Both the position numbers and the translations under genes were made by a program. DNA of 64,000 nt, taken from assembly GCA_030144725.1 (NCBI GenBank), contig JASKMD010000008.1, positions 14,608,836-14,672,835 on the forward strand. Reading direction: 5' to 3'. This document shows, piece by piece, positions 1 through 64,000 of the stretch; position 1 is the stretch's first letter; each line of letters starts with the position of its first letter. The DNA comes from Haematococcus lacustris. Lineage: Eukaryota > Chlorophyta > Chlorophyceae > Chlamydomonadales > Haematococcaceae. The notes below the pieces were generated by a model. It was not told the DNA's origin. It saw only the letters and a list, made by a program, of their open reading frames with translations, and ran no database searches.

Positions 1-2617
1 CGTGTTGAGCCTGTCCGCATCCATGGAGTCCCAGTGGTATCAATCGCTGATACCCCAGCCACGTGAGTGAGGCAAAGGCCAACAGCTTGCACCTACAAAT
101 GATTCCACCACCTCCCAGTCCAGTCTATCCCTATACAACTTGTACCCTGCCATGTACCATACACAAACATACTACAACCATTGAGGAATGAATTGCGTGA
201 TTGTGTGCATGTAGAGCCACTTTGACCAGGGGCATGGGCCACAGCGCCCTCAAGATGTGCTACAACTGCAACATCAGCAAGCCCCCCAACCCCCCCACAG
301 AGAAGGCGCCCCTTGGCTACGACGCGCCTACGCTGCAGACCCTACCAGGCTCCAACCGGGAGGTATGGAACACTTGACACACTCGACAGCATGTGATATA
401 GAAATCAGACACGAGGATCCCTAGGCACACACCATCCATGCTTGCTGTGGCGGACTGCAGGAGTATGTGCTCATCTATGACGTGCGCATGGAGTTCACCC
501 ACGAGCAGATCATGAGCCGTGGCGCCCCCTTCATCCATGGGTGGTCCCAAGGCGACCCTAGGGTGGTGGGCTGCCACGCCCAGCCCCTCCTGCCCCTGCT
601 GCTGCAACACCTGGACGCCCGGTTGGCCCACCTGGTACCTGTGTACCACGGCTTCATGTATGGCTTGCTCAAGCACCAGCTGGATTGGTTCATGAGTGCA
701 GATGGCCTTCACATTGATGTGCGGCGTGAGATAGTGAAGCGTGGAGCAGCCATTCAATCCCCATCTGACATGGGACGGGACCTGGGGGACCTTGCCAACC
801 GCACGTAAGCCATAAGCATGTTGTGCAGTATGTCATGATCATATCACAACTGAATAACAAGGATGATGACAATGCAAGGTGCATGGCATGACGAGCTTAA
901 TGGTGTTGCACTGCTCATGTCACCATGCAGTGGATGGCGCATGGAGGACTACAAGCACTGGTTTGTGCACTTCTCACCCATCGTGTTGCGGGGCTACCTT
1001 TTGCCAGAGCCCTACCGTGGGTTGTGGACAGCCTTGGAGGGCGCTATGCTGCACTACTTGACACCAGGTAATTTGCATACCAACATTTACAGGCACGATC
1101 CCACTGCATGATGACTAACTCATACCTAGCTTAGTGTATTTGTCTGCCCAATTCAGGCTCGGAGAACAGCGCCACACCTGCGGGGATGGAGGCAGGCTAT
1201 GCACATCTCAAGACCTATGCAGCCAGGTTGGAGCGCTGCCGCCGTGATCCTCTGCTTCCAGCTGCGCATGGCGACAACAAGGACAAGCTGTCTGTGCCTA
1301 CTGACCAAGTCTGCCCAAACCTCCACACAACGGCGTGCAGGTGAGAGTTTTAACAGTAGCATGCAGGCCAACCTTACCCATCAACAATGCATGCATGCTG
1401 CAGGCAGACAATGCATCAACATGTATCATGGCTGTGGTGTGCACAGGCTGTTCATGCAAGAGAGCAATGTGGGCAGGACATTCCTGTTTGGCGAGCTCTG
1501 GATCGAGCGTGACCTGCATGACTTGAAGTCCATCACCACCAGCGGCATTCCTGGAGCCCAGCTGGATGCCCACATTGCCATGCGGGTGGCCGGGCATAAC
1601 GCCAGCAAGAGGCTGCTTGACCGGGCTGAGCCAGAGGCACAGCAGGACTACAAGGCCCGCCTGAAGGACGAGCTGACACAGGACGGGCAGCAGGCCCTGC
1701 TGCTGGGAGCGGGCAGTGCAGAGTGCCCACTGCAGAACAGCCCGGGTGCCATGATGAGGGGCTGCATGAAGGCAGTCCAGGATCTGCAGAAAAGCGACGG
1801 GGCCACCCCATGGCGCACATGGCACGTCAAGCAGGTGTTCGGTGAGGTCTTAACACAAGGAGAGGCAGAGGAGGAGGCCAAGGAGGCTCCACGGGTCGCT
1901 GGCCCTGCACCCCCGTATCCTGTGCGGTACTACCAGCGGGCAGACTGCAATGACACCATTGTGTTCAGCAGTGTGTACAAACGCCCCTCAACCCGCAACA
2001 ACACGTGGGTCAGCATCCCGTTCAGGCTCGATGACGACAAGTGGGCCATTTGGGCTGGCCATGTGCAGTTCTGGGTTCGTTTGGAGCACCCCAACCTGCC
2101 TGGGGTGTTCCTACGCCTAGCAGTCAGCCGCATCTACTTGACCCGCCCTACATCCCACCCCTCATGTTTGGCAGCAACTGGTCAGGCTGTTCCCAGGCCA
2201 CAGCAGGCAGCAGGAGCTGCAGCAGCGGCTAACGCAGGAGGTCAGGGGGGAGAGCCACCAGGAGACGGGGATGCACAAGGGGCTGCTGGGCCAAGCGGTA
2301 TAGGTGGGCCACAGCAGCACAGGTCAGCAAAGCGTGGTGTGGATCAGGCAGCAGCGGAGGCAGCCAGCACAAGTGGCACCAGGAAGTCCCAGAGGCTCGC
2401 AGCCAGTGCATCACAGCGGCAGGCTGACCCCCTTCCACCTGTTGAGGACCGCCCGCAACGGTCAGCCATGGGCAGCATGCACCAGGGCTATGGAGATGAG
2501 CATTGGTATATGTTTGATGCCACCAAGATCTTCACTGTGTTTGTGACCAGCTTTGAGGATGGGGAGGGCTACGGTCGTATGTTCTTTATGCCAGCACACA
2601 GCCTCAGCCGCAGCTAA
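1..2617 (+). CDS. CACTA (EnSpm)-like transposase, 3' part, spliced
   Basis: This is the C-terminal part of a Tnp2-type transposase gene entering from the left edge. Exons that join in frame at GT-AG sites are <1-62, 215-362, 461-804, 931-1067, 1157-1340 and 1447-2617. The joined protein reads GHSALKMCYNC (cysteine-rich, typical after the Tnp2 core), then WRMEDYKHWFVHFSPIVL and the motif pair CPNLHTTACR / FGELWIERDLHDLK. In algal and plant Tnp2/DUF4218 proteins the latter appears as CPNLH..CR...LWVERM. A conserved tail follows (RYYQRADCNDTIVFSSVYKR, then VQFWVRLEHPNLPGVFLRLA), and then a low-complexity Ala/Gln/Gly region. The reading frame is open through all six exons, so this stretch could be functional; the catalytic N-terminal half is outside the window. 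Family assignment rests on motif recognition only. Terminal CACTA repeats were not found, so the element end is undefined. Confidence 0.72.
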
Positions 2618-2889
2618 TCACGAATTAATCACAGCTGGTACACATTGCTGTTGGTGTATTGCTGTTGCTGCTCTTGCTGATGCTGGGGCTGCTACGCTGC
2701 TATGCTGCGACTGCTGCGTTGTCACGCCATCAGCCACTACAGTCATGCATCCTAACTTTCCTAGGAGGAAATGACAAACAGTCGTGAATACCATGAATAG
2801 AGTTGCAGGATGGCATAATATGGCATGACATTGCAGACATAGAACATTGGCATCATGGTAGATGGTAGATGGTAGGAAGCATAGCAGGG
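2618..2889. other. spacer after CACTA-like gene
   Basis: No coding signal is seen. The stretch contains CTG-rich sequence and a short duplicated GTAGATGGTAGATGGTAG just before the minisatellite. It may be the 3' UTR of the transposase gene. Confidence 0.4.
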
Positions 2890-3590
2890 TTTGGAACAGA
2901 TTCCACAGGGTCACCAGGACCCTGCGCAGGGTCGCCAGGACCCTGCGCCGGGTCACCAGGACCCTGCGCAGGGTCACCAGAACCCTGCAAATGGTCAGCA
3001 AGACCCTGTAAAAACTGCCATCAAAACCCTGCACAGGGTCACCAGGACCCTGCGCCGGGTCACCAGGACCCTGCGCAGGGTCACCAGAACCCTGCAAATG
3101 GTCAGCAGGACCCTGTAAACACTGCCATCAGAACCCTGCACAGGGTCGCCAGGACCCTGCGCCGGGTCACCAGGACCCTGCGCCGGGTCACCAGGACCCT
3201 GCGCAGGGTCACCAGGACCCTGCAAATGGTCAGCAAGACCCTGTAAAAACTGCCATCAGGACCCTGCGCCGGGTCACCAGGACCCTGCGCAGGGTCACCA
3301 GGACCCTGCAAATGGTCAGCAGGACCTTGTAAAAACTGCCATCAGGACCCTGCGCCGGGTCACCAGGACCCTGCGCAGGGTCACCAGGACCCTGCGCAGG
3401 GTCACCATGACCCTGCAAATGGTCAGCAGGACCCTGTAAAAATTGCCATCAGAACCCTGCGCCGGGTCACCAGGACCCTGCGCAGGGTCGCTAGGACCCT
3501 GCAAATGGTCGTCAGGACCCTGCAAATGGCGGATGCGCTAGGACCCTGCGCAGGGTCGGCAGGACCCTGCGCAGGGTTTTTTCGGATTTC
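2890..3590. repeat. palindromic minisatellite A (GGACCCTGCGCAGGGTCACCA)
   Basis: About 33 near-tandem units of roughly 21 bp are built on the palindrome GACCCTGCGCAGGGTC. A higher-order period of about 85-130 bp is marked by the interspersed variant TGCAAATGGTCAGCAGGACCCTGT followed by AAAACTGCCATCA (near 3010, 3115, 3245, 3330 and 3440). Short ORFs on both strands run through it only because the unit is a multiple of three. The array shares its CCAGGACCCTG core with arrays at 11.6-13.1 kb and 15.8-16.5 kb. Confidence 0.95.
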
Positions 3591-3728
3591 AAATGGTTAT
3601 AACATCGCACGAACTTTGAGTTTTTCAATGACAACAGCGGCGTTGAGTCGGCCTTTCCTGGGGCTATCTGCGGGTATGCCTCCCGGGAGAAATGATGTAG
3701 GTGACTTTTGGCCTTAATCGGCGCGAGT
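3573..3728 (+). repeat. conserved leader following array A (copy 1)
   Basis: This unique-looking sequence joins array A to the DDE-like ORF. It matches 16445-16603 at roughly 85 percent by eye; that copy also directly follows a CCCTG array. Both copies keep a short reading frame ending PGRNDVGDF(W/R)P and then TAA. The frame survives although the copies differ by compensating one-base indels around 3670. The TAA at 3715 is in frame with the ORF downstream. Confidence 0.8.
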
Positions 3729-5088
3729 GACGTGTTCTGACTGCAAGGACAAGTGCATGAAGCTGAAGCCAGGTGTGGATGGGTCTATCATGCTCTCTAT
3801 CAAGCAGTACGCACCAGTTAAGCAGAAGGAAGGGCCAGCAAGGATTGAGTTGCAGCAATTCAGGTTGAGCTTGCGTGAGGTAGTGGACAAGCTAAACGAG
3901 CAGATGCCTAGCTACATTTGGCACCACTTTGTAGCTCATCATCAGCTAGCTGTGTTCCGGCGGCAGCAGCAGGCAGTGCAGGAGAAGGGTGATCATGGGA
4001 GGGTGGTCATCTCGTGTGATTGGTCTGAGCGCCTGAGCGTAGAGCGGCCCACAGAGATCCAGTCTGATCACTGGCACCATCACAATGTGGGCATCTTTGT
4101 AGCATGTGCATACTTTAGGAATGACAGAGATGAGTACCGGGAGGAGACTGTGTACATATTGACAGATGGGAAGGATCAGTCAGCAGCTGTGACACAGGCA
4201 GCTTTGCATCAGGTGCTTGATTATCTACAGGGTGAGCGGTGCATGGTCATGAAGCAGTTGTGCATGTGGTCAGATGGGTGCGCAGCTCAGTTCAAGGGCA
4301 CACCGGCATTGCAGCTGCACCGGCGCATGGCCATGAGGTACAAGGTGCCAGTGTGGTGGTCGTATGGGGCCACATCTCATTTCAAGGGCCGCCATGACTC
4401 TGAGGGTGGGGTTTTCAAGCATAGCATGGCAGCCAGAGTCTTGGCTGATCACCCAGTTCTCAGTGCTGAGTGCAAGGCTCAACAGCTGGCAGGTGTGCAT
4501 AATGTAGAGTGTGTGGTGCCTGCTGCACAGCTAGCTGCCAGTGTTGCACATCAGACTAGGGGGAGCGTGCAGCGGCGGTGGTGTTTGGTGCTGAAGGATG
4601 AGGAGGTTGAGAAGTGTGCTGAGCCTGACCCTGATGCGCACAGGCTGCTGCGCACCATCTCTGGGTCGCGGGCCATGCATGCAATGTTCTTCCCCGCAGA
4701 TGGGGTTGCGCCCATGTGGTCTGAGACTGCATGTGCGTGTGTGAGGCACATGGGCAGCAAGCCACAGCAGTGCATGTGTCATGGAGCATCTACCCTGAGC
4801 AGCATTCCCATGTTTGGACGTGTGACACTGGCAAGTGACAAGGAGGAAGATGCTGAGTGCTTGAAGCTTTTGCATGCACGGGCACCACACATTGCAAGCT
4901 CTTACATGACCTTGACAATGCATCTGCTGAAGGAGTATGCCCGGGGGTGCTTGGGGTGGAAGGGCACGAGGTTGACGCAGAAGAAGCCATTGCTTAGGGC
5001 TGACATCTTGGAACATCTGAGGTGGGAGCAAGAGATGGAGGAGGATCAGTTGGCTGAAGTGGGGGATGACGAGGCAAATGACATGTAA
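3727..5088 (+). CDS. DDE-like transposase of an unclassified element family
   Basis: This uninterrupted frame of 453 codons has no ATG at its 5' end; the first ATG is at 3757. An in-frame TAA lies 12 bp upstream, so an N-terminal exon or readthrough must be considered. Visible blocks are a Cys pair (CSDCKDKC), an acidic strand VISCDWSERL, EIQSDHWHHHNVGIFVACAY, WSDGCAAQFKG, and then YGATSHFKGRHDSEGGVFKH. The order D...SDG(A/C)..Q(Y/F)K...ATSHGKG.CD..GG..K is one I associate with a widespread, poorly named group of animal and protist transposon proteins that look like DDE/RNase H nucleases. The likely acidic triad is D in CDWS, D in SDG and D/E in HDSEGG. The C-terminus is basic and then acidic. 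No terminal inverted repeats could be placed. Function as a transposase is inference. Confidence 0.6.
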   Translation: MTCSDCKDKCMKLKPGVDGSIMLSIKQYAPVKQKEGPARIELQQFRLSLREVVDKLNEQMPSYIWHHFVAHHQLAVFRRQQQAVQEKGDHGRVVISCDWSERLSVERPTEIQSDHWHHHNVGIFVACAYFRNDRDEYREETVYILTDGKDQSAAVTQAALHQVLDYLQGERCMVMKQLCMWSDGCAAQFKGTPALQLHRRMAMRYKVPVWWSYGATSHFKGRHDSEGGVFKHSMAARVLADHPVLSAECKAQQLAGVHNVECVVPAAQLAASVAHQTRGSVQRRWCLVLKDEEVEKCAEPDPDAHRLLRTISGSRAMHAMFFPADGVAPMWSETACACVRHMGSKPQQCMCHGASTLSSIPMFGRVTLASDKEEDAECLKLLHARAPHIASSYMTLTMHLLKEYARGCLGWKGTRLTQKKPLLRADILEHLRWEQEMEEDQLAEVGDDEANDM

Positions 5089-5526
5089 GGCAAAGCACCT
5101 TCGATTGAAACCAGCAGCAGCAACGAATCCAGAATAGCACAACTGAGCCGATAGAGAAACTGAGCCAATGGAGAAAGTGAGCCAATAGAGCCGAAAACGT
5201 TAAGAGTGCCATGCACCCAACTTGCACCGACTTGTGCGAAGCGTGGCGAGACTCAGTCTCGTGGTGTAATGACATGGCTCGGTGACATGGCGCACTGCGA
5301 TGGCCTACTCCGCAGTACTGCGAGGCTGCCTCTTTAGTGCGAACTTTGCTACGGATGCCACGGAGCGCCTCGCTTCCCTGCTCTTGTAGCTGGGTCGCTG
5401 CTTGTTTGCGCTATCTCAGTTTTCGACCTGGTGGCGGGCGGTGTACTGGGACAAGGCTTCAGTCCAAAACGCGAGTTTCAGCGCGCGTGACTTACCGCGA
5501 TAGCCTCAGCTACCCTTTAATAGCGC
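5089..5526. other. spacer; expected 5' LTR of copia element not visible
   Basis: Near 5145-5205 there is a short repeat of GAGCCAATAGAG-like units. Nothing here matches the 3' LTR at 10474-10743, and no primer-binding site complementary to initiator tRNA-Met was seen. The retrotransposon therefore looks 5'-truncated or rearranged in this interval. Confidence 0.5.
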
Positions 5527-6156
5527 GTGGTGCGATGCGCAGGCCTGTCACGGGTTGGCGGGACCAATGGCCGGGGTGACCAGGAGCAGGCTGCGTACGC
5601 AGCTGAGCTAACCCGCTCTCGCGCAGAAAGCGCACTGGATCGCAAAGCCAAAGCCTTCATCCAGCGTCACGTCTCTAATCTCCACATCTTCACCGTCAAG
5701 TCAGCGGACTCAGCGCAGGACGCCTGGCAAACCCTTGAGTCTCAGTTCACCCAAGCGTCAGTCGCGCGACAGTCGCAGCTGCAGCAGCAACTCAGCCTGC
5801 TGCGCATGGAGCCAGGCGAGTCGGTAGCGCGCTTCTATGCGCGCTTACAGCAGCTGCTTACAGAACTCGAGGCTTGCAGCTGTGATGTCTCTGAGTCCAC
5901 AATCGTGCTAGCCATCCTGGCAGCCCTTCCACCTGAGTATGAGGGCATAGTCGAGCGACTGCGCTACGATCAGACCAGCAACGACCTGTCAGTCAGTCGC
6001 ATCAAGCGGGTGCTGCTGCAGAAGGAAGCAGACCTGCTCACCAAGCAGATGCAGCAGCTCAGCCCCTCCTCATCCTCACTCTGGGCCTACTCCACCCCTG
6101 AGAACCGGGGGGCAAGCAGCTCAGGCTGGCAGTCAAGCAGGAGCAGAAGCTCGTGA
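5527..6156 (+). CDS. copia gag (capsid region), N-terminally truncated
   Basis: This is the retrotransposon capsid-like structural protein. The frame contains the copia gag core: AQDAWQTLESQFTQ, LSLLRMEPGESVARFYARLQ, LAILAALPPEYEGIVERL and the lysine-rich end LLQKEADLL. The usual N-terminal part of copia gag (the segment around a Y..W pair that binds the first helices) is absent. The sequence before ADQEQAAYAAELTRSRAES does not look coding, so the annotated first codon is nominal. The frame stops at 6156, shortly before the zinc knuckle, which continues in the next frame. A shift of +1 near 6100-6200, by an indel or by programmed slippage, would be needed to join them. Confidence 0.8.
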   Translation: MVRCAGLSRVGGTNGRGDQEQAAYAAELTRSRAESALDRKAKAFIQRHVSNLHIFTVKSADSAQDAWQTLESQFTQASVARQSQLQQQLSLLRMEPGESVARFYARLQQLLTELEACSCDVSESTIVLAILAALPPEYEGIVERLRYDQTSNDLSVSRIKRVLLQKEADLLTKQMQQLSPSSSSLWAYSTPENRGASSSGWQSSRSRSS

Positions 6157-6157
6157 G

Positions 6158-7050
6158 CAGCAACAGACCAGGATCCAGTCACCAGACAGGTCCACTAGAG
6201 ATGCCAGCTCACATGCCCACATGACCTGCCACTACTGTGCCAAACCTGGCCACATCATGTCTGAGTGCTTTACCTTTGACAGGGACCAGCGTAACCGTAT
6301 GAGGACACTGTTCAGCAACCCTGCCAAGTCAAGCAGCCCAGGCAGGAAGCCCAGCCTAGTCAGAAGCTCCAGCCCAGCTAGGCCAGCAAGTCCCAGCAGA
6401 GACAGAACCCAGACCCCAGGCAGAGCAGCCGCTCATAGCCCATCTAGGGAACCCACTCTGTACACTGCCTCTACATGCTCTGATGATGATGATGGTGACA
6501 CGCAGATGCTCCAGCCCAGACTGAACTTCAACAGTGATCTGTACAGCCCTTTCCTCATTGATTCAGGTGCCTCCCAGCACATCATCAAGGACCTCCAGTT
6601 CTTCCACAGCTACACAGCCTTTGCACCTTCACAGCACAGGCGTATCAAGCTGGCAGCTGAGGGACACAGCGTCTGGGCAGTAGGATCTGGCAATGTCTTT
6701 CTCAGCACCAAGCGCGGCTTGTGGCTTCTAGGCCATGCTCTGTATGTGCCTGACAGCAAGCAGAACTTTATCTCAGTTGCTGCAGCCACAAGTGATGGCA
6801 GCAGCTTCCTGTTCAGAGATGACACCTGCCTAATCAGATGCAACCAGTTTGGCAGCATGCTCAGGGTAAATGCTCACAAGATCAAAAACACCTACATTCT
6901 GGCAGCTGTCCCAATGCCAGATGGCCCTGATACAGACTCTGAGTCAGAGCAGCTATACAGCATCCAGCAATCAGCTCTACAGCCAGATCACAGGGTACGA
7001 CTGGAGCCTCTCACCTGCACCTACTGCCTGCAGCACCACATCCAACTCCC
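6158..7050 (+). CDS. copia zinc knuckle and aspartic protease segment
   Basis: A CCHC zinc knuckle (CHYCAKPGHIMSEC, about 6227-6268) for RNA binding is followed by a Ser/Pro/Arg-rich linker. The retropepsin active site FLIDSGASQHIIKD lies at about 6551-6592, where DSGA is the catalytic signature. Further blocks LWLLGHALYVPDSKQNFISV and NTYILAA are typical of the copia protease to pre-integrase linker. The frame differs from gag (before) and from integrase (after); both changes are +1. The crossover to the integrase frame must lie between about 6890 and 7050, because the pre-integrase motif VWHQRLCHASY is read in the third frame. The open frame runs on to 7156, but the last 35 codons look non-coding. 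Confidence 0.82.
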
Positions 7051-10000
7051 CTCAAGTGTGGCATCAGCGCCTATGTCATGCCTCATATGCTGCACTTGCA
7101 CGCATGCAGTCAGAAGGCATGGTAAAGGGTGTACCCATCACAGCAGCACAGTTTAGAGCAGCTGCTTCAGAGCCAGCTGTGTGTGTAGGGTGTGTCAAGG
7201 GCAAGCAACGCAAGAATGTGGCATTTGCTGACCCACCTCCCAATGCAGCTCCAGTAAGAGCACCATTAGGGCTAATCCACATGGATGTCTGTGGTCCCAT
7301 GCATGCTAGGGCCAGGGACGGCAGCCTGTATGTAGCCACCTTCCTTGACGAGCACACCAAGCTGTCTGTATGTGTGCCCATCAGCAGCAAAGCAGAGGTC
7401 CCCGATGTAGTCAAAGCAGTCATAGAGCGTCTTGAGACACAGTCAGGCTACCGTTGCAACGCAATCCGCACTGACAATGGCACTGAGTATGTCAACAGCC
7501 GCATGACAGCATACTGCAGCAGCAAGGGAATTGTACATCAGCACTCAGCACCCTACAGCCCTCAGCAGAATGGTGCAGCTGAACGCTTGAATAGGACCAT
7601 CTTTGAGAAGGCACGCAACATCTTGTATGCAGCTGATATGTCTCTCAGCTTCTGGGCACATGCAGTTGAGTTTGCCAATCATGTCAGATGCCTGCTCCCT
7701 GTGTCAGGCCAGCCACTCACACCTTGGGAAGCCTTTTATGGTGTCAAACCTGATCTGTCTGGTCTCAGGGTTTTTGGCTGCAGAGTCTGGCTTCATGTGC
7801 CTGATCACCAGCGCAGCAAACTGCAGGCCAAGTCGGTTGAGGGTCTCTTCTTGGGCTATCAGCCTGGCTCTAAAGCCTACAGAGTCTTGGTCAACGGCAG
7901 AGATACCTGCAGCAAAGACATAGTGTTTGATGAGCTGTCAGTCCTACAGTCTGCTCGCCAGCAAGACCAGCCAAACCAGCCTGTGTTTCTGTTACCCCTC
8001 CCACCTAGCCCTTCTTCAGATTCTCTTTCCCCAGTAGCTCCTGCTGAAGGGGGCGACAGTCTGCAGCAGACCAGCAGCAGTAGCTCTGAGGACAGTGGGA
8101 GCAGCAGCAACATCAGCAGGCCAGGCAGCAGTGCTCAGCGACCTCGGTCCAGACCCTTAGAAGGCATAGAAGCACAGCAAGACAGCAACAGTGAGCCAGA
8201 GCAAGTCAGCCTTACAGCCAGATATGAGCCAGGCTCCCACATGTGGCATCAACAGCAACTAGAACTCATTGACAGGCTACCCAGACCAGGAATAGGCAGG
8301 TTCAGTCTTCGTCCCATGCCTCTAGCCAGGGAGACAGTGGGAGCACATTCAGCAGCACCAGCTGCAGCATCAGCAGCACCAACAGCAGCAAGACCAGCAG
8401 CACCCGCCGCAGCATCAGCAACAGCAAGACCAGCAGCACCAGCAGCAGTTAGATCAGCAGCACCAGCTGCAGCATCAGCAGCAGCAAGACCAGCAGCACC
8501 AGCCGCAGCACCCTCAGCAGCCAGACCTGCAGCACCACCAGCAGCACCAGCTGTGCACCCATCTGCACCCATGCCTGATGCACCTGACTCACGGCCCTCT
8601 TCGCCTGAGGCACCTGGTGCACCCCAGCCACGGCGCAACCCACCAAGGGATCGACGCCCACCACTTAGGATCAGGCAGCCTGAGCTGTATGCCGTGACTG
8701 TGTCAGACTCCCCCATCAATGACACACCCACTGTGGCAGAGGCTCTGGCTGGTCCCATGGCAGACTTGTGGATTGAAGCCATGAATGCTGAGCTGGCTTC
8801 CCTGCATGCCAACCAAACATGGTGCCTTGAAGAGCGTCCTGCCAATGCACGTGTGCTGCCTACCAAATGGGTACTCAAAGTGAAGCGTGATGCTGCAGGG
8901 AACATTGAGAAGCTGAAGGCCAGGCTAGTGGCAAAGGGGTTCTATCAACAATCAGGTGTGGATGTAGGAGACGTCTATGCACCTGTCAGCAAGCATACCA
9001 CATTGCGCACCCTCCTGGCCAAGGCAGCAGCTGAAAACATGGAGATTCATCAGTTAGACTTTGAGACAGCCTTCCTGAACGGCAAGCTAGAGCCAGGGGA
9101 GGTCATCTATGTGCAGCAGCCAGAGGGTTTTGAGGAGGGCAGCACTGTCACTGTGTGCCGCCTGCAGAAAGCCCTGTATGGACTGAGGCAGGCCCCTAGG
9201 GCGTGGCATGCCAGGCTGTGTGAGGAGCTGCTGAGCATGGGCTTCAAGGCCTCCGAGGCAGACCCTGCCCTGTTTACCCTGCAGCTGAGCACTGGCATGG
9301 TGTACCTGCTAGTGTATGTGGACGACTGCCTTCTGTGCACCCAGCAGGGGGACACCGCAGGCTTGGCCAACGTGAAGAAGCAGCTGTCCTCAGCATTCAA
9401 ACTGAAGGACTTGGGTGAGGCCCGGTGGTTCCTAGGGATGCAGCTGACCAGGGACAGGGCTGAGGGCACTATCAAGCTTGACCAGCACAAGTTCATCCAG
9501 GAGCTGGTCACAGCCTACAGCAAGTCAGCAGCTCACAGCAAGCCTCTGCCCATGGCTCCTGCTGTTAAGCTAGTGAGGGAAGGTGATGCCTTGGACACAA
9601 CTGTGCACCATTACAGTGCCCTGGTGGGCAGCCTACTGTATCTGACCTGCTGCACACGGCCAGACATTGCTTTTGCTGTGGGAGCCTTGGCCAGGCACAT
9701 GTCGGCACCTACTAAGCAGCACTGGGCGGCCGCCTGTAGTGTGCTGTGTTACTTGAAGGGCACAGCAGATCAAGGACTCTTGTTTGGTGGTGTGTCAGGG
9801 CTGCAGGGCTACTCTGATGCAGACTATGCAGGAGACAAGGACACAGCCAGGAGCACAACAGGCTATCTCTTCACCTTGAATGGGGGTGCTATCAGTTGGT
9901 CCAGCCGCCTCCAGCCTACCGTGGCTATGTCAACAGCAGAAGCAGAATATATGGCGGCCTCTAGCGCAGCTAAGGAGGCTCTGTGGCTACGGAAGCTCAT

Positions 10001-10262
10001 GAGGGATCTGCAGCTGGATGCTAGCTGTGTGCACCTAGGCTGTGACAACCAAGCAGCCATTCAGCTCCTGCACAACCCCATGGCCACCTCCAGGGCTAAG
10101 CACATAGATGTGCACCACCACTTTGTTAGGGAGCGCATCAGCAGGGGCGAGGTAGCCTTCCACTACTGCCACACCTCCAGCATGCTAGCAGACATCCTCA
10201 CCAAGCCCCTAGCAGCAGTCCAGTTCAACATGGGCAAGCAAGGGTGTGGGGTCTTTAGCTAA
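6870..10262 (+). CDS. copia integrase, reverse transcriptase and RNase H polyprotein
   Basis: Real coding starts near 7000. The pre-integrase HHCC zinc finger is at 7055-7205 (WHQRLCHAS...CVGCVKGKQRK). The integrase core follows with D in HMDVCGPM (7279), D in IRTDNGTEY (7470) and E in SPQQNGAAERLNRT (7560). A long Ser/Gln/Ala/Pro linker holds poly-Ala repeats of the type SAAPAAASAA (8345-8560). Reverse transcriptase begins at WVLKVKRDAAGNIEKLKARLVAKG and contains QLDFETAFLNG, KALYGLRQAPRAWH and the catalytic LLVYVDDCLLC (about 9310). RNase H shows SDADYAGD, STAEAEYMA and the C-terminal KHIDVHHHFVRE, then LADILTKPL. All catalytic residues seen are intact and there is no stop, so this half looks recently active. 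Expression would need the two upstream frame breaks to be bypassed. Confidence 0.93.
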   Translation: MLTRSKTPTFWQLSQCQMALIQTLSQSSYTASSNQLYSQITGYDWSLSPAPTACSTTSNSPQVWHQRLCHASYAALARMQSEGMVKGVPITAAQFRAAASEPAVCVGCVKGKQRKNVAFADPPPNAAPVRAPLGLIHMDVCGPMHARARDGSLYVATFLDEHTKLSVCVPISSKAEVPDVVKAVIERLETQSGYRCNAIRTDNGTEYVNSRMTAYCSSKGIVHQHSAPYSPQQNGAAERLNRTIFEKARNILYAADMSLSFWAHAVEFANHVRCLLPVSGQPLTPWEAFYGVKPDLSGLRVFGCRVWLHVPDHQRSKLQAKSVEGLFLGYQPGSKAYRVLVNGRDTCSKDIVFDELSVLQSARQQDQPNQPVFLLPLPPSPSSDSLSPVAPAEGGDSLQQTSSSSSEDSGSSSNISRPGSSAQRPRSRPLEGIEAQQDSNSEPEQVSLTARYEPGSHMWHQQQLELIDRLPRPGIGRFSLRPMPLARETVGAHSAAPAAASAAPTAARPAAPAAASATARPAAPAAVRSAAPAAASAAARPAAPAAAPSAARPAAPPAAPAVHPSAPMPDAPDSRPSSPEAPGAPQPRRNPPRDRRPPLRIRQPELYAVTVSDSPINDTPTVAEALAGPMADLWIEAMNAELASLHANQTWCLEERPANARVLPTKWVLKVKRDAAGNIEKLKARLVAKGFYQQSGVDVGDVYAPVSKHTTLRTLLAKAAAENMEIHQLDFETAFLNGKLEPGEVIYVQQPEGFEEGSTVTVCRLQKALYGLRQAPRAWHARLCEELLSMGFKASEADPALFTLQLSTGMVYLLVYVDDCLLCTQQGDTAGLANVKKQLSSAFKLKDLGEARWFLGMQLTRDRAEGTIKLDQHKFIQELVTAYSKSAAHSKPLPMAPAVKLVREGDALDTTVHHYSALVGSLLYLTCCTRPDIAFAVGALARHMSAPTKQHWAAACSVLCYLKGTADQGLLFGGVSGLQGYSDADYAGDKDTARSTTGYLFTLNGGAISWSSRLQPTVAMSTAEAEYMAASSAAKEALWLRKLMRDLQLDASCVHLGCDNQAAIQLLHNPMATSRAKHIDVHHHFVRERISRGEVAFHYCHTSSMLADILTKPLAAVQFNMGKQGCGVFS

Positions 10263-10473
10263 GCAGGCACAGGTCATATCTGAGCTTGGAAAGGGCCTTA
10301 GGCACAGGCATGCATGCCTGTCAAACATCCTTTTAGTCCCAGCATGGTGTGTCTTTGCCATGTGCTGAGAGTTGCCCGCACTTGTTGCTTGGCTCAGGCT
10401 TGTTTGCCTGCTGACCGCCAGTTGTTTGCCTAAAACAGTTGTTAGATGTGCTTGCCAGACCTCTGAGTGGGAG

Positions 10474-10743
10474 TGTTAGTTGCACACCCTCCTGGTGCAG
10501 TTGAGATCAAGCACCGGGATTGTAGGGTGTGATTGCCAGCGGTCCGGCCGCGAAGAGTGCGAGTGTGAATGCCGTATTTAGGGCAGTCGTAGGCACCCGG
10601 CAGTCGTAGGCACCCTGAACTGGTGTCCGCGTCTGCCCGTGCTCTTCTAACAGGTAGGCGCGAAGCTGCGCGCCAGCCTGTTATGGCAGATCTTTGTAAA
10701 CTACCCTGAACTGGTGTAAGCGTCTGCCCGTGCTCTTCTAACA
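10474..10743 (+). repeat. copia 3' LTR (solo, 270 bp)
   Basis: The LTR starts TGTTAG directly after the polypurine tract and ends CTAACA, the expected short inverted ends. An internal 42 bp direct duplication (10612-10653 and 10703-10744, ACCCTGAACTGGTGT...CTTCTAACAG) means the true end could instead be 10652. No second LTR copy is present in the window for confirmation. Confidence 0.65.
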
Positions 10744-10744
10744 G

Positions 10745-10974
10745 TTGGCTGGCACATGCAACCCCACTGCCTTGCAATACTCGTTTAACATCTTAACGCT
10801 CAGCTTCTTGCCCAAGGTGCACAGCTGCATCACGCTGTCTAGTGCAAATGAGCACAGAAGGGTGAGGCACTCATCGTCCCAATGCTTGTCATCCCTCTTC
10901 TGGTCGAACATGGGCATGGCCACAAAGGGCTTTGTGATGGAGGGCCTCATACACACACCCCTTGGTGGGGTCAT
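10745..10974 (-). pseudogene. C-terminal fragment of a transposon-type protein cut by the LTR
   Basis: On the minus strand a coding-like frame reads PFVAMPMFDQKRDDKHWDDE, then LLCSFALDSVMQLCTLGKKL and VKMLNEYCKAVGLHVPANC. It stops abruptly where the copia LTR begins (10743). The end resembles the first half of a SAP-like helix pair (LSVKMLNEYCKAVGL), whose continuation is missing. This suggests the retrotransposon inserted into, or abuts, an older element gene. Upstream exons were not found. Confidence 0.4.
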
Positions 10975-11640
10975 GCATTGGGCACATGCACATGCAGTCT
11001 GTGACCACTCAACCTAGATCCCTGCAGCAGGAAAGAGGCAGCTGTGCATGCTCATAGAGCCGGGGATGGATGATGCAAAGGACCAAAGGGGGGCGGCGGA
11101 GGGGCAATTGCCCTGGAGCCAAAGGACCAAAGGACCAAAGAAGGGCAGGGCGGTTCAACGAAGGTCAGGCTAGGGCCATAGCCAGGGCAAGGCTGGTGAA
11201 AGGTAGGGCTGGTGCAGGTCAGGGCTGAGGATTGAAAAGCGCACCTTGCGGTGGCCCAGCCCTGCTGTTGCTGGGGCATGCTTGGGGGCATGCTCTGCTC
11301 GTCCTGCTCCTGAGTGGTGTGTCTGCATGACACCACACTCGTGCAAATTAAGGCCTGGCTGGCTTGAAAAACCTGAGAGTTGAGGTCTGAAACTTGGTGT
11401 GTGGGTTGCTGTGACCTAGGGGATGACAAGACTCTCTTGGGCCAAAGTGTAATTCTCACTCGGTGTCGAGTTGCTGGGCCAGGTATGGGGCTGAGACCCT
11501 GATCTTGGCTAAGGGAGTTGGCACCGTGTGACCAAAGTGACTTTTCATGAAATGTGAGTATAAGAGGTTGTAAAGGGTGGTTACAGCTGCCCAACCTAGT
11601 AGGTGGCATGCAAAACGTCCAAGCCAGTGATGAGCTATGG
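10975..11640. other. intergenic, no gene seen
   Basis: The interval contains short runs of AAAGGACC and AGGGCAGG repeats (11080-11230) and no convincing frame or splice pattern. The palindrome AGGACCCTGTACAGGGTCCT that typifies the nearby array first appears at 11650. Confidence 0.5.
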
Positions 11641-11644
11641 CCCG

Positions 11645-13116
11645 TGTCCTAGGACCCTGTACAGGGTCCTAGAGTCACCATGGTCGTAGGACCCGGTACA
11701 GGGTCCTGTGTACCTGATGAGTGTAGATGTTTTAACCATTCCTTGCATCCCTATGTGATAGAACCATGTTAGGATTCCTACATAGCTTGTGGTTGGTCCT
11801 GTTGACCCCGTTTGGATGCTTTTGACCATGTGTGCCAGGACCCTGTACAGGGTCCTACGATGAGTGCCTTTCCACACAGGGTCCTGGCACCACACCACAG
11901 GGTTCTGGCTCACAGGGTCCTGGCACCTCACCACAGGGTTCTGGCACCACAGGGTCCTGGTACCTCACCACAGGGTCCTGCTGCACACCTACAGGGTCCT
12001 GGCACCACACCACAGGGTTCTGGCTCACAGGGTCCTGGCACCACACCACAGGGTCCTGGCTTACAGGGTCCTGGCACCACACCACAGGGTCCTGGCACCA
12101 CACCACAGGGTCCTGGCACCTCACCACAGGGTTCTGGCCAACAGGGTCCTGGCACCACACCACAGGGTCCTGGCACCACACCTCAAGATCTTGGCCTACA
12201 GGGTCCTGGCACCTCACCACAGGGTCCTGGCCCACAGGGTCCTGGCACCTCACCACAGGGTCCTGGCACCTCACCACAGGGTCCTGGCACCACAGGGTCC
12301 TGGCACCTCACCACAGGGTCCTGGCACCTCACCACAGGGTCCTGGCACCACAGGGTCCTGGCACCTCACCACAGGGTCCTGGCACCTCACCACAGGGTTC
12401 TGGCCAACAGGGTCCTGGCACCACACCACAGGGTCCTGGCACCACACCTCAAGATCTTGGCCTACAGGGTCCTGGCACCTCACCACAGGGTCCTGGCCCA
12501 CAGGGTCCTGGCACCTCACCACAGGGTCCTGGCACCTCACCACAGGGTCCTGGCACCACAGGGTCCTGGCACCTCACCACAGGGTCCTGGCACCTCACCA
12601 CAGGGTTCTGGCCCACAGGGTCCTGGCCCACAGGGTCCTGGCCCACAGGGTCCTGGCACCACACCACAGGGTTCTGGCCCACAGGGTCCTGGCACCTCAC
12701 CACAGGGTCCTGGCACCACACCACAGGGTCCTGGCACCACAGGGTCCTGGCACCTCACCACAGGGTTCTGGCCCACAGGGTCCTGGCACCACACCACAGG
12801 GTTCTGGCTCACAGGGTCCTGGCACCTCACCACAGGGTCCTGGCACCTCACCACAGGGTCCTGGCACCACAGGGTCCTGGCACCTCACCACAGGGTCCTG
12901 GCACCTCACCACAGGGTTCTGGCCCACAGGGTCCTGGCCCACAGGGTCCTGGCCCACAGGGTCCTGGCACCACACCACAGGGTTCTGGCCCACAGGGTCC
13001 TGGCACCTCACCACAGGGTTCTGGCCCACAGGGTCCTGGCACCACACCACAGGGTTCTGGCTCACAGGGTCCTGGCACCTCACCACAGGGTCCTGGCACC
13101 ACATCACAGGGTCCAT
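11645..13116. repeat. minisatellite B (CACAGGGTCCTGGCACC)
   Basis: The start carries the palindrome AGGACCCTGTACAGGGTCCT (11650 and 11838) and a variant (11691). From 11876 about 85 short units alternate CACAGGGTCCTGGCACCTCAC / CACAGGGTTCTGGCCCA, with higher-order duplications (12120-12300 is nearly repeated at 12380-12560, and 12600-12800 at 12910-13080). All six frames are open for long stretches, giving apparent proteins of 400-480 residues that are only translated repeat. Confidence 0.95.
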
Positions 13117-13859
13117 ATATTGAAGTCACCATCAGTGTCATTGATTCATTCAACCATGCGTGCTACAGCTGCAACAATGCTGCATTCACTGCTGCCGCTG
13201 CCCTATCACCCCAGCCTATCTCTATAACACGGTATGCCCATAGGGTCCAAAATAATCCGGCTGCATGGAGGGTTGCATGAAGTTCTCGCAAAGGAACTGC
13301 GAAGGAAGCAAGGCATCGCGCAGGAATTAAGACTGCCCCGCCAAGCTGGCGTTAGCAGCCAGGAGCAGCCAGGAGCAGCCAACAGGGGATCGCAGCCAGG
13401 AGAAGCCATCCAGCCGTCGCTAGCCAGCGGCATCTCTCGTCACCAGGGACGATGATAGACTTTGTGAAGTGCCTTGCAGGCGGATAGAATGTTAAGTGCC
13501 TTGCAGGTGGGGCGCCACCCAGCAGCCTCACTGCAATCGCGACCAGCCACAGCAATATAGCGCCAAGGTGAAGCGAAAGGAGCGATAGAAAGCATGCGAC
13601 TAGGTCGAGCGACAGGAGCAAGAGGCAGCGAGGAGGCAGGGAAAGGTGCGAAAGGAGCAAGGTGGCGCTCATCGACTTTGTGGCAGTCAGATAACTTTGT
13701 GGCAGTCAGATTTCCACAACTAATGCCAAGTAGCACGGGAAAGGTGCGATGATCATCAAGAAATAGCTACTAGTCAATTGGTAAAGAATGTGTGGCATGG
13801 GTTGCTTGCAGGTGAAGTAGGTTGGAGGTGAATTGAAGGTGCTTGGAGCGCAGGACCAG
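13117..13859. other. intergenic, no gene seen
   Basis: Short direct repeats are present (AGGAGCAGCC at 13360-13380; AAGTGCCTTGCAGG at 13468 and 13495; ACTTTGTGGCAGTCAGAT at 13675 and 13693). No sustained coding frame was found. Confidence 0.45.
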
Positions 13860-14103
13860 TCGTAAGCTGGAAGCCATGAAGTGCAGCCAAGGGAAGCAGC
13901 TTGGCAGAGCAGCCAAGAGCAGCCAGGAGCGGTTAGAAGCGGCAGCGATGAGTAGCACCCACTCCCCTTGTCCCACACCCAACCCCATTCCCCCCTCACA
14001 CACTCAACCTAGCAAGTGAGTGAGTGGTGAGTGGCCTGCCCTTGCAACTGTGTGGCTTTATGTACCTAGTCTGACCGCTGTCATGCCCTTGTTTTTCTGC
14101 AGG

Positions 14104-14284
14104 TTCTCCCTCCCTCCCTCCCTCCCTCCCTCCCTCCCTCCCTCCCTCCCTCCCTCCCTCCCTCCCTCCCTCCCTCCCTCCCTCCCTCCCTCCCTCCCTC
14201 CCTCCCTCCCTCCCTCCCTCCCTCCCTCCCTCCCTCCCTCCCTCCCTCCCTCCCTCCCTCCCTCCCTCCCTCCCTCCCTCCCCT
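14104..14284. repeat. (CCCT)n microsatellite
   Basis: About 45 uninterrupted copies of CCCT (AGGG on the minus strand) directly follow a CTGCAGG splice-like site. Confidence 0.97.
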
Positions 14285-14551
14285 GCCCAGTACAACGCAA
14301 CGCAACGAATGGCAGCGATGAGTGGCACCCTCCCTAACCCCTGCCCCAAACCCCATTCCCCCCCATACACTCCTCTCTACAAATGGTGAGTGGCTTGCCG
14401 TGGCCATTGTGTGGCTCCATGTGTCTAGCCTGACCACTAGCATGCCCTTCTTTGCTGCAGGATTTCATGGTCACACCCATCCCCTTTCCCACAATCGCTA
14501 CACTCACCTTCACTCTCGCCCTCCTTCACTACAATGCAACCTGGAGCACTG

Positions 14552-14717
14552 CCTCCTCCCCTCCCCTCCCCTCCCCTCCCCTCCCCTCCCCTCCCCTCCC
14601 CTCCCCTCCCCTCCCCTCCCCTCCCCTCCCCTCCCCTCCCCTCCCCTCCCCTCCCCTCCCCTCCCCTCCCCTCCCCTCCCCTCCCCTCCCCTCCCCTCCC
14701 CTCCCCTCCCCTCCCCT
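14552..14717. repeat. (CTCCC)n microsatellite
   Basis: About 33 perfect pentanucleotide copies. The purine strand (GGGAG)n has runs of G suited to quadruplex formation. Confidence 0.97.
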
Positions 14718-15284
14718 GCAGCCATGAGCAGAAAGCAAGAGTAGCAGCCAAGAGCAGCAGGTAGGAGGCGCTTGGAGCGGCAGCCAGGACTTCCGGTGAG
14801 TGCACATGCTTGGGAGGTGTCAGCCTAGCCTGCCCGGTTCTGGTCATGCATGTCCTAATTCATCTGCTTGCTGGCTGATGTTTGATTGCAGTTGTCGACA
14901 GCTGGAGCATGGCAGGTGAAGCATGGCCGGGTTGATTGCAAGCATGGCGGTAGAGCAGCAACCAACAAGGAGCCAGCAAGGACCGTACCCTCCCCGTACC
15001 CCGTACCCCGTACCCTCCCCCGGCGGCGTGACACGGAGCATAACTGTAAGTGGCCAGTCCTTGCACATGAGTGGTCCCCAATGCCAAGCCTAAATGCAAG
15101 GATGCCTCTTGTTGCCGCAGGTCTGATGGTCACACTGCTGCCCCTTGCCCCCTTCCCCCTTCCCCCTTCCCTGCCCAAGCCCACCACCACCACTTCCGAG
15201 TCTGCCACCTACCTACCCTCCTCCCCTCCTCCCCTCCTCCCCTCTTCTCTCCTCTCCCCCACCCAATGGCACCCAGCAGCCCTT

Positions 15285-15575
15285 GGCGTAGCAGCATGGA
15301 GCGGGCAGCATGGAGCGGGCAGCCTGGAGCGGGCAGCCTGGAGCGGGCAGCCTAGAGCGGGCAGCCTGGAGCGGGCAGCCTGGAGCGGGCAACCTGGAGT
15401 GGGCAACCTGGAGCCAAGCCTAGCCCAGCCTACCCCAGCCTAGCCTAGCCTAGCCTACCCCAACCTAGCCTAGCCTAGCCTACCCCAGGCTAGCCTTGCC
15501 TAGGCTAGCCTACCCTAGCCTAGCCTAGCCTAGCCTACCCCAGGCTAGCCCAGCCTAGCCTAGCCCAGCCTGATT
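15285..15575. repeat. GAGCGGGCAGCCTG and CCTAGCC short tandem repeats
   Basis: Ten units of about 14 bp (GGAGCGGGCAGC(C/A)T) at 15290-15410 run into degenerate CCTAGCC / CCTACCCCAG repeats at 15415-15570. Confidence 0.9.
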
Positions 15576-15847
15576 TGGTGCCATGGGGCATAGACAGCAA
15601 GGCAAAGTGCTTAGCAGTCCCGTGATAAGGTGTTAGCCCATAGCAATGAGGTGCAGCCAGTCCTTGTGGTTGTGCACATGACATATGTGGTGAGCAATGC
15701 ATGAGTCGATGTGTTGTTGTTGTAGTGATGTTGTGTGGTGTTGTTGTGTGGTGTTGTCACCTTCCATCAATGCATGTGCTTAGCACCAGCAATACATGCC
15801 GTTTGTTGTGGTGTTGCGAGGTGTTCGGGCGTCGTTGCATACGTTGT
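15576..15847. other. spacer between repeats
   Basis: GTTGTTGTGTGGTG-type runs occur at 15715-15760. No gene was recognised. Confidence 0.4.
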
Positions 15848-16455
15848 GGCAGGACCCTGTAGGCGTGTGGCAGGACCCTGTGAACGTGTGTCGTAGGAAC
15901 CTGTAGCCGTGCGGCAGGACCCTGTGAGAATATGTCGTAGGACCCTGTAGCCGTGCGGCAGAACCCTGTGAGAACGTGTCGCAGAACCCTGTAGCCGTGC
16001 GGCAGAACCCTGTGAGAACGTGTCGCAAAACCCTGTAGCCGTGCGGCAGAACCCTGTGAGAACGTGTCGCAAAACCCTGTAGCCGTGCGGCAGAACCCTG
16101 TGAGAAAGTGTCGCAGGACCCTGTAGCCGTGCGGCAAAACCCTGTGAGAAAGTGTCGCAAAACCCTGTAGCCGTGCGGCAGAACCCTGTGAGAAAGTGTC
16201 GCAGGACCCTGTAGCCGTGCGGCAAAACCCTGTGAGAACGTGTCGCAAAACCCTGTAGCCGTGCGGCAAAACCCTGTGAGAACGTGTCGCAAAACCCTGT
16301 AGCCGTGCGGCAAAACCCTGTGAGAACGTGTCGCAAAACCCTGTAGCCGTGCGGCAGAACCCTGTGAGAATGTGTCGCAGGACCCTGTAGCCGTGCGGCA
16401 GAACCCTGTGGCCCAGGACCCTGTACAGGGTCGGTAGGACCCGGTACAGGGTTAG
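15848..16455. repeat. minisatellite C (44 bp unit with two ACCCTGT cores)
   Basis: About 12-13 copies of a 44 bp unit, made of the two 22 bp halves GCAAAACCCTGTAGCCGTGCG and GCAGAACCCTGTGAGAACGTGT. The end of the array carries the palindrome AGGACCCTGTACAGGGTC (16413) and a variant (16437). The core is shared with arrays A and B. Confidence 0.95.
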
Positions 16456-16603
16456 GTAACTTTTCAAATAGTTATAACATCGCAGCAACTTTGAGTTTTT
16501 CAATGATTACAACGGCGATGAGTCGGCCTTTCCTGGGGCTATCTGCAGTATGCCTCCCGGGAAGAAATGACGTAGGCGACTTCCGGCCTTAATCGGCGCG
16601 AGT
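16445..16603 (+). repeat. conserved leader following array C (copy 2)
   Basis: Homologous to 3573-3728, and in the same position relative to its array. It again reads to PGRNDVGDFRP and TAA, but here the DDE-like ORF is not present downstream. This is best read as the 5' end of a second, deleted or recombined copy of that element. Confidence 0.78.
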
Positions 16604-17631
16604 GCACACACCGGAGTGTGACGAGTAGGGTGCGGTTTTTCTCATTAGTTCTCATGAGATCTAATATTAGTCAAAGGCGTCTCATTAGGTCGTCATTAGA
16701 GCACGACCGGACGTGTTAACGTTAATGTTAAACCGTTTTGTTAAAGATGACCGCTTGGTCTTGATACGAGTCGTTTTTTGCTGTCGTTCTGGTCACGACA
16801 CGGCAATGCACCCAGCGACACTATGCAGGCAGAGGTGGCCAGTGAGACGCAGTACCAGGGTAGCAAATCGGGTATGTTAGAGATTTGTTCAAGATGTTGT
16901 TAAACCCCAAACATCAGGATGTTGAATTAACCGTTTGTGCTCTAGTCGTCATTAGTCGTGGCTTGTCAAGGTTCCCACCGGGATTCGATTCCCGAAGGCC
17001 ACAACCTGCTTCTATGTATAAAACAAACACCGAAGTATACTCAGCTGCTCGTGTACGTGCCCGCGCATGTGCCTGTGCAATAGACAAGCTCGATCGTGCC
17101 ACACGCTATCTATGTGCCTGTGCAATAGACAAGCTCGATCGTGCCTATGTGCTAAGTGTTAGCCGTCCTCTCGCGGGCAAGCCTCGCAATGGGCGGATAC
17201 CAAGCCATACGCGCCGTACTGAAAGTGTCCTCGGACTTGCTATCCATCGCTTTTCCACGGACGGCGGAAGCCACGGACCATTGTAGGGCCTGGGCCATCG
17301 CAACCTGCCCGCTTGCTAGCCGCGGCCGACCAGCCGGGCAGCCGGCAGGGCCACTGAAAATGTGACGCGCTTGTGGATGCGACCAGTGCGCTGGGGTCGC
17401 ACGGGTACGCTCATACCGCTATACCGGAAACAACGCCGACTAATAGACGACCTAATAACTAATACGGCCGGGACTAATCTAATGAGATTAGTTTTCTCAT
17501 TAGTCGAGCCAGAACCGCTCCTTAGATATATTTACTGTCATACAGGTAGGCTACCCCTCCCATTGAACAACCAACCCCCCTTACGATAAGGGACAACGGC
17601 TTTTTTGGACTCATTTCTGCACGGATGTACA
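16604..17631. repeat. candidate non-autonomous DNA element with ATTAGTC-type ends
   Basis: The left part (16640-16700) has CTCATTAG, TAATATTAGTC and CATTAGGTCGTCATTAG. The right part (17436-17510) has their complements in reverse order (GACTAATAGACGACCTAATAAC, CTAATGAGATTAG). The ends are therefore imperfect inverted sets of ATTAG motifs, but exact termini and a target duplication were not found. Inside are a 42 bp direct duplication (17068-17152, GTGCCTGTGCAATAGACAAG) and a tRNA-like hairpin. Confidence 0.4.
16958..17002 (+). other. tRNA-like T-arm plus acceptor hairpin
   Basis: GTGGCTT at the left pairs over seven positions with AGGCCAC at the right. The intervening sequence contains a perfect T-arm-like stem-loop, CGGGATTCGATTCCCG, with the TTCGATT loop. 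At 45 nt there is no room for D and anticodon arms, so this is not a normal tRNA gene. It could be a tRNA-derived end of a mobile element. Confidence 0.35.
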
Positions 17632-17950
17632 CGCGGATCAATCAGGTCTCCCATGAGGACCTCCCCCTATGGGGGGGAGGTCGCTCCCCCTCATAGGGGG
17701 ACCTTCCAACCGCCCAACCGCATCCCGCCCGCTGTACTGCGCCACCTTCCTGGGCACCTGTGCGCACCTGTGCGCTCGCACCGCACGCGTGCTAGGACTG
17801 ATTACACTGCTATTGCTAGGTTGTGCAGCGTGGGCCGCAGCGCTGGCAGCATCAATTGCCACCACGCTAGATGCGACAAGCCGAGCCACAACAGAAACCT
17901 CAGCAGGAACAGCAGCTGGCGAGCAGCCAGTAACCGCAGACGGAATGCAG
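17632..17950 (+). repeat. inverted repeat arm L (pair with 22460-22838)
   Basis: The arm begins CAATCAGGTCTCCCATGAGG and includes a nested palindromic block at 17660-17706 (CCCCCTATGGGGG and CCCCCTCATAGGGGG). Both arms encode the same hydrophobic open frame, containing RVLGLITLLLLGCAAWAAAL. The arms differ mainly by a 12 bp expansion in the right copy. About 4.5 kb lies between the arms. Confidence 0.85.
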
Positions 17951-18084
17951 AGCGCAGATACTATGCGCAGAACCTGAGCCTGCAACCCCAGCACTTCGAA
18001 CATCAAGCCTCGCACCCCGCACCTCGCATCTCGGCCCATGTCTAACATTTCTCGGCTGGTGCTCTGCGGCAGAGCCGGGGCGCA
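17951..18084. other. short spacer
   Basis: No feature was recognised between the inverted repeat arm and the second exon-like cassette. Confidence 0.4.
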
Positions 18085-19270
18085 AGAGCCAGGAGGTGCA
18101 GCCAAGGGAAGCAGCTAGGCAGCGCAGCAAGGAGCAGCAAAGAGCAGCAAGGAGCAGCGAGGAGCAGTTGGATGCGGCACCCTTCCCAACCCCTCCACCA
18201 CCACCCTCGCCCTACATCCACCCCAATTTCCCCTGCACACACACCACCCTGCAGATAGTGAGTGGCTCGCTTTTTCAGTTGTGTGGTGAAGTGTGCCTAG
18301 CCTGACCACATGCATGAACTTCTTTGCTGCAGGGTTTCATGGTCACAACCATCCCCTTTCCAACAACCACCACTCTCACCTTCGCCACAATGCAACACCC
18401 TCTACCTATCTTGCAGCCTGGAGCAAGCCCTCCCACCCTCCCCCCAAGCTCCGCCACCACCACAACCACCACCTCCCAAGCCCCTCCCCTCCCCAGACCC
18501 TCCCTTCCCTCCCCTCCCCAGACCCTCCCCTCCCCTCCCCAGACCCTCCCCTCCCCTCCCCAGACCCTCCCCTCCCCTCCCCTCCCCTCCCCTCCCCTCC
18601 CCTCCCCTCCCCTCCCCTCCCCTCCCCTCCCTCCCCTCCCCTCCCCTCCCCTCCCCTCCCCTCCCCTCCCCTCCCCTCCCCTCCCCTCCCCTCCCCTCCC
18701 CTCCCCTCCCCTCCCCTCCCCTCCCCTCCCCTCCCCTCCCCTCCCCTCCCCTCCCCTCTTGAGCACTTGCGTTGAGCAAGTGTACACCACAGCAGCCTCC
18801 CTCCCCCCGCAGCCATGAGCCATCTCCATGAGCAGCAACTAAGAGCAGATGCAAAAGCAGCAAGTAGGAGGCGCTTGGAGTGGCAGCCAGGACTTTCGGT
18901 GAGTGCGCATGCTGTTAGGGTGTCAGCCCAGCCTGCCAAACTCTGGTCATGCATGTCCTGCCATGGCTTGGTGGTTGCTAGCATGTCATGCATGTCCTTA
19001 TTCATCTGCTTGCTGGCTGATGTTTGCTTGCAGTTGTCGATAGCTGGGGCATGACAACAGTAGCATGGCTTGGTGATTGCAAGCAAGGCGGCAGCGGCAT
19101 AGAGCAGCAAGCAACAAGGAGCCAGCAAGGACCGTACCCTCCCCGTACCCCGTACCCTCCCCCATCCCACCACCACCACTTCCGAGTCTGCCACCCACCT
19201 ACCCTCCTCCCCTCTCCTCTCCCCCACCACGCACCTAGCAGCCTATGGAGGAGCAGCCTGAGCTAGTAGC
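18085..19270. repeat. exon-like repeat cassette, copy 2
   Basis: A direct-orientation paralogue of 13860-15300, including the same splice-like CTTCTTTGCTGCAGGGTTTCATGG site. The (CTCCC)n microsatellite sits at the matching position, and the same GCAGCCATGAGC, GGAGGCGCTTGGAG and CCGTACCCTCCCC blocks follow. Confidence 0.6.
18476..18758. repeat. (CTCCC)n microsatellite with AGACCCTCCCC start
   Basis: About 55 pentanucleotide units. The first five are expanded to CAGACCCTCCCCTCCC, followed by almost perfect CTCCC copies. Confidence 0.96.
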
Positions 19271-20165
19271 ATAGAGCAGACAGCATGGAGCGGGCAGCAT
19301 GGAGCGGGTGGTGCTGCCAGTGGTGATGGTGCTGCTGCTAGTGCTGCTGCTGTTGTTGTTGTTGCTGCAGCTGCTTGAGCTGCTGAGCAGCCTAGTAGTA
19401 GCAACCAACCCTGTTTGGGGACATGGGGCAGGGGGAGCAAGTCACCTACTTCCCCCCCTCCCCTTACCCTCACCCCACGGCACACGCTGCAGCCCCTTCC
19501 CAACCCCACCCAGCAGCCCTTGGCGTACCAGCTTGGAGCAACAGGGATAGGGGCACCTAGCAGCAAGCTCTAGGAGCATGGCCAGCTGCTTGTCTGGCTG
19601 CAGCACATGATTGTCGTGTGCAAGGAGGCATGCGATGAGCCTGAGCCGCATGGTGAGGCTGAGTCAGGGCAGCTGCAGCAGTCATATATATCATAGCAGT
19701 CATATCGAACAACACATGCAGAGGTTACACATACAAGGCTGAGGGCATGCACATGAGCTAGGAGGGCAGGGGCACAACTTACCACTTGTAACACCCTTGT
19801 AATCCCTTGTAACATGGTGGTCATGTAATGCTATCCAACCAACCGCGTATGTGATTCCTAACCGTTGAGAGCTGACCTAACTAGACTTCCAGAGCCACCT
19901 GGTCCCAACCTATGCATACCATGCATGTCACCAGCCGCGGTTGGAATAGTAGCTCTTTGTTGAAGCCCAGGCCAAATAGCCTAGCCAAATAGGAAGGGCC
20001 GCGCCTAAGCCTAGACTTTCCAGCCTAAACACTGCTAGCACCACCCCGCTTCCTAGCCAACACAACAGAGTTGGTGTGGCCAACACTCTGATGTCAGCCA
20101 ACACAACTACCGTAGTGACTGTGGCACACTGTGACACCACCCCATAGCTCATTGCGCATCTACAT
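19271..20165. other. intergenic, no gene recognised
   Basis: The interval holds CTGCTG runs (19310-19385), a cluster of CTTGTAACA repeats (19785-19812) and GCCAACAC repeats (20060-20105). No consistent coding frame was seen. Confidence 0.4.
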
Positions 20166-20690
20166 ACCTCGGCTATCACGTTTGCAGCATGAGCGCATCA
20201 CCGCGTGGTGGTGGTGTCCATACAAGGGGCATGTGGCGCACCACACCCTAGCATGTGGCTGGATCTGGTGAGCCTCCACTATAGGTACCATCCGTAGTCC
20301 AACTGGCTGTGACACATTGGCGCGTGGATCACTGCCAGGCCTGCACTTGCTAAGCATGACCGTGATGCATACATGCAAAGGGGGTATGTAGAAGGTGGCT
20401 ACCACGTTTGCAGCATTAGCGCATCACCGCGTGGTGGTGGTGTCCATACAAGGGGCATGTGGCGCACCACACCCTAGCATGTGGCTCAGTCTGGTGAGCC
20501 TCCACTATAGGTACCATCCGTGGTCCAGCTAGCTGTGACACATTGGGTGTGGATCACTGCCAGGCTTGCACTTGCTTTGCATGACCGTGATGCATACATG
20601 CAAAGGGGGTTTGTAGCAGGTGGCTACCACATTTGCGGCCTTAGCGCATCACCGCGTGGTGGTGTTGTCCATGAAAGGGGCGTAGGAATC
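20166..20690. repeat. 225 bp tandem repeat, about 2.2 copies
   Basis: GTTTGCAGCAT(G/T)AGCGCATCACCGC recurs at 20180 and 20406, with a diverged third start at 20631, giving periods of 226 and 225 bp. The copies differ by a few substitutions and the third is truncated by 20690. Confidence 0.9.
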
Positions 20691-20769
20691 GTTTGAGAAG
20701 AGGATACACGGCTAATGACCACCACCGTTGTCTTCATTACATCTTGACCATTCACAGCTTACAAATCAC

Positions 20770-21100
20770 GTTGACGCTGATGCTGTCCATGCACTGCTCA
20801 TGCACTACAGCCTGCTGCTCTTGCTGCTGCTCATGCACCACAACACACCTACATCCTGCTGCTGCTGCTGCTCATGCACTGCAGCACATGCACTCCAGCC
20901 TGCTGCTGCTGCTGCTCATGCACTGAAGCACACCTGCAGCCTGCTGCTACCTGCACTGCCACACACCTACAGCCTGCTGCTGCCACACACCTACAGCCTG
21001 CTACTGCTGCCCATCCACTGCTGCTGCTGTCCTTGCACTGCTGCTCATACACTACAGCCTGCTGCTGCTGCTGCTGCTCATGCACTGTACTACATTCACT
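20770..21100. repeat. CTG-rich low-complexity tract
   Basis: Many CTGCTGCTG runs are mixed with CATGCACT and CACACCTACAGC units. Open frames here are low-complexity only. Confidence 0.85.
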
Positions 21101-21104
21101 GCAG

Positions 21105-21745
21105 CCTGCAGGGCAGGGCAGGGCAGGGCAGGGCTGGGAGGGGGTGGGGCAGGGCTGGGTAGGGCAGGGAGGGGCAACGCAAGGCTGGGAGGGGGTGGGG
21201 CAGGGCTGGGAGGGGGTTGGGCAGGGCTGGGCAGGGAGGGGAGGGGCAACGCAAGGCTGGGAGGGGGTGGGGCAGGGCTGGCAGGGGGTTGGGCAGGGCT
21301 GGGCAGGGAGGGGAGGGGCAATGCAAGGCTGGAAGGGGGGTGGAGAAGGGCTGGGAGGGGGTGGGACAGGGCTGGGCAGGGAGGGGAGGGGCAACGTAAG
21401 GCTGGGAGGGGGTGGGGCAGGGCTGAGATGGGGTGGGGCAGGGCTGGGAGGGGGTGGGGCAGGGTTATGCAGGGAGGGAAGGGGCAACGCAAGGCTGGAT
21501 GAGGTGGTGGGGCAGGGCTGGGAGGTGGTGGGGCAGGGCTGGGTAGGGAGGGGAGGGGAGGGGCAACGCAAGGCTGGGAGGGGGTCGGGCAGGGCTGGGC
21601 TGAGGCGGCGAGGGGCAACGTAAGGATGGGCTGCGGTGGGGCAGGGCTGGGCTGGGGTGGGGCAGGGCTGAAAGGGGGTGGGGCAGGGCCGGGCGGGGAG
21701 GGGAGGGGCAATGCAAGGCTGGGAGGGGTGGGGCAGGGCTGGGTA
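21105..21745. repeat. G-rich minisatellite (GGGCAGGGCTGGGAGGGGGTGG)
   Basis: About 28 units of 20-24 bp with a longer period of about 65-90 bp punctuated by GGGGCAACGCAAGGCT. The strand has dense runs of three or more G and is a strong quadruplex candidate. Long frames of 200-350 codons on both strands are repeat translations. Confidence 0.95.
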
Positions 21746-21872
21746 TCGAACCATGAACATTAGCACATGTCGGAGGGCAGCGTTTCCTGCCATGGAGACA
21801 CCTCCACCAAACAAGGAGAAGTAGTGCCGCATGAGACCGATGTCATACCAAGTATGAATCTGGATTTGACTG

Positions 21873-22251
21873 CTAGGCCAACAAAAGAAGTGCACACTCC
21901 TTGCAGCCAGTGCACTGCCAAACAGTTAGCGAAAAGCAATGATGAAGATCGATGTACTCCACCTCCTCATGTCTCTCCACTTGCTGCAATGGTGACAGTC
22001 CAGCTGAGCTTGCTGCATGCTGTGCTGCATGCTGCTCCCAAGCTAAGTCAAGTTGCTCCTGCATGGCAGCCTGTAGGGCTGCTCTCTTGCTTGTGAGAAG
22101 CTGCTCATGTGCAGGAGCTGAGGCGGCATAGTCAAACCGACGCTGTGTCTCATTCTGACGGGCTGCAGTGTCAGAACGCTCCTTGCTGATAGCCCACTTG
22201 ACCCAGCCCTTTGTTGGGGCTGGGGCTGGTCGTCGAATGCAAGCATATCAG
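21873..22251 (-). CDS. Gln/Glu-rich helical protein fragment, probably transposon-borne
   Basis: Reading the minus strand from about 22251, a coding-like frame gives PTKGWVKWAISKERSDTAAR, QNETQRRFDYAASAPAHEQL and QEQLDLAWEQHAAQHAA. It continues to VERHEEVEYIDLHHCF and stops shortly after 21890. Charged helical composition and absence of stops over about 115 codons suggest genuine coding. I do not recognise a domain. It lies between the arms of the 17.6/22.8 kb inverted repeat, so it may belong to that element. Upstream minus-strand exons toward 22460 are possible but were not resolved. An in-frame start codon was not identified, and coordinates are approximate. Confidence 0.35.
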
Positions 22252-22459
22252 GCATGTATAGCTCAGCTGCCCCAGGTGCCCACTGTCCCCATCCCGCCAC
22301 CCGTTGCCCAACACGACCAGCATGCTTCTTGGCAGGTCGGGGCTGCTCTTGTGCTGACGGTGGATGCTTTCAAATGCTGTCCGCCCTTCATCCTTCTGCG
22401 GAGAGCTCGGGAAAACAGGCATGACCCAAATGAGCCATCGCCGCGGCGGGCTGAAATCC

Positions 22460-22838
22460 ATCAGCGGTTACGGGCTGCTCGCTGCTCGTTCCTGCTGAGG
22501 TTTCTGCTGAGGTTTCTGCTGTGGTTGGGCTTGTCGCATCTAGCGTGGTGGCTGCTGTGGCTGCTGTGGCTGCTGTGGCTGCTGTGGCTGGGCTTGTCGC
22601 ATCTAGCGTGGTGGCAATTGATGCTGCCAGCGCTGCGGCCCACGCTGCACAACCTAGCAATAGCAGTGTAATCAGTCCTAGCACGCGTGCGGTGCGAGCG
22701 CACAGGTGCGCACAGGTGCCCAGGAAGGTGGCGCAGTACAGCGGGCGGGATGCGGTTGGGCGGTTGGAAGGTCCCCCTATGAGGGGGAGCGACCTCCCCC
22801 CCATAGGGGGAGGTCCTCATGGGAGACCTGATTGCGCG
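22460..22838 (-). repeat. inverted repeat arm R (pair with 17632-17950)
   Basis: Reverse complement of the left arm, including the nested CCCCCTATGGGGG palindromes and the hydrophobic frame. It is expanded by GTGGCTGCT units at 22545-22590. Confidence 0.85.
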
Positions 22839-22966
22839 GATTGAAGCGTCGGAATGCGGCCGCGCTGAGGCACACGCTGAGCTGGTCGGGCATGTTGCCG
22901 GGTATCCGACACTACAGACCGGTGTGTGTCCTTAACCTAGGAGTTGGGACTGTGTCCCTAGCCTTT

Positions 22967-23020
22967 TCGCTAGAGCCCTACCCTATGCACACACTAGCGC
23001 ACACACATCCCCTTTGTAAG
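22967..23020 (+). repeat. scrap of a Fanzor element 3' end
   Basis: GCTAGAGCCCTA...CACACACATCCCCTTTGT(A/G)AGGG matches the post-stop region of the Fanzor element at 40160-40205, including the CCCCTTTGTGAGGGG-type hairpin. It is followed at once by AT-rich DNA. Confidence 0.55.
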
Positions 23021-23212
23021 GGACAATCGTGTTGTCACTGACAAATTGTCGTACTGTCACTGAAATACTAATAATAACAATAATAATTATCGTATAATAC
23101 TAATAATTATACTAATAAGCATACTAGTATTATACTAATAATTTTCGTACAATACTATTAATGGAAATAATGATTGTCGTACTGTCACTGACAAATTGTC
23201 GTATTGTCACGT
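23021..23212. other. AT-rich island with repeated TTGTCGTACTGTCACTGA
   Basis: The core (23060-23165) is TAATAATTAT-like. It is bracketed on both sides by GACAAATTGTCGTA(C/T)(T)GTCAC units. It ends exactly where the 1 kb inverted duplication begins. Base composition is very unlike the rest of the window. No coding frame was found. Confidence 0.6.
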
Positions 23213-24206
23213 AAGGCCATCCCACCCAAACTAACACGCCGAAACACGGCAACGCAGCCTTCGCAATCATATCTGCAGCACCTCTGTTAGGGCCTCGCGC
23301 AGCCGATCAGCCAAAACCACTTTCAGCCCAACAGTAGAAAGTCCGCGAGCCTTCAGTTCGTCCTTTAGCTGCGTCACCTTGAGACCCTCGAGCCATGTTT
23401 CCTTATCCTTCGACAGCCCCATCCCGCAGCGCCAAAGCGGCAAGGGGAAGCGGCTAGTTGGCTCACATGCAAACGCATGTGGTCCATCTAGCTTGCGCCA
23501 CAGTAAACTGCAAGAGCTGTGTGATGTCATGCCGTACGCTGCTGTAGTTAGCCAAGCTCAAACCTATGCCGGCTAGATTGAAGCGACCTGCGGCAGGTGC
23601 AGGTTGCAGCCAGGCTCATATAAACCACTAATGTTGGTATGCATAACTCCACACAGGCATTCCTTTCAGGCTGCTGCATCTCAAATTAGGTTCGTCCCCG
23701 TTGACACCAATGCCTTTGGCAACCTTAGCAGTATCAGATTGAAACTCACACATGTCATGCAGAGACTAGGACTGGGCCAAACACTTCACGTTGATACATA
23801 CATCGTATGGCCGTGCTGCACCCCCCGCAAGCAATGGATTATCAGTTCAATCACTACGCCCCGCCCCCTTTTGGCGGGCGTCCCCTGGGCTTCTTTGCCC
23901 CTTTCCAAGCCTCCGCGTACTTGCAGCTGCCACCACCACCAGCTCCACGTTTTCCCCCGTCAAAAGTTCACAAGCCCCGGCGCAGGAAGCCCCCCGTCGC
24001 AGGGCCTGGGGCTGGCGCCAAACAGTGGAACCGTAGGCAGCAAGGTGCGAGAAGTCTTTACAGGCGCTATTCCCATCCAACACGACCTCACCGTGGCTTC
24101 TCTGTACGTCCTTCGCTTACCCAAGGCGCGTACACGACCCCCCGTACAGTGCCACCCGCACCTGACAACGCGTCTTACGGTTTCTTGGCGCCAGGTGCGG
24201 TGTCAG
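23213..24206. repeat. 1 kb inverted duplication, arm A
   Basis: Reverse complement of 29955-30950 at about 97 percent by eye. It carries the divergent promoter region and first exons of two genes: the ACINUS-like gene (minus strand here) and the coiled-coil gene (plus strand here). The break at 23213 lies inside intron 1 of the ACINUS-like gene; the other break, near 24206, is just past the first exon of the coiled-coil gene. Confidence 0.92.
23267..23422 (-). pseudogene. orphan first exon of the ACINUS-like gene (SAP domain)
   Basis: A minus-strand copy of exon 1 (MGLSKDKETWLEGLKV, then LKDELKARGLSTVGLKVVL) with its GT donor and most of intron 1 is followed by unrelated AT-rich DNA instead of exon 2. 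Without a downstream acceptor it can encode only a 51-residue SAP peptide that reads through the donor site to a stop. This is a product of the inverted duplication; the protein sequence is unchanged relative to the intact gene at 30739. Confidence 0.85.
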
Positions 24207-24415
24207 GCGACCTAGACGACCTGCAGGCAGCACACCAACGCCTGCAGGATGAGCATACGGCTTTGCAGCAGGTGGCATCCAGAGCGGCAGCTACCAATCA
24301 ACCACTCCCTACCAGTGTCCAGGACCGTCACATGGCTGGTTACGCAGCTGGTCCCGACTGGTTACGAAAACCAAACATCGCAGCATTTTTTCAAGCCAAA
24401 AGTCATTTTAAATGA
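23834..24415 (+). CDS. paralogue of the coiled-coil gene with a different C-terminus
   Basis: The first 120 or so codons match exon 1 of the gene at 29295-30327 (MDYQFNHYAPPPFGG..., basic PPSKVHKPRRRKPP). Instead of splicing at the GCCAG/GTGCGG donor, the frame stays open past the duplication breakpoint. It adds DLDDLQAAHQRLQDEHTALQ, a short coiled coil, then ends FFQAKSHFK at 24415, giving a 193-residue product. The new tail may be a genuine chimera created by the duplication, or the donor may still be used with an unseen acceptor. Function is unknown; the proline-rich, Arg/Lys-rich start suggests a disordered nucleic-acid or cytoskeletal partner. Confidence 0.45.
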   Translation: MDYQFNHYAPPPFGGRPLGFFAPFQASAYLQLPPPPAPRFPPSKVHKPRRRKPPVAGPGAGAKQWNRRQQGARSLYRRYSHPTRPHRGFSVRPSLTQGAYTTPRTVPPAPDNASYGFLAPGAVSGDLDDLQAAHQRLQDEHTALQQVASRAAATNQPLPTSVQDRHMAGYAAGPDWLRKPNIAAFFQAKSHFK

Positions 24416-25320
24416 ATTATTTTCACGTAAAAGACATTTTTTGGTATTGGTTTGGTAACGAAATCCAGGCCTAGAAAACAGGCTTTTGGTTCCGATCGTT
24501 ACGTATTACGCAAATAAAAATCACTGCTCCCTACGGGCTGCTCGACGCAGCCCTCCAAGGGCAAGTGCATATCTACCGGCAGAAACGCCGCCCCCACCAC
24601 TTCCCACTCACCTTTAAGCAGAGGCAGCAACTACTGCTTTTGGAGCAACACCCCGTCTCAATGGAGGTGTTGAGGCGATGTGCAGAGGCCGGCTACAAAT
24701 GGCTGGCTACAGATGGCCGGCTACAGATGGCACAGCAGCTCAGCCCAGCCGGCCTCGCACCCTCACCAACAGACATCTCCAATTCAACTCAAAAGGCGTT
24801 TGTGGGGAGGCCAGCAGCTAGGGCTGCACCCTACAATGCTCACCACTGCTCGAGCACCGTCAGGTTGCATCTAGAGACCGGTGTCAGCCGCCGTGCATTC
24901 TCCAAGTGCCGGCAATGCTTCGTCTCTCAGCAGTGCGTCCTCCCTAACCCACACCGACCAGGCAAGATACCCACAATTGTGCTTGCTGGTGCACCCCCTC
25001 AGCAGTAGCAACAGCTGGCAGCGGCAAGCACGTCACGTAAGCGTGAGGCACCTGCAGCAAACAAGTCGAGGGCAACAAAGCAAGGTGAGACAACACCACG
25101 TACTGCACCTAGCACCTTGTTTAAGCATAGTAGAGCAGCCGGTAATTCACTTGCGCCAGCAGCAGCTTCAAAACTTAATAATGGTATCCAGTTGTCACGA
25201 CTATCGTCGTCGCGTCCACATGCCAGAAATAAATCATGTTCCGACTGTTGTTGCGCGTTACAGGTGCCACTCACAACAGTGGGAACGCCTAACGTATTGT
25301 TTGTTTGTTTGGCTCATGGC
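24416..25320. other. intergenic, no gene recognised
   Basis: Several 150-200 codon frames exist but overlap on different frames and lack family features or splice logic. GGCTACA(G/A)ATGGC is tandemly repeated three times near 24690-24730. Confidence 0.4.
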
Positions 25321-25580
25321 ACTCATAGAACTTAATCCTTGCATTCGTCCCTGCACTTTGCCGACCTTGCCCGTTCAGGCTGAAATTTTGATAGATGGTA
25401 GTTTACAAAAAAACCTATCCCTGCACTCATCCCTGCACTTACGTCACAAGGCCACAGCGCAGCCGCTTTTCTTGACTAATATGTCAAACTAATCGTAAAC
25501 TACCATCTATCAAAATTTCAGCCTGAACGGGCAAGGTCGGCAAAGTGCAGGGACGAATGCAGGGATTAAGTTCTATGAGT
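25321..25580. mobile_element. foldback element with 86 bp inverted arms
   Basis: Arms 25321-25406 and 25495-25580 are reverse complements with one mismatch in 86 bp, around an 88 bp spacer. The outer ends are ACTCATAGAACTTAATCC and its complement. A clear target duplication was not identified. It lies 20 bp from the 3' end of a Fanzor relic. Confidence 0.85.
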
Positions 25581-25600
25581 GTGGAATGATTCACATGCCA

Positions 25601-26150
25601 CTATCGTTGCCGTTGGTGCCGCCAATGCCACATCCGGAGCAGGCCTCTGTCGCGCACTTGCACCCACTCCTGGCCCACTCTACCTGGGTCAGGCATTGCG
25701 GGGCGGTCCAGCCAGCTGCTGAGCTTGCGTGGGCGGCCCGGCCCGGCAGCAATGCGGCGGATGTTCAGCGCGGCTGACACGTCCCAATCATAGAACCTGC
25801 GCTTGATGACATTGCTTGTTGAGCACATCAAGCCCCGGCTCAAGGACCGCTTCGCCATGCTGCGAACCTGGTACAGCCACCTACAAGGCAAATCAAGCCA
25901 TGTATAGCCTGGACAGTGCAGGGCACAGTCTAGGCTGATGTGTGCAGCCTGAAGTGCGAATGCATCTGAGGTCACTCACATGAAGGACTCTGCTTGACCT
26001 TGCACCACGTTGGTGCGGGCAGAGCTGACCCGGCTGGTACGCAACTCATGCACCAGCACCATGCGTCTAACCTGAAGGGTTCTCGTGCCTGAGCCATCAT
26101 TGAACAGGACGTGAATCATTGTGTGTACGTTCTTCACAACAGGGGGGTGC
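25601..26150 (-). pseudogene. Fanzor (TnpB-like) nuclease 3' fragment
   Basis: The upstream exon, approximately 26150-26000, reads RRMVLVHELRTSRVSSARTN, matching the RuvC-II block VVLVDEFRTSRVSSA of the intact copy with the catalytic Glu kept. After an intron it continues WLYQVRSMAKRSLSRGLMC and FYDWDVSAALNIRR, the RuvC-III block with the Asp kept and Arg changed to Trp, ending at 25601. The last intron of the intact copy (between MCLTSINNIT and RFYDRD) is absent here, so this is a different lineage or a processed piece. Upstream, an in-frame TAA and the pentanucleotide tract replace the rest of the gene. It is a relic, not a working nuclease. Confidence 0.75.
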
Positions 26151-26248
26151 CTCAGTGCCGCCGCTTGGGGGCGTTATGGTCCTCCACGTAGCGCAGTGCA
26201 CTCGCCTTGGCTCACACAGCCGCACCGCAGACCCACCGCAGCCTCCGG

Positions 26249-26612
26249 CCCCGCCCCGCCCCGCCCCGCCCCGCCCCGCCCCGCCCCGCCCCGCCCCGCC
26301 CCGCCCCGCCCCGCCCCGCCCCGCCCCGCCCCGCCCCGCCCCGCCCCGCCCCGCCCCGCCCCGCCCCGCCCCGCCCCGCCCCGCCCCGCCCCGCCCCGCC
26401 CCGCCCCGCCCCGCCCCGCCCCGCCCCGCCCCGCCCCGCCCCGCCCCGCCCCGCCCCGCCCCGCCCCGCCCCGCCCCGCCCCGCCCCGCCCCGCCCCGCC
26501 CCGCCCCGCCCCGCCCCGCCCCGCCCCGCCCCGCCCCGCCCCGCCCCGCCCCGCCCCGCCCCGCCCCGCCCCGCCCCGCCCCGCCCCGCCCCGCCCCGCC
26601 CCGCCCCGCCCA
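26249..26612. repeat. (CCGCC)n microsatellite, about 72 copies
   Basis: Perfect pentanucleotide array; the minus strand is (GGCGG)n. It produces apparent PRPAP / RGGAG proteins in all frames because 15 bp is the codon period. Confidence 0.98.
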
Positions 26613-27372
26613 GACCAGACCCGCCCAGACCAGACCCGCCCCGCCCAGACCCGCCCCGCCCCGCCCCGCCCCGCCCCGCCCCGCCCCGCCCCGCCCCGAC
26701 CAGACCAGACCAGACCAGACCAGACCAGACCAGACCAGACCAGACCAGACCAGACCAGACCAGACCAGACCAGACCAGACCAGACCAGACCAGACCAGAC
26801 CAGACCAGACCAGACCAGACCAGACCAGACCAGACCAGACCAGACCAGACCAGACCAGACCAGACCAGACCAGACCAGACCAGACCAGACCAGACCAGAC
26901 CAGACCAGACCAGACCAGACCAGACCAGACCAGACCAGACCAGACCAGACCAGACCAGACCAGACCAGACCAGACCAGACCAGACCAGACCAGACCAGAC
27001 CAGACCAGACCAGACCAGACCAGACCAGACCAGACCAGACCAGACCAGACCAGACCAGACCAGACCAGACCAGACCAGACCAGACCAGACCAGACCAGAC
27101 CAGACCAGACCAGACCAGACCAGACCAGACCAGACCAGACCAGACCAGACCAGACCAGACCAGACCAGACCAGACCAGACCCGCCCAGACCTGCCCAGAC
27201 CCGCCCCGCCCCGCCCCGCCCCGCCCAGACCAGCCCAGCCCAGACCAGACCAGACCAGACCAGACCAGACCCGCCCAGACCTGCCCAGACCCGCCCCGCC
27301 CCGCCCCGCCCCGCCCAGACCAGCCCAGCCCAGACCAGACCAGACCAGACCAGACCAAGCCAGACCAGACCA
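26613..27372. repeat. (CCAGA)n microsatellite with mixed CCGCC/CCAGA borders
   Basis: 26700-27180 is about 96 perfect CAGAC units. 26613-26699 and 27181-27372 are mosaics in which CCCGC and CCAGA units alternate, including a 97 bp mosaic block that is itself duplicated (27181-27260 and 27268-27345). Confidence 0.97.
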
Positions 27373-28300
27373 GACTCACCAAGGCCCAGACCAGCCTCAC
27401 CAAGTCTTGCTCTTCAGGTACTTGGCTACCACGCGCAACTGCCTGCACCTGCTCCATGTCTGCCCGCACTTGATGCAAATCTGCCACTGTATCAAGAACA
27501 AACATTTCATGTCGCTTGTTCTCTAGGTGCAACGGGTGCAACACAGAGGAGGACACAGTGGAGGAGGGGGGGTGTAACCCAGTGATCCCTTAGTGTGCGC
27601 CGACCCAAATGGTGTATTCTGCGAGGAGCGAACATGAAAAGATGCTTCAATCAACCCATCTAGGTGCCCCGCACGCCCGGCAGGCATCGCGTTGGGTGTT
27701 GGCCGGACATTCCATTTGTGCACAACCAGCCCACTGCGCTAGTTAGATGGAGTCACAGCGATGTGGCTCACCGTGCCAAGGAGACCTGTCTCGCCGCTGT
27801 GATTTGTTCGCGGGCACATGTGGCAGTACGCGAGCAAAGAATGCGATGGTTTGCGCTAATGGTAGATGACGCACATCGGTACACAGCTAGCAATCTGACA
27901 AACGCTATTGAAAACGATGAAGTATTGAGAGAATACTTGCATGACCCATGTTTTGGGCGCCTGACTGCGGGCCTGCGCTTCGACGCCGCTCACTACGGTT
28001 GACGGTGCAATTGCGGTAGCGAATGGTAGTCCGGATGTGGAGAACAGCATGGTACCCTATTTACAAGAGAGCTTGTCTAACCGATTCTATGGCCTTGCTT
28101 CCACATGAAGGACATTTGTGCTGCAGACATTGCGCATAAGGAAGAGCTGCACCTACACCATGTTCGTTAAGCAATGCCAGAAGCTGCAGATGTGGCGTCT
28201 TCTCACGATTCACGCAAGCTATTGATGTAAGTAACGGGCTCCATCTGTAAGATTGCCAGGCTAGTGCAGACATTTGACTGTAATATATCTAGATCCAAAT
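27373..28300. other. unassigned region with one possible coding exon
   Basis: A plus-strand frame at about 27740-28002 (RWSHSDVAHRAKETCLAAVI ... LREYLHDPCFGRLTAGLRFD) has a natural amino-acid composition but no recognised family. A minus-strand frame at 28081-28270 contains a CxxC pair (HKCPSCGSKAIESV). Neither could be linked to other exons. Confidence 0.3.
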
Positions 28301-29294
28301 CATTATTCACACTCCGAGTTGCTGATGGGCTAAGCCAAGCGGCCATACCAGGCTGCAGGGTTACCACAATCAGCCACCATCACAGGCATGTCAGGCATGA
28401 GTCGAGGCCCTGGTTCAATGAGCACAAAACCCTCTCCCTTGCTTCCCCCGCTCCATTACTGGGCTCCACCAATATGGCGCTCACTTGGTAGTCAAGTAGT
28501 AACTGACGTGTTAGGACGACACCAGCCTGCCCAACAATAGCAAATGCAGTAGTTTGCATGAGTTGTAAGATTGAATTGCGTGCTTACAGTGGACGCAAAG
28601 GTGTGCTAGCAGGCTTGCTTTACATTTCATGCCATGCCAGAGTTGCTGCATGGATAGAACTGATTGCTGATCATCACTGCAATCCAACCTGTAATATCAG
28701 CAAGTCTCATGGTGTGCGTCAGGCCATCAGCATACACACGACAGCTGCATGTCTATCCTGCTGCACTACTGCAGCCACCTCGCACCCTTTTGCACACAGT
28801 TGATGACGATGTACAAGACCAAAAAGCACTCAACAGTGTTATTGTCAACTTGTCCATATGCATACTGGCCTGCTAGAGCAGGCAGGCCATGCAACAGCTG
28901 GTAGTCTAGTGTACAATGACAGCATACACATAGCTCTCACATTCGCTTCATCCAAACCCACCAGCTTGCTGGCAGGGTGAGCCAAGCGCAGCCACTCGGC
29001 GGAGGTGCGCCAGCGCGGAAGGCGGGGCGCAATCTGGAGAACGTTTATGCACACAGCAAGCGTCAACAGGGGCTGTGGTAACAACAGCCACAACAGCAGT
29101 GCATGGCACTTGACCATCCCTAGGTTGCTTTGCATATGTAAACAGCCTCTTACCAGGTCCTCTTGCCAAGGACTTGGCTTCAGCCAAGGGCGAGAGCTGC
29201 TCCCAGGCTGGCTAAAGCGCAAGGTGTCTGCAAATGTGAAGCTTGCAACAGCAAGCAAAACATCAGCAGCACCTAGCATATAGTGACAGCTTGT
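28301..29294. other. unassigned region, possible minus-strand exons
   Basis: On the minus strand two splice-bounded segments look coding: about 29240-29150 (FADTLRFSQPGSSSRPWLKP) and about 29080-28940 (VLQIAPRLPRWRTSAEWLRL, HPASKLVGLDEAN). They could be 3' exons of another gene, but no family or complete model was reached. Confidence 0.3.
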
Positions 29295-30327
29295 TTAGCC
29301 AGCCAATGTCAGCTCTTGATGTGCACCACCTTCCGCATGCACTGCATCGGCAGGCACCGGACTGCTAGTGGCAGCAGGCACCGGGCTGCTTGTGGCAGCA
29401 GGGACAGGGCTGTGAGAAGTAGGAGCAACTGCCTCATCACTGCTGCTGGCATGTGCCAAGCAATCCTCCTGCTCCTCATGCTTGGCTAGCCGCCGCTGCA
29501 GGTCTGCAACTTGTTTGGATAGGAGGTAGACCTGTTCTTCTAATCTTAGCTTTGCATCCTCCAATGCCATGTTGCGTGACTCGAGCTCAGCCATGTCCTG
29601 GGAGCGACCTTGTGCACCCTCGTCGCTTAAAGACTCGTCATCCGACCATGTCCCGTCCTCAGCACAACTGAGTAGAGGCTGGTTGGTGCCATAGAGATCG
29701 ATGCCCGCAGCAGCTCCCAGCTCCGCTGCCTCACGATCTACTCCGGAAAAGCCTTGGCGCCACGCAGTACCAGGTTGAAAGGGGTTGGGGGTTGCAGTGT
29801 GCACACGAGCGTCTTCTTGCGTAGGTGATGCGAGACACGAAGCTGCGGGCGACAAATACCAAGAATGAGGTAAGCACTGTTAGAGATGTGCCTGGGTGCT
29901 GGGACTATGCGACTATGCTGCGGGGTGCTAAGCATACGAAACTAACGTCCGTGCCTGACACCGCACCTGGCGCCAAGAAACCGTAAGACGCGTTGTCAGG
30001 TGCGGGTGGCACTGTACGGGGGGTCGTGTACGCGCCTTGGGTAAGCGAAGGACGTACAGAGAAGCCACGGTGAGGTCGTGTTGGATGGGAATAGCGCCTG
30101 TAAAGACTTCTCGCACCTTGCTGCCTACGGTTCCACTGTTTGGCGCCAGCCCCAGGCCCTGCGACGGGGGGCTTCCTGCGCCGGGGCTTGTGAACTTTTG
30201 ACGGGGGGAAACGTGGAGCTGGTGGTGGTGGCAGCTGAAAGTACGGGGAGGCTTGGAAAGGGGCAAAGAAGCCCAGGGGATGCCCGCCAAAAGGGGGCGG
30301 GGCGTAGTGATTGAACTGATAATCCAT
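29295..30327 (-). CDS. two-exon proline-rich and leucine-zipper coiled-coil protein
   Basis: Exon 1 is 30327-29967 and exon 2 is 29842-29295; the junction restores the frame (CCA G | CT TCG). The product is about 302 residues. Residues 1-120 are disordered and Pro/Arg-rich (MDYQFNHYAPPPFGG, PPSKVHKPRRRKPP). The middle is acidic (SCAEDGTWSDDESLSDEGAQ). It is followed by a classic leucine-repeat coiled coil (MAELESRNMALEDAKLRLEE, VYLLSKQVADLQRRL) and a Ser/Pro tail with SPVPAATS repeats. The start could also be nine codons upstream (30354). The gene is divergent from the ACINUS-like gene, so the roughly 400 bp between them probably holds a bidirectional promoter. I do not recognise the family; a dimeric scaffold or regulator is as much as composition allows. 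Confidence 0.6.
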
Positions 30328-30950
30328 TGCTTGCGGGGGGTGCAGCACGGCCATACGATGTATGTATCAACGTGCAGTGTTTGGCCCAGTCCTAGTCTCT
30401 GCATGACATGTGTGAGTTTCAATCTGATACTGCTAAGGTTGCCAAAGGCATTGGTGTCAACGGGGACGAACCTAATTCGAGATGCAGCAGCCTGAAAGGA
30501 ATGCCTGTGTGGAGTTATGCATACCAACATTAGTGGTTTATATGAGCCTGGCTGCAACCTGCACCTGCCGCAGGTCGCTTCAATCTAGCCGGCATAGGTT
30601 TGAGCTTGGCTAACTACAGCAGCGTACGGCATGACATCACACAGCTCTTGCAGTTTACTGTGGCGCAAGCTAGATGGACCACATGCGTTTGCATGTGAGC
30701 CAACTAGCCGCTTCCCCTTGCCGCTTTGGCGCTGCGGGATGGGGCTGTCGAAGGATAAGGAAACATGGCTCGAGGGTCTCAAGGTGACGCAGCTAAAGGA
30801 CGAACTGAAGGCTCGCGGACTTTCTACTGTTGGGCTGAAAGTGGTTTTGGCTGATCGGCTGCGCGAGGCCCTAACAGAGGTGCTGCAGATATGATTGCGA
30901 AGGCTGCGTTGCCGTGTTTCGGCGTGTTAGTTTGGGTGGGATGGCCTTAC
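29955..30950. repeat. 1 kb inverted duplication, arm B (parental)
   Basis: This copy is continuous with both complete genes, so it is the likely parent of arm A at 23213-24206. Differences include HPLGFF versus RPLGFF and SPYFQ versus SAYLQ in the coiled-coil exon. The SAP exon is identical. Confidence 0.9.
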
Positions 30951-33673
30951 GCAGGAGGAGGCTGAAGCTGCAGCGGATGAAGATGCAGCAAATGCGGTCG
31001 AAGCGGTCGAAGCAGCCGCGGAGCCCGCACCATTGGATCCGCTAAAGGCCACGCCACCAGAGCCTGAGCCTGATGTGAAGCCGGAGCCCACTGTCAAGGA
31101 AGTCAGCTGCGAAATTCTGGCCGCTCCAGGCAAGCTTGTCCAGGATGATGTTGCAGGTGCAGGTAATGGCAACGTCGGGACAGTAACGGAGATCATCGCT
31201 CCTGACCAGGAAGAGCAAGAGCCTTTGGTAAGCCGCGAAGGAGAAGCAAGTCCAGGCACCCCATTTTAAGCACAACCACTGGCCACATTACGGGACTGTT
31301 CTTCGATAAATTACATGCTATTGCATTGTACAGGTTACACAGTGCTGTTGGCATTTCACAGGCAACCCGCATGTTTCTTCCATGTATACTATTTCCCAAC
31401 AATAAGCTGTTGTTGTCTGCTTCCTCTTTCTTGCACACTGCAAGCACTGAGTAGTTGTCCAGCCAGCCAAAAAGCTGCGGCAGCAAGACACCGACTGTCA
31501 CATCCCTTATCTTCCTTTGTTGCTCAGGATTATGAACAAGACGACCCAGAGCCCAGCGCTCCAGACCCAGCCCCAGCAACAGAGCTGCAGCCAGCTGAGG
31601 AGAAGGAGAAAAACCAGGCTTCCTTACAGCAGAGCCAGCCTGAGGTTGCGCCAGAGCAGACTACGCCACCAGTGCAGCCAACGCCTACAGAGCATGCAGC
31701 AGATGAGGAGCCAGGCGGGGAAAGCCAGTCAGGCAGGAAGCGGCGTGCACCCATACCTTCATATCAGCCACGTGACAGAGGCCAAGCCCTTGCAGCTGCA
31801 GCCGCGACCTCTGATGGCGACACACCTGCTTCTGCACACAAGACCCCTCCTGACTTGAAGCTCAGTGCCCAGCGCTCCTCAATTGCTGACCCTGCACCTG
31901 TTGTCAGTGTGCTGCCAAAGCCACTGTCTGTCCCACCAGCGCAGGCCCCTGGCAAGACGCCGGCAGTTGAGGGCTCCGTGCCACCTGCCCCTGATGCTGG
32001 AGGCCCACCTGTCAGCTCCCCAGCTCTTCACATAGGCAATCTGGTCAGGCCCTTCCATGAGTCGCAGCTCACCAAGCTGATAAGCCAGTATGGCACAGTG
32101 TTACACCTGTGGATGCCAACTATTAAGGTGTGCGCAGCGTACACCTGTGGAAGTACGGCCTCACATTGACGAGACACCACTGCTGCCAGCCACATGTGCT
32201 GCCTTCAAAGTGTGTCACAGCCATTGTCTGCCATCTCGTTTGTCAGCAAGCCCTCTCATCGCTCCCAATGTTGGGACTCTCTTGTGACAGCACCGTAATG
32301 TGGCAAACACCACAGCATGTTGCTGTTGTTCACCACGCCCTTTTGCACCCAAGGTGACCCAGGCACATGTGTTTGGTGGTATGCATTGGGTGGAATCAGG
32401 TGTGTGTGTTGCGTTGTTGCTCTGGCGCAGACCCACGCCATTGTGTTGCTGGAGTCGTGCGAGCAGGCCAGCGCCTGCCTAGCCGCGCTGCATGGCCTGA
32501 AATGGCCTCAAGGCTCCCCCAAGCTCCTGGCACTCACATCTATCACTCTAGAGGAGGCCCTGGCTGGCTTGAAGCAGGGCAAGGACTCCAGCATCGACTG
32601 GCCACAGGTCAAAGCAATCTATGCCAGAGCTGCCTCCACCGGCGTACACACCCCGCAGCCATCCCCAGCAGGAGCTGCACGCCCTGATAGAGCCAGCAAG
32701 GCACTGGGTGATGATGAATCTGAGGAGCCAGCAGCAGCAGCAGCAGCAGCAGCAAGTGAGTCACCAGCCTCCCCGGCATCAGCAGCACCATTGCGTCCCC
32801 TGTCTGATCCCTCTCCAGCACCAGCAGCAGCCGCGGGCAAGGTAGCCAGCCCTGAAGCCCCCGTTCAGGCAGCCACTGTCAACCCTGAGGATGCAACAGC
32901 TGGGGCAGCAATGGCAGCCAGCCCCACCCAGGCAACAGGCCCGGCCACCTCCCCCACACCAGCACCCACGCTGGGTGTGGTGGCTGCACGCAAAGCAGCA
33001 ATGGCCGCCGCACGTGAAGCTGCGTTGCTCAATGGGGGCGCCTTTAAGCGCGGTGCGCCAGCAGCGCATGAGGAGCCAGGCAGTAAGCGGCATGCAGGGC
33101 CGTTGGCGCAGGCCATGGCCCCGCCTGAGGACGAGGCGGTGGTGTCATTGGACACACTGTTCCGCAAGACAACGGCCAAGCCGCAGCTGTATTGGCTGCC
33201 CCTGACAACAGAGCAGGTGCGATTGCAGGTTCCTGCTCAGCTGGGTTTTTCAGCTGGGTTTGACAGCGGGGCGTTGTAGCTCTGGCAGTTGTAGGTTGGA
33301 GGCATGTGTGGGTTGCAGTGGGGCACAGGGAACACAAGTCAAGGTTATAGGGACAGCTAGACATCCCTGCAAGGTAGGATGAGATATGCTGCACAACGAC
33401 AGATGGGCTGTGTGCATGTGATGGGTGCAGTATGGGCGTAAGAGAGGAATGCCTGTTACCAGGGAGTGAGAGTGTGGTGCTGACTTGCAGGTGGCAATGA
33501 AGCACAGGCGCGAGGCAGACTTGCAGCGTTTGCAGGCCATGCGGGCATCATTGGAGTTCCCTCATCCAGTCAATGGTTGGCCGACTGGCCCTGCAGGACC
33601 AATGCGCCGCATGTCCCCGCCTCAGGCAGGCCATGGCGAGAGAGTGTTGGACCAGTATCGGGGCAGAAGATGA
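30739..33673 (+). CDS. ACINUS: ACINUS-like SAP/RRM splicing factor
   Basis: Exons 30739-30879, 30955-31227, 31528-32127, 32431-33216 and 33491-33673 all join in phase 0 at GT-AG sites and give 660 residues, close to plant ACINUS. Residues 10-46 are a SAP DNA/RNA-binding domain (LKVTQLKDELKARGLSTVGL). A disordered Glu/Pro/Ala stretch follows. The RRM starts near residue 303 (LHIGNLVRPFHESQLTKLIS, GTVLHLWMPTIK/THAIVLLES) and is split by an intron. An Ala-rich region leads to the RSB motif at about 575-603 (LDTLFRKTTAKPQLYWLPLT, then TEQVAMK), which in known ACINUS proteins binds RNPS1 and SAP18 in the nuclear ASAP complex tied to splicing and the exon junction. SAP, RRM and RSB in this order are diagnostic. 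An upstream in-frame start exists at 30631. Its first exon and promoter are duplicated in inverted orientation 7 kb away. Confidence 0.9.
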
Positions 33674-34147
33674 ATGAAACCGATGCTGGAGATTGGGACG
33701 ATGTAGGGATGTGGGGGATGGGGTTGGACGCGTGTCTTCATCACCCTTGTCTAAAGAGGTCTGTGGACTGGCATGGTGTTGGCTGCGGCTGGAAGCTGCG
33801 GCTGGTGGCTGCATGGTGTTGGACACCCTGTGGTGCTAGTCTAGGCAATGCAAGGTGCAGGTTAGGTGCTAGGTGAGCCAGGTGCAGCAACAACGCCAGC
33901 GTTCTTGCCTTCATGTAGTATCGGCCTGTCGAGCTGGCAACCATCCCATCGGAGATCAGTAATGTTGTTGTTGTTTTCGCCCCTTGGCAACAGATTGTGG
34001 GGTCTCCTGAATCCCACAGCCCTCATGCTACACCAAAGGGGCATGCAGTGGTGCTACAGGGTAGGTGGCCTTGGGCAGAAATTGGCCCGGTCGACACGGC
34101 AGCTGGACACACTGCGTGGTTCGGCCCAATCGCTGGTTGCCCGCACG
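33674..34147. repeat. ACINUS 3' flank; repeated at 63235-63520, with a Fanzor end scrap
   Basis: 33700-33940 is the reverse complement of 63290-63520 with moderate divergence. 34000-34035 (CTCCTGAATCCCACAGCCCT) matches the outer 3' end of the Fanzor elements. Between them lies about 60 bp containing GTTGTTGTTGTTTTCG that is absent from the other copy. Confidence 0.65.
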
Positions 34148-36631
34148 ATGAGCTTCGACATCGGAGCTAGCTCACCCTTCCAAATCGGAGGCCACAGAGG
34201 GTGAAGCCCTGCTCATCATTACGCAGCCCGTCATTATCCACAGCTATCTCGAGCACACCTTCTAATGCAGGTGCGGCGAGAACCTCTGGGCCATCGGGCT
34301 GACTGAATCCAGCCCTGTCATCATCCCGCAGCACCGTGAAAACACTATCAAGAGCTTCCAGAGGGCTGTTGAGCTTGGCGTGTCCTTTGTGGAGTTCGAT
34401 GTGCAGGTGGGACCCTGGCAACACACCGGATGGGTGAGGGAAGGGAGGGGGTGGGGTGCAGCAACCCTGGACCATGTGCAAGGACATTTGTCAGCTGAAG
34501 GGGGGCTGGGTTGAGAGTGGGGCTTCAGTCCTCCATAGGGTGGCTTGCAACCAGCAAGCTCACGCTCCTGGGTGTCAGGATTCAACGTGAAGGACTACAA
34601 GAGCTCACACTTCTGGGTTTTGAAGTTCCATGTGGTGTGGGTAGTGTGGCTAGTCAAGGATGGACAGTTGGCTGCTTTCCCGGTTAGCATGCCAGCATGG
34701 AGTGATAGGTGCATTCAGGGGGAGCTGGCAGCACCTAGCACGCTCTCCCATGAGCACTACCAGGCCACCATTTGGCTGTAGGGGGTCCGGGTGTTATGTG
34801 ATGCCTTAACGTATGAATGACGTATGAATGACGTAGGAAGTAAGAATCTCAACCCCAGCCTCAGCCCTTGGACATCTGCTGCGAAAGTTGCTTGCATGCA
34901 GGAGCAGGAGTCGTGCCTGTTGGTCATGCAAGCTGCCACAATGCCCTCACAGGTCACTCAAGATGGGCTCCCTGTGTTGTGGCATGACGACCAGGTGGTG
35001 ATGCCCAGCACAGCATGCGAGGTCAAGGACCTGAGCTCACAGCAATTCAAGCAGCTAGTGGTGCCAAGCGGGGCTGGTGAGTCATGGGGTTGACCCACAA
35101 GCCACTGCACACACCAAGCCACCAGGCACAGCTGCTGGGCATGCATTGGGCCAAGGGAGGGGTTGAGGCAGGCAAGCCGATGTCAGGCGCGGTGGTCTCA
35201 TTACCTCATCTTGCTCCCTGCCCGCCATTTACTCCTTGACTGTCGTGGGGCTGGTGTGGCCAAACAGAGTTTGTCATGACTGACTACATGAGGGCAAACT
35301 GCATACGCACGACCCAGTCATGAGTCAGCCTGCTGGCAGCAAGTGGTGTGCATGCTCGCTGCCTGTCTTGTGTCGTCCAGGATCAACACCGCTGCAGCGC
35401 CTATTCCGCAGTAAAGCCGGAGCTGAGAAGCGGCTGCTGCCCTGGGTTTGCCAGGAAGAGGACAGCTTGCCCAGCTTGCAAGAAGTCTTCCAAGTAGGGC
35501 ATGATGGCAGACCACCCATCAGCCGTCTGTTTAGCCTGTCCACTGGCGCCCTACCATCAACTAGGGGCTTACCACCCTGGCTGCCACCAGCAGGCAAGCT
35601 CTGCACAGCGTGCCTGTAGCCCTGACTGCAGGCCATGCCACCGCACATCGGCTTTGATGTGGAGGTGAGCAAGGGCAGGCTCCATGATCAGCATGCTGGG
35701 ATGTGTTGTCTGCATGAGCAAGGAAAGGCAAGAAATAGTTGTTGCACCTGCACCAAGGATCCGATGCTGATAAGTCGAGGGCAGTTATGAGGGGGTGCCA
35801 GGCTGGAGCATAGCAGGCCCTGCTGTTCTTTGCATGGTGCATGTCAGGTGAAGATGACGCAGGGACCTGAAGTTATGACCCCACCAGAGGAGGTCACACG
35901 GGTGGTGCAGCCCATCATGGCATGCGTGGACGCAGCGACAGCAACAGTGCCCCGTCCAGTCATGTGGTCGTCCTTTGACCCAGACGTCTGTCTGGCACTG
36001 GTTCAGGGGCAAAGCAGGTAGGCAGGTACGGCGGCCGGGTAGCTGGGGTGGCACAGCAGCCAAGGGAGAAGAAGTGAGGTCTACAGGCTTTGTGCGTGCG
36101 AAACTGCAGGCACCCCGTCATGTTCCTGTCGGGCTGTGGCTTGTACCCCCATATCGACCCTCGACGCACCAGCATCCCCGCCGCCTTGGACTTCGCTCGC
36201 CAACACGCGCTGGCAGGTCAGGTTGCGAGCTGTAGCTGTAGCAAGGGGTTGGTGGTGCGTTGCGTATGTGACATAGGGTGTGAGAGACAGGGTCTGGGGA
36301 GGGTGTACTCGGCCGCGGCGGACGACAGACGGCCAGGTGGATTGGACAAGGGCCGGCGGCGGCGGTGAAAGAGCGGCGAGGGATGATGCGCTCCGCTCTG
36401 CATTCTAGTGTCGCCTGCGCCGCGTGTTCCGCAGGCGTGGTAGTGCCGGCATCGGTTGTCATGTCCCAGCCTGACCTGGTGGCGCAGGCTCGGGCGCTGT
36501 CCCTCGCCGTGATGACATACGGTTTGGACAATGACCAGCCCGACTGCGTGCGGCAGCAGAAGGAGTGGGGCGTGCAAGCAGCGATCTGCGACGATGTGGC
36601 CTGCGTGCTGCCGGCGCTTGTAGGTGTTTGA
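34148..36631 (+). CDS. GDPD: glycerophosphodiester phosphodiesterase (GDPD family)
   Basis: Eight exons join in frame: 34148-34200, 34271-34406, 34953-35076, 35381-35493, 35632-35664, 35848-36017, 36110-36216 and 36435-36631. They give 310 residues, the usual size of a cytosolic single-domain GDPD. The enzyme hydrolyses deacylated phospholipids (glycerophosphodiesters) to glycerol-3-phosphate and alcohol, as in phosphate recycling. Catalytic blocks are present in order: GGHRGCGEN (His and Arg, metal-site Glu), RENTIKSFQ, FVEFDVQVTQDGLPVLWHDD (Glu, Asp, second His), a Lys in GFDVEVKM, SSFDPDV, and near the end TYGLDNDQPDCV and GVQAAICDDV. No signal peptide or membrane segment is seen, though the start could lie slightly upstream because the frame is open there. 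Intron 2 (34407-34952) is long and contains an open stretch I could not assign. Confidence 0.92.
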
Positions 36632-36782
36632 CCGGACACAAATGCAAACATCGGGTCATGAGACGTCGTGTAATTCAAACTTTGGAAGTGAAAGGATTAC
36701 AGCACGGCATGCCAGAAGGAGGTGTACGACAAGCCAGAAGAGGCGAAGCAAGCAGTACGCAACGTCTGAACCCTACAGCCAT

Positions 36783-36850
36783 CTGCAACGCGAGGCAGCA
36801 ACATATACTAAGGATTTTCGTGTTTGTCACACACATGTCTACACACATAC
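36783..36850 (-). repeat. scrap of a Fanzor 5' leader
   Basis: GCAACGCGAGGCAGC(A)ACATATACTAAGGATT...GTCACACACA matches 43155-43220, just upstream of the intact Fanzor start codon, in the same orientation. No Fanzor coding follows. Confidence 0.7.
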
Positions 36851-37023
36851 CCACACATGACCTCAAATTCCGGTGTGCCAATCTCAGCTCAGCTCAGATC
36901 TTTGCAACAGTCTAGTCGAGTGCAACTAGGAGCGGGGGACACATCTCCAGTCCTTGTTCAATTAGATTAGTGGCGCAGCATCAACAAGCGCGACATGTTC
37001 CATGCCCTGCTCATCATCACGCA

Positions 37024-37088
37024 GACTTGAAGCTCAATGCCCAGCGCTCCACAATTGCTGACCCTGCACCTGCTGTCAGTGTGCTGCC
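37024..37088 (+). repeat. 65 bp duplicate of ACINUS exon 3
   Basis: GACTTGAAGCTCAATGCCCA...GTCAGTGTGCTGCCA matches 31852-31917 with four or five substitutions. It is an isolated exon fragment with no flanking similarity. Confidence 0.75.
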
Positions 37089-39389
37089 AATTGCTGAAGT
37101 GTCACTACCAATGCCATTATCACTATCAAAGAGGAGAAGCGCCGTCTGGGGAGGAAGGGAAAAGAAACCCACACAGAACGGCACAACCAACGTCCAAAAA
37201 AACAAGGTCTACAAATACCCACCCGCTAATCAACGCCCCGAACGATTCAACACACCCCATTAAAGCACCCCCCGCATGCGAAGCATTACGGCCGCAGCAA
37301 GCTTGACGCCCACGGGGCCGGGCTCAACTAGCTTATACCCTTAAGAGGCAGAGGAGGCCCTGAACTTCAGGCTGAGGTTTAGACCAAACCTACCTGAAAC
37401 TAATAGGCCCTGGCCGCCCCCACCCAAACCCTAACCAACCTGACAACAGGCCCAGCCCCTCCGAAATCAATGGCCGCACCCGCCTTCCAAACCTCCTCCA
37501 CAACCCTGGTTATAACGCTCTACAGCCCGAGCGATTGCGGCAGTCCCTGTGCCTTGTCCAGCGTCTGAACTTCACAACCCTTATTATAAAATACATCGAC
37601 GATATAGCCCGCGTCCCTTTGTGTGCCCCCACCTCCCTCACTGCTCACTGCCACCAGCTGCCAGCTCCTGGGGTGCGTGCTATGCCGGGCACTGCAAGGC
37701 CGGGGCCTTGATGCCAGGCGTGCAGGTGCCTGCAAGCACAAGGCCATTGTGACGAGACATGATAAGCATGATAAGCAGGCTAAGGGAGGTCTGCATTCAC
37801 TGCTCCGGCCATCAGCCGCTGGGCTGCTTAGCACAGGTGATAGCTTGGTCAGTGACGCGATCGTGCGTGGCTGGGGGTGATACACTGGCGTATGGATTCA
37901 GCAGTGGCTCATGTCATGATGCTCAGGCAAGCCTTTTGCTGCACACCTTTTCCCTGTGAGCACCTAATGAAACCCTGTGGATTCAAGCTGTGCACCCGGA
38001 CCCCCCTGCCAACTCAACAGCAGGGAGGGATGCCTCATGGTCCATCACAGGGGCATAGTCTTCCAGCGGTTTGCAACGCCCGACTCATTTCTCAAACCCA
38101 GGAAGCTATGCCCTGCCCTCCTACAGGCCAGAAGCCGTAGGTGCCCTGCCTCTGCACAACCCCCTCCACTACTTTGTCCTCTTCCTGGGTATAACGACCG
38201 CTGCTACTACCCCTGCCTACCCTGCACATTCCTTTGGAGACTGGCTTGTGTCCACCCCGGCCCAGCCCACTCAGAGCAACTACTTCTACCCTAGCCCCGC
38301 TGCAGGTGCTCACCTGCGGGGATTGAGATGTCCTTGAAGTTGCACTTGCTGGCAAGGGCGCTAGTTACTGTGAGCAGGGAAGCAAGGAGCAGGGCATAGG
38401 CCAGGACATCCAAATCCGAACAACACAGCCATGCCTTGACTGGTTCTCAACACCTGGGTACTGGCATTCTCAGCCTACGTCACAAGTAATTAAGGTGTGA
38501 CGCCATTAGCCAAAGTTTCAGTCCCTGCATGCACCAGGCCTGCAGACGGCCTGCCCATGACTCCATGCCACCTGCTACCAAGACAACCACCTGTGGGCCT
38601 AGCTTCCTACACAATCAGATACATTCAGATACATACACCAGATACATACAGATAGTCCAGCAAACAGGAGGGCAGGGGCTCTGCCAGCGAGTCCTGCGCC
38701 AGCCTGGCAGGCAAGCCACCCACTCTGTGCGCCTGAGGCAGCGTCAATGCCCGCAACTTGAGCGACCAGCCCAACCAGGTTTGTATTGCAAAGGCAGGTC
38801 TGCAGGTAGGCACGGTCCCACAGGGCACACAGCCAAGTCACCAGCTGGCAGGCACACTTGGGGCATAGTTGAGCGCATCGCTAGTCACTGGATGTGTCCT
38901 AGGTGCTAGCACCAAACCAGGCTAGCACCGCATCAGACTGGCTAGCGCCATGCTGCAGTGCTGTGCCTTCCTTGAGGGAGCATTCCCTGATATTTCATAG
39001 TCTTTGCATGTCGCTTCCTTGATACAGTGCCAAACCTGCCTACTGACAATGCCTGGCTGCAGCTGACACGGCGTTGCTGGCAAGTGGCTGGATGTGGGTT
39101 ACAAGCATCGTAAATTGGCTCGCAAGATCGCTCGCAAGATCGCTCACTGTTGCTGCGAAGGAGCACGCAGCCCTGCAGCAACCAGCGCTGGGGGCCAACT
39201 CGGCCAAGGCAACCGGTCCCTTGCCATTGGCGGCAGCAGTCTTGACGACGGTTGAGATGGCGGTGATGTCCGTGGAGCTCTGCGGACACGGGACCACACA
39301 CCAGCGACGCAATGCAGCGTGAAGCCAGCGTAGGAAGCGTACGCGGTTAGGCGGCTGCGCCGTGTCGCAACATATGCCTGGGCCGCCCA
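37089..39389. other. unassigned intergenic stretch
   Basis: A plus-strand frame around 38095-38310 (GSYALPSYRPEAVGALPLHN, PLHYFVLFLGITTAATTPAY, then HSFGDWLVSTPAQPTQSN) has coding-like composition and ends near a CTGCAGG site, but no start, partner exons or family were found. A minus-strand frame at 39040-39389 may be the 3' part of the secreted-protein gene whose first exons lie just to the right. The rest shows no recognisable gene. Confidence 0.35.
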
Positions 39390-39689
39390 TCACGGCGAGC
39401 TGCCGACAGGCTCTGCTGCAGCAGGCGCAGCGAAACACACCGCGACGCTAGGGGGCGCGCCGAGGGTGGTCAGGGCTTTGGCGAGCTCCGCGCTGCAGGC
39501 CTGCTGCAGGGAGATCGCACCAGTAAGGCACTCGGGAGGAAGGCTGGACACGTCCTGAGAGGAGACAAGCCCTGCGGCCCACAGGGAGCGGCGTGACTTG
39601 AGTGCCTTCGTGACGGGCGCTTAATACGACAATCAAGGCTCACCCGCGCACAACAGACCGACCAAAACGGAAAACAACGAGCGGGACAT
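39390..39689 (-). CDS. small secreted Cys-containing protein, tentative model
   Basis: Exon 1 (39689-39644) encodes the signal peptide MSRSLFSVLVGLLCAG. It splices at CG/GTGAGC to exon 2 (39571 onward), restoring frame as GLVSSQDVSSLPPECLTGAI and SLQQACSAELAKALTTLGAP. Read straight on it stops at 39390, giving about 75 residues with three cysteines. A further splice near GTCGCG/GTGTGT could instead join a downstream cysteine-rich segment (MGGPGICCDTAQPPN) ending near 39040. The exported N-terminus is the firm part. Promoter plus first exon are duplicated at 43435-43775, on the other side of the Fanzor element. Confidence 0.45.
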
Positions 39690-39998
39690 GGCGAATGGAT
39701 GGAGTGCGGAGAACGGGATTTCGATGTCCAAGATGGTTGCGAGGTCCGCCTGAGACGTATGGCAGCGCTGAGAGGTGCATAAATTGCATGAGTGACCAGC
39801 AAAGTCCTGGGAAAGCCCAACATTCACATGAATGACCAAGAGGTCGCCTACGCCACAGAAGGCCCATTGAGAAACACACACTAGCCTATGCTGTACGACC
39901 CTAGAGCAGTAGCCTGATAGCTCATATGAAGTACCCTCCTAAAACCGCCCCTGCCCCTGCCCCTGCCCTGCCCCTGCCCCAGCCCCAGCCCCAGCCCC
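39671..39998. repeat. direct repeat 1 flanking the intact Fanzor element
   Basis: Contains AAAACAACGAGCGGGACATGG ... CATAAATTGCATGAGTGACC ... and ends in (CCCCTG)n(CCCCAG)n. It matches 43435-43775 over about 330 bp at over 90 percent. It corresponds to the promoter and first exon of the secreted-protein gene. Confidence 0.9.
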
Positions 39999-40014
39999 GA
40001 AAAACAACGACAAC

Positions 40015-40249
40015 TCCTGAACCCCACAGCCCTCATGCCACACCAAAATAAAGCATGAGTTGGAATCGAACCGGGCTGCGAGTTCATCATTGTAAAGGCT
40101 ACCGACAGTGTGCCTACTGCCCACTTCAGCTCAGCCTTCTGGTGTGTGTGCCTGTTGCTAGAGCCCTAGTAGCTCAAAGCCACACACATCCCCTTTGTGA
40201 GGGGTTTTATGGGTTTTTTTATGTTGGGATTGTCTTGAGCTGTAGCTGG
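40015..40249 (-). ncRNA. candidate Fanzor guide-RNA region, copy F1
   Basis: This is the non-coding DNA between the Fanzor stop codon and the element edge. It matches 63037-63270 with only about ten differences, although the protein gene of that copy is dead. It contains a hairpin CCCCTCACAAAGGGG (40190-40204), a second potential pairing around GAGCTACTAGGGCTCT, and a tRNA B-box-like GGTTCGATTCC (near 40064). In TnpB and Fanzor systems the guide RNA typically arises from the 3' end of the gene and adjacent element terminus, so position and conservation fit. There is no direct evidence of transcription. Confidence 0.45.
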
Positions 40250-43147
40250 CTATTGCTGCAACTGGCGCTGCCACTTGAGCAGCAGGGGCTTGTCGGCTAT
40301 CTCCACCCACTCCTGGCCTGGCTGGCCTGGCTTTGGCATGGCTGGGCGGTTAATCCAGTAGCACAGCTCAGTGGGGCGTGGCCCTGGGCCGACTGCACAG
40401 CGGCGGATGTTCAGCGCGGCTGACACGTCCCGGTCGTAGAACCTGCACATGGGTGTAGGAGATGCATGAAGTCAAGTCCTGTGCCATGTCATGTGGGATA
40501 TGCTCAGGTCATGCACATTTGTAGGGTTGAGTCTGTGCTTACCTGGTGATGTTGTTGATGCTTGTTAAGCACATCAGGCCCCGGACTTGGGATCGCTTTG
40601 CCATGCTTTTCACTGGCCGCAGCCACCTGCATGGGCACATGGGGCAATGCACATTTGTAAGATGTCTCATCTTGACCCTACCTAGTCACCTTGACTCCAC
40701 CACCTCCCAACACTGCCAACAACTTCCTATCCTCAACCCCCTCACCTGAAGGACTCAGGCGGCGTGTCAAGGAGGGTCTCACTGGGGGTGTTGTCGGCTG
40801 AGCTGACCCGGCTGGTTCGGAACTCGTCCACCAGCACCACACGCTCTGGCCTGAACTGCTTCACTGCCTCCTTCTGCATCTGGCTGACAGGGACACCCCT
40901 GCAGCCAATGGTGCCGCTGCCATTGAAGCCAGCTGCCCCATAGGCCAGGGCCAGGATGCGGTCCGGCCACAGCTTCTGTGCCTGCTTCTTGACCTGCAGC
41001 CACATATAGCAAGACACAGTGGCACACATGTGTAAGGTCAGGTATAGCAGCAGCAACAGAGGCAACAACAGCAGCAGCTGGCCAGGTGAGCTGACTGTGG
41101 TTGGCTGCTGCCTAGCTGGTGGGTTAGGGTTATTGGGCCTTACCTTGGCCCAGAACGAAGCGACCACGCGCATCTTGCCACAGTACAGCCTGAACCTGGC
41201 GTTGGCCCAGCGCTTCTTCGAGACCTCGGCCCACATGGCGTCGTACGTCGCCAGGACTGTGTCGGCGAACCGCCGGTACGAGGCCAGCGAGCTGGGCTTG
41301 CTGCTGACCCGCGACAGGGCTGTGAGCTGCGGCTTCACCTTGGCCAGCCACGTCTTGGTCGCCTGGGCTTGCCGTGTAATGCCGCTGTCGCGGTAGTACT
41401 GCCCGGCGGTTAGCGTCCAGTGGCGCACTGACACCACTGAGCCGTCGGCGCTGCGCTCCTCGTGCGCCACCGTGGCCATATTCGTCTTGCCCGGGTCCAC
41501 GCCAAGCCACTCCGCGTGGAGGTGGGCCAGCGGGTTGACTGCGTCCATGCCCTTGGCCATCCGCGGCAGCTCTGCGGGTGGAGCTGCAGGCTTGGGCTGC
41601 AGGAACATCACGCTGATGGCGACTCCATCGGTGTGCACGACCTGATCGAATCTGTGCTTGGGGCTGGCGAGCTTTTGGTGGCGAGGGTCAGGCAGCAATG
41701 CATCCCATTGGCTGGCCACCTGCAGCCACCATAAACACCACCAAGGCACCTCATCTGAAGGCTGGCTGAAGGCTCACAAGGCATGGACAAGGCAACTGAC
41801 AACACACATGGCAAGTGACTGAGCACCAAAGGCTGGCACCTGACTGCAAGGAGCACTCACCTTGCTGTTTGCAGGCCCTTCAATGTAGTGGCCCGGCCTC
41901 GCTGGGTCAGGTAGGGCACCGTTCCTGAACTTGTCCAAGGAGGTGACCCCCTGCTCCGTCAGCACCCCCAGCATGCCAGCGTCACTCATCAAGCCATAGA
42001 GGCCCCGGGTGTCGATGAAGATGTGCCGAGCCTGGCACTTGCTGGTGGGGGTGAGGGCATAGGGAGTGGGGGGGCGGGGGGGCCTCGTCACCAGGTTGGT
42101 GGGCTGAGACTGCTCCCAAGGCACCATATCAAGCTGCCAGGCTGTTATGGCTGCCTCCATCTCTCTGGTGGTGTGCACCGCATGGCGCAGCAGCCGGCCA
42201 CGGTTTGCTGGATCCTCCACCCAAGCGTGACCCACCTTCTCCCCCTCCTCCAGCCCCAGCAGGCCCCGCTGCAAAGCCACCTCAGCCTGCATGGCTGCAG
42301 TCACCACCACCCCACCCTCCCCCACCAGCCAGGTGACCTCCATGCCGCACACCATACGGCGCACATACGTGCACTGCCGCTTGGACCAGGCTGGCAGGTG
42401 CCCACCAACCAGCCCCCTCACCCCAAATCGGCGCTGGTGCTCGTTGGTGCCCAGCAGGACCTTGGCCCCGGCCAGGGACACTGACTTCTTCAGCCTGCCA
42501 GCAAAGAGAAGCGTGAGGATGTTGCCAAAAGCTGTCTGCAGCTGCTGGCCGACGTGGTCCACCATGTTCGTGTCAGACAGGTGGCGGGGGATAGCATCGA
42601 GGCGGGCACACAGGTCGGGGTGCGCGGCCAGCACGGCAGCGACTGCTGCACTCGGCTGAGTGTTCTCGCCTTCTCCGGGCAGGCCGCGGCACAGCTGCAG
42701 GAACAGGTTTCTGCAGCTCAGGTCCGGGATGTCTGCTTCGGAGACTGGGATGTCTGTGTCTGTGTATGACAGTGGCTGGCCTTGCGCGTCAAGCTGGTCG
42801 GCTACGTGCAGGGTAAACAAGCCGCGCACGAGGAAGCCCAACAGCAGGCTGCCAATCACCCCTCGCTCGCTGATGGCCTTCACACGTGGGCGCACAGCCT
42901 TGTCAAGGAAGGCGTCCCAAAGCGCTTGCGGAAGGTGGTCGGTGAGGTGGGCTAACTTGGCCTTTCTTGCGTGGAACGTATCGTCCCTGCTGCGGGCAGC
43001 GCGGGCCTCTCCTGAAGCCTTCCTTTTGCGCTGTGCCTCGGTCAAGTCAGGTTGGGCTGCCTCGTCGCGGTCAACTATGTCGAAGTCCGGGTCCTCCGGC
43101 ACTGCTCTAGGCCCTCCCACACCGGTTCGTCTCTTCTTCCTCGCCAT
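40250..43147 (-). CDS. Fanzor RNA-guided endonuclease, intact
   Basis: Exons 43147-41861, 41719-41144, 40993-40746, 40626-40543 and 40442-40250 join perfectly and give 795 residues. The start is the ATG of MARKKRRTG; KKRR and a following KRK cluster look like nuclear localisation signals. Exon 1 (429 residues) is the recognition and wedge half. The nuclease half carries the RuvC-like triad in TnpB order: D504 in LGVDPGKTNMATV, E678 in VLVDEFRTSRVSS and D737 in FYDRDVSAALN. The zinc-ribbon CxxC pairs usual between the last two are reduced to one Cys (723). Intron 2 (150 bp) is open in frame here, so its retention would add 50 residues. Eukaryotic TnpB relatives of this kind are RNA-guided DNA nucleases; guide and target site are unknown here. 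All catalytic residues seen are intact. Confidence 0.87.
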
Positions 43148-43320
43148 AAACAATTGCAACGCGAGGCAGCTACATATACTAAGGATTCTCGTGCTTGTCA
43201 CACACACGTCCACATGGTTGTTTCAAGTGAGCCCGGTACTCATGTACATTTAATTTAGCCCGTCGCTCCGCATCCTACAACCAGCACCCTACGCTCACGT
43301 GCTGTAACTCAACCGCTACA

Positions 43321-43431
43321 ATGCTAACAATGCTAACAATGCTACTCCAGCTGCTTCTGGCAGGCAGGGTGTACTCCCTCGACCTACGTAGCACGGCCAA
43401 GCGTACCCTGCAGCAAGACTGCCCAATCCCC
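43321..43431 (+). pseudogene. truncated first exon of the secreted GPI-protein gene, carried by F1
   Basis: The plus-strand frame MLTMLTMLLQLLLAGRVYSL...RTLQQDCPIP is about 90 percent identical to exon 1 of the complete gene at 57297-58190. It is cut off right after CPIP, exactly at the Fanzor element edge. It lies head-to-head with the Fanzor gene, at the same spacing as in copy F2. Confidence 0.88.
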
Positions 43432-43434
43432 CAG

Positions 43435-43775
43435 AAAACAACGACAACGAGCGGGACATGGCGACTGGATGGAGTGCGAAGAACGGAGGTTTCGTGGTCC
43501 AAGATGGTTGCGAGGTCCGCCTGAGACGTATGGCAGCGCTGAGAGGTGCATAAAGTGCATGAGTGACCAGCAAAGTCCTGGGAAAGCCCAACATTCACAT
43601 GAATGACCAAGAGGTCGCCTACGCCACAGAAGGCCCATTGCGAGACACACACTAGCCTTTGCTATACAACCCTGGATCAGGAGCTTGCAAGCTCATATGA
43701 AGTACCCTCCTAGAATCGCCCCTGCCCCTGCCCCTGCCCCTGCCCCTGCCCCTGCCCCTGCCCCTGCCCCTGGCC
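43435..43775. repeat. direct repeat 2 flanking the intact Fanzor element
   Basis: Second copy of the 39671-39998 sequence, here retaining GACAAC after AAAACAAC and ending in a (CCCCTG)n run (43715-43775). On the minus strand it begins the same signal peptide (MSRSL), which is then interrupted by the Fanzor element. Confidence 0.9.
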
Positions 43776-43963
43776 CCCGACTCCGACATGACATTGCATT
43801 ACCTGACCTGTTGGAAGTGCCGTCTGAGTCTTTTCATTGGTTAGGAAAAGGGAGGACGGGGAAGGAAAGAGGCTAGGTTAGGGTACAACTACCAACCGTC
43901 AGCGATGCAGTTGTGAAGAGATGGGCTCATTCGGCGATACCCTTACCATACCATCTTGTTGAG
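43776..43963 (+). promoter_or_regulatory. DHAD upstream region
   Basis: About 190 bp between the CCCCTG repeat and the DHAD start codon. No TATA box is obvious. The Fanzor element inserted within about 0.5 kb upstream, so promoter effects are possible. Confidence 0.3.
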
Positions 43964-46900
43964 ATGAAGCTCAGCGCGGCAATTACAGCGACGCCGCAGC
44001 CCCACACCCGGCCGTCCGTTCTGCAGCGACGGGGTGTTTGTGTCTCAGCAGCTACATTTGAGAGCGTCCCCAGCGATGTCAAGCTGCCGCCTGGTGCGCC
44101 CCACGCCGACAGACCTGCAAGCCCACATCATTTGCATGTTTGCATAGTTTGCGATGTGTTCTGCAGGTTTGAACAAGTACAGCTCTCGCATCACACAGCC
44201 AAAGTCGCAAGGAGCGTCGCAGGCCATGCTCTACGCCACCGGGTTGCGGGAGGAGGACATGCACAAGCCGCAGGTTGGCATCTCATCCGTGTGGTACGAG
44301 GGCAACCCCTGCAACATGCATTTGATGCAGCTAGCTGAAGAGGTGAAGCGAGGGGTGGAGGAGGCTGGTCTGGTCGGCTACCGCTTCAACACCATCGGGG
44401 TCTCTGACGGTATGAGCATGGGGACTGATGGCATGAGCTTCAGCCTCCAGTCTCGTGACCTCATCGCTGACAGCATTGAGACGGTCATGGGAGCTCAATG
44501 GTACGACGCCAACATCTCTCTGCCAGGTCAGAGGGGGAGAGCATGCCCATGCCTGACTAGCAATTCAAATACGCAGCATGGATCAGCACACCTGCTTCTG
44601 AACAGTTGCCCAACAAACGCAAAGGACCATGCTGGATTCGACAATGTTTGCCCTACCAAGGCTCTACCTGCCTGTATAGTCTGGCAATAGTATGCAGATC
44701 TCCCCTCTGCCGTTCACAGGCTGTGACAAGAACATGCCAGGCACACTAATGGCCATGGGGCGCTTGAACCGCCCCTCCATGATGGTGTATGGCGGCACCA
44801 TCAAGCCAGGCTACAGCCAGATCAATGGTGCAACCCTGGACATTGTGTCGGCCTTCCAAAGCTATGGTGAGGCCAGCAGCAGCACAGCAGCAGCTGAGCA
44901 CACAGCCACTGGGGAGCACTGCAGCTGCATAACACTACAAGCCAGGCAGTCAGCTGTTTTGCTGACCATGTTGCAGACAGTTACCTTGATAGAGTGTCTA
45001 CTGCAGGGGCTGCACCAGCTGGCTGTGTCATCTTTGCTCGACCCTACGCCATGCCTGTGGTTAACACAGGCGTCACAGTCACAGGCCTGAGGTCTCTTCG
45101 CATGGAGTTGTGACAGCCTGGCTGGACATTGCAGTGCCAGCTGCATAATACTGGGAGGGGGTGTTTACTGGGAGGGGGACAAGGCAAAGCCATGAGCTTG
45201 TGTTGAGCCAGCAGCGAAGCTCAGCTTGGAGAGCTGGCTGTGGGCTATTACACGGAAGGAGGCTCAGAAGGGTTAGCCTGAAGAAGAGTCACTGTATGCC
45301 AGCTGTACTAGTGCTGGCCGCTTGCTTGTGCGAGGGCCCCTACCGATTCCCTCCCACTCCACACCAGGCCATTTCCTGGGTGCACCAGGGTTCTGCTCCG
45401 CCTGTGTGCCCCACCAGAGTGTGCACCAGTGTTTTTTTTTTGCGCTATTGATAGCGTTCGCTATAAAAAGCACTATTTGGGAGGTCGTTTCGCGCTATGA
45501 AATGATAGGCTTACGGGCCCCGCTATCGGGCTCGCGCTATGAAAAACGACCTTTGACCGGCGTTTTAGCCTGAAATTTCGCTGAATTGTGGACCTGAGCC
45601 GTAAAATTTGAACGAAGCCAAGTATGGTCGAGCTATGAAATTGAGGGTATGAGCCTGGGCCGTGTCACTTTGCGCTATAAAATTGGAAATTCGCCAAACG
45701 AAAAAATAATCACTGGTGTGCACCTAGCACAGACTGCACAGCCAGGAGCAGCAGCATGGGAGCAGCAGCAGGTGTCGCCCCACCCGCTTCTGCACACCCG
45801 GCACTTGCATGTGCAGCCTGAGCAAGTAGGTGGACATCGTGCCACGGCTGTAGCTGTGTGCTGCCATGCGTGCATGCAGGTGCTTTCACAGCCGGCCTGA
45901 TTGACGAGAAGCAGCGGTTTGACATTGTACGCAACTCATGCCCAGGGGCAGGTGCATGCGGTGGCATGTACACTGCCAACACCATGGCGTCTGCCATTGA
46001 GGCGCTCGGTATGTCCATGCCCTACGACAGCTCCATCCCAGCAGAGGACCCGCTGAAGCGTGATGAGTGCAGGATGGCAGGCAGGTGCGCCCGCGCCAGC
46101 ACCTAGCCCCTGCTGCTGCACGCTTGCCTTGTTCGCCAGATGCAGGCGGTGCCCAAGCAGCCCATGCAGCTGCCCTGGTGGCAAAGGCACTAGGCTGGGT
46201 GGTTTGATGCGTCGCGCCTGCTGGCTGCGGCTGCATGTGCAGGTACATGCTGGAGCTGCTGAAGCGTGACCTGAAGCCACGTGACATCATGACCTACAAG
46301 GCGTTTGAGAATGCGATGGTGCTGACCATGGCACTGGGGGGCTCCACCAACGCCGTCCTGCACTTCATCGCCATGGCCAGGTGAGGGACCGGGCCACAGG
46401 CCTGTGCCTCCTGGCCCAGGCGGCATGGGAGGGCAGGTGCCCATCAAGCACAACCTTTGCCTCATCAACGGACACGGACGACTCTGTTGCAGCCGGCCGC
46501 TGCTCTGCAACAGCAGTGCTTGTCCAGCTCTGTCAGAGTGGGCCTGCAAAGGCTGGCTGTGGGTGAGGCAGCCGTCCAGCGACCTGACACAGTCAACGTG
46601 GCGTTGAGGATGGAGGTGCAACCTTGCAGCCTAATCGCATTTCTTTGCTTCCCTGTCAGTGATGATCTCTCAGAGCTGTTCCCAGACCAGGCTAGTGTAC
46701 ACAACCCAGCAGCAGCACCTGTGATTCCTTAAGCCTCTCAGCTCACCTAGCCAGCTAGCAGCTCAGCCCTCACCCCATACCCCTGCCTCCCTGGTCACAG
46801 GGCAGTGGGTGTGGATCTGGGTCTGGACGACTTCCAGCGGGTCAGCGACCGCGTGCCCCTGATTGCGGACTTGAAGCCCAGCGGTCGCTATGTGATGGAG

Positions 46901-48380
46901 GACGTGCACAAAGTGGGCGGCACACCCGCGGTGCTCAAGTACCTGAATGCCAAGGGCTACATCAATGCGGAGTGCCTGACTGTCACCTGTGAGCCCGTGG
47001 CGCTGGGACCAGGCCAGCAGCGACAGCAGCAGCGGCAGCAGCAGCTGGCTGGGTGGTGTGCTGAACAACGATGTGATGTAGAGGAGCGGCAGGCTGTGGG
47101 CAGGCTGTCGGGGTGAATGCGCCAGGGTCATCACATCCCACCTGATGCTGGCCTTGCATACAAGTGCCATGTGGTGCCTGCAGGCAAGACCATGGGCGAC
47201 AACCTGGCCCAGGTGCCTGAGCTGAAGGCGGGCCAGGATGTGATCCTGCCCCTGGAGACACCTATCAAGGAGACAGGTCACATCCAGATCTTGTATGGCA
47301 ACTTGGCGCCTGAGGGATCTGTGGCGAAGATCACTGGTGAGGGCCTGTAGTAGGGGGAGGGGCTGGGGCAGGGTAGGGGGCCAGCGGCATGATCTAGGTA
47401 AAGATAGGGATTTTTGGTAGATGCTGATGTATAGAACGCCAAGGGTAAAAAGTGGACAAGTCAAGAAAGTATTAATCATGTACTCCTTAGAGGCATGCGC
47501 GCACCTGAGCCTTCGATTTGCTGCCTTGCTCACCGTTGAGGTGACATGCCTAGGTGCTGGTGGGCTTACCTCCACGCGTGCTGGGCTCCTGTTGTGCCCC
47601 AGGCAAGGAGGGGCTGAAGTTCAAGGGCGCTGCCCGGGTCTTTGACTGCGAGGAGGACATGCTGGCAGCGCTGAGCAAGGACTCAAACTCCTTCAAGGGC
47701 AAGGTCATCATCATCAGGTCAGCGCACTCCACACCTGCCTGCTGCTCAGGCACGCCATTTCCCCTCTTTCCCAGGCTCCTTCCTTCAAGCATAGCTGTGA
47801 GCTGTTCAGATTGACTGCGGTGTGCGGCGGTGTGCAGATATGAAGGGCCAAAGGGTGGACCGGGTATGCCAGAAATGCTCACACCCACATCGGCTATCAT
47901 GGGCGCGGGTTTGGGCAAGGAGTGCGCTCTCATCACTGACGGCCGGTTCTCAGGCGGCTCCCACGGCTTTGTCATCGGCCACGTCTCGCCTGAGGCGCAA
48001 GTGGGCGGGCCGATCGGTCTTGTGCAGGTAGGTGACGCACTGGCTGTACATATGTCTTCGTGTCTTTATGTATGTGAGGTGCGAAGTAGGGCGCATTGAG
48101 TAGCGTAGCGCGGCGGGTCAAACTGCGTCAGGGTGCAGCGGGCACTCCGAGCTGACAATCATCTGACTGCCTTCGGGGCAATGTGTATCATTCTCAGGAT
48201 GGCGATATCGTGAACATCGACGTGGAGGCGCGTGTGATGGACGCCTTGGTGCCGGCGGAGGAGTGGGCTGCGCGCAAAGCCGCCTGGAAGGCGCCTCCCT
48301 TGAAAGCAACCAGCGGGACGCTCTACAAGTACATCAAGAACGTCGTCAGCGCCAGTGAAGGATGTGTCACAGATACCTAA
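43964..48380 (+). CDS. DHAD: dihydroxy-acid dehydratase, plastid-type
   Basis: This Fe-S enzyme dehydrates 2,3-dihydroxy acids to 2-keto acids, the third common step of valine and isoleucine synthesis. Ten exons join in frame: 43964-44093, 44167-44526, 44720-44866, 45880-46084, 46243-46380, 46801-46988, 47184-47336, 47603-47717, 47838-48027 and 48198-48380. They give 602 residues, typical for plant DHAD. The first 40 residues are Ser/Ala/Arg-rich like a chloroplast transit peptide. Cluster cysteines are in GNPCNMHL (92), CDKNMPG (165) and [18 protein letters not shown] (233). Also present are [71 protein letters not shown] and the ending [17 protein letters not shown]. One substitution is notable: TVTCKT where most homologues have TVTGKT. 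Intron 3 is long because of a 291 bp MITE. The gene looks intact. Confidence 0.95.
45426..45716. mobile_element. MITE in DHAD intron 3
   Basis: The 291 bp element starts CCAGTGTTTTTTTTT and ends AAAAAATAATCACTGG. The 6 bp ends are inverted and the flanks are TGTGCA on both sides (45420-45425 and 45717-45722), a 6 bp target duplication. Inside, CGCTAT(G/A)AAA-type motifs recur about seven times. It has no coding capacity. Confidence 0.75.
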
Positions 48381-49760
48381 CCAACCTTGTAAAGCAGGAA
48401 CCATAGTAACCGCAGAGAGCAAACATGTGTTGAAAAAATCCATGTGCGTCATTGCTTAGATCTCCTTAACGACACGGCGGATCAAGGTTGTAATGCATAC
48501 CAGATGCGATGCTGTAGTCAGGGCCAGCTATCTTCCTTGCTTACGTTGCTGTGGAGGTGGCTGTGCTTGAGCAAGAGGTAGCAGTGGCTGAGCTGCAGCA
48601 AGAGGGGGATGGAGCAGGCAAATTTAGGGTTCCGGTTGGGGTTGTCCTGCACCATTGATGGACTGCAGTGTTATGTCGAGCCGTGCTGTCACGCTGATTA
48701 CCACGCTTTGGTGTAGCAGCGATAGCAGAAGACGGCGCAGGTGCAGCGCCATCAGAGATGGCGGAAGAGGCGGCGGGTTGCCTCCAAGCCTCATCACAAG
48801 CTGCGCCAGTGGGCAGATGCACACAGGCGGCAGGCTGAGCAATTTAGGCATGTTCATATCCCCACCATACACTGTATGATACAGCTGCTCACTTTCAAGT
48901 ACCTTGTGCATGCCTGCTGCAGACATGTTGGAGCGCTACAGGTTGCTGTACCACTGGCAACGCACGGTTGGCTGGCGAACACAGTCTGAATCACATGGTG
49001 GCGGACATGTTCAAGTTTTCGTTGAAATGCCATGCACTCCTGCAAAGCCCATCAAGCCGTGATGAGTTTCAGGCAGAAGAGCGCAGACGATGGAAGGCGT
49101 GAGGATGTAAATGGCGGTGCTCGACATGTTGACTGCCACCCGCGCGAGAAGACGCTGGGGAAAACACTCAACGCATCAAGTACGCCATAGTTATCATCAA
49201 TCTAGTGTTTGAAGATGGGACCACCCCCTGCACGAACGAAGCAAGTGGGGGGCAGGGCTCTGGTGCAGTCCAAGCAGGATCTTCTTGCTCAATTGAGTGA
49301 GTCATCTTGGCCAAATGGTCTTTCTTGCTCTTGGTGCCCCACTTCATTATGTCTGGGCATGGCAAGCAGAGTATAGACAGAGCCCTGGAAGGGTCAGCAG
49401 GGCGCTTATCAATGTAACCAGCAGCACGACAAGGCTCCATGTCCAGGCAGAGTGCAGGCAGTGTTGACTTGGTGCAGCATTGCTGTAGGCCTTGCTAATC
49501 ATTGACACGGGGTGTGCCAGACACGGGGTGTGCCAGACATGGCGCACCCGCATCAGGCTTTGCTGGCTTGGCTTGGCTTGGCCTCACTAGGGCCTCCATC
49601 TCAGCCGGATCAGTAGTACCCACTAGCAGCCATTAGCGGGATTATACTAGTGGGCAATAGGGACCCGACTCAAACAGTGTTATTGGGCTGTGTGGAGTAA
49701 ACCCAGTGCACATGGCACATGAGCCCGCCTACCACCTACACTATTGCCTGACCACGAGGG
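48381..49760. other. unassigned; possible decayed minus-strand gene
   Basis: Minus-strand segments look partly coding: 49045-48900 (ECMAFQRKLEHVRHHVIQTV), 48920-48740 (SEQLYHTVYGGDMNMPKLLS, LAQLVMRLGGNPPPLPP) and 49440-49170 (GTKSKKDHLAKMTHSIEQED). No family, start or full splice chain could be assembled. Confidence 0.3.
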
Positions 49761-50234
49761 CTATGTGTAGAGTTGGCATGACCTGCATGCACTAAGTGTA
49801 AGCTGATGACAGCTCAAATGGGGGGGGGGCACACACCACTGTGCCTCAGCAGGCTGTTGCTGGGCCTTGGGAGGCTCGTCTCGCAGCCGCTTGTAGCCCA
49901 GGCCAGGGTACTCCTTGCCCTTGGCTGGCAGAGCTCCCTGGTCTGGCCAGTAGCACAGCTCCAGTGGGCGCCACCTGCTCTCCCCAATGCGCTGCATGTT
50001 CAGCGCTGCATTGCAGTTCCTGTCCAGCCACCTGCCGGGCTGTGTGGCTGGCTTGGCTTTAGGAGCCTTGCCCTTGGCCTTGCCTTTGCTCTTGGTGGGC
50101 TGGGTGGGCTTAGCTGCCTGCTCAGCCTTGGTGCGCTTGGCTGGCGGGGGAGTGCTGGGCCTAGGCTCTGAGGGTGCTGGCTGTGAGGCTGCCTGGCTGC
50201 TGCGTGGGGCCTGTGGGGGCTTGCGGGGGGGCAC
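49761..50234 (-). pseudogene. Fanzor-like C-terminal fragment, clade 2
   Basis: The minus-strand frame has a Pro/Lys-rich linker (KSKGKAKGKAPKAK), then GRWLDRNCNAALNMQRIGES and RWRPLELCYWPDQGAL, ending after KEYPGLGYKRLRDEPPKAQQ. DRNCNAALNM matches the RuvC-III block of Fanzor/TnpB proteins (DR.(N)AALN), with the final Asp replaced by Asn in this reading (RN instead of RD). Only the C-terminal exon is here; the RuvC-I and RuvC-II exons are missing upstream. The linker and flanking motifs differ from copies F1 and F2, so it is a separate lineage. As it stands it is a relic or a solo exon. Confidence 0.6.
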
Positions 50235-50411
50235 TACTGACGCTACATTCGTCGGCTACATTCGTGACGCTACATTCGTCGGCTTGTGTGCTACATTCGT
50301 TACATGTATTTATGTGGCTGGTCCAGTCATTCAATCTCATGTGCTTCCTTTGCTTGGTTGTGTCACCTGTTGGTCGATGCCATACGGTGATGGTAATCCT
50401 GGCTGCTGTGC
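50235..50411. other. short spacer with GCTACATTCGT repeats
   Basis: GACGCTACATTCGTCGGCT is repeated three to four times at 50238-50305. The region separates two divergent coding regions and may contain both promoters. Confidence 0.5.
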
Positions 50412-53400
50412 AGCTCGCCAGGCCGAAATCAACACCCAGATCCTGGAGCGTGAGCGTGCCCAGGTGTTTGCGCAAGAGATACAGGTGCGGCCTCAGGCCA
50501 GCAGCAGCAGCAGCAGCAGCTGCCTACCCCATCCCCAAGCCTCGTAACTCCCATCCCACAGGGGTGAGAGCAGAGCAGCGCTTGGCATCCCTGCCCAGTG
50601 ACCTCGCAGCGCACAATCCTTAACACCAGCCTGGTGCAGCATGTGCGTGTCATGCCACTTCAAGCATGTCACGCACAGCCAATAGTGCACAGCCTGCCAA
50701 GGTGCAGCACCACAGCTGCGGCCCTGCAATCGGCCCCAGGGGTTGGACCTAACCCTAACATTTGCGTCATTCAAAACAGGCACACACTTACACCCCATAC
50801 AGCTGTTTGGATTCGTGCGCATGTTTGGCTGCATGCTGTGCAGTCAGTGGAGACGCAGTACCTGCCAACATTTCACTCGAGCAGCTACTCTGACGCTGAT
50901 CCACACCATTACTTAGCATTGCAGCCCACCCACTTAGGGCCACCCCCTCCCCACCCTCCCAAGCTGCAGCGCCTCCCCCAGGCCCCCCTGCCCCCGCCAA
51001 CCCACCAGCCGCCGCCACCGCAGCATCAGCAAGCCATGCCGCCAGCCCACCCCCGCGGCCGGCCCCAGGCCGCAGCACCTGGCCTGCCTGCCCCACGTGG
51101 CCATGGCAACCAGCACCAGTACCTGGACGTGCCTGCACGCCAGTTTGACCCCAGCAGCATCCCCGGCCTGGGCCCCCCAGCCCCCGCTCTAGACGCCGAC
51201 AGGCTGTTCCATGACGGTCAGGAGCCCAGCGGCCGCCCGCCCTCCGGCCCCAACGCCACCTTCCCTGACACCCCCGGCTTCTACCCGGGCATGGTGTTCG
51301 GCGTCCCTGCGGGCTTGATGGCAGGGGCAGCCGAGCCTGACCCTGGCCCTGGCCCCCCCCGCCAGCAGGTCCGGGGCCCCAAGGCTACCCACTCCGCACC
51401 CTCAGCTCGCCCTCCACGCCAGCAGCAGGGGCAGCAGCAGGAGCAGAGGCACGACAGGGGCCTGGAGGGCAGGCAAGACGCGGTGTGGGAGGAGGCAGGC
51501 CGCCAGCAGCAGCAGCAGCAGCAGCAGGGGGGACGCCCAGGCAGGCTGGGGCAGCGCGGCTCAGCACCTGGCAGTCAGCAGCCTGGACCCCCACAAGGGG
51601 CCCAGCACCCAGGTGGCCCTGGTCACCTCCCTCACCAGCTGCATGCAGCCCCTGGCCTGCAGCCCCCTGCCTCCCAGCCACAGGGCAGGCAGGCGTGGCA
51701 GCAGGGTGAGGGCCACACCTCCCTCCCTCCCTGGCTGCAGGGCCCTCAGGCGTTGGTGCCGGAGTCAGTGTTCCGTGACTTTTCAAAAAGTCCCCCTCGG
51801 GCGCAGCTTGGCGGCGGCAAGGCGCCGGCTGCAGCTCAGCAGCCAGAGGCGATGCCTAGCCAGCAGTGGCCGCCCCAGCAGCCAGGCTGGGGCCAGGCTC
51901 AGGGGCAGGGGCAGGGCCAGGGCCAGGGGCTGGGGCACCGCAGCCCCCCCCGCTTATCCGTCCAGGTCCCGGGCTCATCCGATCACTGGGGTGCAGTACA
52001 GCAGGCGCCCCACCCCGGCCCCCCTCTGCCCCCGCAGCCCCCAGGCCCCTGGCAGCCCCAAGCGCAGCCCCAAGGCCAGCCCCCACCCTGGCTGCAGCAG
52101 CCCGCCCCGGGCCCTGCTGCCCAGGCGCAGCCCCCCTCCCCTCACGCATGGGGTCCTGGCAGGGCGGGGGGGCTAGGCCTGGGCCCTGCCCTGAGCCCTG
52201 GCAGTGGAGGTGAGCCGCGGCGCTTCATGGGTGCCCTGCAGTCCCTGAGGGCCGGTCCCAGTGAGGAGCAGCGCCAGGTGAGGGAGCAGCAGCGGCTGCA
52301 GCTTCAGGCCGACCTGCAGGAGCAGATCAGGCAGAAGGCGGCGCAGAGGGCACAGGAGAAGGCGCAGGAGGCGGCAGCAGCCGCTCGGGTGGGTGAGGTG
52401 CCTGGGGTCAGGCAAGGGTGGGTGGGTTGGATGGGGCGGAAGTGGGGCAGGCAGTTGGGTGGGGCTGGGGGGCTGGCAGCTGGCTGCATGCAAGGAGGGT
52501 GTCAGGGGTGGTGTCAGTGCCCTCATCACCCTGCCGCTACTCCCCCCTTGTGCCTCCCCACTCTCTACCAGGCACCCCCGCCCTCCCTGCCCTGCACTGA
52601 CACTGCCCAGCCTGCCCTGCCTCGGGCCATGTCCTGCAGGAAGAGGCTGCCTTGCGGGCCTACCACCAGCAGCATGCAGCCCAGCGGGAGCAGGAGGTGC
52701 GGGCAATGCAGGCCGCAGGCGCAGCCCCACCACCACCGCCTCCCCCTATCCCACCTGCCGCCAGCAGCCAGTCAGGGGGGCAGGGGGTGGGGGGCGGGGC
52801 AGGGGAGGCTGGGGGGGTGGGGGCCTCAGGGGGGCATGTGCTGGGGGGGCGGGGCCGCCGGGGGGCCAAGCGCCTGATTGAGGCAGATTGGCTGGACGCT
52901 GTGGTGGCAGCCCCAGTGCAGGGCCAGGGGGGGCCGCAGGCGGGCAGCCACCCCCCAGCGACCACTGCAGCAGCAGGGCCAGTCAGACGCAGTACTGCTG
53001 ATGGTGCAGGTGAGGTGGAAGGGGCAGGGCGGGAGGGGCAGGGCGGGAGGGTTGAAGTGCAGTGGTGTGTTCAGGCTGCATGTGCAGGGTCTCTGGGCTG
53101 CTTCCCCCCTAACCTCACCTCAGTGTCACCTCAGCTGCAAGCACTCCCCGCTGGCGCTCAGTAGGGCCATGTTCATGACCATGTCATACTGCAGCACCAG
53201 TCCAGGTCATAGCTACCCTGCTGCTCTGACCCCCCTGCTGGCCTGACTGCCCAGCTGCTCCTCACCCACCCCTCCCCTGGTCCAGCATCCCTGCTGCCTG
53301 CCTGCGCCTCTAGGCCCCCCTGACGCTGCCCGGGCTGCCCAGCTGTGCCCCTCCCCTGGACCTCACGCCTCCAGCCCCCCCACCCTCCGCACCCCTGCTG

Positions 53401-55856
53401 GGGCCCCTGGTCCTGACACTGTGGGTCGCCTGCTGACAGCGCTGCAGCAGGAGCAGGCGCGGCTGCAGCAGGAGTTCAGCAGGCAGGCCGCGCTCATGGA
53501 GCAGCTGGCGCAGGACGCCAGCGCCGCAGTGCAAGACAGGGACAGGGCCTGGCAGGAGGTGGAGAGGGTGCGGGGCCGGCTGCAGGGGGGCAAGGGAGGG
53601 GCGGGGCAGGGCGGGGGGCGATGCAGCGTTGAGCAGCAGGCGGGCTCAGGCATGGGGGGGGGAGGGCGGCAGGGGGAGGGGGGAGGGCAGGGTCTGGGGA
53701 TGGGGGGGGAGGGCAGTGGGGTGCTGGATGAGAGTGGGGATGCCCTGGACGCGTTTGTTGTGAGCACGCACCTGGTGCCCCGTGACGTCAACGCCATACC
53801 CACACGGTGAGCCTCTAGGGGCCTCTAGGGGTCAGGCTGCAGGCAAGCAAGAAGGGGGCGGTTCCCTGGTGGTTGATGAGACAAGCCCGCTGCCAGACTA
53901 GGGGTTTGTGTTCCCAGTTCCCGAGACGTTTCGCCCTGAGGCCCTGAGGGATCCCGGGTCTCAAAGTGCATGTTGCTTTTATGCACGTGTCTGGGAGCTG
54001 GCAATGAATCGACTGTTCTCAGCTCCTCTGTTCCTCTTTGACATCGGTGACGCCAATGCTGCTGGGCATGATTTCATGATATTGTCTCATGACCGGGATG
54101 CAGTATTCTCTTCTTTGTGCTTGAGTATACAGATGTTGAGTGGGTAGTCTGCCCTCATCAGGAGTTGTGATAAGTATCAGCTTAGGTAGTACCCATACTC
54201 TGTGGAGCTAGTCAGGAATAGCGCACCCTACCAGGAGGGGATGGCCAGCCTGCTGGCATCTAGGCACTTGACCTATTGTGGAGGAGACTGTCATGGATCT
54301 TTATCATGTTGGCACAACAAATATTGGGCGTACCGATTAGTGGAGCTTCAAGCTTGCGTGTTCCCACCCCCTCCTGCAGCCCCCCTCCCTCTCCATGCCC
54401 CCTGTGACACCCCCTTGGCCTGCTGCCCACACCCGGTGACCTGGACCCTCCCCTGCTCCCTGCCCTGCTCGAGTAGGGAGTGTGGCCATCTGCTGACCAG
54501 ATTCCTGCTGTCCCCTCATAACCCCCCTCACCTTCACCTCGCCTTCAGCTGCTCCCCCCATCCCTTGCTGCCTGCAGGCTGGCCACCCCCCTGGAGGCCT
54601 CATGGGCTGCTGAGCGTGAGCCACTCATCCTCCACCACCCGCCCGCTGCCTCCCGCCCCCGTGCCAGCCAGCTGCCGCCCGAGGCCAAGGAGCTGTTTGA
54701 CAGCCTGGACCAGTTGCTGTGCCTGCAGGACAACCAGCCAGGGGGCCACGGCTCCGGCCACATGTCAGGCCAGGGGCCAGCGGCCAGAGGGGCGCCACCC
54801 CTGCCTGACCCCCCAGCCAGGCAGCACCACGCACCCCACCTGCTGCAGCCAGATGGACGGCAGGCTGGCAGCAGGGCACCACCTCGGCTGTGGCCCCCAC
54901 TGCCCGCCCCTGCCTCCAACATCCCCCGCCCCCCTGGCATGGGGGTGGGGGGTGCAGCCAGGGGCATCTCAGCTCCAGACTCACCGCTCAGTCCGCCTGG
55001 TGGTGGGCGAGGTGGCCAACAGCCCCCCATGAGGGAGTGGGGCAGGGCTGGCCGCCCTGGCCCTCAACCCTGGCCCAGTGAGAATGCAGGCTGGGCTGAT
55101 GGCAACCAGGAGCGCGGGGCGCGGGGCCAGCAGCCCGGAGGGCAGTGGGGGGCAGGCCGGGGGGCAGCCAGGCTCCCGCCTCCTTCTCCACCTATCCTGC
55201 GTGGCGATCACTTGCTCAGCCCCACCCGCAAAGCCAAGGGGGCTCGAGTGCAGCAGGCTGGGTCAGGGGGTAGCCCTGGTGGGGGGGCAGGAAGGGGGCG
55301 GGGGGGAAGGGCTGGGCGGCGGGATCAGGGAGGGGTCGCCGCCCTTTCTAGTCCCCGTGGCAGGCCTGCAGCAGGGCCAGGGGCCAGAGCAGCAGCAGGT
55401 GGCGCTAGGGGGGTCACCGTAGCTGGAAAGGTGGGGCTGGGGACGAGACAAAGAGCAGGGCAAGGGAACGGGGCTGGGAAGGGGGAAGCGCACATACCTG
55501 TCAGGGGGCCTGAGCTGAGGCATCACCCAGAGCCCCTGTCAGCTGATCCAGGGTCAGAGGAGCAAGGAGAAGAGGACAGTGAAGCGCTGCAACAGCATCA
55601 AGTGAGGGGTGCTCTGGCAACGGGGGTCATGCATCATGAGATGCTTGCTCGGCTGCTGCAGCCCTTGGCGCTGGGGGAGCCCGGGGAGGGGGTTGAGGCT
55701 AGCCCCCTGGGCCCTGAGGGTGAGGAGCTGCAGGGGGAGAGCAGGATCATCCACGACCCATTTTGGACAGACCTTGAAGGAGCAGGGGGCGCACATGCGC
55801 GGGGGAGCGGAGCGGAGGAGCAGGAGCTGGTGGATGATGCTGCGAGCCACTTGTAG
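50412..55856 (+). CDS. large P/Q-rich coiled-coil protein, possibly centrosome or cilium associated
   Basis: Well-supported exons are about 50844-52388, 52640-53009, 53314-53806 and 54578-55856; the three junctions between them restore frame exactly. A coiled exon at about 50412-50484 (RQAEINTQILERERAQVFAQ) probably belongs at the 5' end, but the first exons are uncertain. The protein is at least 1,230 residues. It has a Pro/Gln/Gly-rich disordered region with poly-Gln, then a helical segment (EEQRQVREQQRLQLQADLQE, RQKAAQRAQEKAQEA, continuing across the splice into EEAALRAYHQQHAAQREQ). A second coiled coil follows (RLLTALQQEQARLQQEFSRQ, AALMEQLAQDASAAVQDRDR), then STHLVPRDVNAIPTRLATPL and a long disordered tail ending ELVDDAASHL. 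The LQ-QI-K-rich helical style recalls CSPP1/CCDC66-type microtubule proteins, but this is a weak resemblance only. Confidence 0.6.
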
Positions 55857-56383
55857 GCTGCAGCGCCGTGGGGGCTTGATGGACCCACACACCTCCACAT
55901 GCAGATCAGGCGAATGGCTTGGCCGTGGCAGGTGGTTGGGCTACGAGCTGGCTGCGATCTGGCTACCTGCCCAGTGGCTATGTAGCTGCGTGGCTGTCAC
56001 TGCTGCTCCTGCTTGCTGCATGTCGGCTTGCTGCATGGCTGTTGCTATTGGAAGGGTTGGGCTGGGCGTGGGTGGCGCTGACGCCGCATGGCATATACTT
56101 GCTACTCTCGCTCACGGAAGGGGAAGGTAGAGCGGCTATGGAATACAGCAGGTGTACATCATATCATCCCAAACAAAACTCATTCAACAAGGGACAACAT
56201 GTTTGCGTGTGGGTAATCTCACTCAGCTACTACAAACAAGTTGTAGCATCCTCGGTCGCACCCTCGATGAGAGCCAACCCCACATCGATGGCATTCTTTT
56301 CCTTTAGACCACTGGGCACCTCATCAAAATTAACAGCTTTTATGCTTATGTAAGGCTAACATCCTGTGTAAAACTACTAGGCC
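55857..56383. other. 3' flank, no gene seen
   Basis: Probably contains the 3' UTR of the coiled-coil gene. No other feature was recognised. Confidence 0.4.
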
Positions 56384-56863
56384 CTATGCGCTGTTGCGGG
56401 CCCGTCCATCAATGCCCCGCCGGTACTCAGCAGCCCGGTTGACCCGCTTGTAGCCCTGCTGGTACTCCTCGCCCACAAGGGGCAGAGCCTCCAGGTCCTT
56501 CCAGCTGCACAGCTCCAGGGGGCGCTGCATGCTCTCCCCAATGCGCTGCAGATTCAGGCACCCATTGGTGTCATGGTCCAGCCACCTGCCCGGTCGTGGG
56601 GCTGGGCCAGGTGCCGCAGGGAGGGGCTGGGCCTGGGCTGGGGGAGGGGGAGGTGGTGCCTGGTCGGGGGGAGGGGGGTCCTGGGCAGGGGCAGGGGGGT
56701 CCTGGGCAGGGGCAGGGGGGTCCTGGGCAGGGGGAGGTGGTGGTGGGGCCTGGGTGGGGGGGGATTGGGCAGCGGGAGGGGGAGGTGGGTTGGGCGGCAC
56801 ATGATTGCACCACGACAGGCCCCGCACATACTTAGCATGCCGCTGGCTCCAGGCTGGGCGCAC
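56384..56863 (-). pseudogene. Fanzor-like C-terminal fragment, clade 2, diverged
   Basis: The minus-strand frame reads RPAWSQRHAKYVRGLSWCNH, then a Pro-rich linker with PPAPAQDPPAPAQD repeats. It continues GRWLDHDTNGCLNLQRIGES and MQRPLELCSWKDLEALPLVG, ending GRARNSA. It aligns with 49761-50234 at the RuvC-III block and its downstream QRIGES..RPLELC motif. The Asp is kept (DHD) but the usual NAALN is changed to NGCLN. RuvC-I and RuvC-II parts are missing, and the sequence just upstream has short ATTCCGTGACA repeats rather than coding exons. It is read as a relic. Confidence 0.55.
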
Positions 56864-57296
56864 CAGCCGCTGGTTGACCTAACCTGCATCTCGTGGAATT
56901 CCGTGACATCATGGAATTCCGTGACAACCGTGCATCTCAGAAATTCAGTAACATTATCCAAGCGGAGTGGCCGTGTTGGGGTGTGCATCAGGTCGCCATC
57001 TAGCCGGAGCGCCGGCAACCGGAGTGCAGCGGAAGTGGGGTCCATTACACATATATGACATGGTGTTCAACATAGCTCTTTCACAAGTCCAGGCATGCTA
57101 GAATGACCAGCAGGCCTAGGCTAGAATGGCACAGAATGGCATGCCATCTAACCAAAGCTCTCAAGCAACACATAGAGTTAGCACAGCAATGATGGAAGAG
57201 CAGTTGAACATGCCTAGATGCAGATAGCCTGGTCTATGCTAATTGCTTGTGCACGTGATCACGTTAGTTCTATCTGTGTAGCTTGAAGGCCTGCAC
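56864..57296. other. intergenic, no gene seen
   Basis: Short direct repeats GTGGAATTCCGTGACA (56892 and 56912) and AGAATGGCA (57122-57140). Likely 3' flank of the secreted-protein gene. Confidence 0.4.
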
Positions 57297-58190
57297 TCAC
57301 AGCATGCGTGTGAGCAGTCCTGCTGCTGCCAGAGCTAGGGTCAGTGGCAGCCAGGAGAAGGATGACAGGATGGAAGCTGAGCCTGGGATAGGGGTTGTCC
57401 TGGGAGGAGGGCTGTTGGCAAGCATTTGCGGTGGAGGGCTGGTAGTGTTGCAGCCCAGAACCGGGCACAGCTGGCTCAATAGGCACGGAGGCTGGACTGC
57501 AAGCAAAAATCACACAAGTGGTTGTGCACTCAGCTTGTGGAAACATGGTAAAACAGGGTATCCACCAGGATAGGAGCCATCCACCCCTCATCACAGTGCT
57601 GCCAGCAGACCATATAGCAAGTGTTTCATTACTTAGCATGCCCAGCACCTACTTGTGTTGTTGCAGCTGGTCAGCGAGAGCAGGGCATCTAAAAGCACAC
57701 CAGCGGCAGTGAGTTGCCCGAGAAACCCTACACCACATGGAGTCAGGATAGAGGCCACAGCAGCTGTGGCGGCGGTAGCGTTGCCGGCGCTGCACAGCAG
57801 CACAACAACGGAAGCTAGTGAATTGTATGCAAGTTGATGTGTGCAAGCTCAACCATCGTGTTCTCACACGCCTGGTTGCGAGAAAATGCCAGCAGATTGT
57901 AGTGCAGGAAGGAACGACCCAAACAGCCTGCATCTGCAGGTATCGCAGAATGTAGCTGAGGTGGGCACTGCACGCAAAGGGCTACGCGAAGATTAGAATC
58001 ACCGGACACGCGGCATTGCGATACTACATGCAGCATCTTGCTCACTGCATAGCGCCGCAGCCCCTGTGAGGTCGAGCGTGGTGTTAAACGGGATTGGGCA
58101 GTCTTGCTGCAGGGTACGCTTGGCCGTGCTACGCAGGTCGAAGGAGTGAACCCTGCCTGCCAGAAGCAGCTGGAGTAGCATGAGTAGCAT
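57297..58190 (-). CDS. secreted, GPI-anchored Cys-rich protein
   Basis: Four exons, 58190-58046, 57981-57870, 57789-57653 and 57496-57297, all join in frame to give 197 residues. The N-terminus is a clear signal peptide (MLLMLLQLLLAGRVHS). The mature part has scattered cysteines (QQDCPIP, ALCTLCVQCPPQL, ADAGC, LTPCG, LTSCNNT, QPPC, QLC, LGC), two NT(T/S) sites and a Ser/Pro stretch. The C-terminus is hydrophobic after small residues (GSASILSSFSWLPLTLALAA...) as expected for GPI attachment. No known domain was recognised; a cell-wall or flagellar-surface protein is plausible. The gene is head-to-head with Fanzor copy F2 (168 bp between start codons), and its first exon is also found, truncated, at the edge of copy F1. 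Confidence 0.7.
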
Positions 58191-60836
58191 CTGAGTTACT
58201 TTATCTGTGAGCGTAGGGTGCTGCTGGTAGGATGCGGCGATGCGGGCTGAAGTAAATGTACATGAGTACCGGGCTCACTTGAAACATCCATGTGGACATG
58301 TGTGTGACAAGCACGAGAATCCTTAGTATATGTAGCTGCCTCGCGTTGCAATTGTTTATGGCGAGGAAGAAGAGACGAACCGGTGTGGGTGGGCCTAGAG
58401 CAGTGCCGGAAGACCCGGACTTCGACATAGTTGACCGCGACGAGGCAGGCCAACCTGACTTGACCGAGGCACAGCGCAAAAGGAAGGCTTCAGGAGAGGC
58501 TCGCGCAGCCCGCAGCAGGGACAATACGTTCCACGCAAGAAAGGCCAAGTTAGCCCACCTCACCGGCCACCTCCCGCAAGCGCTTTGGGATGCCTGTCTG
58601 GAACGTGCTGTGCGGCCACGAGTGAAGGCCATTAGCGAGCGGGGGGTGATTGGCAGCCTGCTGTTGGGCTTCCTCGTGCGCGACTTGTTTACCCTGCACG
58701 TAGCCGACCAGCTTGACGCGCAAGGCCAGCCACTGTCATACACAGACACAGACATCCCAGTCTCCGCAGCAGACATCCCGAACCTCAACTGCAGGAATCT
58801 GTTTCTGCAGCTGTGCCGCGGCCTGCCCGGAGACGGCGAGAACACTCAGCCGAGTGCAGCAGTCGCTGCCGTGCTGGCCGCACACCCCGACCTGTGTGCC
58901 CGCCTCGATGCAATCCCCCGCCACCTGTCTGACGCGAACATGGTGGACCACGTCGGCCAGCAGCTGCAGACAGCTTTTGGCAACATCCTCACGCTGCTCT
59001 TCGCTGGCAGGCTGAAGAAGTCAGTGTCCCTGGCCGGGGCCAAGGTCCTGCTGGGCACCAACGAGCACCAGCGCCGATTTGGGGTGAGGGGGCTGCTTGG
59101 TGGGCATCTGCCAGCCTGGTCCAAGCGGCAGTGCACCTACGTGCGCCGTATGGTGTGCGGCATGGAGGTCACCTGGCTGGTGGGGGAGGGTGGGGTGGTG
59201 GTGACTGCAGCCATGCAGGCTGAGGTGGCTTTGCAGCGGGGCCTGCTGGGGCTGGAGGAGGGGGAGAAGGTGAATCACGCTTGGGTGGAGGATCCAGCAA
59301 ACCGTGGCCGGCTGCTGCGCCATGCGGTGCACACCACCAGAGAGATGGAGGCAGCCATGGCAGCCTGGCAGCTTGATATGGTGCCTTGGGAGCAGTCTCA
59401 GCCCACCAACCTGGTGACGAGGCCCCCCCGCCCCCCCACTCCCTATGCCCTCACCCCCACCAGCAAGTGCCGTGCTCGGCACATCTTCATCGACACCAAC
59501 GTCCTCTACGGCTTGATGAGTGACGCCGGCATGCTGGGGGTGCTGACGGAGCAGGGGGTGACCTCCTTGGACAAGTTCAGGAACGGTGCCCTACCTGACC
59601 CAGCGAGGCCGGGCCACTACATTGAAGGGCCTGCAAACAGCAAGGTGAGTGCTCCTTGCAGTCAGGTTCCAGCCTTTGGTGCTCAGTCACTTGCCATGTG
59701 TGTTGTCAGTTGCCTTGTGCCTGCCTTGTGAGCCTTCAGCCAGCCTTCAGATGAGGTGCCTTGGTGGTGTTTATGGTGGCTGCAGGTGGCCAGCCGGTGG
59801 GATGCATTGCTGCCTAACCCTCGCCGCCAAAAGCTCGCCAGCCCCAAGCACAGATTCGATCAGGTCGTGCACACCGATTGAGTCGCCATCAGCGTGATGT
59901 TCCTGCGGCCCAAGCCTGCAGCTCCACCCGCAGAGCTGCCGCGGATGGCCAAGGGCATGGGCGCAGTCAACCCGCTGGCCCACCTCCACGCGGAGTGGCT
60001 TGGCGTGGACCCGGGCAAGACGAATATGGCCACGGTGGCGCACGAGGAGCGCAGCGCCGACGGCTCAGTGGTGTCAGTGCGCCACTGGACGCTAACCGCC
60101 GGGCAGTACTACCGGGACAGCGGCATTACGCGGCAGGCCCAGGCGACCAAGACGTGGCTGGCCAAGGTGAAGCCGCAGCTCACAGCCCTGTCGCGGGTCA
60201 GCAGCAAGCCCAGCTCGCTGGCCTCGTACCGGCGGTTCGCCGACACCGTCCTGGAGACGTACGACGCCATGTGGGCCGAGGTCTCGAAGAAGCGCTGGGC
60301 CAACGCCAAGTTCCGGCTGTATTGTGGCAAGATGCGCGTGGTGGCTTCGTTCTGGGCCAAGGTAAGGCCCAAGAACCCTAACCCACGAGCTAGGCAGCAG
60401 CCAACCACAGTCAGCTCACCTGGCCAGCTGCTGCTGTTGTTGCCTCTGTTGCTGCTGCTATACCTGACCTGACACATGCGTGCCAATGTGTCTTGCTACA
60501 TGTGGATGCAGGTCAAGAAGCAGGCACAGAAGCTGTGGCCGGACCGCATCCTGGCCCTGGCCTATGGGGCAGCTGGCTTCAATGGCAGCGGCACCATTGG
60601 CTGCAGGGGTGTCCCTGTCAGCCAGATGCGGAAGGAGGCAGTGAAGCAGTTCAGGCCAGAGCGTGTGGTGCTGGTGGACGAGTTCCGAACCAGCCGGGTC
60701 AGCTCAGCCGACAACACCCCCAGTGAGACCCTCCTTGACACGCCGCCTGAGTCCTTCAGGTGAGGGGGTTGAGGATAGGGGGTTGTTGGCAGTGTTGGGA
60801 GGTGGTGGAGTCAAGGTGACTTGGTAGGGTCAAGAT

Positions 60837-62609
60837 TAGGGCGGTTCCCCCCCCTGCTAATATTAACAATAGCAATAATAGCAAGCAAAAAAATATTAGC
60901 AAATAATAGCAAGCGATTCTTGTAGCGCCTTCATTTGCTTCCTAGCGCAATGGCTGAGCCTGGCTGCGCTGCGCCCCCTGAGCACCTGGTTGATAATGCG
61001 CCGTTGGAGGCCGACTCCTGGACCCAAAGACTAAGGAACAAGACCCACACTATCGCTGCCCTGCTTTCAAAGTAGAAGGGCAGCAAGGCCGTGCGCACAA
61101 ACTATCGCGCAATGGTCGACCTGAATCTGAAGAAGGTCGTGATCGCGTGTGTGCTGTGCTGGGCGACAATCAGCTGCTCCAACATGACGACTGGGCAGTG
61201 CCAGCATAATGACCATTGCCTGAAGCGGGTCCCAACTTCAGGCAAGCACAGCAGTGCCAATTCAGCATGCTAGGCTAGAGCCTACAACCCTGCAGCTCAC
61301 CATGCATGCTCTGCCCTGCCTGCCATTGCTGCCTGCCTACTTACAGCAGGAGCTAGCACCCTCTCCACAAAGAGGTTGAAGACTACCTTGAACACCTTGT
61401 ACGAGGAGACGCGAATGGAGAAGGATGCTGAACTAAAGGATCACCCTTGCTCCAGCCCCAGCCCCAGCCCCAGCCCCAGCCCCAGCCCCAGCCCCAGCCC
61501 CAGCCCCAGCCCCAGCCCCAGCCTCAGCCCCCGCCCCAGCCCCAGCCCTGGTCCCAGCCCCTGCCCCTGCCCCTACCCTAGCCCCAGCCCCAGCCCCAGC
61601 CCTAGCACCAGCCCCTCCCCTCCTCCTTGCTGCGGCCAGTCCACCACCTCTCAGTCCATCCATATTCTATCCACCATCTACCATCGATGGCTGGCGTCAT
61701 AGGCGGGCAGCACCATCTACCATCTACCCATCTACCATCATCTACCATCTACCATCTACCCATCTACCATCATCTACCATCTACCATCTACCCATCTACC
61801 ATCATCTACCATCTACCATAATCTACCATCTACACATCTATCATCTACCATCTATCATCTACCATCATCTACCCACCTTAAACTGTGTATGCTACCTGTG
61901 CGATGTGCGTGCGTAGGCGGGTGAGAGTCTAGCGATGAAGGTAGGGCTGGGTGGTGTGGGTGGGGGTGGGCTGGGCTGGCCTGGGCGGGGCTGGGCTGGG
62001 CGGGGCGGGGCACTTGATCCCTTGCTCGTGCTTCACTCAAGTGACAGGTGGTGATCCCCGGTTGCTGCTTGGGGTCATCATGGACAGCCCTTCCACAAAC
62101 CGTGCTGCCCTACGCCATTTGGAGCGAAAGTACCCCTTTTGGATCTCACGCGCTTGCCTCGTCTCCCGCCTGACGTCTTCACTTCACTCCATCTTCTCCC
62201 CACTCCTACTCCTCGTCACTTGTGCACCTCCGTCGTGCTTTGGTTGCTGCCGACTGTGGTGCAACGTTAGACATGGGCAGCTGGGAGTGGCTAAGTGCCC
62301 GGTGTACCGTTGTAGTGACCGGCCACCCCTTTTGCGTTGTTTTCATGAAGTTTCTATGGATTACTTGTAAACTTCAAGCACCTCACGTGCCCCCTTGCTT
62401 GCGGTAACAAGTCTCTTCTGTCACACGGAGGGCAATGTCTTGACAGACACGAAAGATAGCGGAAACTCTGCATCGGACAGGGATAGAACACCGTACCTCT
62501 CGATCTCCGGACCCCCGGACGCCCCTTGAGCTAATATTAGCAATGCTGCCGCTAATATGAGCTAATATTAGCAATTCGGCTCGGAGCTAATACGCTTGGC
62601 TATGCCCTA
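60837..62609 (+). mobile_element. hAT transposon, degraded, inside Fanzor intron 3
   Basis: Comparison with F1 gives exact edges: the insert starts TAGGGCGG and ends GCCCTA, with GTCAAGAT duplicated on both sides (60829-60836 and 62610-62617). An 8 bp target duplication and TAGGG-type ends are hAT hallmarks. Subterminal GCTAATATTAGC motifs occur at both ends (60858-60905, 62530-62585). Internal coding remnants are a Cys/His cluster like a BED finger (ACVLCWATISCSNM...CQHNDHC, about 61130-61230) and LLLGVIMDSPSTNRAALRHLERKYPFW, split here as LLGVIMDSPSTNRAALRHL and ERKYPFW (about 62065-62145), which resembles the DUF659 part of hAT transposases. Repeats fill the rest. Confidence 0.85.
61449..61875. 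repeat. (CAGCCC)n and CATCTACC repeats within the hAT element
   Basis: 61449-61612 is a hexanucleotide CAGCCC array with CTGCCC variants. 61710-61875 is built of CATCTACCATCTACC units. Confidence 0.95.
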
Positions 62610-63036
62610 GTCAAGATGAGCCATCTTACAAATGTGCATTTCCCCATGTGTCCATGCAGGTGGCTGCGGCCAGTGAAAAGCATGGCAAAGCGTTCCCAAG
62701 TCCGGGGCCTGATGTGCTTAACAAGCATCAACAACATCACCAGGTAAGCATTGACCCAACCCTACACATGTGCATGACATGAGCATATCCCACATGACAT
62801 GACACATGAATTGACGTCATGTATCTTCCACACACATGTGCATGTTCTACGACCGGGACGTGTCAGCCGCGCTGAACATCCGCCGCTGTGCAGTCGGCCC
62901 AGGGCCACGCCCCACTGAGCTGTGCTACTGGCCTAACCGCCCAGCCATGCCAAAGCCAGGCCAGCCAGGCCAGGAGTGGGTGGAGATACCCGACAAGCCC
63001 CTGTTGCTCAAGTGGCAGCGCAAGCTGCAGCAATAG

Positions 63037-63270
63037 CCAGCTACAGCTCAAGACAATCCTAACATAAAAAAAACCATAAAACCCCTCACAAAGGGGATGT
63101 GTGTGGCTTTGAGCTACTAGGGCTCTGGCAACAGGCACACACACCAGAAGGCTGAGCTGAAGTGGGCATTAGGCACACTGTCAGTAGCCTTTACAATGAT
63201 GAGCTCGCAGCCCGGTTCAATTCCAACTCATGCTTTATTTTGGTGTGGCATGAGGGCTGTGGGGTTCAGG
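63037..63270 (+). ncRNA. candidate Fanzor guide-RNA region, copy F2
   Basis: Matches 40249-40015 with about ten differences, including the hairpin CCCCTCACAAAGGGG at 63082-63096 and the degenerate B-box-like GGTTCAATTCC. It stays conserved despite loss of the protein gene. Confidence 0.4.
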
Positions 63271-63520
63271 AGTTGCCAGCTCGACAGAGGGGTGCGAGGC
63301 CGATACTACATGAAGGCAGGAACGCTGGCGTTGTTGGTGCACCTGGCTCACCTAGCACCCAACCTGCACCTTGCATTGCCTAGACTAGCACCATAGCGTG
63401 TTCAACACCATGCAGCTTCCAGCCGCACCATGCCAGTCCACAGACCTATTTAGACAAGGGTGATGAAGACATGCTGTTCAAGACACGCGTCCAACCCCAT
63501 CCCCCACAATCGACACATCG
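63271..63520. repeat. repeat shared with ACINUS 3' flank
   Basis: Reverse complement of 33700-33940 (for example GGCCGATACTACATGAAGGC and GACACGCGTCCAACCCCATC). It directly abuts the outer end of Fanzor copy F2. Confidence 0.75.
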
Positions 63521-63554
63521 TCACATCCACACATCGACACATCGTAGAGGGTAG

Positions 63555-63600
63555 ATGAGCGGAGGGTGCTGCTGGTAGGATGCGGAGCGACGATGCGACC
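63555..63600 (+). repeat. scrap of a Fanzor leader
   Basis: GAGGGTGCTGCTGGTAGGATGCGGAGCGACGATGCG matches the leader of copies F1 and F2 (58215-58250; complement of 43262-43290), but no nuclease exon follows. Confidence 0.6.
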
Positions 63601-63885
63601 TCAGTGTGTACCATACTGTTGTGGCTTGCACGTCGTGGAGTGACTTTGGTATGTATACGGCTGTAAGCTAATTTAAGCTGGTAGCTGACAGACCAGAGAT
63701 GTGCCATGATCCAAGTAAGGGAGTGCAGCGAAGCACGTGAAATATCATTCCTGCGATGTCCCGTAACGCCGGCATGGTCCTCACCGCTGTGGCCGGACGG
63801 CGCATCAGTGGCCTCCGTGGTGGGGTGCTCGTTCTCGCTTTGTATCGTGTCCAGCACAAGCCAGGAACGCAAGCCCCGCCTGCAG

Positions 63886-64000
63886 GTTGTGGTGGCAGCC
63901 ATAGCTGCTGCTGTGCACTACAGCTGGCACGGGCAGTGGATGTGTGTTACCCTGACGCTGCTCTTCCTGGTGCGCCAGCCAGAAGCATGGCATGCTGTTA
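63886..64000 (+). CDS. possible exon of a membrane protein, runs off the window
   Basis: After a CCCCGCCTGCAG acceptor the frame reads VVVAAIAAAVHYSWHGQW and MCVTLTLLFLVRQPEAWHAV, which looks like one or two membrane-embedded helices. Only the first 115 bp are inside the window, so neither family nor frame can be confirmed. The upstream 63600-63885 region shows no clear partner exon. Confidence 0.3.

What the first reader, a model, noticed from the sequence alone, without database searches (positions are those of the whole stretch)
40015..43434. Intact Fanzor element that has captured a host signal-peptide exon
Copies F1 and F2 share the nuclease gene, its leader and the first exon of an opposite-strand secreted-protein gene. 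Only at F2 is that host gene complete (four exons, GPI signal). At F1 the exon is cut after CPIP, exactly at the element edge. The simplest reading is that a Fanzor next to this host promoter was mobilised together with host DNA, i.e. transduction by a eukaryotic RNA-guided nuclease element. The shared head-to-head promoter could also drive the Fanzor gene.
Basis: partly seen in the sequence, partly recalled or inferred. Interest (0 to 1): 0.88.

Follow-up and report, generated by a model that had tools for sequence, protein, structure and literature searches.

The report
Mobile element carrying a captured exon
In a green alga whose proteins match Haematococcus lacustris, one copy of an abundant mobile element with an RNA-guided-nuclease-like (Fanzor-like) gene carries the upstream region and part of the first coding stretch of a neighbouring gene, likely picked up when copying ran past the element's own start, as related elements in Chlamydomonas have been reported to do.

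Summary
F1 (40011-43434) is a discrete insertion with a 10-bp target-site duplication (AAAACAACGA, 40001-40010 and 43435-43444). Its 5' end is cut inside exon 1 of a small gene that looks secreted. F1 belongs to a large dispersed family (2065 first-look candidates for its 3' end) with a near-constant 3' end, ragged 5' ends and target duplications: 10 of 29 testable copies, none in 200 flank-swap shuffles. A genome-wide probe found the exon at four loci. Three (F2, L002, L003) hold the whole gene within duplicated DNA; F1 alone is a dispersed copy. F1's exon matches L002/L003 without a substitution over 90 bp and differs from F2 at 4 sites. F1 also carries, internally, the start of L002's own target duplication (TTGAGTTACA), so copying ran past the source element's 5' edge into host DNA. 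Bao and Jurka (2013) described such one-ended Helitron2-type transposition with 5' capture for Fanzor1 elements of Chlamydomonas. Nothing shows that the nuclease itself mobilised the DNA, and its C4 zinc finger is missing. F2 as it stands is not the direct source. Verdict: a real, source-resolved capture of a known kind; promoter use untested.

The parts
40011..43434 (-). F1, whole inserted element (nuclease gene sense = minus strand); 3' end at 40011, 5' end at 43434
   Evidence: near-constant family 3' end ...GGTTCAGGAGTTG at 40011; target-site duplication at both edges
40001..40010 (.). target-site duplication, 3'-side copy (AAAACAACGA)
43435..43444 (.). target-site duplication, 5'-side copy (AAAACAACGA), followed by CAAC (= TTG target read on the minus strand)
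43321..43430 (+). captured 5' part of exon 1 of the predicted secreted-protein gene (signal-peptide-like coding, cut at CPIP, no splice donor)
   Evidence: no substitution over 90 bp against L002 and L003, 4 against F2; reading frame
43303..43312 (-). TTGAGTTACA: internal relic of the source element's own 5' target-site duplication
   Evidence: same 10-mer sits at both edges of the L002 element and nowhere else in the 364 kb of held sequence, window and overlapping loci together
43263..43302 (.). copy of the gene's leader fused to the element's 5' region
   Evidence: L002, L003 and F2 leaders printed and compared by eye
41861..43147 (-). F1 nuclease gene exon 1
41144..41719 (-). F1 nuclease gene exon 2 (RuvC-I: GVDPGKTN)
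40746..40993 (-). F1 nuclease gene exon 3 (RuvC-II: VDEFRTS)
40543..40626 (-). F1 nuclease gene exon 4 (region where the C4 zinc finger is expected; absent)
40250..40442 (-). F1 nuclease gene exon 5 (RuvC-III: RDVSAALNI)
40011..40150 (-). structured 3' end with subterminal hairpin CTCATGC/GCATGAG; would hold the guide-RNA scaffold if the element works like other Fanzors
   Evidence: fold -53.2 kcal/mol for 140 nt, no shuffle control; stem exact in 26 of 35 printed loci, of 37 given
39664..39998 (.). repeat R, left unit (target of F1)
   Evidence: 92.7% to the right unit
43445..43770 (.). repeat R, right unit
58090..63275 (+). F2: related element, nuclease gene with a stop codon in exon 2 and a 1.77-kb insert in an intron (60840-62609)
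57297..58190 (-). complete secreted-looking gene at F2 (four-exon reading, hydrophobic C-terminus)
   Evidence: gene models P0001, P0002
63533..63625 (.). stretch of the gene's leader lying on the far (3') side of F2
   Evidence: 85% to the L002 leader

Best explanation
F1 is a discrete insertion of an element with a Fanzor-like nuclease gene whose copying likely began at its fixed 3' end, ran past the 5' edge of a parent copy sitting just upstream of a predicted secreted-protein gene, and stopped inside that gene's first exon, so that leader and signal-peptide-like coding DNA moved with it. Shown: F1's edges, its target-site duplication after TTG, the family's near-constant 3' end and ragged 5' ends, the parent arrangement at L002, and the parent's own target duplication (TTGAGTTACA) now internal to F1. 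Inferred: that the machinery is a Helitron2-type rolling-circle transposase supplied in trans; the genome encodes RepHel proteins, but their ends were not read. Untested: whether the carried leader drives either gene.
For: Target duplications of 8-11 bp in 10 of 29 testable copies, F1 included, against a mean of 0 and a maximum of 0 in 200 flank swaps (the test required a preceding TG, so only the T or C before it, 8 TTG and 2 CTG, is a result); an 11th (L002, GTTG|AGTTACAT at both edges) by eye. 43 of the 46 loci L010-L055 (37 of 40 distinct places) end at F1 coordinate 40000-40013; the other three are F1 itself, L003 (40023) and L027 (40017). Exon probe: 5 matches at 4 loci, all 4 first-look candidates scored. 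Whole-gene probe: 3 full copies head a list of 40 scored of 1211 candidates. The gene is complete and next to the element at L002 and L003. Exon: no substitution over 90 bp against L002 and L003, 4 against F2. F1's 5' 545 bp match L003 at 98.2% (L002 98.0% over the 306 bp that align), its 3' 423 bp match L003 at 98.6%. F1 groups with F2, L002, L003, L011 and L012 in the 3' region (100/98, bootstrap not fully settled). TTGAGTTACA relic. Introns are kept in copies aligned across them (L042, L045, L050), which argues against an RNA intermediate in sense orientation. RepHel present: 18 PF14214 matches, 7 above 150 bits. Precedent: one-ended, TSD-bearing, 5'-capturing Fanzor1/Helitron2 elements in Chlamydomonas (PMC3627910, section 8 read).
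Against: L057 (C476:14493256) sits at the same position of another R unit with only about 18 bp of leader and no exon; its body is closer to another subfamily (96.1% to L050, 94.1% to F1), so it reads as a second insertion at the same site, but a conversion history of F1 cannot be excluded. F1 lacks part of the leader that L002 has, so a deletion must be added. Four non-matching bases (CCAG) lie between exon and duplication at F1. F2, L002 and L003 differ in their 3' flanks, and F2's own insertion has no recognisable duplication. 19 of 29 testable copies show no duplication by the test. No 8-15 bp asymmetric terminal repeat like Helitron2's stood out. In the 5' region the grouping of F1 with F2, L002, L003 and L012 is only 90/93.
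Confidence: 0.78

Rival explanations
1. Repair, not transposition: an element already in R (as at L057) was cut near its 5' edge, the broken end copied from an L002/L003-type locus through leader and exon, and was then joined to R.
For: L057 shows an element at exactly F1's R site with a shorter 5' end; homologous donors exist on the same contig; four filler bases at F1's junction.
Against: Both ends of F1 match L003 (98.2% over the 5' 545 bp; 98.6% over the 3' 423 bp), whereas the L057 fragment is 94.1% to F1; the exon ends next to the target duplication, the geometry of a simple insertion. L057's 3' end is missing, so it could not be tested further.
Confidence: 0.12
2. Ordinary segmental duplication placed the exon at F1; no transposition was involved.
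For: F2 and L002 share duplicated DNA spanning some 16 kb of the window, L003 part of it, and F1's surroundings resemble L011's.
Against: F1-F2 similarity stops at 40011 and 43430; F1 has its own target duplication.
Confidence: 0.04
3. The secreted-looking gene is regular cargo of a larger element, and F1 is merely a 5'-truncated copy of that element.
For: All three complete genes sit between two nuclease-like elements or their remnants, and no relative was found outside H. lacustris.
Against: The gene was found 3 times, against 2065 first-look candidates for the element's 3' end; dispersed family members stop before it; L002's target duplication lies between gene and element.
Confidence: 0.06

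Closest known systems
CRe-1, CRe-2, CRe-3 Fanzor1 elements of Chlamydomonas reinhardtii (non-autonomous Helitron2; Bao and Jurka 2013, PMC3627910)
   Same: Fanzor-type gene with introns (five exons in CRe-1), intact 3' ends and frequent 5' truncation, variable target duplications, T-rich target preference, 'captured' extra sequence upstream of the normal 5' end (section 8 read; other passages)
   Different: Target here ends in TTG/CTG rather than TTTT; the captured DNA is traced to named loci and includes coding exon sequence; zinc finger missing; shared ends with an autonomous Helitron not shown
Helraiser/Helibat Helitron read-through transduction (PMC4778049)
   Same: Flanking host DNA is moved when the transposition terminator is bypassed (passages read)
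   Different: There capture is downstream of the 3' end; here it is upstream of the 5' end, with target duplications
Fanzor/TnpB RNA-guided nucleases (PMC10711439, passages read)
   Same: RuvC residues in order: DPGK, VDEFRTS, RDVSAALN; structured 3' end next to the gene
   Different: No C4 zinc finger; no match to solved structures by sequence; guide RNA and cleavage untested

Membership tests
Fanzor1/TnpB nuclease | D-X(125,275)-[TS]-[TS]-X-X ... RD motif (PMC3627910) | tested here: met
   F1 carries D504, TS681-682 and RD736-737; 56 of 123 scanned protein rows carry a strict form of the motif, the 67 misses including the 2 secreted-looking proteins and many partial or joined gene models
Fanzor1/TnpB nuclease | C4 zinc finger (OrfB_Zn_ribbon, PF07282) between TS and RD | tested here: not met
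   0 to 2 cysteines in that stretch in 56 of 56 motif-bearing rows; the one C4-like pattern elsewhere (P0121, residues 506 on) lies outside the motif; PF07282 matched weakly in 7 of 27 members (best E 0.0051), and below cut-off in 2 of 4 single proteins (18 and 14.5 of 26.3 bits); none in F1 itself
Fanzor1/TnpB nuclease | similarity to solved Fanzor/TnpB structures | tested here: inconclusive
   no sequence match up to E 1 (profile) or E 10 (P0075); fold prediction switched off
Fanzor1/TnpB nuclease | guide RNA from the element's 3' end and guided cleavage | not testable with these tools
   only a structured, conserved 3' end was seen
Helitron2 (non-autonomous, one-ended type) | constant 3' end, variable 5' end, target duplications of variable length | tested here: met
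Helitron2 (non-autonomous, one-ended type) | 3' subterminal hairpin | tested here: met
   CTCATGC/GCATGAG stem, exact in 26 of 35 loci printed (37 given) and changed by one base in the other 9
Helitron2 (non-autonomous, one-ended type) | asymmetric terminal inverted repeats, 8-15 bp | tested here: inconclusive
   only short or low-complexity complementary stretches found (9 bp GTGTGTGTG, 8 bp ACCGGGCT)
Helitron2 (non-autonomous, one-ended type) | ends shared with an autonomous RepHel element of the same genome | not tested

The most novel reading that the evidence does not exclude
The Fanzor-like nuclease itself drives the one-ended copying: guided cutting at TTG sites, with the element's 3'-terminal TTG acting as its target-adjacent motif, would open a site that is repaired by copying from the 3' end outward until it stops in host DNA, so that these elements spread and shuffle promoters and signal-peptide exons without a conventional transposase.
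Probability: 0.08. Interest if true: 0.88.

Novelty: new member of a known kind. Interest (0 to 1): 0.5.

Why it matters
Bao and Jurka noted captured sequence upstream of Fanzor1 elements in Chlamydomonas; the section read gives no source for it. Here source type, edges, target duplication and the parent's own duplication can all be read, so the direction and extent of capture are fixed. The family is abundant in this genome, so it offers many independent events for asking whether a Fanzor-like nuclease, a Helitron-type transposase or both set the 5' end point, and how often such elements move promoters and signal-peptide exons.

Tried and rejected
Ordinary segmental duplication as the cause of F1: rejected on its edges and duplication. 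Secreted-looking gene as general cargo: rejected on copy number. F1 and L057 as one insertion duplicated: rejected on body similarity, though the shared site stays unexplained. F1's 330-bp flanking repeats as one very long target duplication (lengths up to 443 bp are reported in PMC3627910): disfavoured, because the two R units match each other at 92.7%, less than each matches the R beside L011 (95.6% and 94.7%). RNA-mediated copying: disfavoured, introns retained. Pfam, NCBIfam and PDB searches gave no firm nuclease assignment. 5' fillers of five other copies (40-197 bp): apart from themselves, L051's matched L054 (90 bp at 95.6%) and L048's shared its last 18 bp with L019; the other three matched nothing held. 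Genome searches for the L045 and L048 fillers and for R did not complete.

Dropped from counts: of 37 sequences assayed, 3 (L003, L027, L028) had no recognisable 3' end and 5 (L018, L019, L020, L025, L033) had under 60 bases of upstream sequence, leaving 29; loci with the same flanks as one assayed (such as L022, L024, L041) were not given. Within the 29 the script placed the 5' edge of F2 wrongly (at its intron insert) and put L002's edge beyond its own duplication, so both count as misses there. One search printed only ends between 39999 and 40014 with matches over 200 bp, which left out 3 of 46 loci (L010, L015, L027); six places appear twice in it.

Full report
Where it is. The window is C476:14608836-14672835 of a 308-Mb genome. 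Protein records on a contig of the same length (21,499,393) are named Haematococcus lacustris, so the species is inferred from that match. F1 is not alone: its last 250 bp drew 2065 first-look candidates in the genome, of which 40 were scored (41 matches).

The element. F1's nuclease gene has five exons and one open 795-aa frame. RuvC-type residues are in order (GVDPGKTN, VDEFRTS, RDVSAALN), but the C4 zinc finger that Bao and Jurka list in the Fanzor motif is missing in all 56 protein rows that carry the rest of the motif (of 123 rows scanned; one C4-like pattern in P0121 lies outside it). Database support is weak: PF07282 in 7 of 27 members, best E 0.0051; no solved structure. I therefore write Fanzor-like. 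dN/dS between F1 and four other copies is about 0.28-0.40 (ratios of the dN and dS values), which points to constraint on the protein over family history; of the five frames compared, only F1's is free of internal stops, although indels in three of the others complicate that count.

How the family inserts. Of 46 loci L010-L055, 43 (37 of 40 distinct places) end at the same 3' point, F1 coordinate 40000-40013; the other three are F1 itself, L003 and L027. 5' ends are scattered. Testing whether the first bases after the 3' end recur, preceded by TG, within 300 bp upstream of the 5' edge gave 10 of 29 copies with 8 or more matching bases; swapping flanks among copies 200 times gave none. The TG was required by the test; the base before it was T in 8 and C in 2. 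F1's own duplication is TTG|TCGTTGTTTT on the minus strand. L002 is an 11th case by eye, GTTG|AGTTACAT at both edges. This is the one-ended pattern of CRe-1, 2, 3 in Chlamydomonas, where sequence captured upstream of the normal 5' end is also reported (PMC3627910, section 8).

The captured piece. A probe of 43262-43434 matched only four loci: F1, F2, L002 and L003. L002 and L003 hold the complete gene next to the element, and a whole-gene probe gives three full copies at the head of its list. F2 and L002 align in pieces across window 48109-64000 and on to 65095 beyond its end; L003 shares about 7 kb of this in pieces and none of the DNA beyond the element's 3' end. The other 37 matches of the whole-gene probe cover only its last 125 to 159 bp, around window 57067-56932 (1211 first-look candidates); this reads as the 5' end of a second Fanzor-like family, so in these three loci the gene appears to be flanked by two such elements or their remnants.

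Direction. F1's exon matches L002 and L003 without a substitution over 90 bp and differs from F2 at 4 sites. F1's first 545 bp are 98.2% identical to L003; L002 gives 98.0% over the 306 bp that align. Between exon and element F1 has TTGAGTTACA (43303-43312). In L002 that same stretch is the start of the element's target duplication, present at both edges; the 10-mer occurs nowhere else in the held sequence. F1 thus contains the 5' boundary of its parent plus host DNA beyond it. F2 has a related but shortened junction and lies on the other side of part of the gene's leader (63533-63625), so the element has a complicated history upstream of this gene, with different junctions at F2, L002 and L003.

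What speaks against it. L057, 159 kb away, has a nuclease-element fragment at the same position of an R unit with about 18 bp of leader and no exon. Its body is closer to another subfamily and its 3' end is missing, so its own target duplication could not be tested. The coincidence of site is unexplained. Four unmatched bases separate exon and duplication at F1. 19 of 29 copies show no duplication by the test.

Consequences. At F1 the exon has no splice donor and reads on into R for a 67-aa chimeric frame; no evidence says it is used. About 175 bp lie between the two start codons (43147 and 43321), so a shared head-to-head promoter is possible but untested. Secretion and GPI anchoring of the gene's product are read by eye.

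Literature. The full-text searches for Fanzor with Chlamydomonas (6 papers, 5 listed), transposon and capture (23, 20 listed), Haematococcus (2, 1 listed), and host gene and exon (2) listed no title describing a Fanzor element carrying a traced host exon; of the listed papers I read parts of PMC3627910 and PMC10711439 only, and the library holds open-licence papers only. PMC4778049, from the Helitron search (6 papers), was read in passages.

Noticed in passing
L057, L063 (C476:14492871-14495099): A 5' fragment of the same element family sits at exactly F1's position in another R unit, with a body closer to a different subfamily and about 18 bp of the captured gene's leader.
   Followed up: partly
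56456-56863, 49872-50033 and 25610-26092: Remnants of other Fanzor-like gene families near F1 and F2; 57067-56932 is a high-copy repeat that looks like the 5' end of one of them.
   Followed up: partly
56 of 123 protein rows: All 56 Fanzor-like proteins with the strict motif lack the C4 zinc finger; this may be general in this genome.
   Followed up: partly
60840-62609: 1.77-kb insert in an F2 intron bounded by TCAAGAT repeats and rich in GCTAATATTAGC, probably another mobile element (by eye).
   Followed up: no
39664-39998 and 43445-43770: R repeat, hit three times by this family (F1, L011, L057), at two different TTG sites.
   Followed up: partly
23210-24208 and 29953-30951: Inverted pair of about 1 kb, 99% alike.
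   Followed up: no
about 5527-10262: Long frames that look like a Copia-type retrotransposon (label from recall, not from a call).
   Followed up: no
about 43964-45100, +: Frame resembling dihydroxy-acid dehydratase starting some 0.6 kb downstream of F1's captured exon, same direction (label from recall).
   Followed up: no
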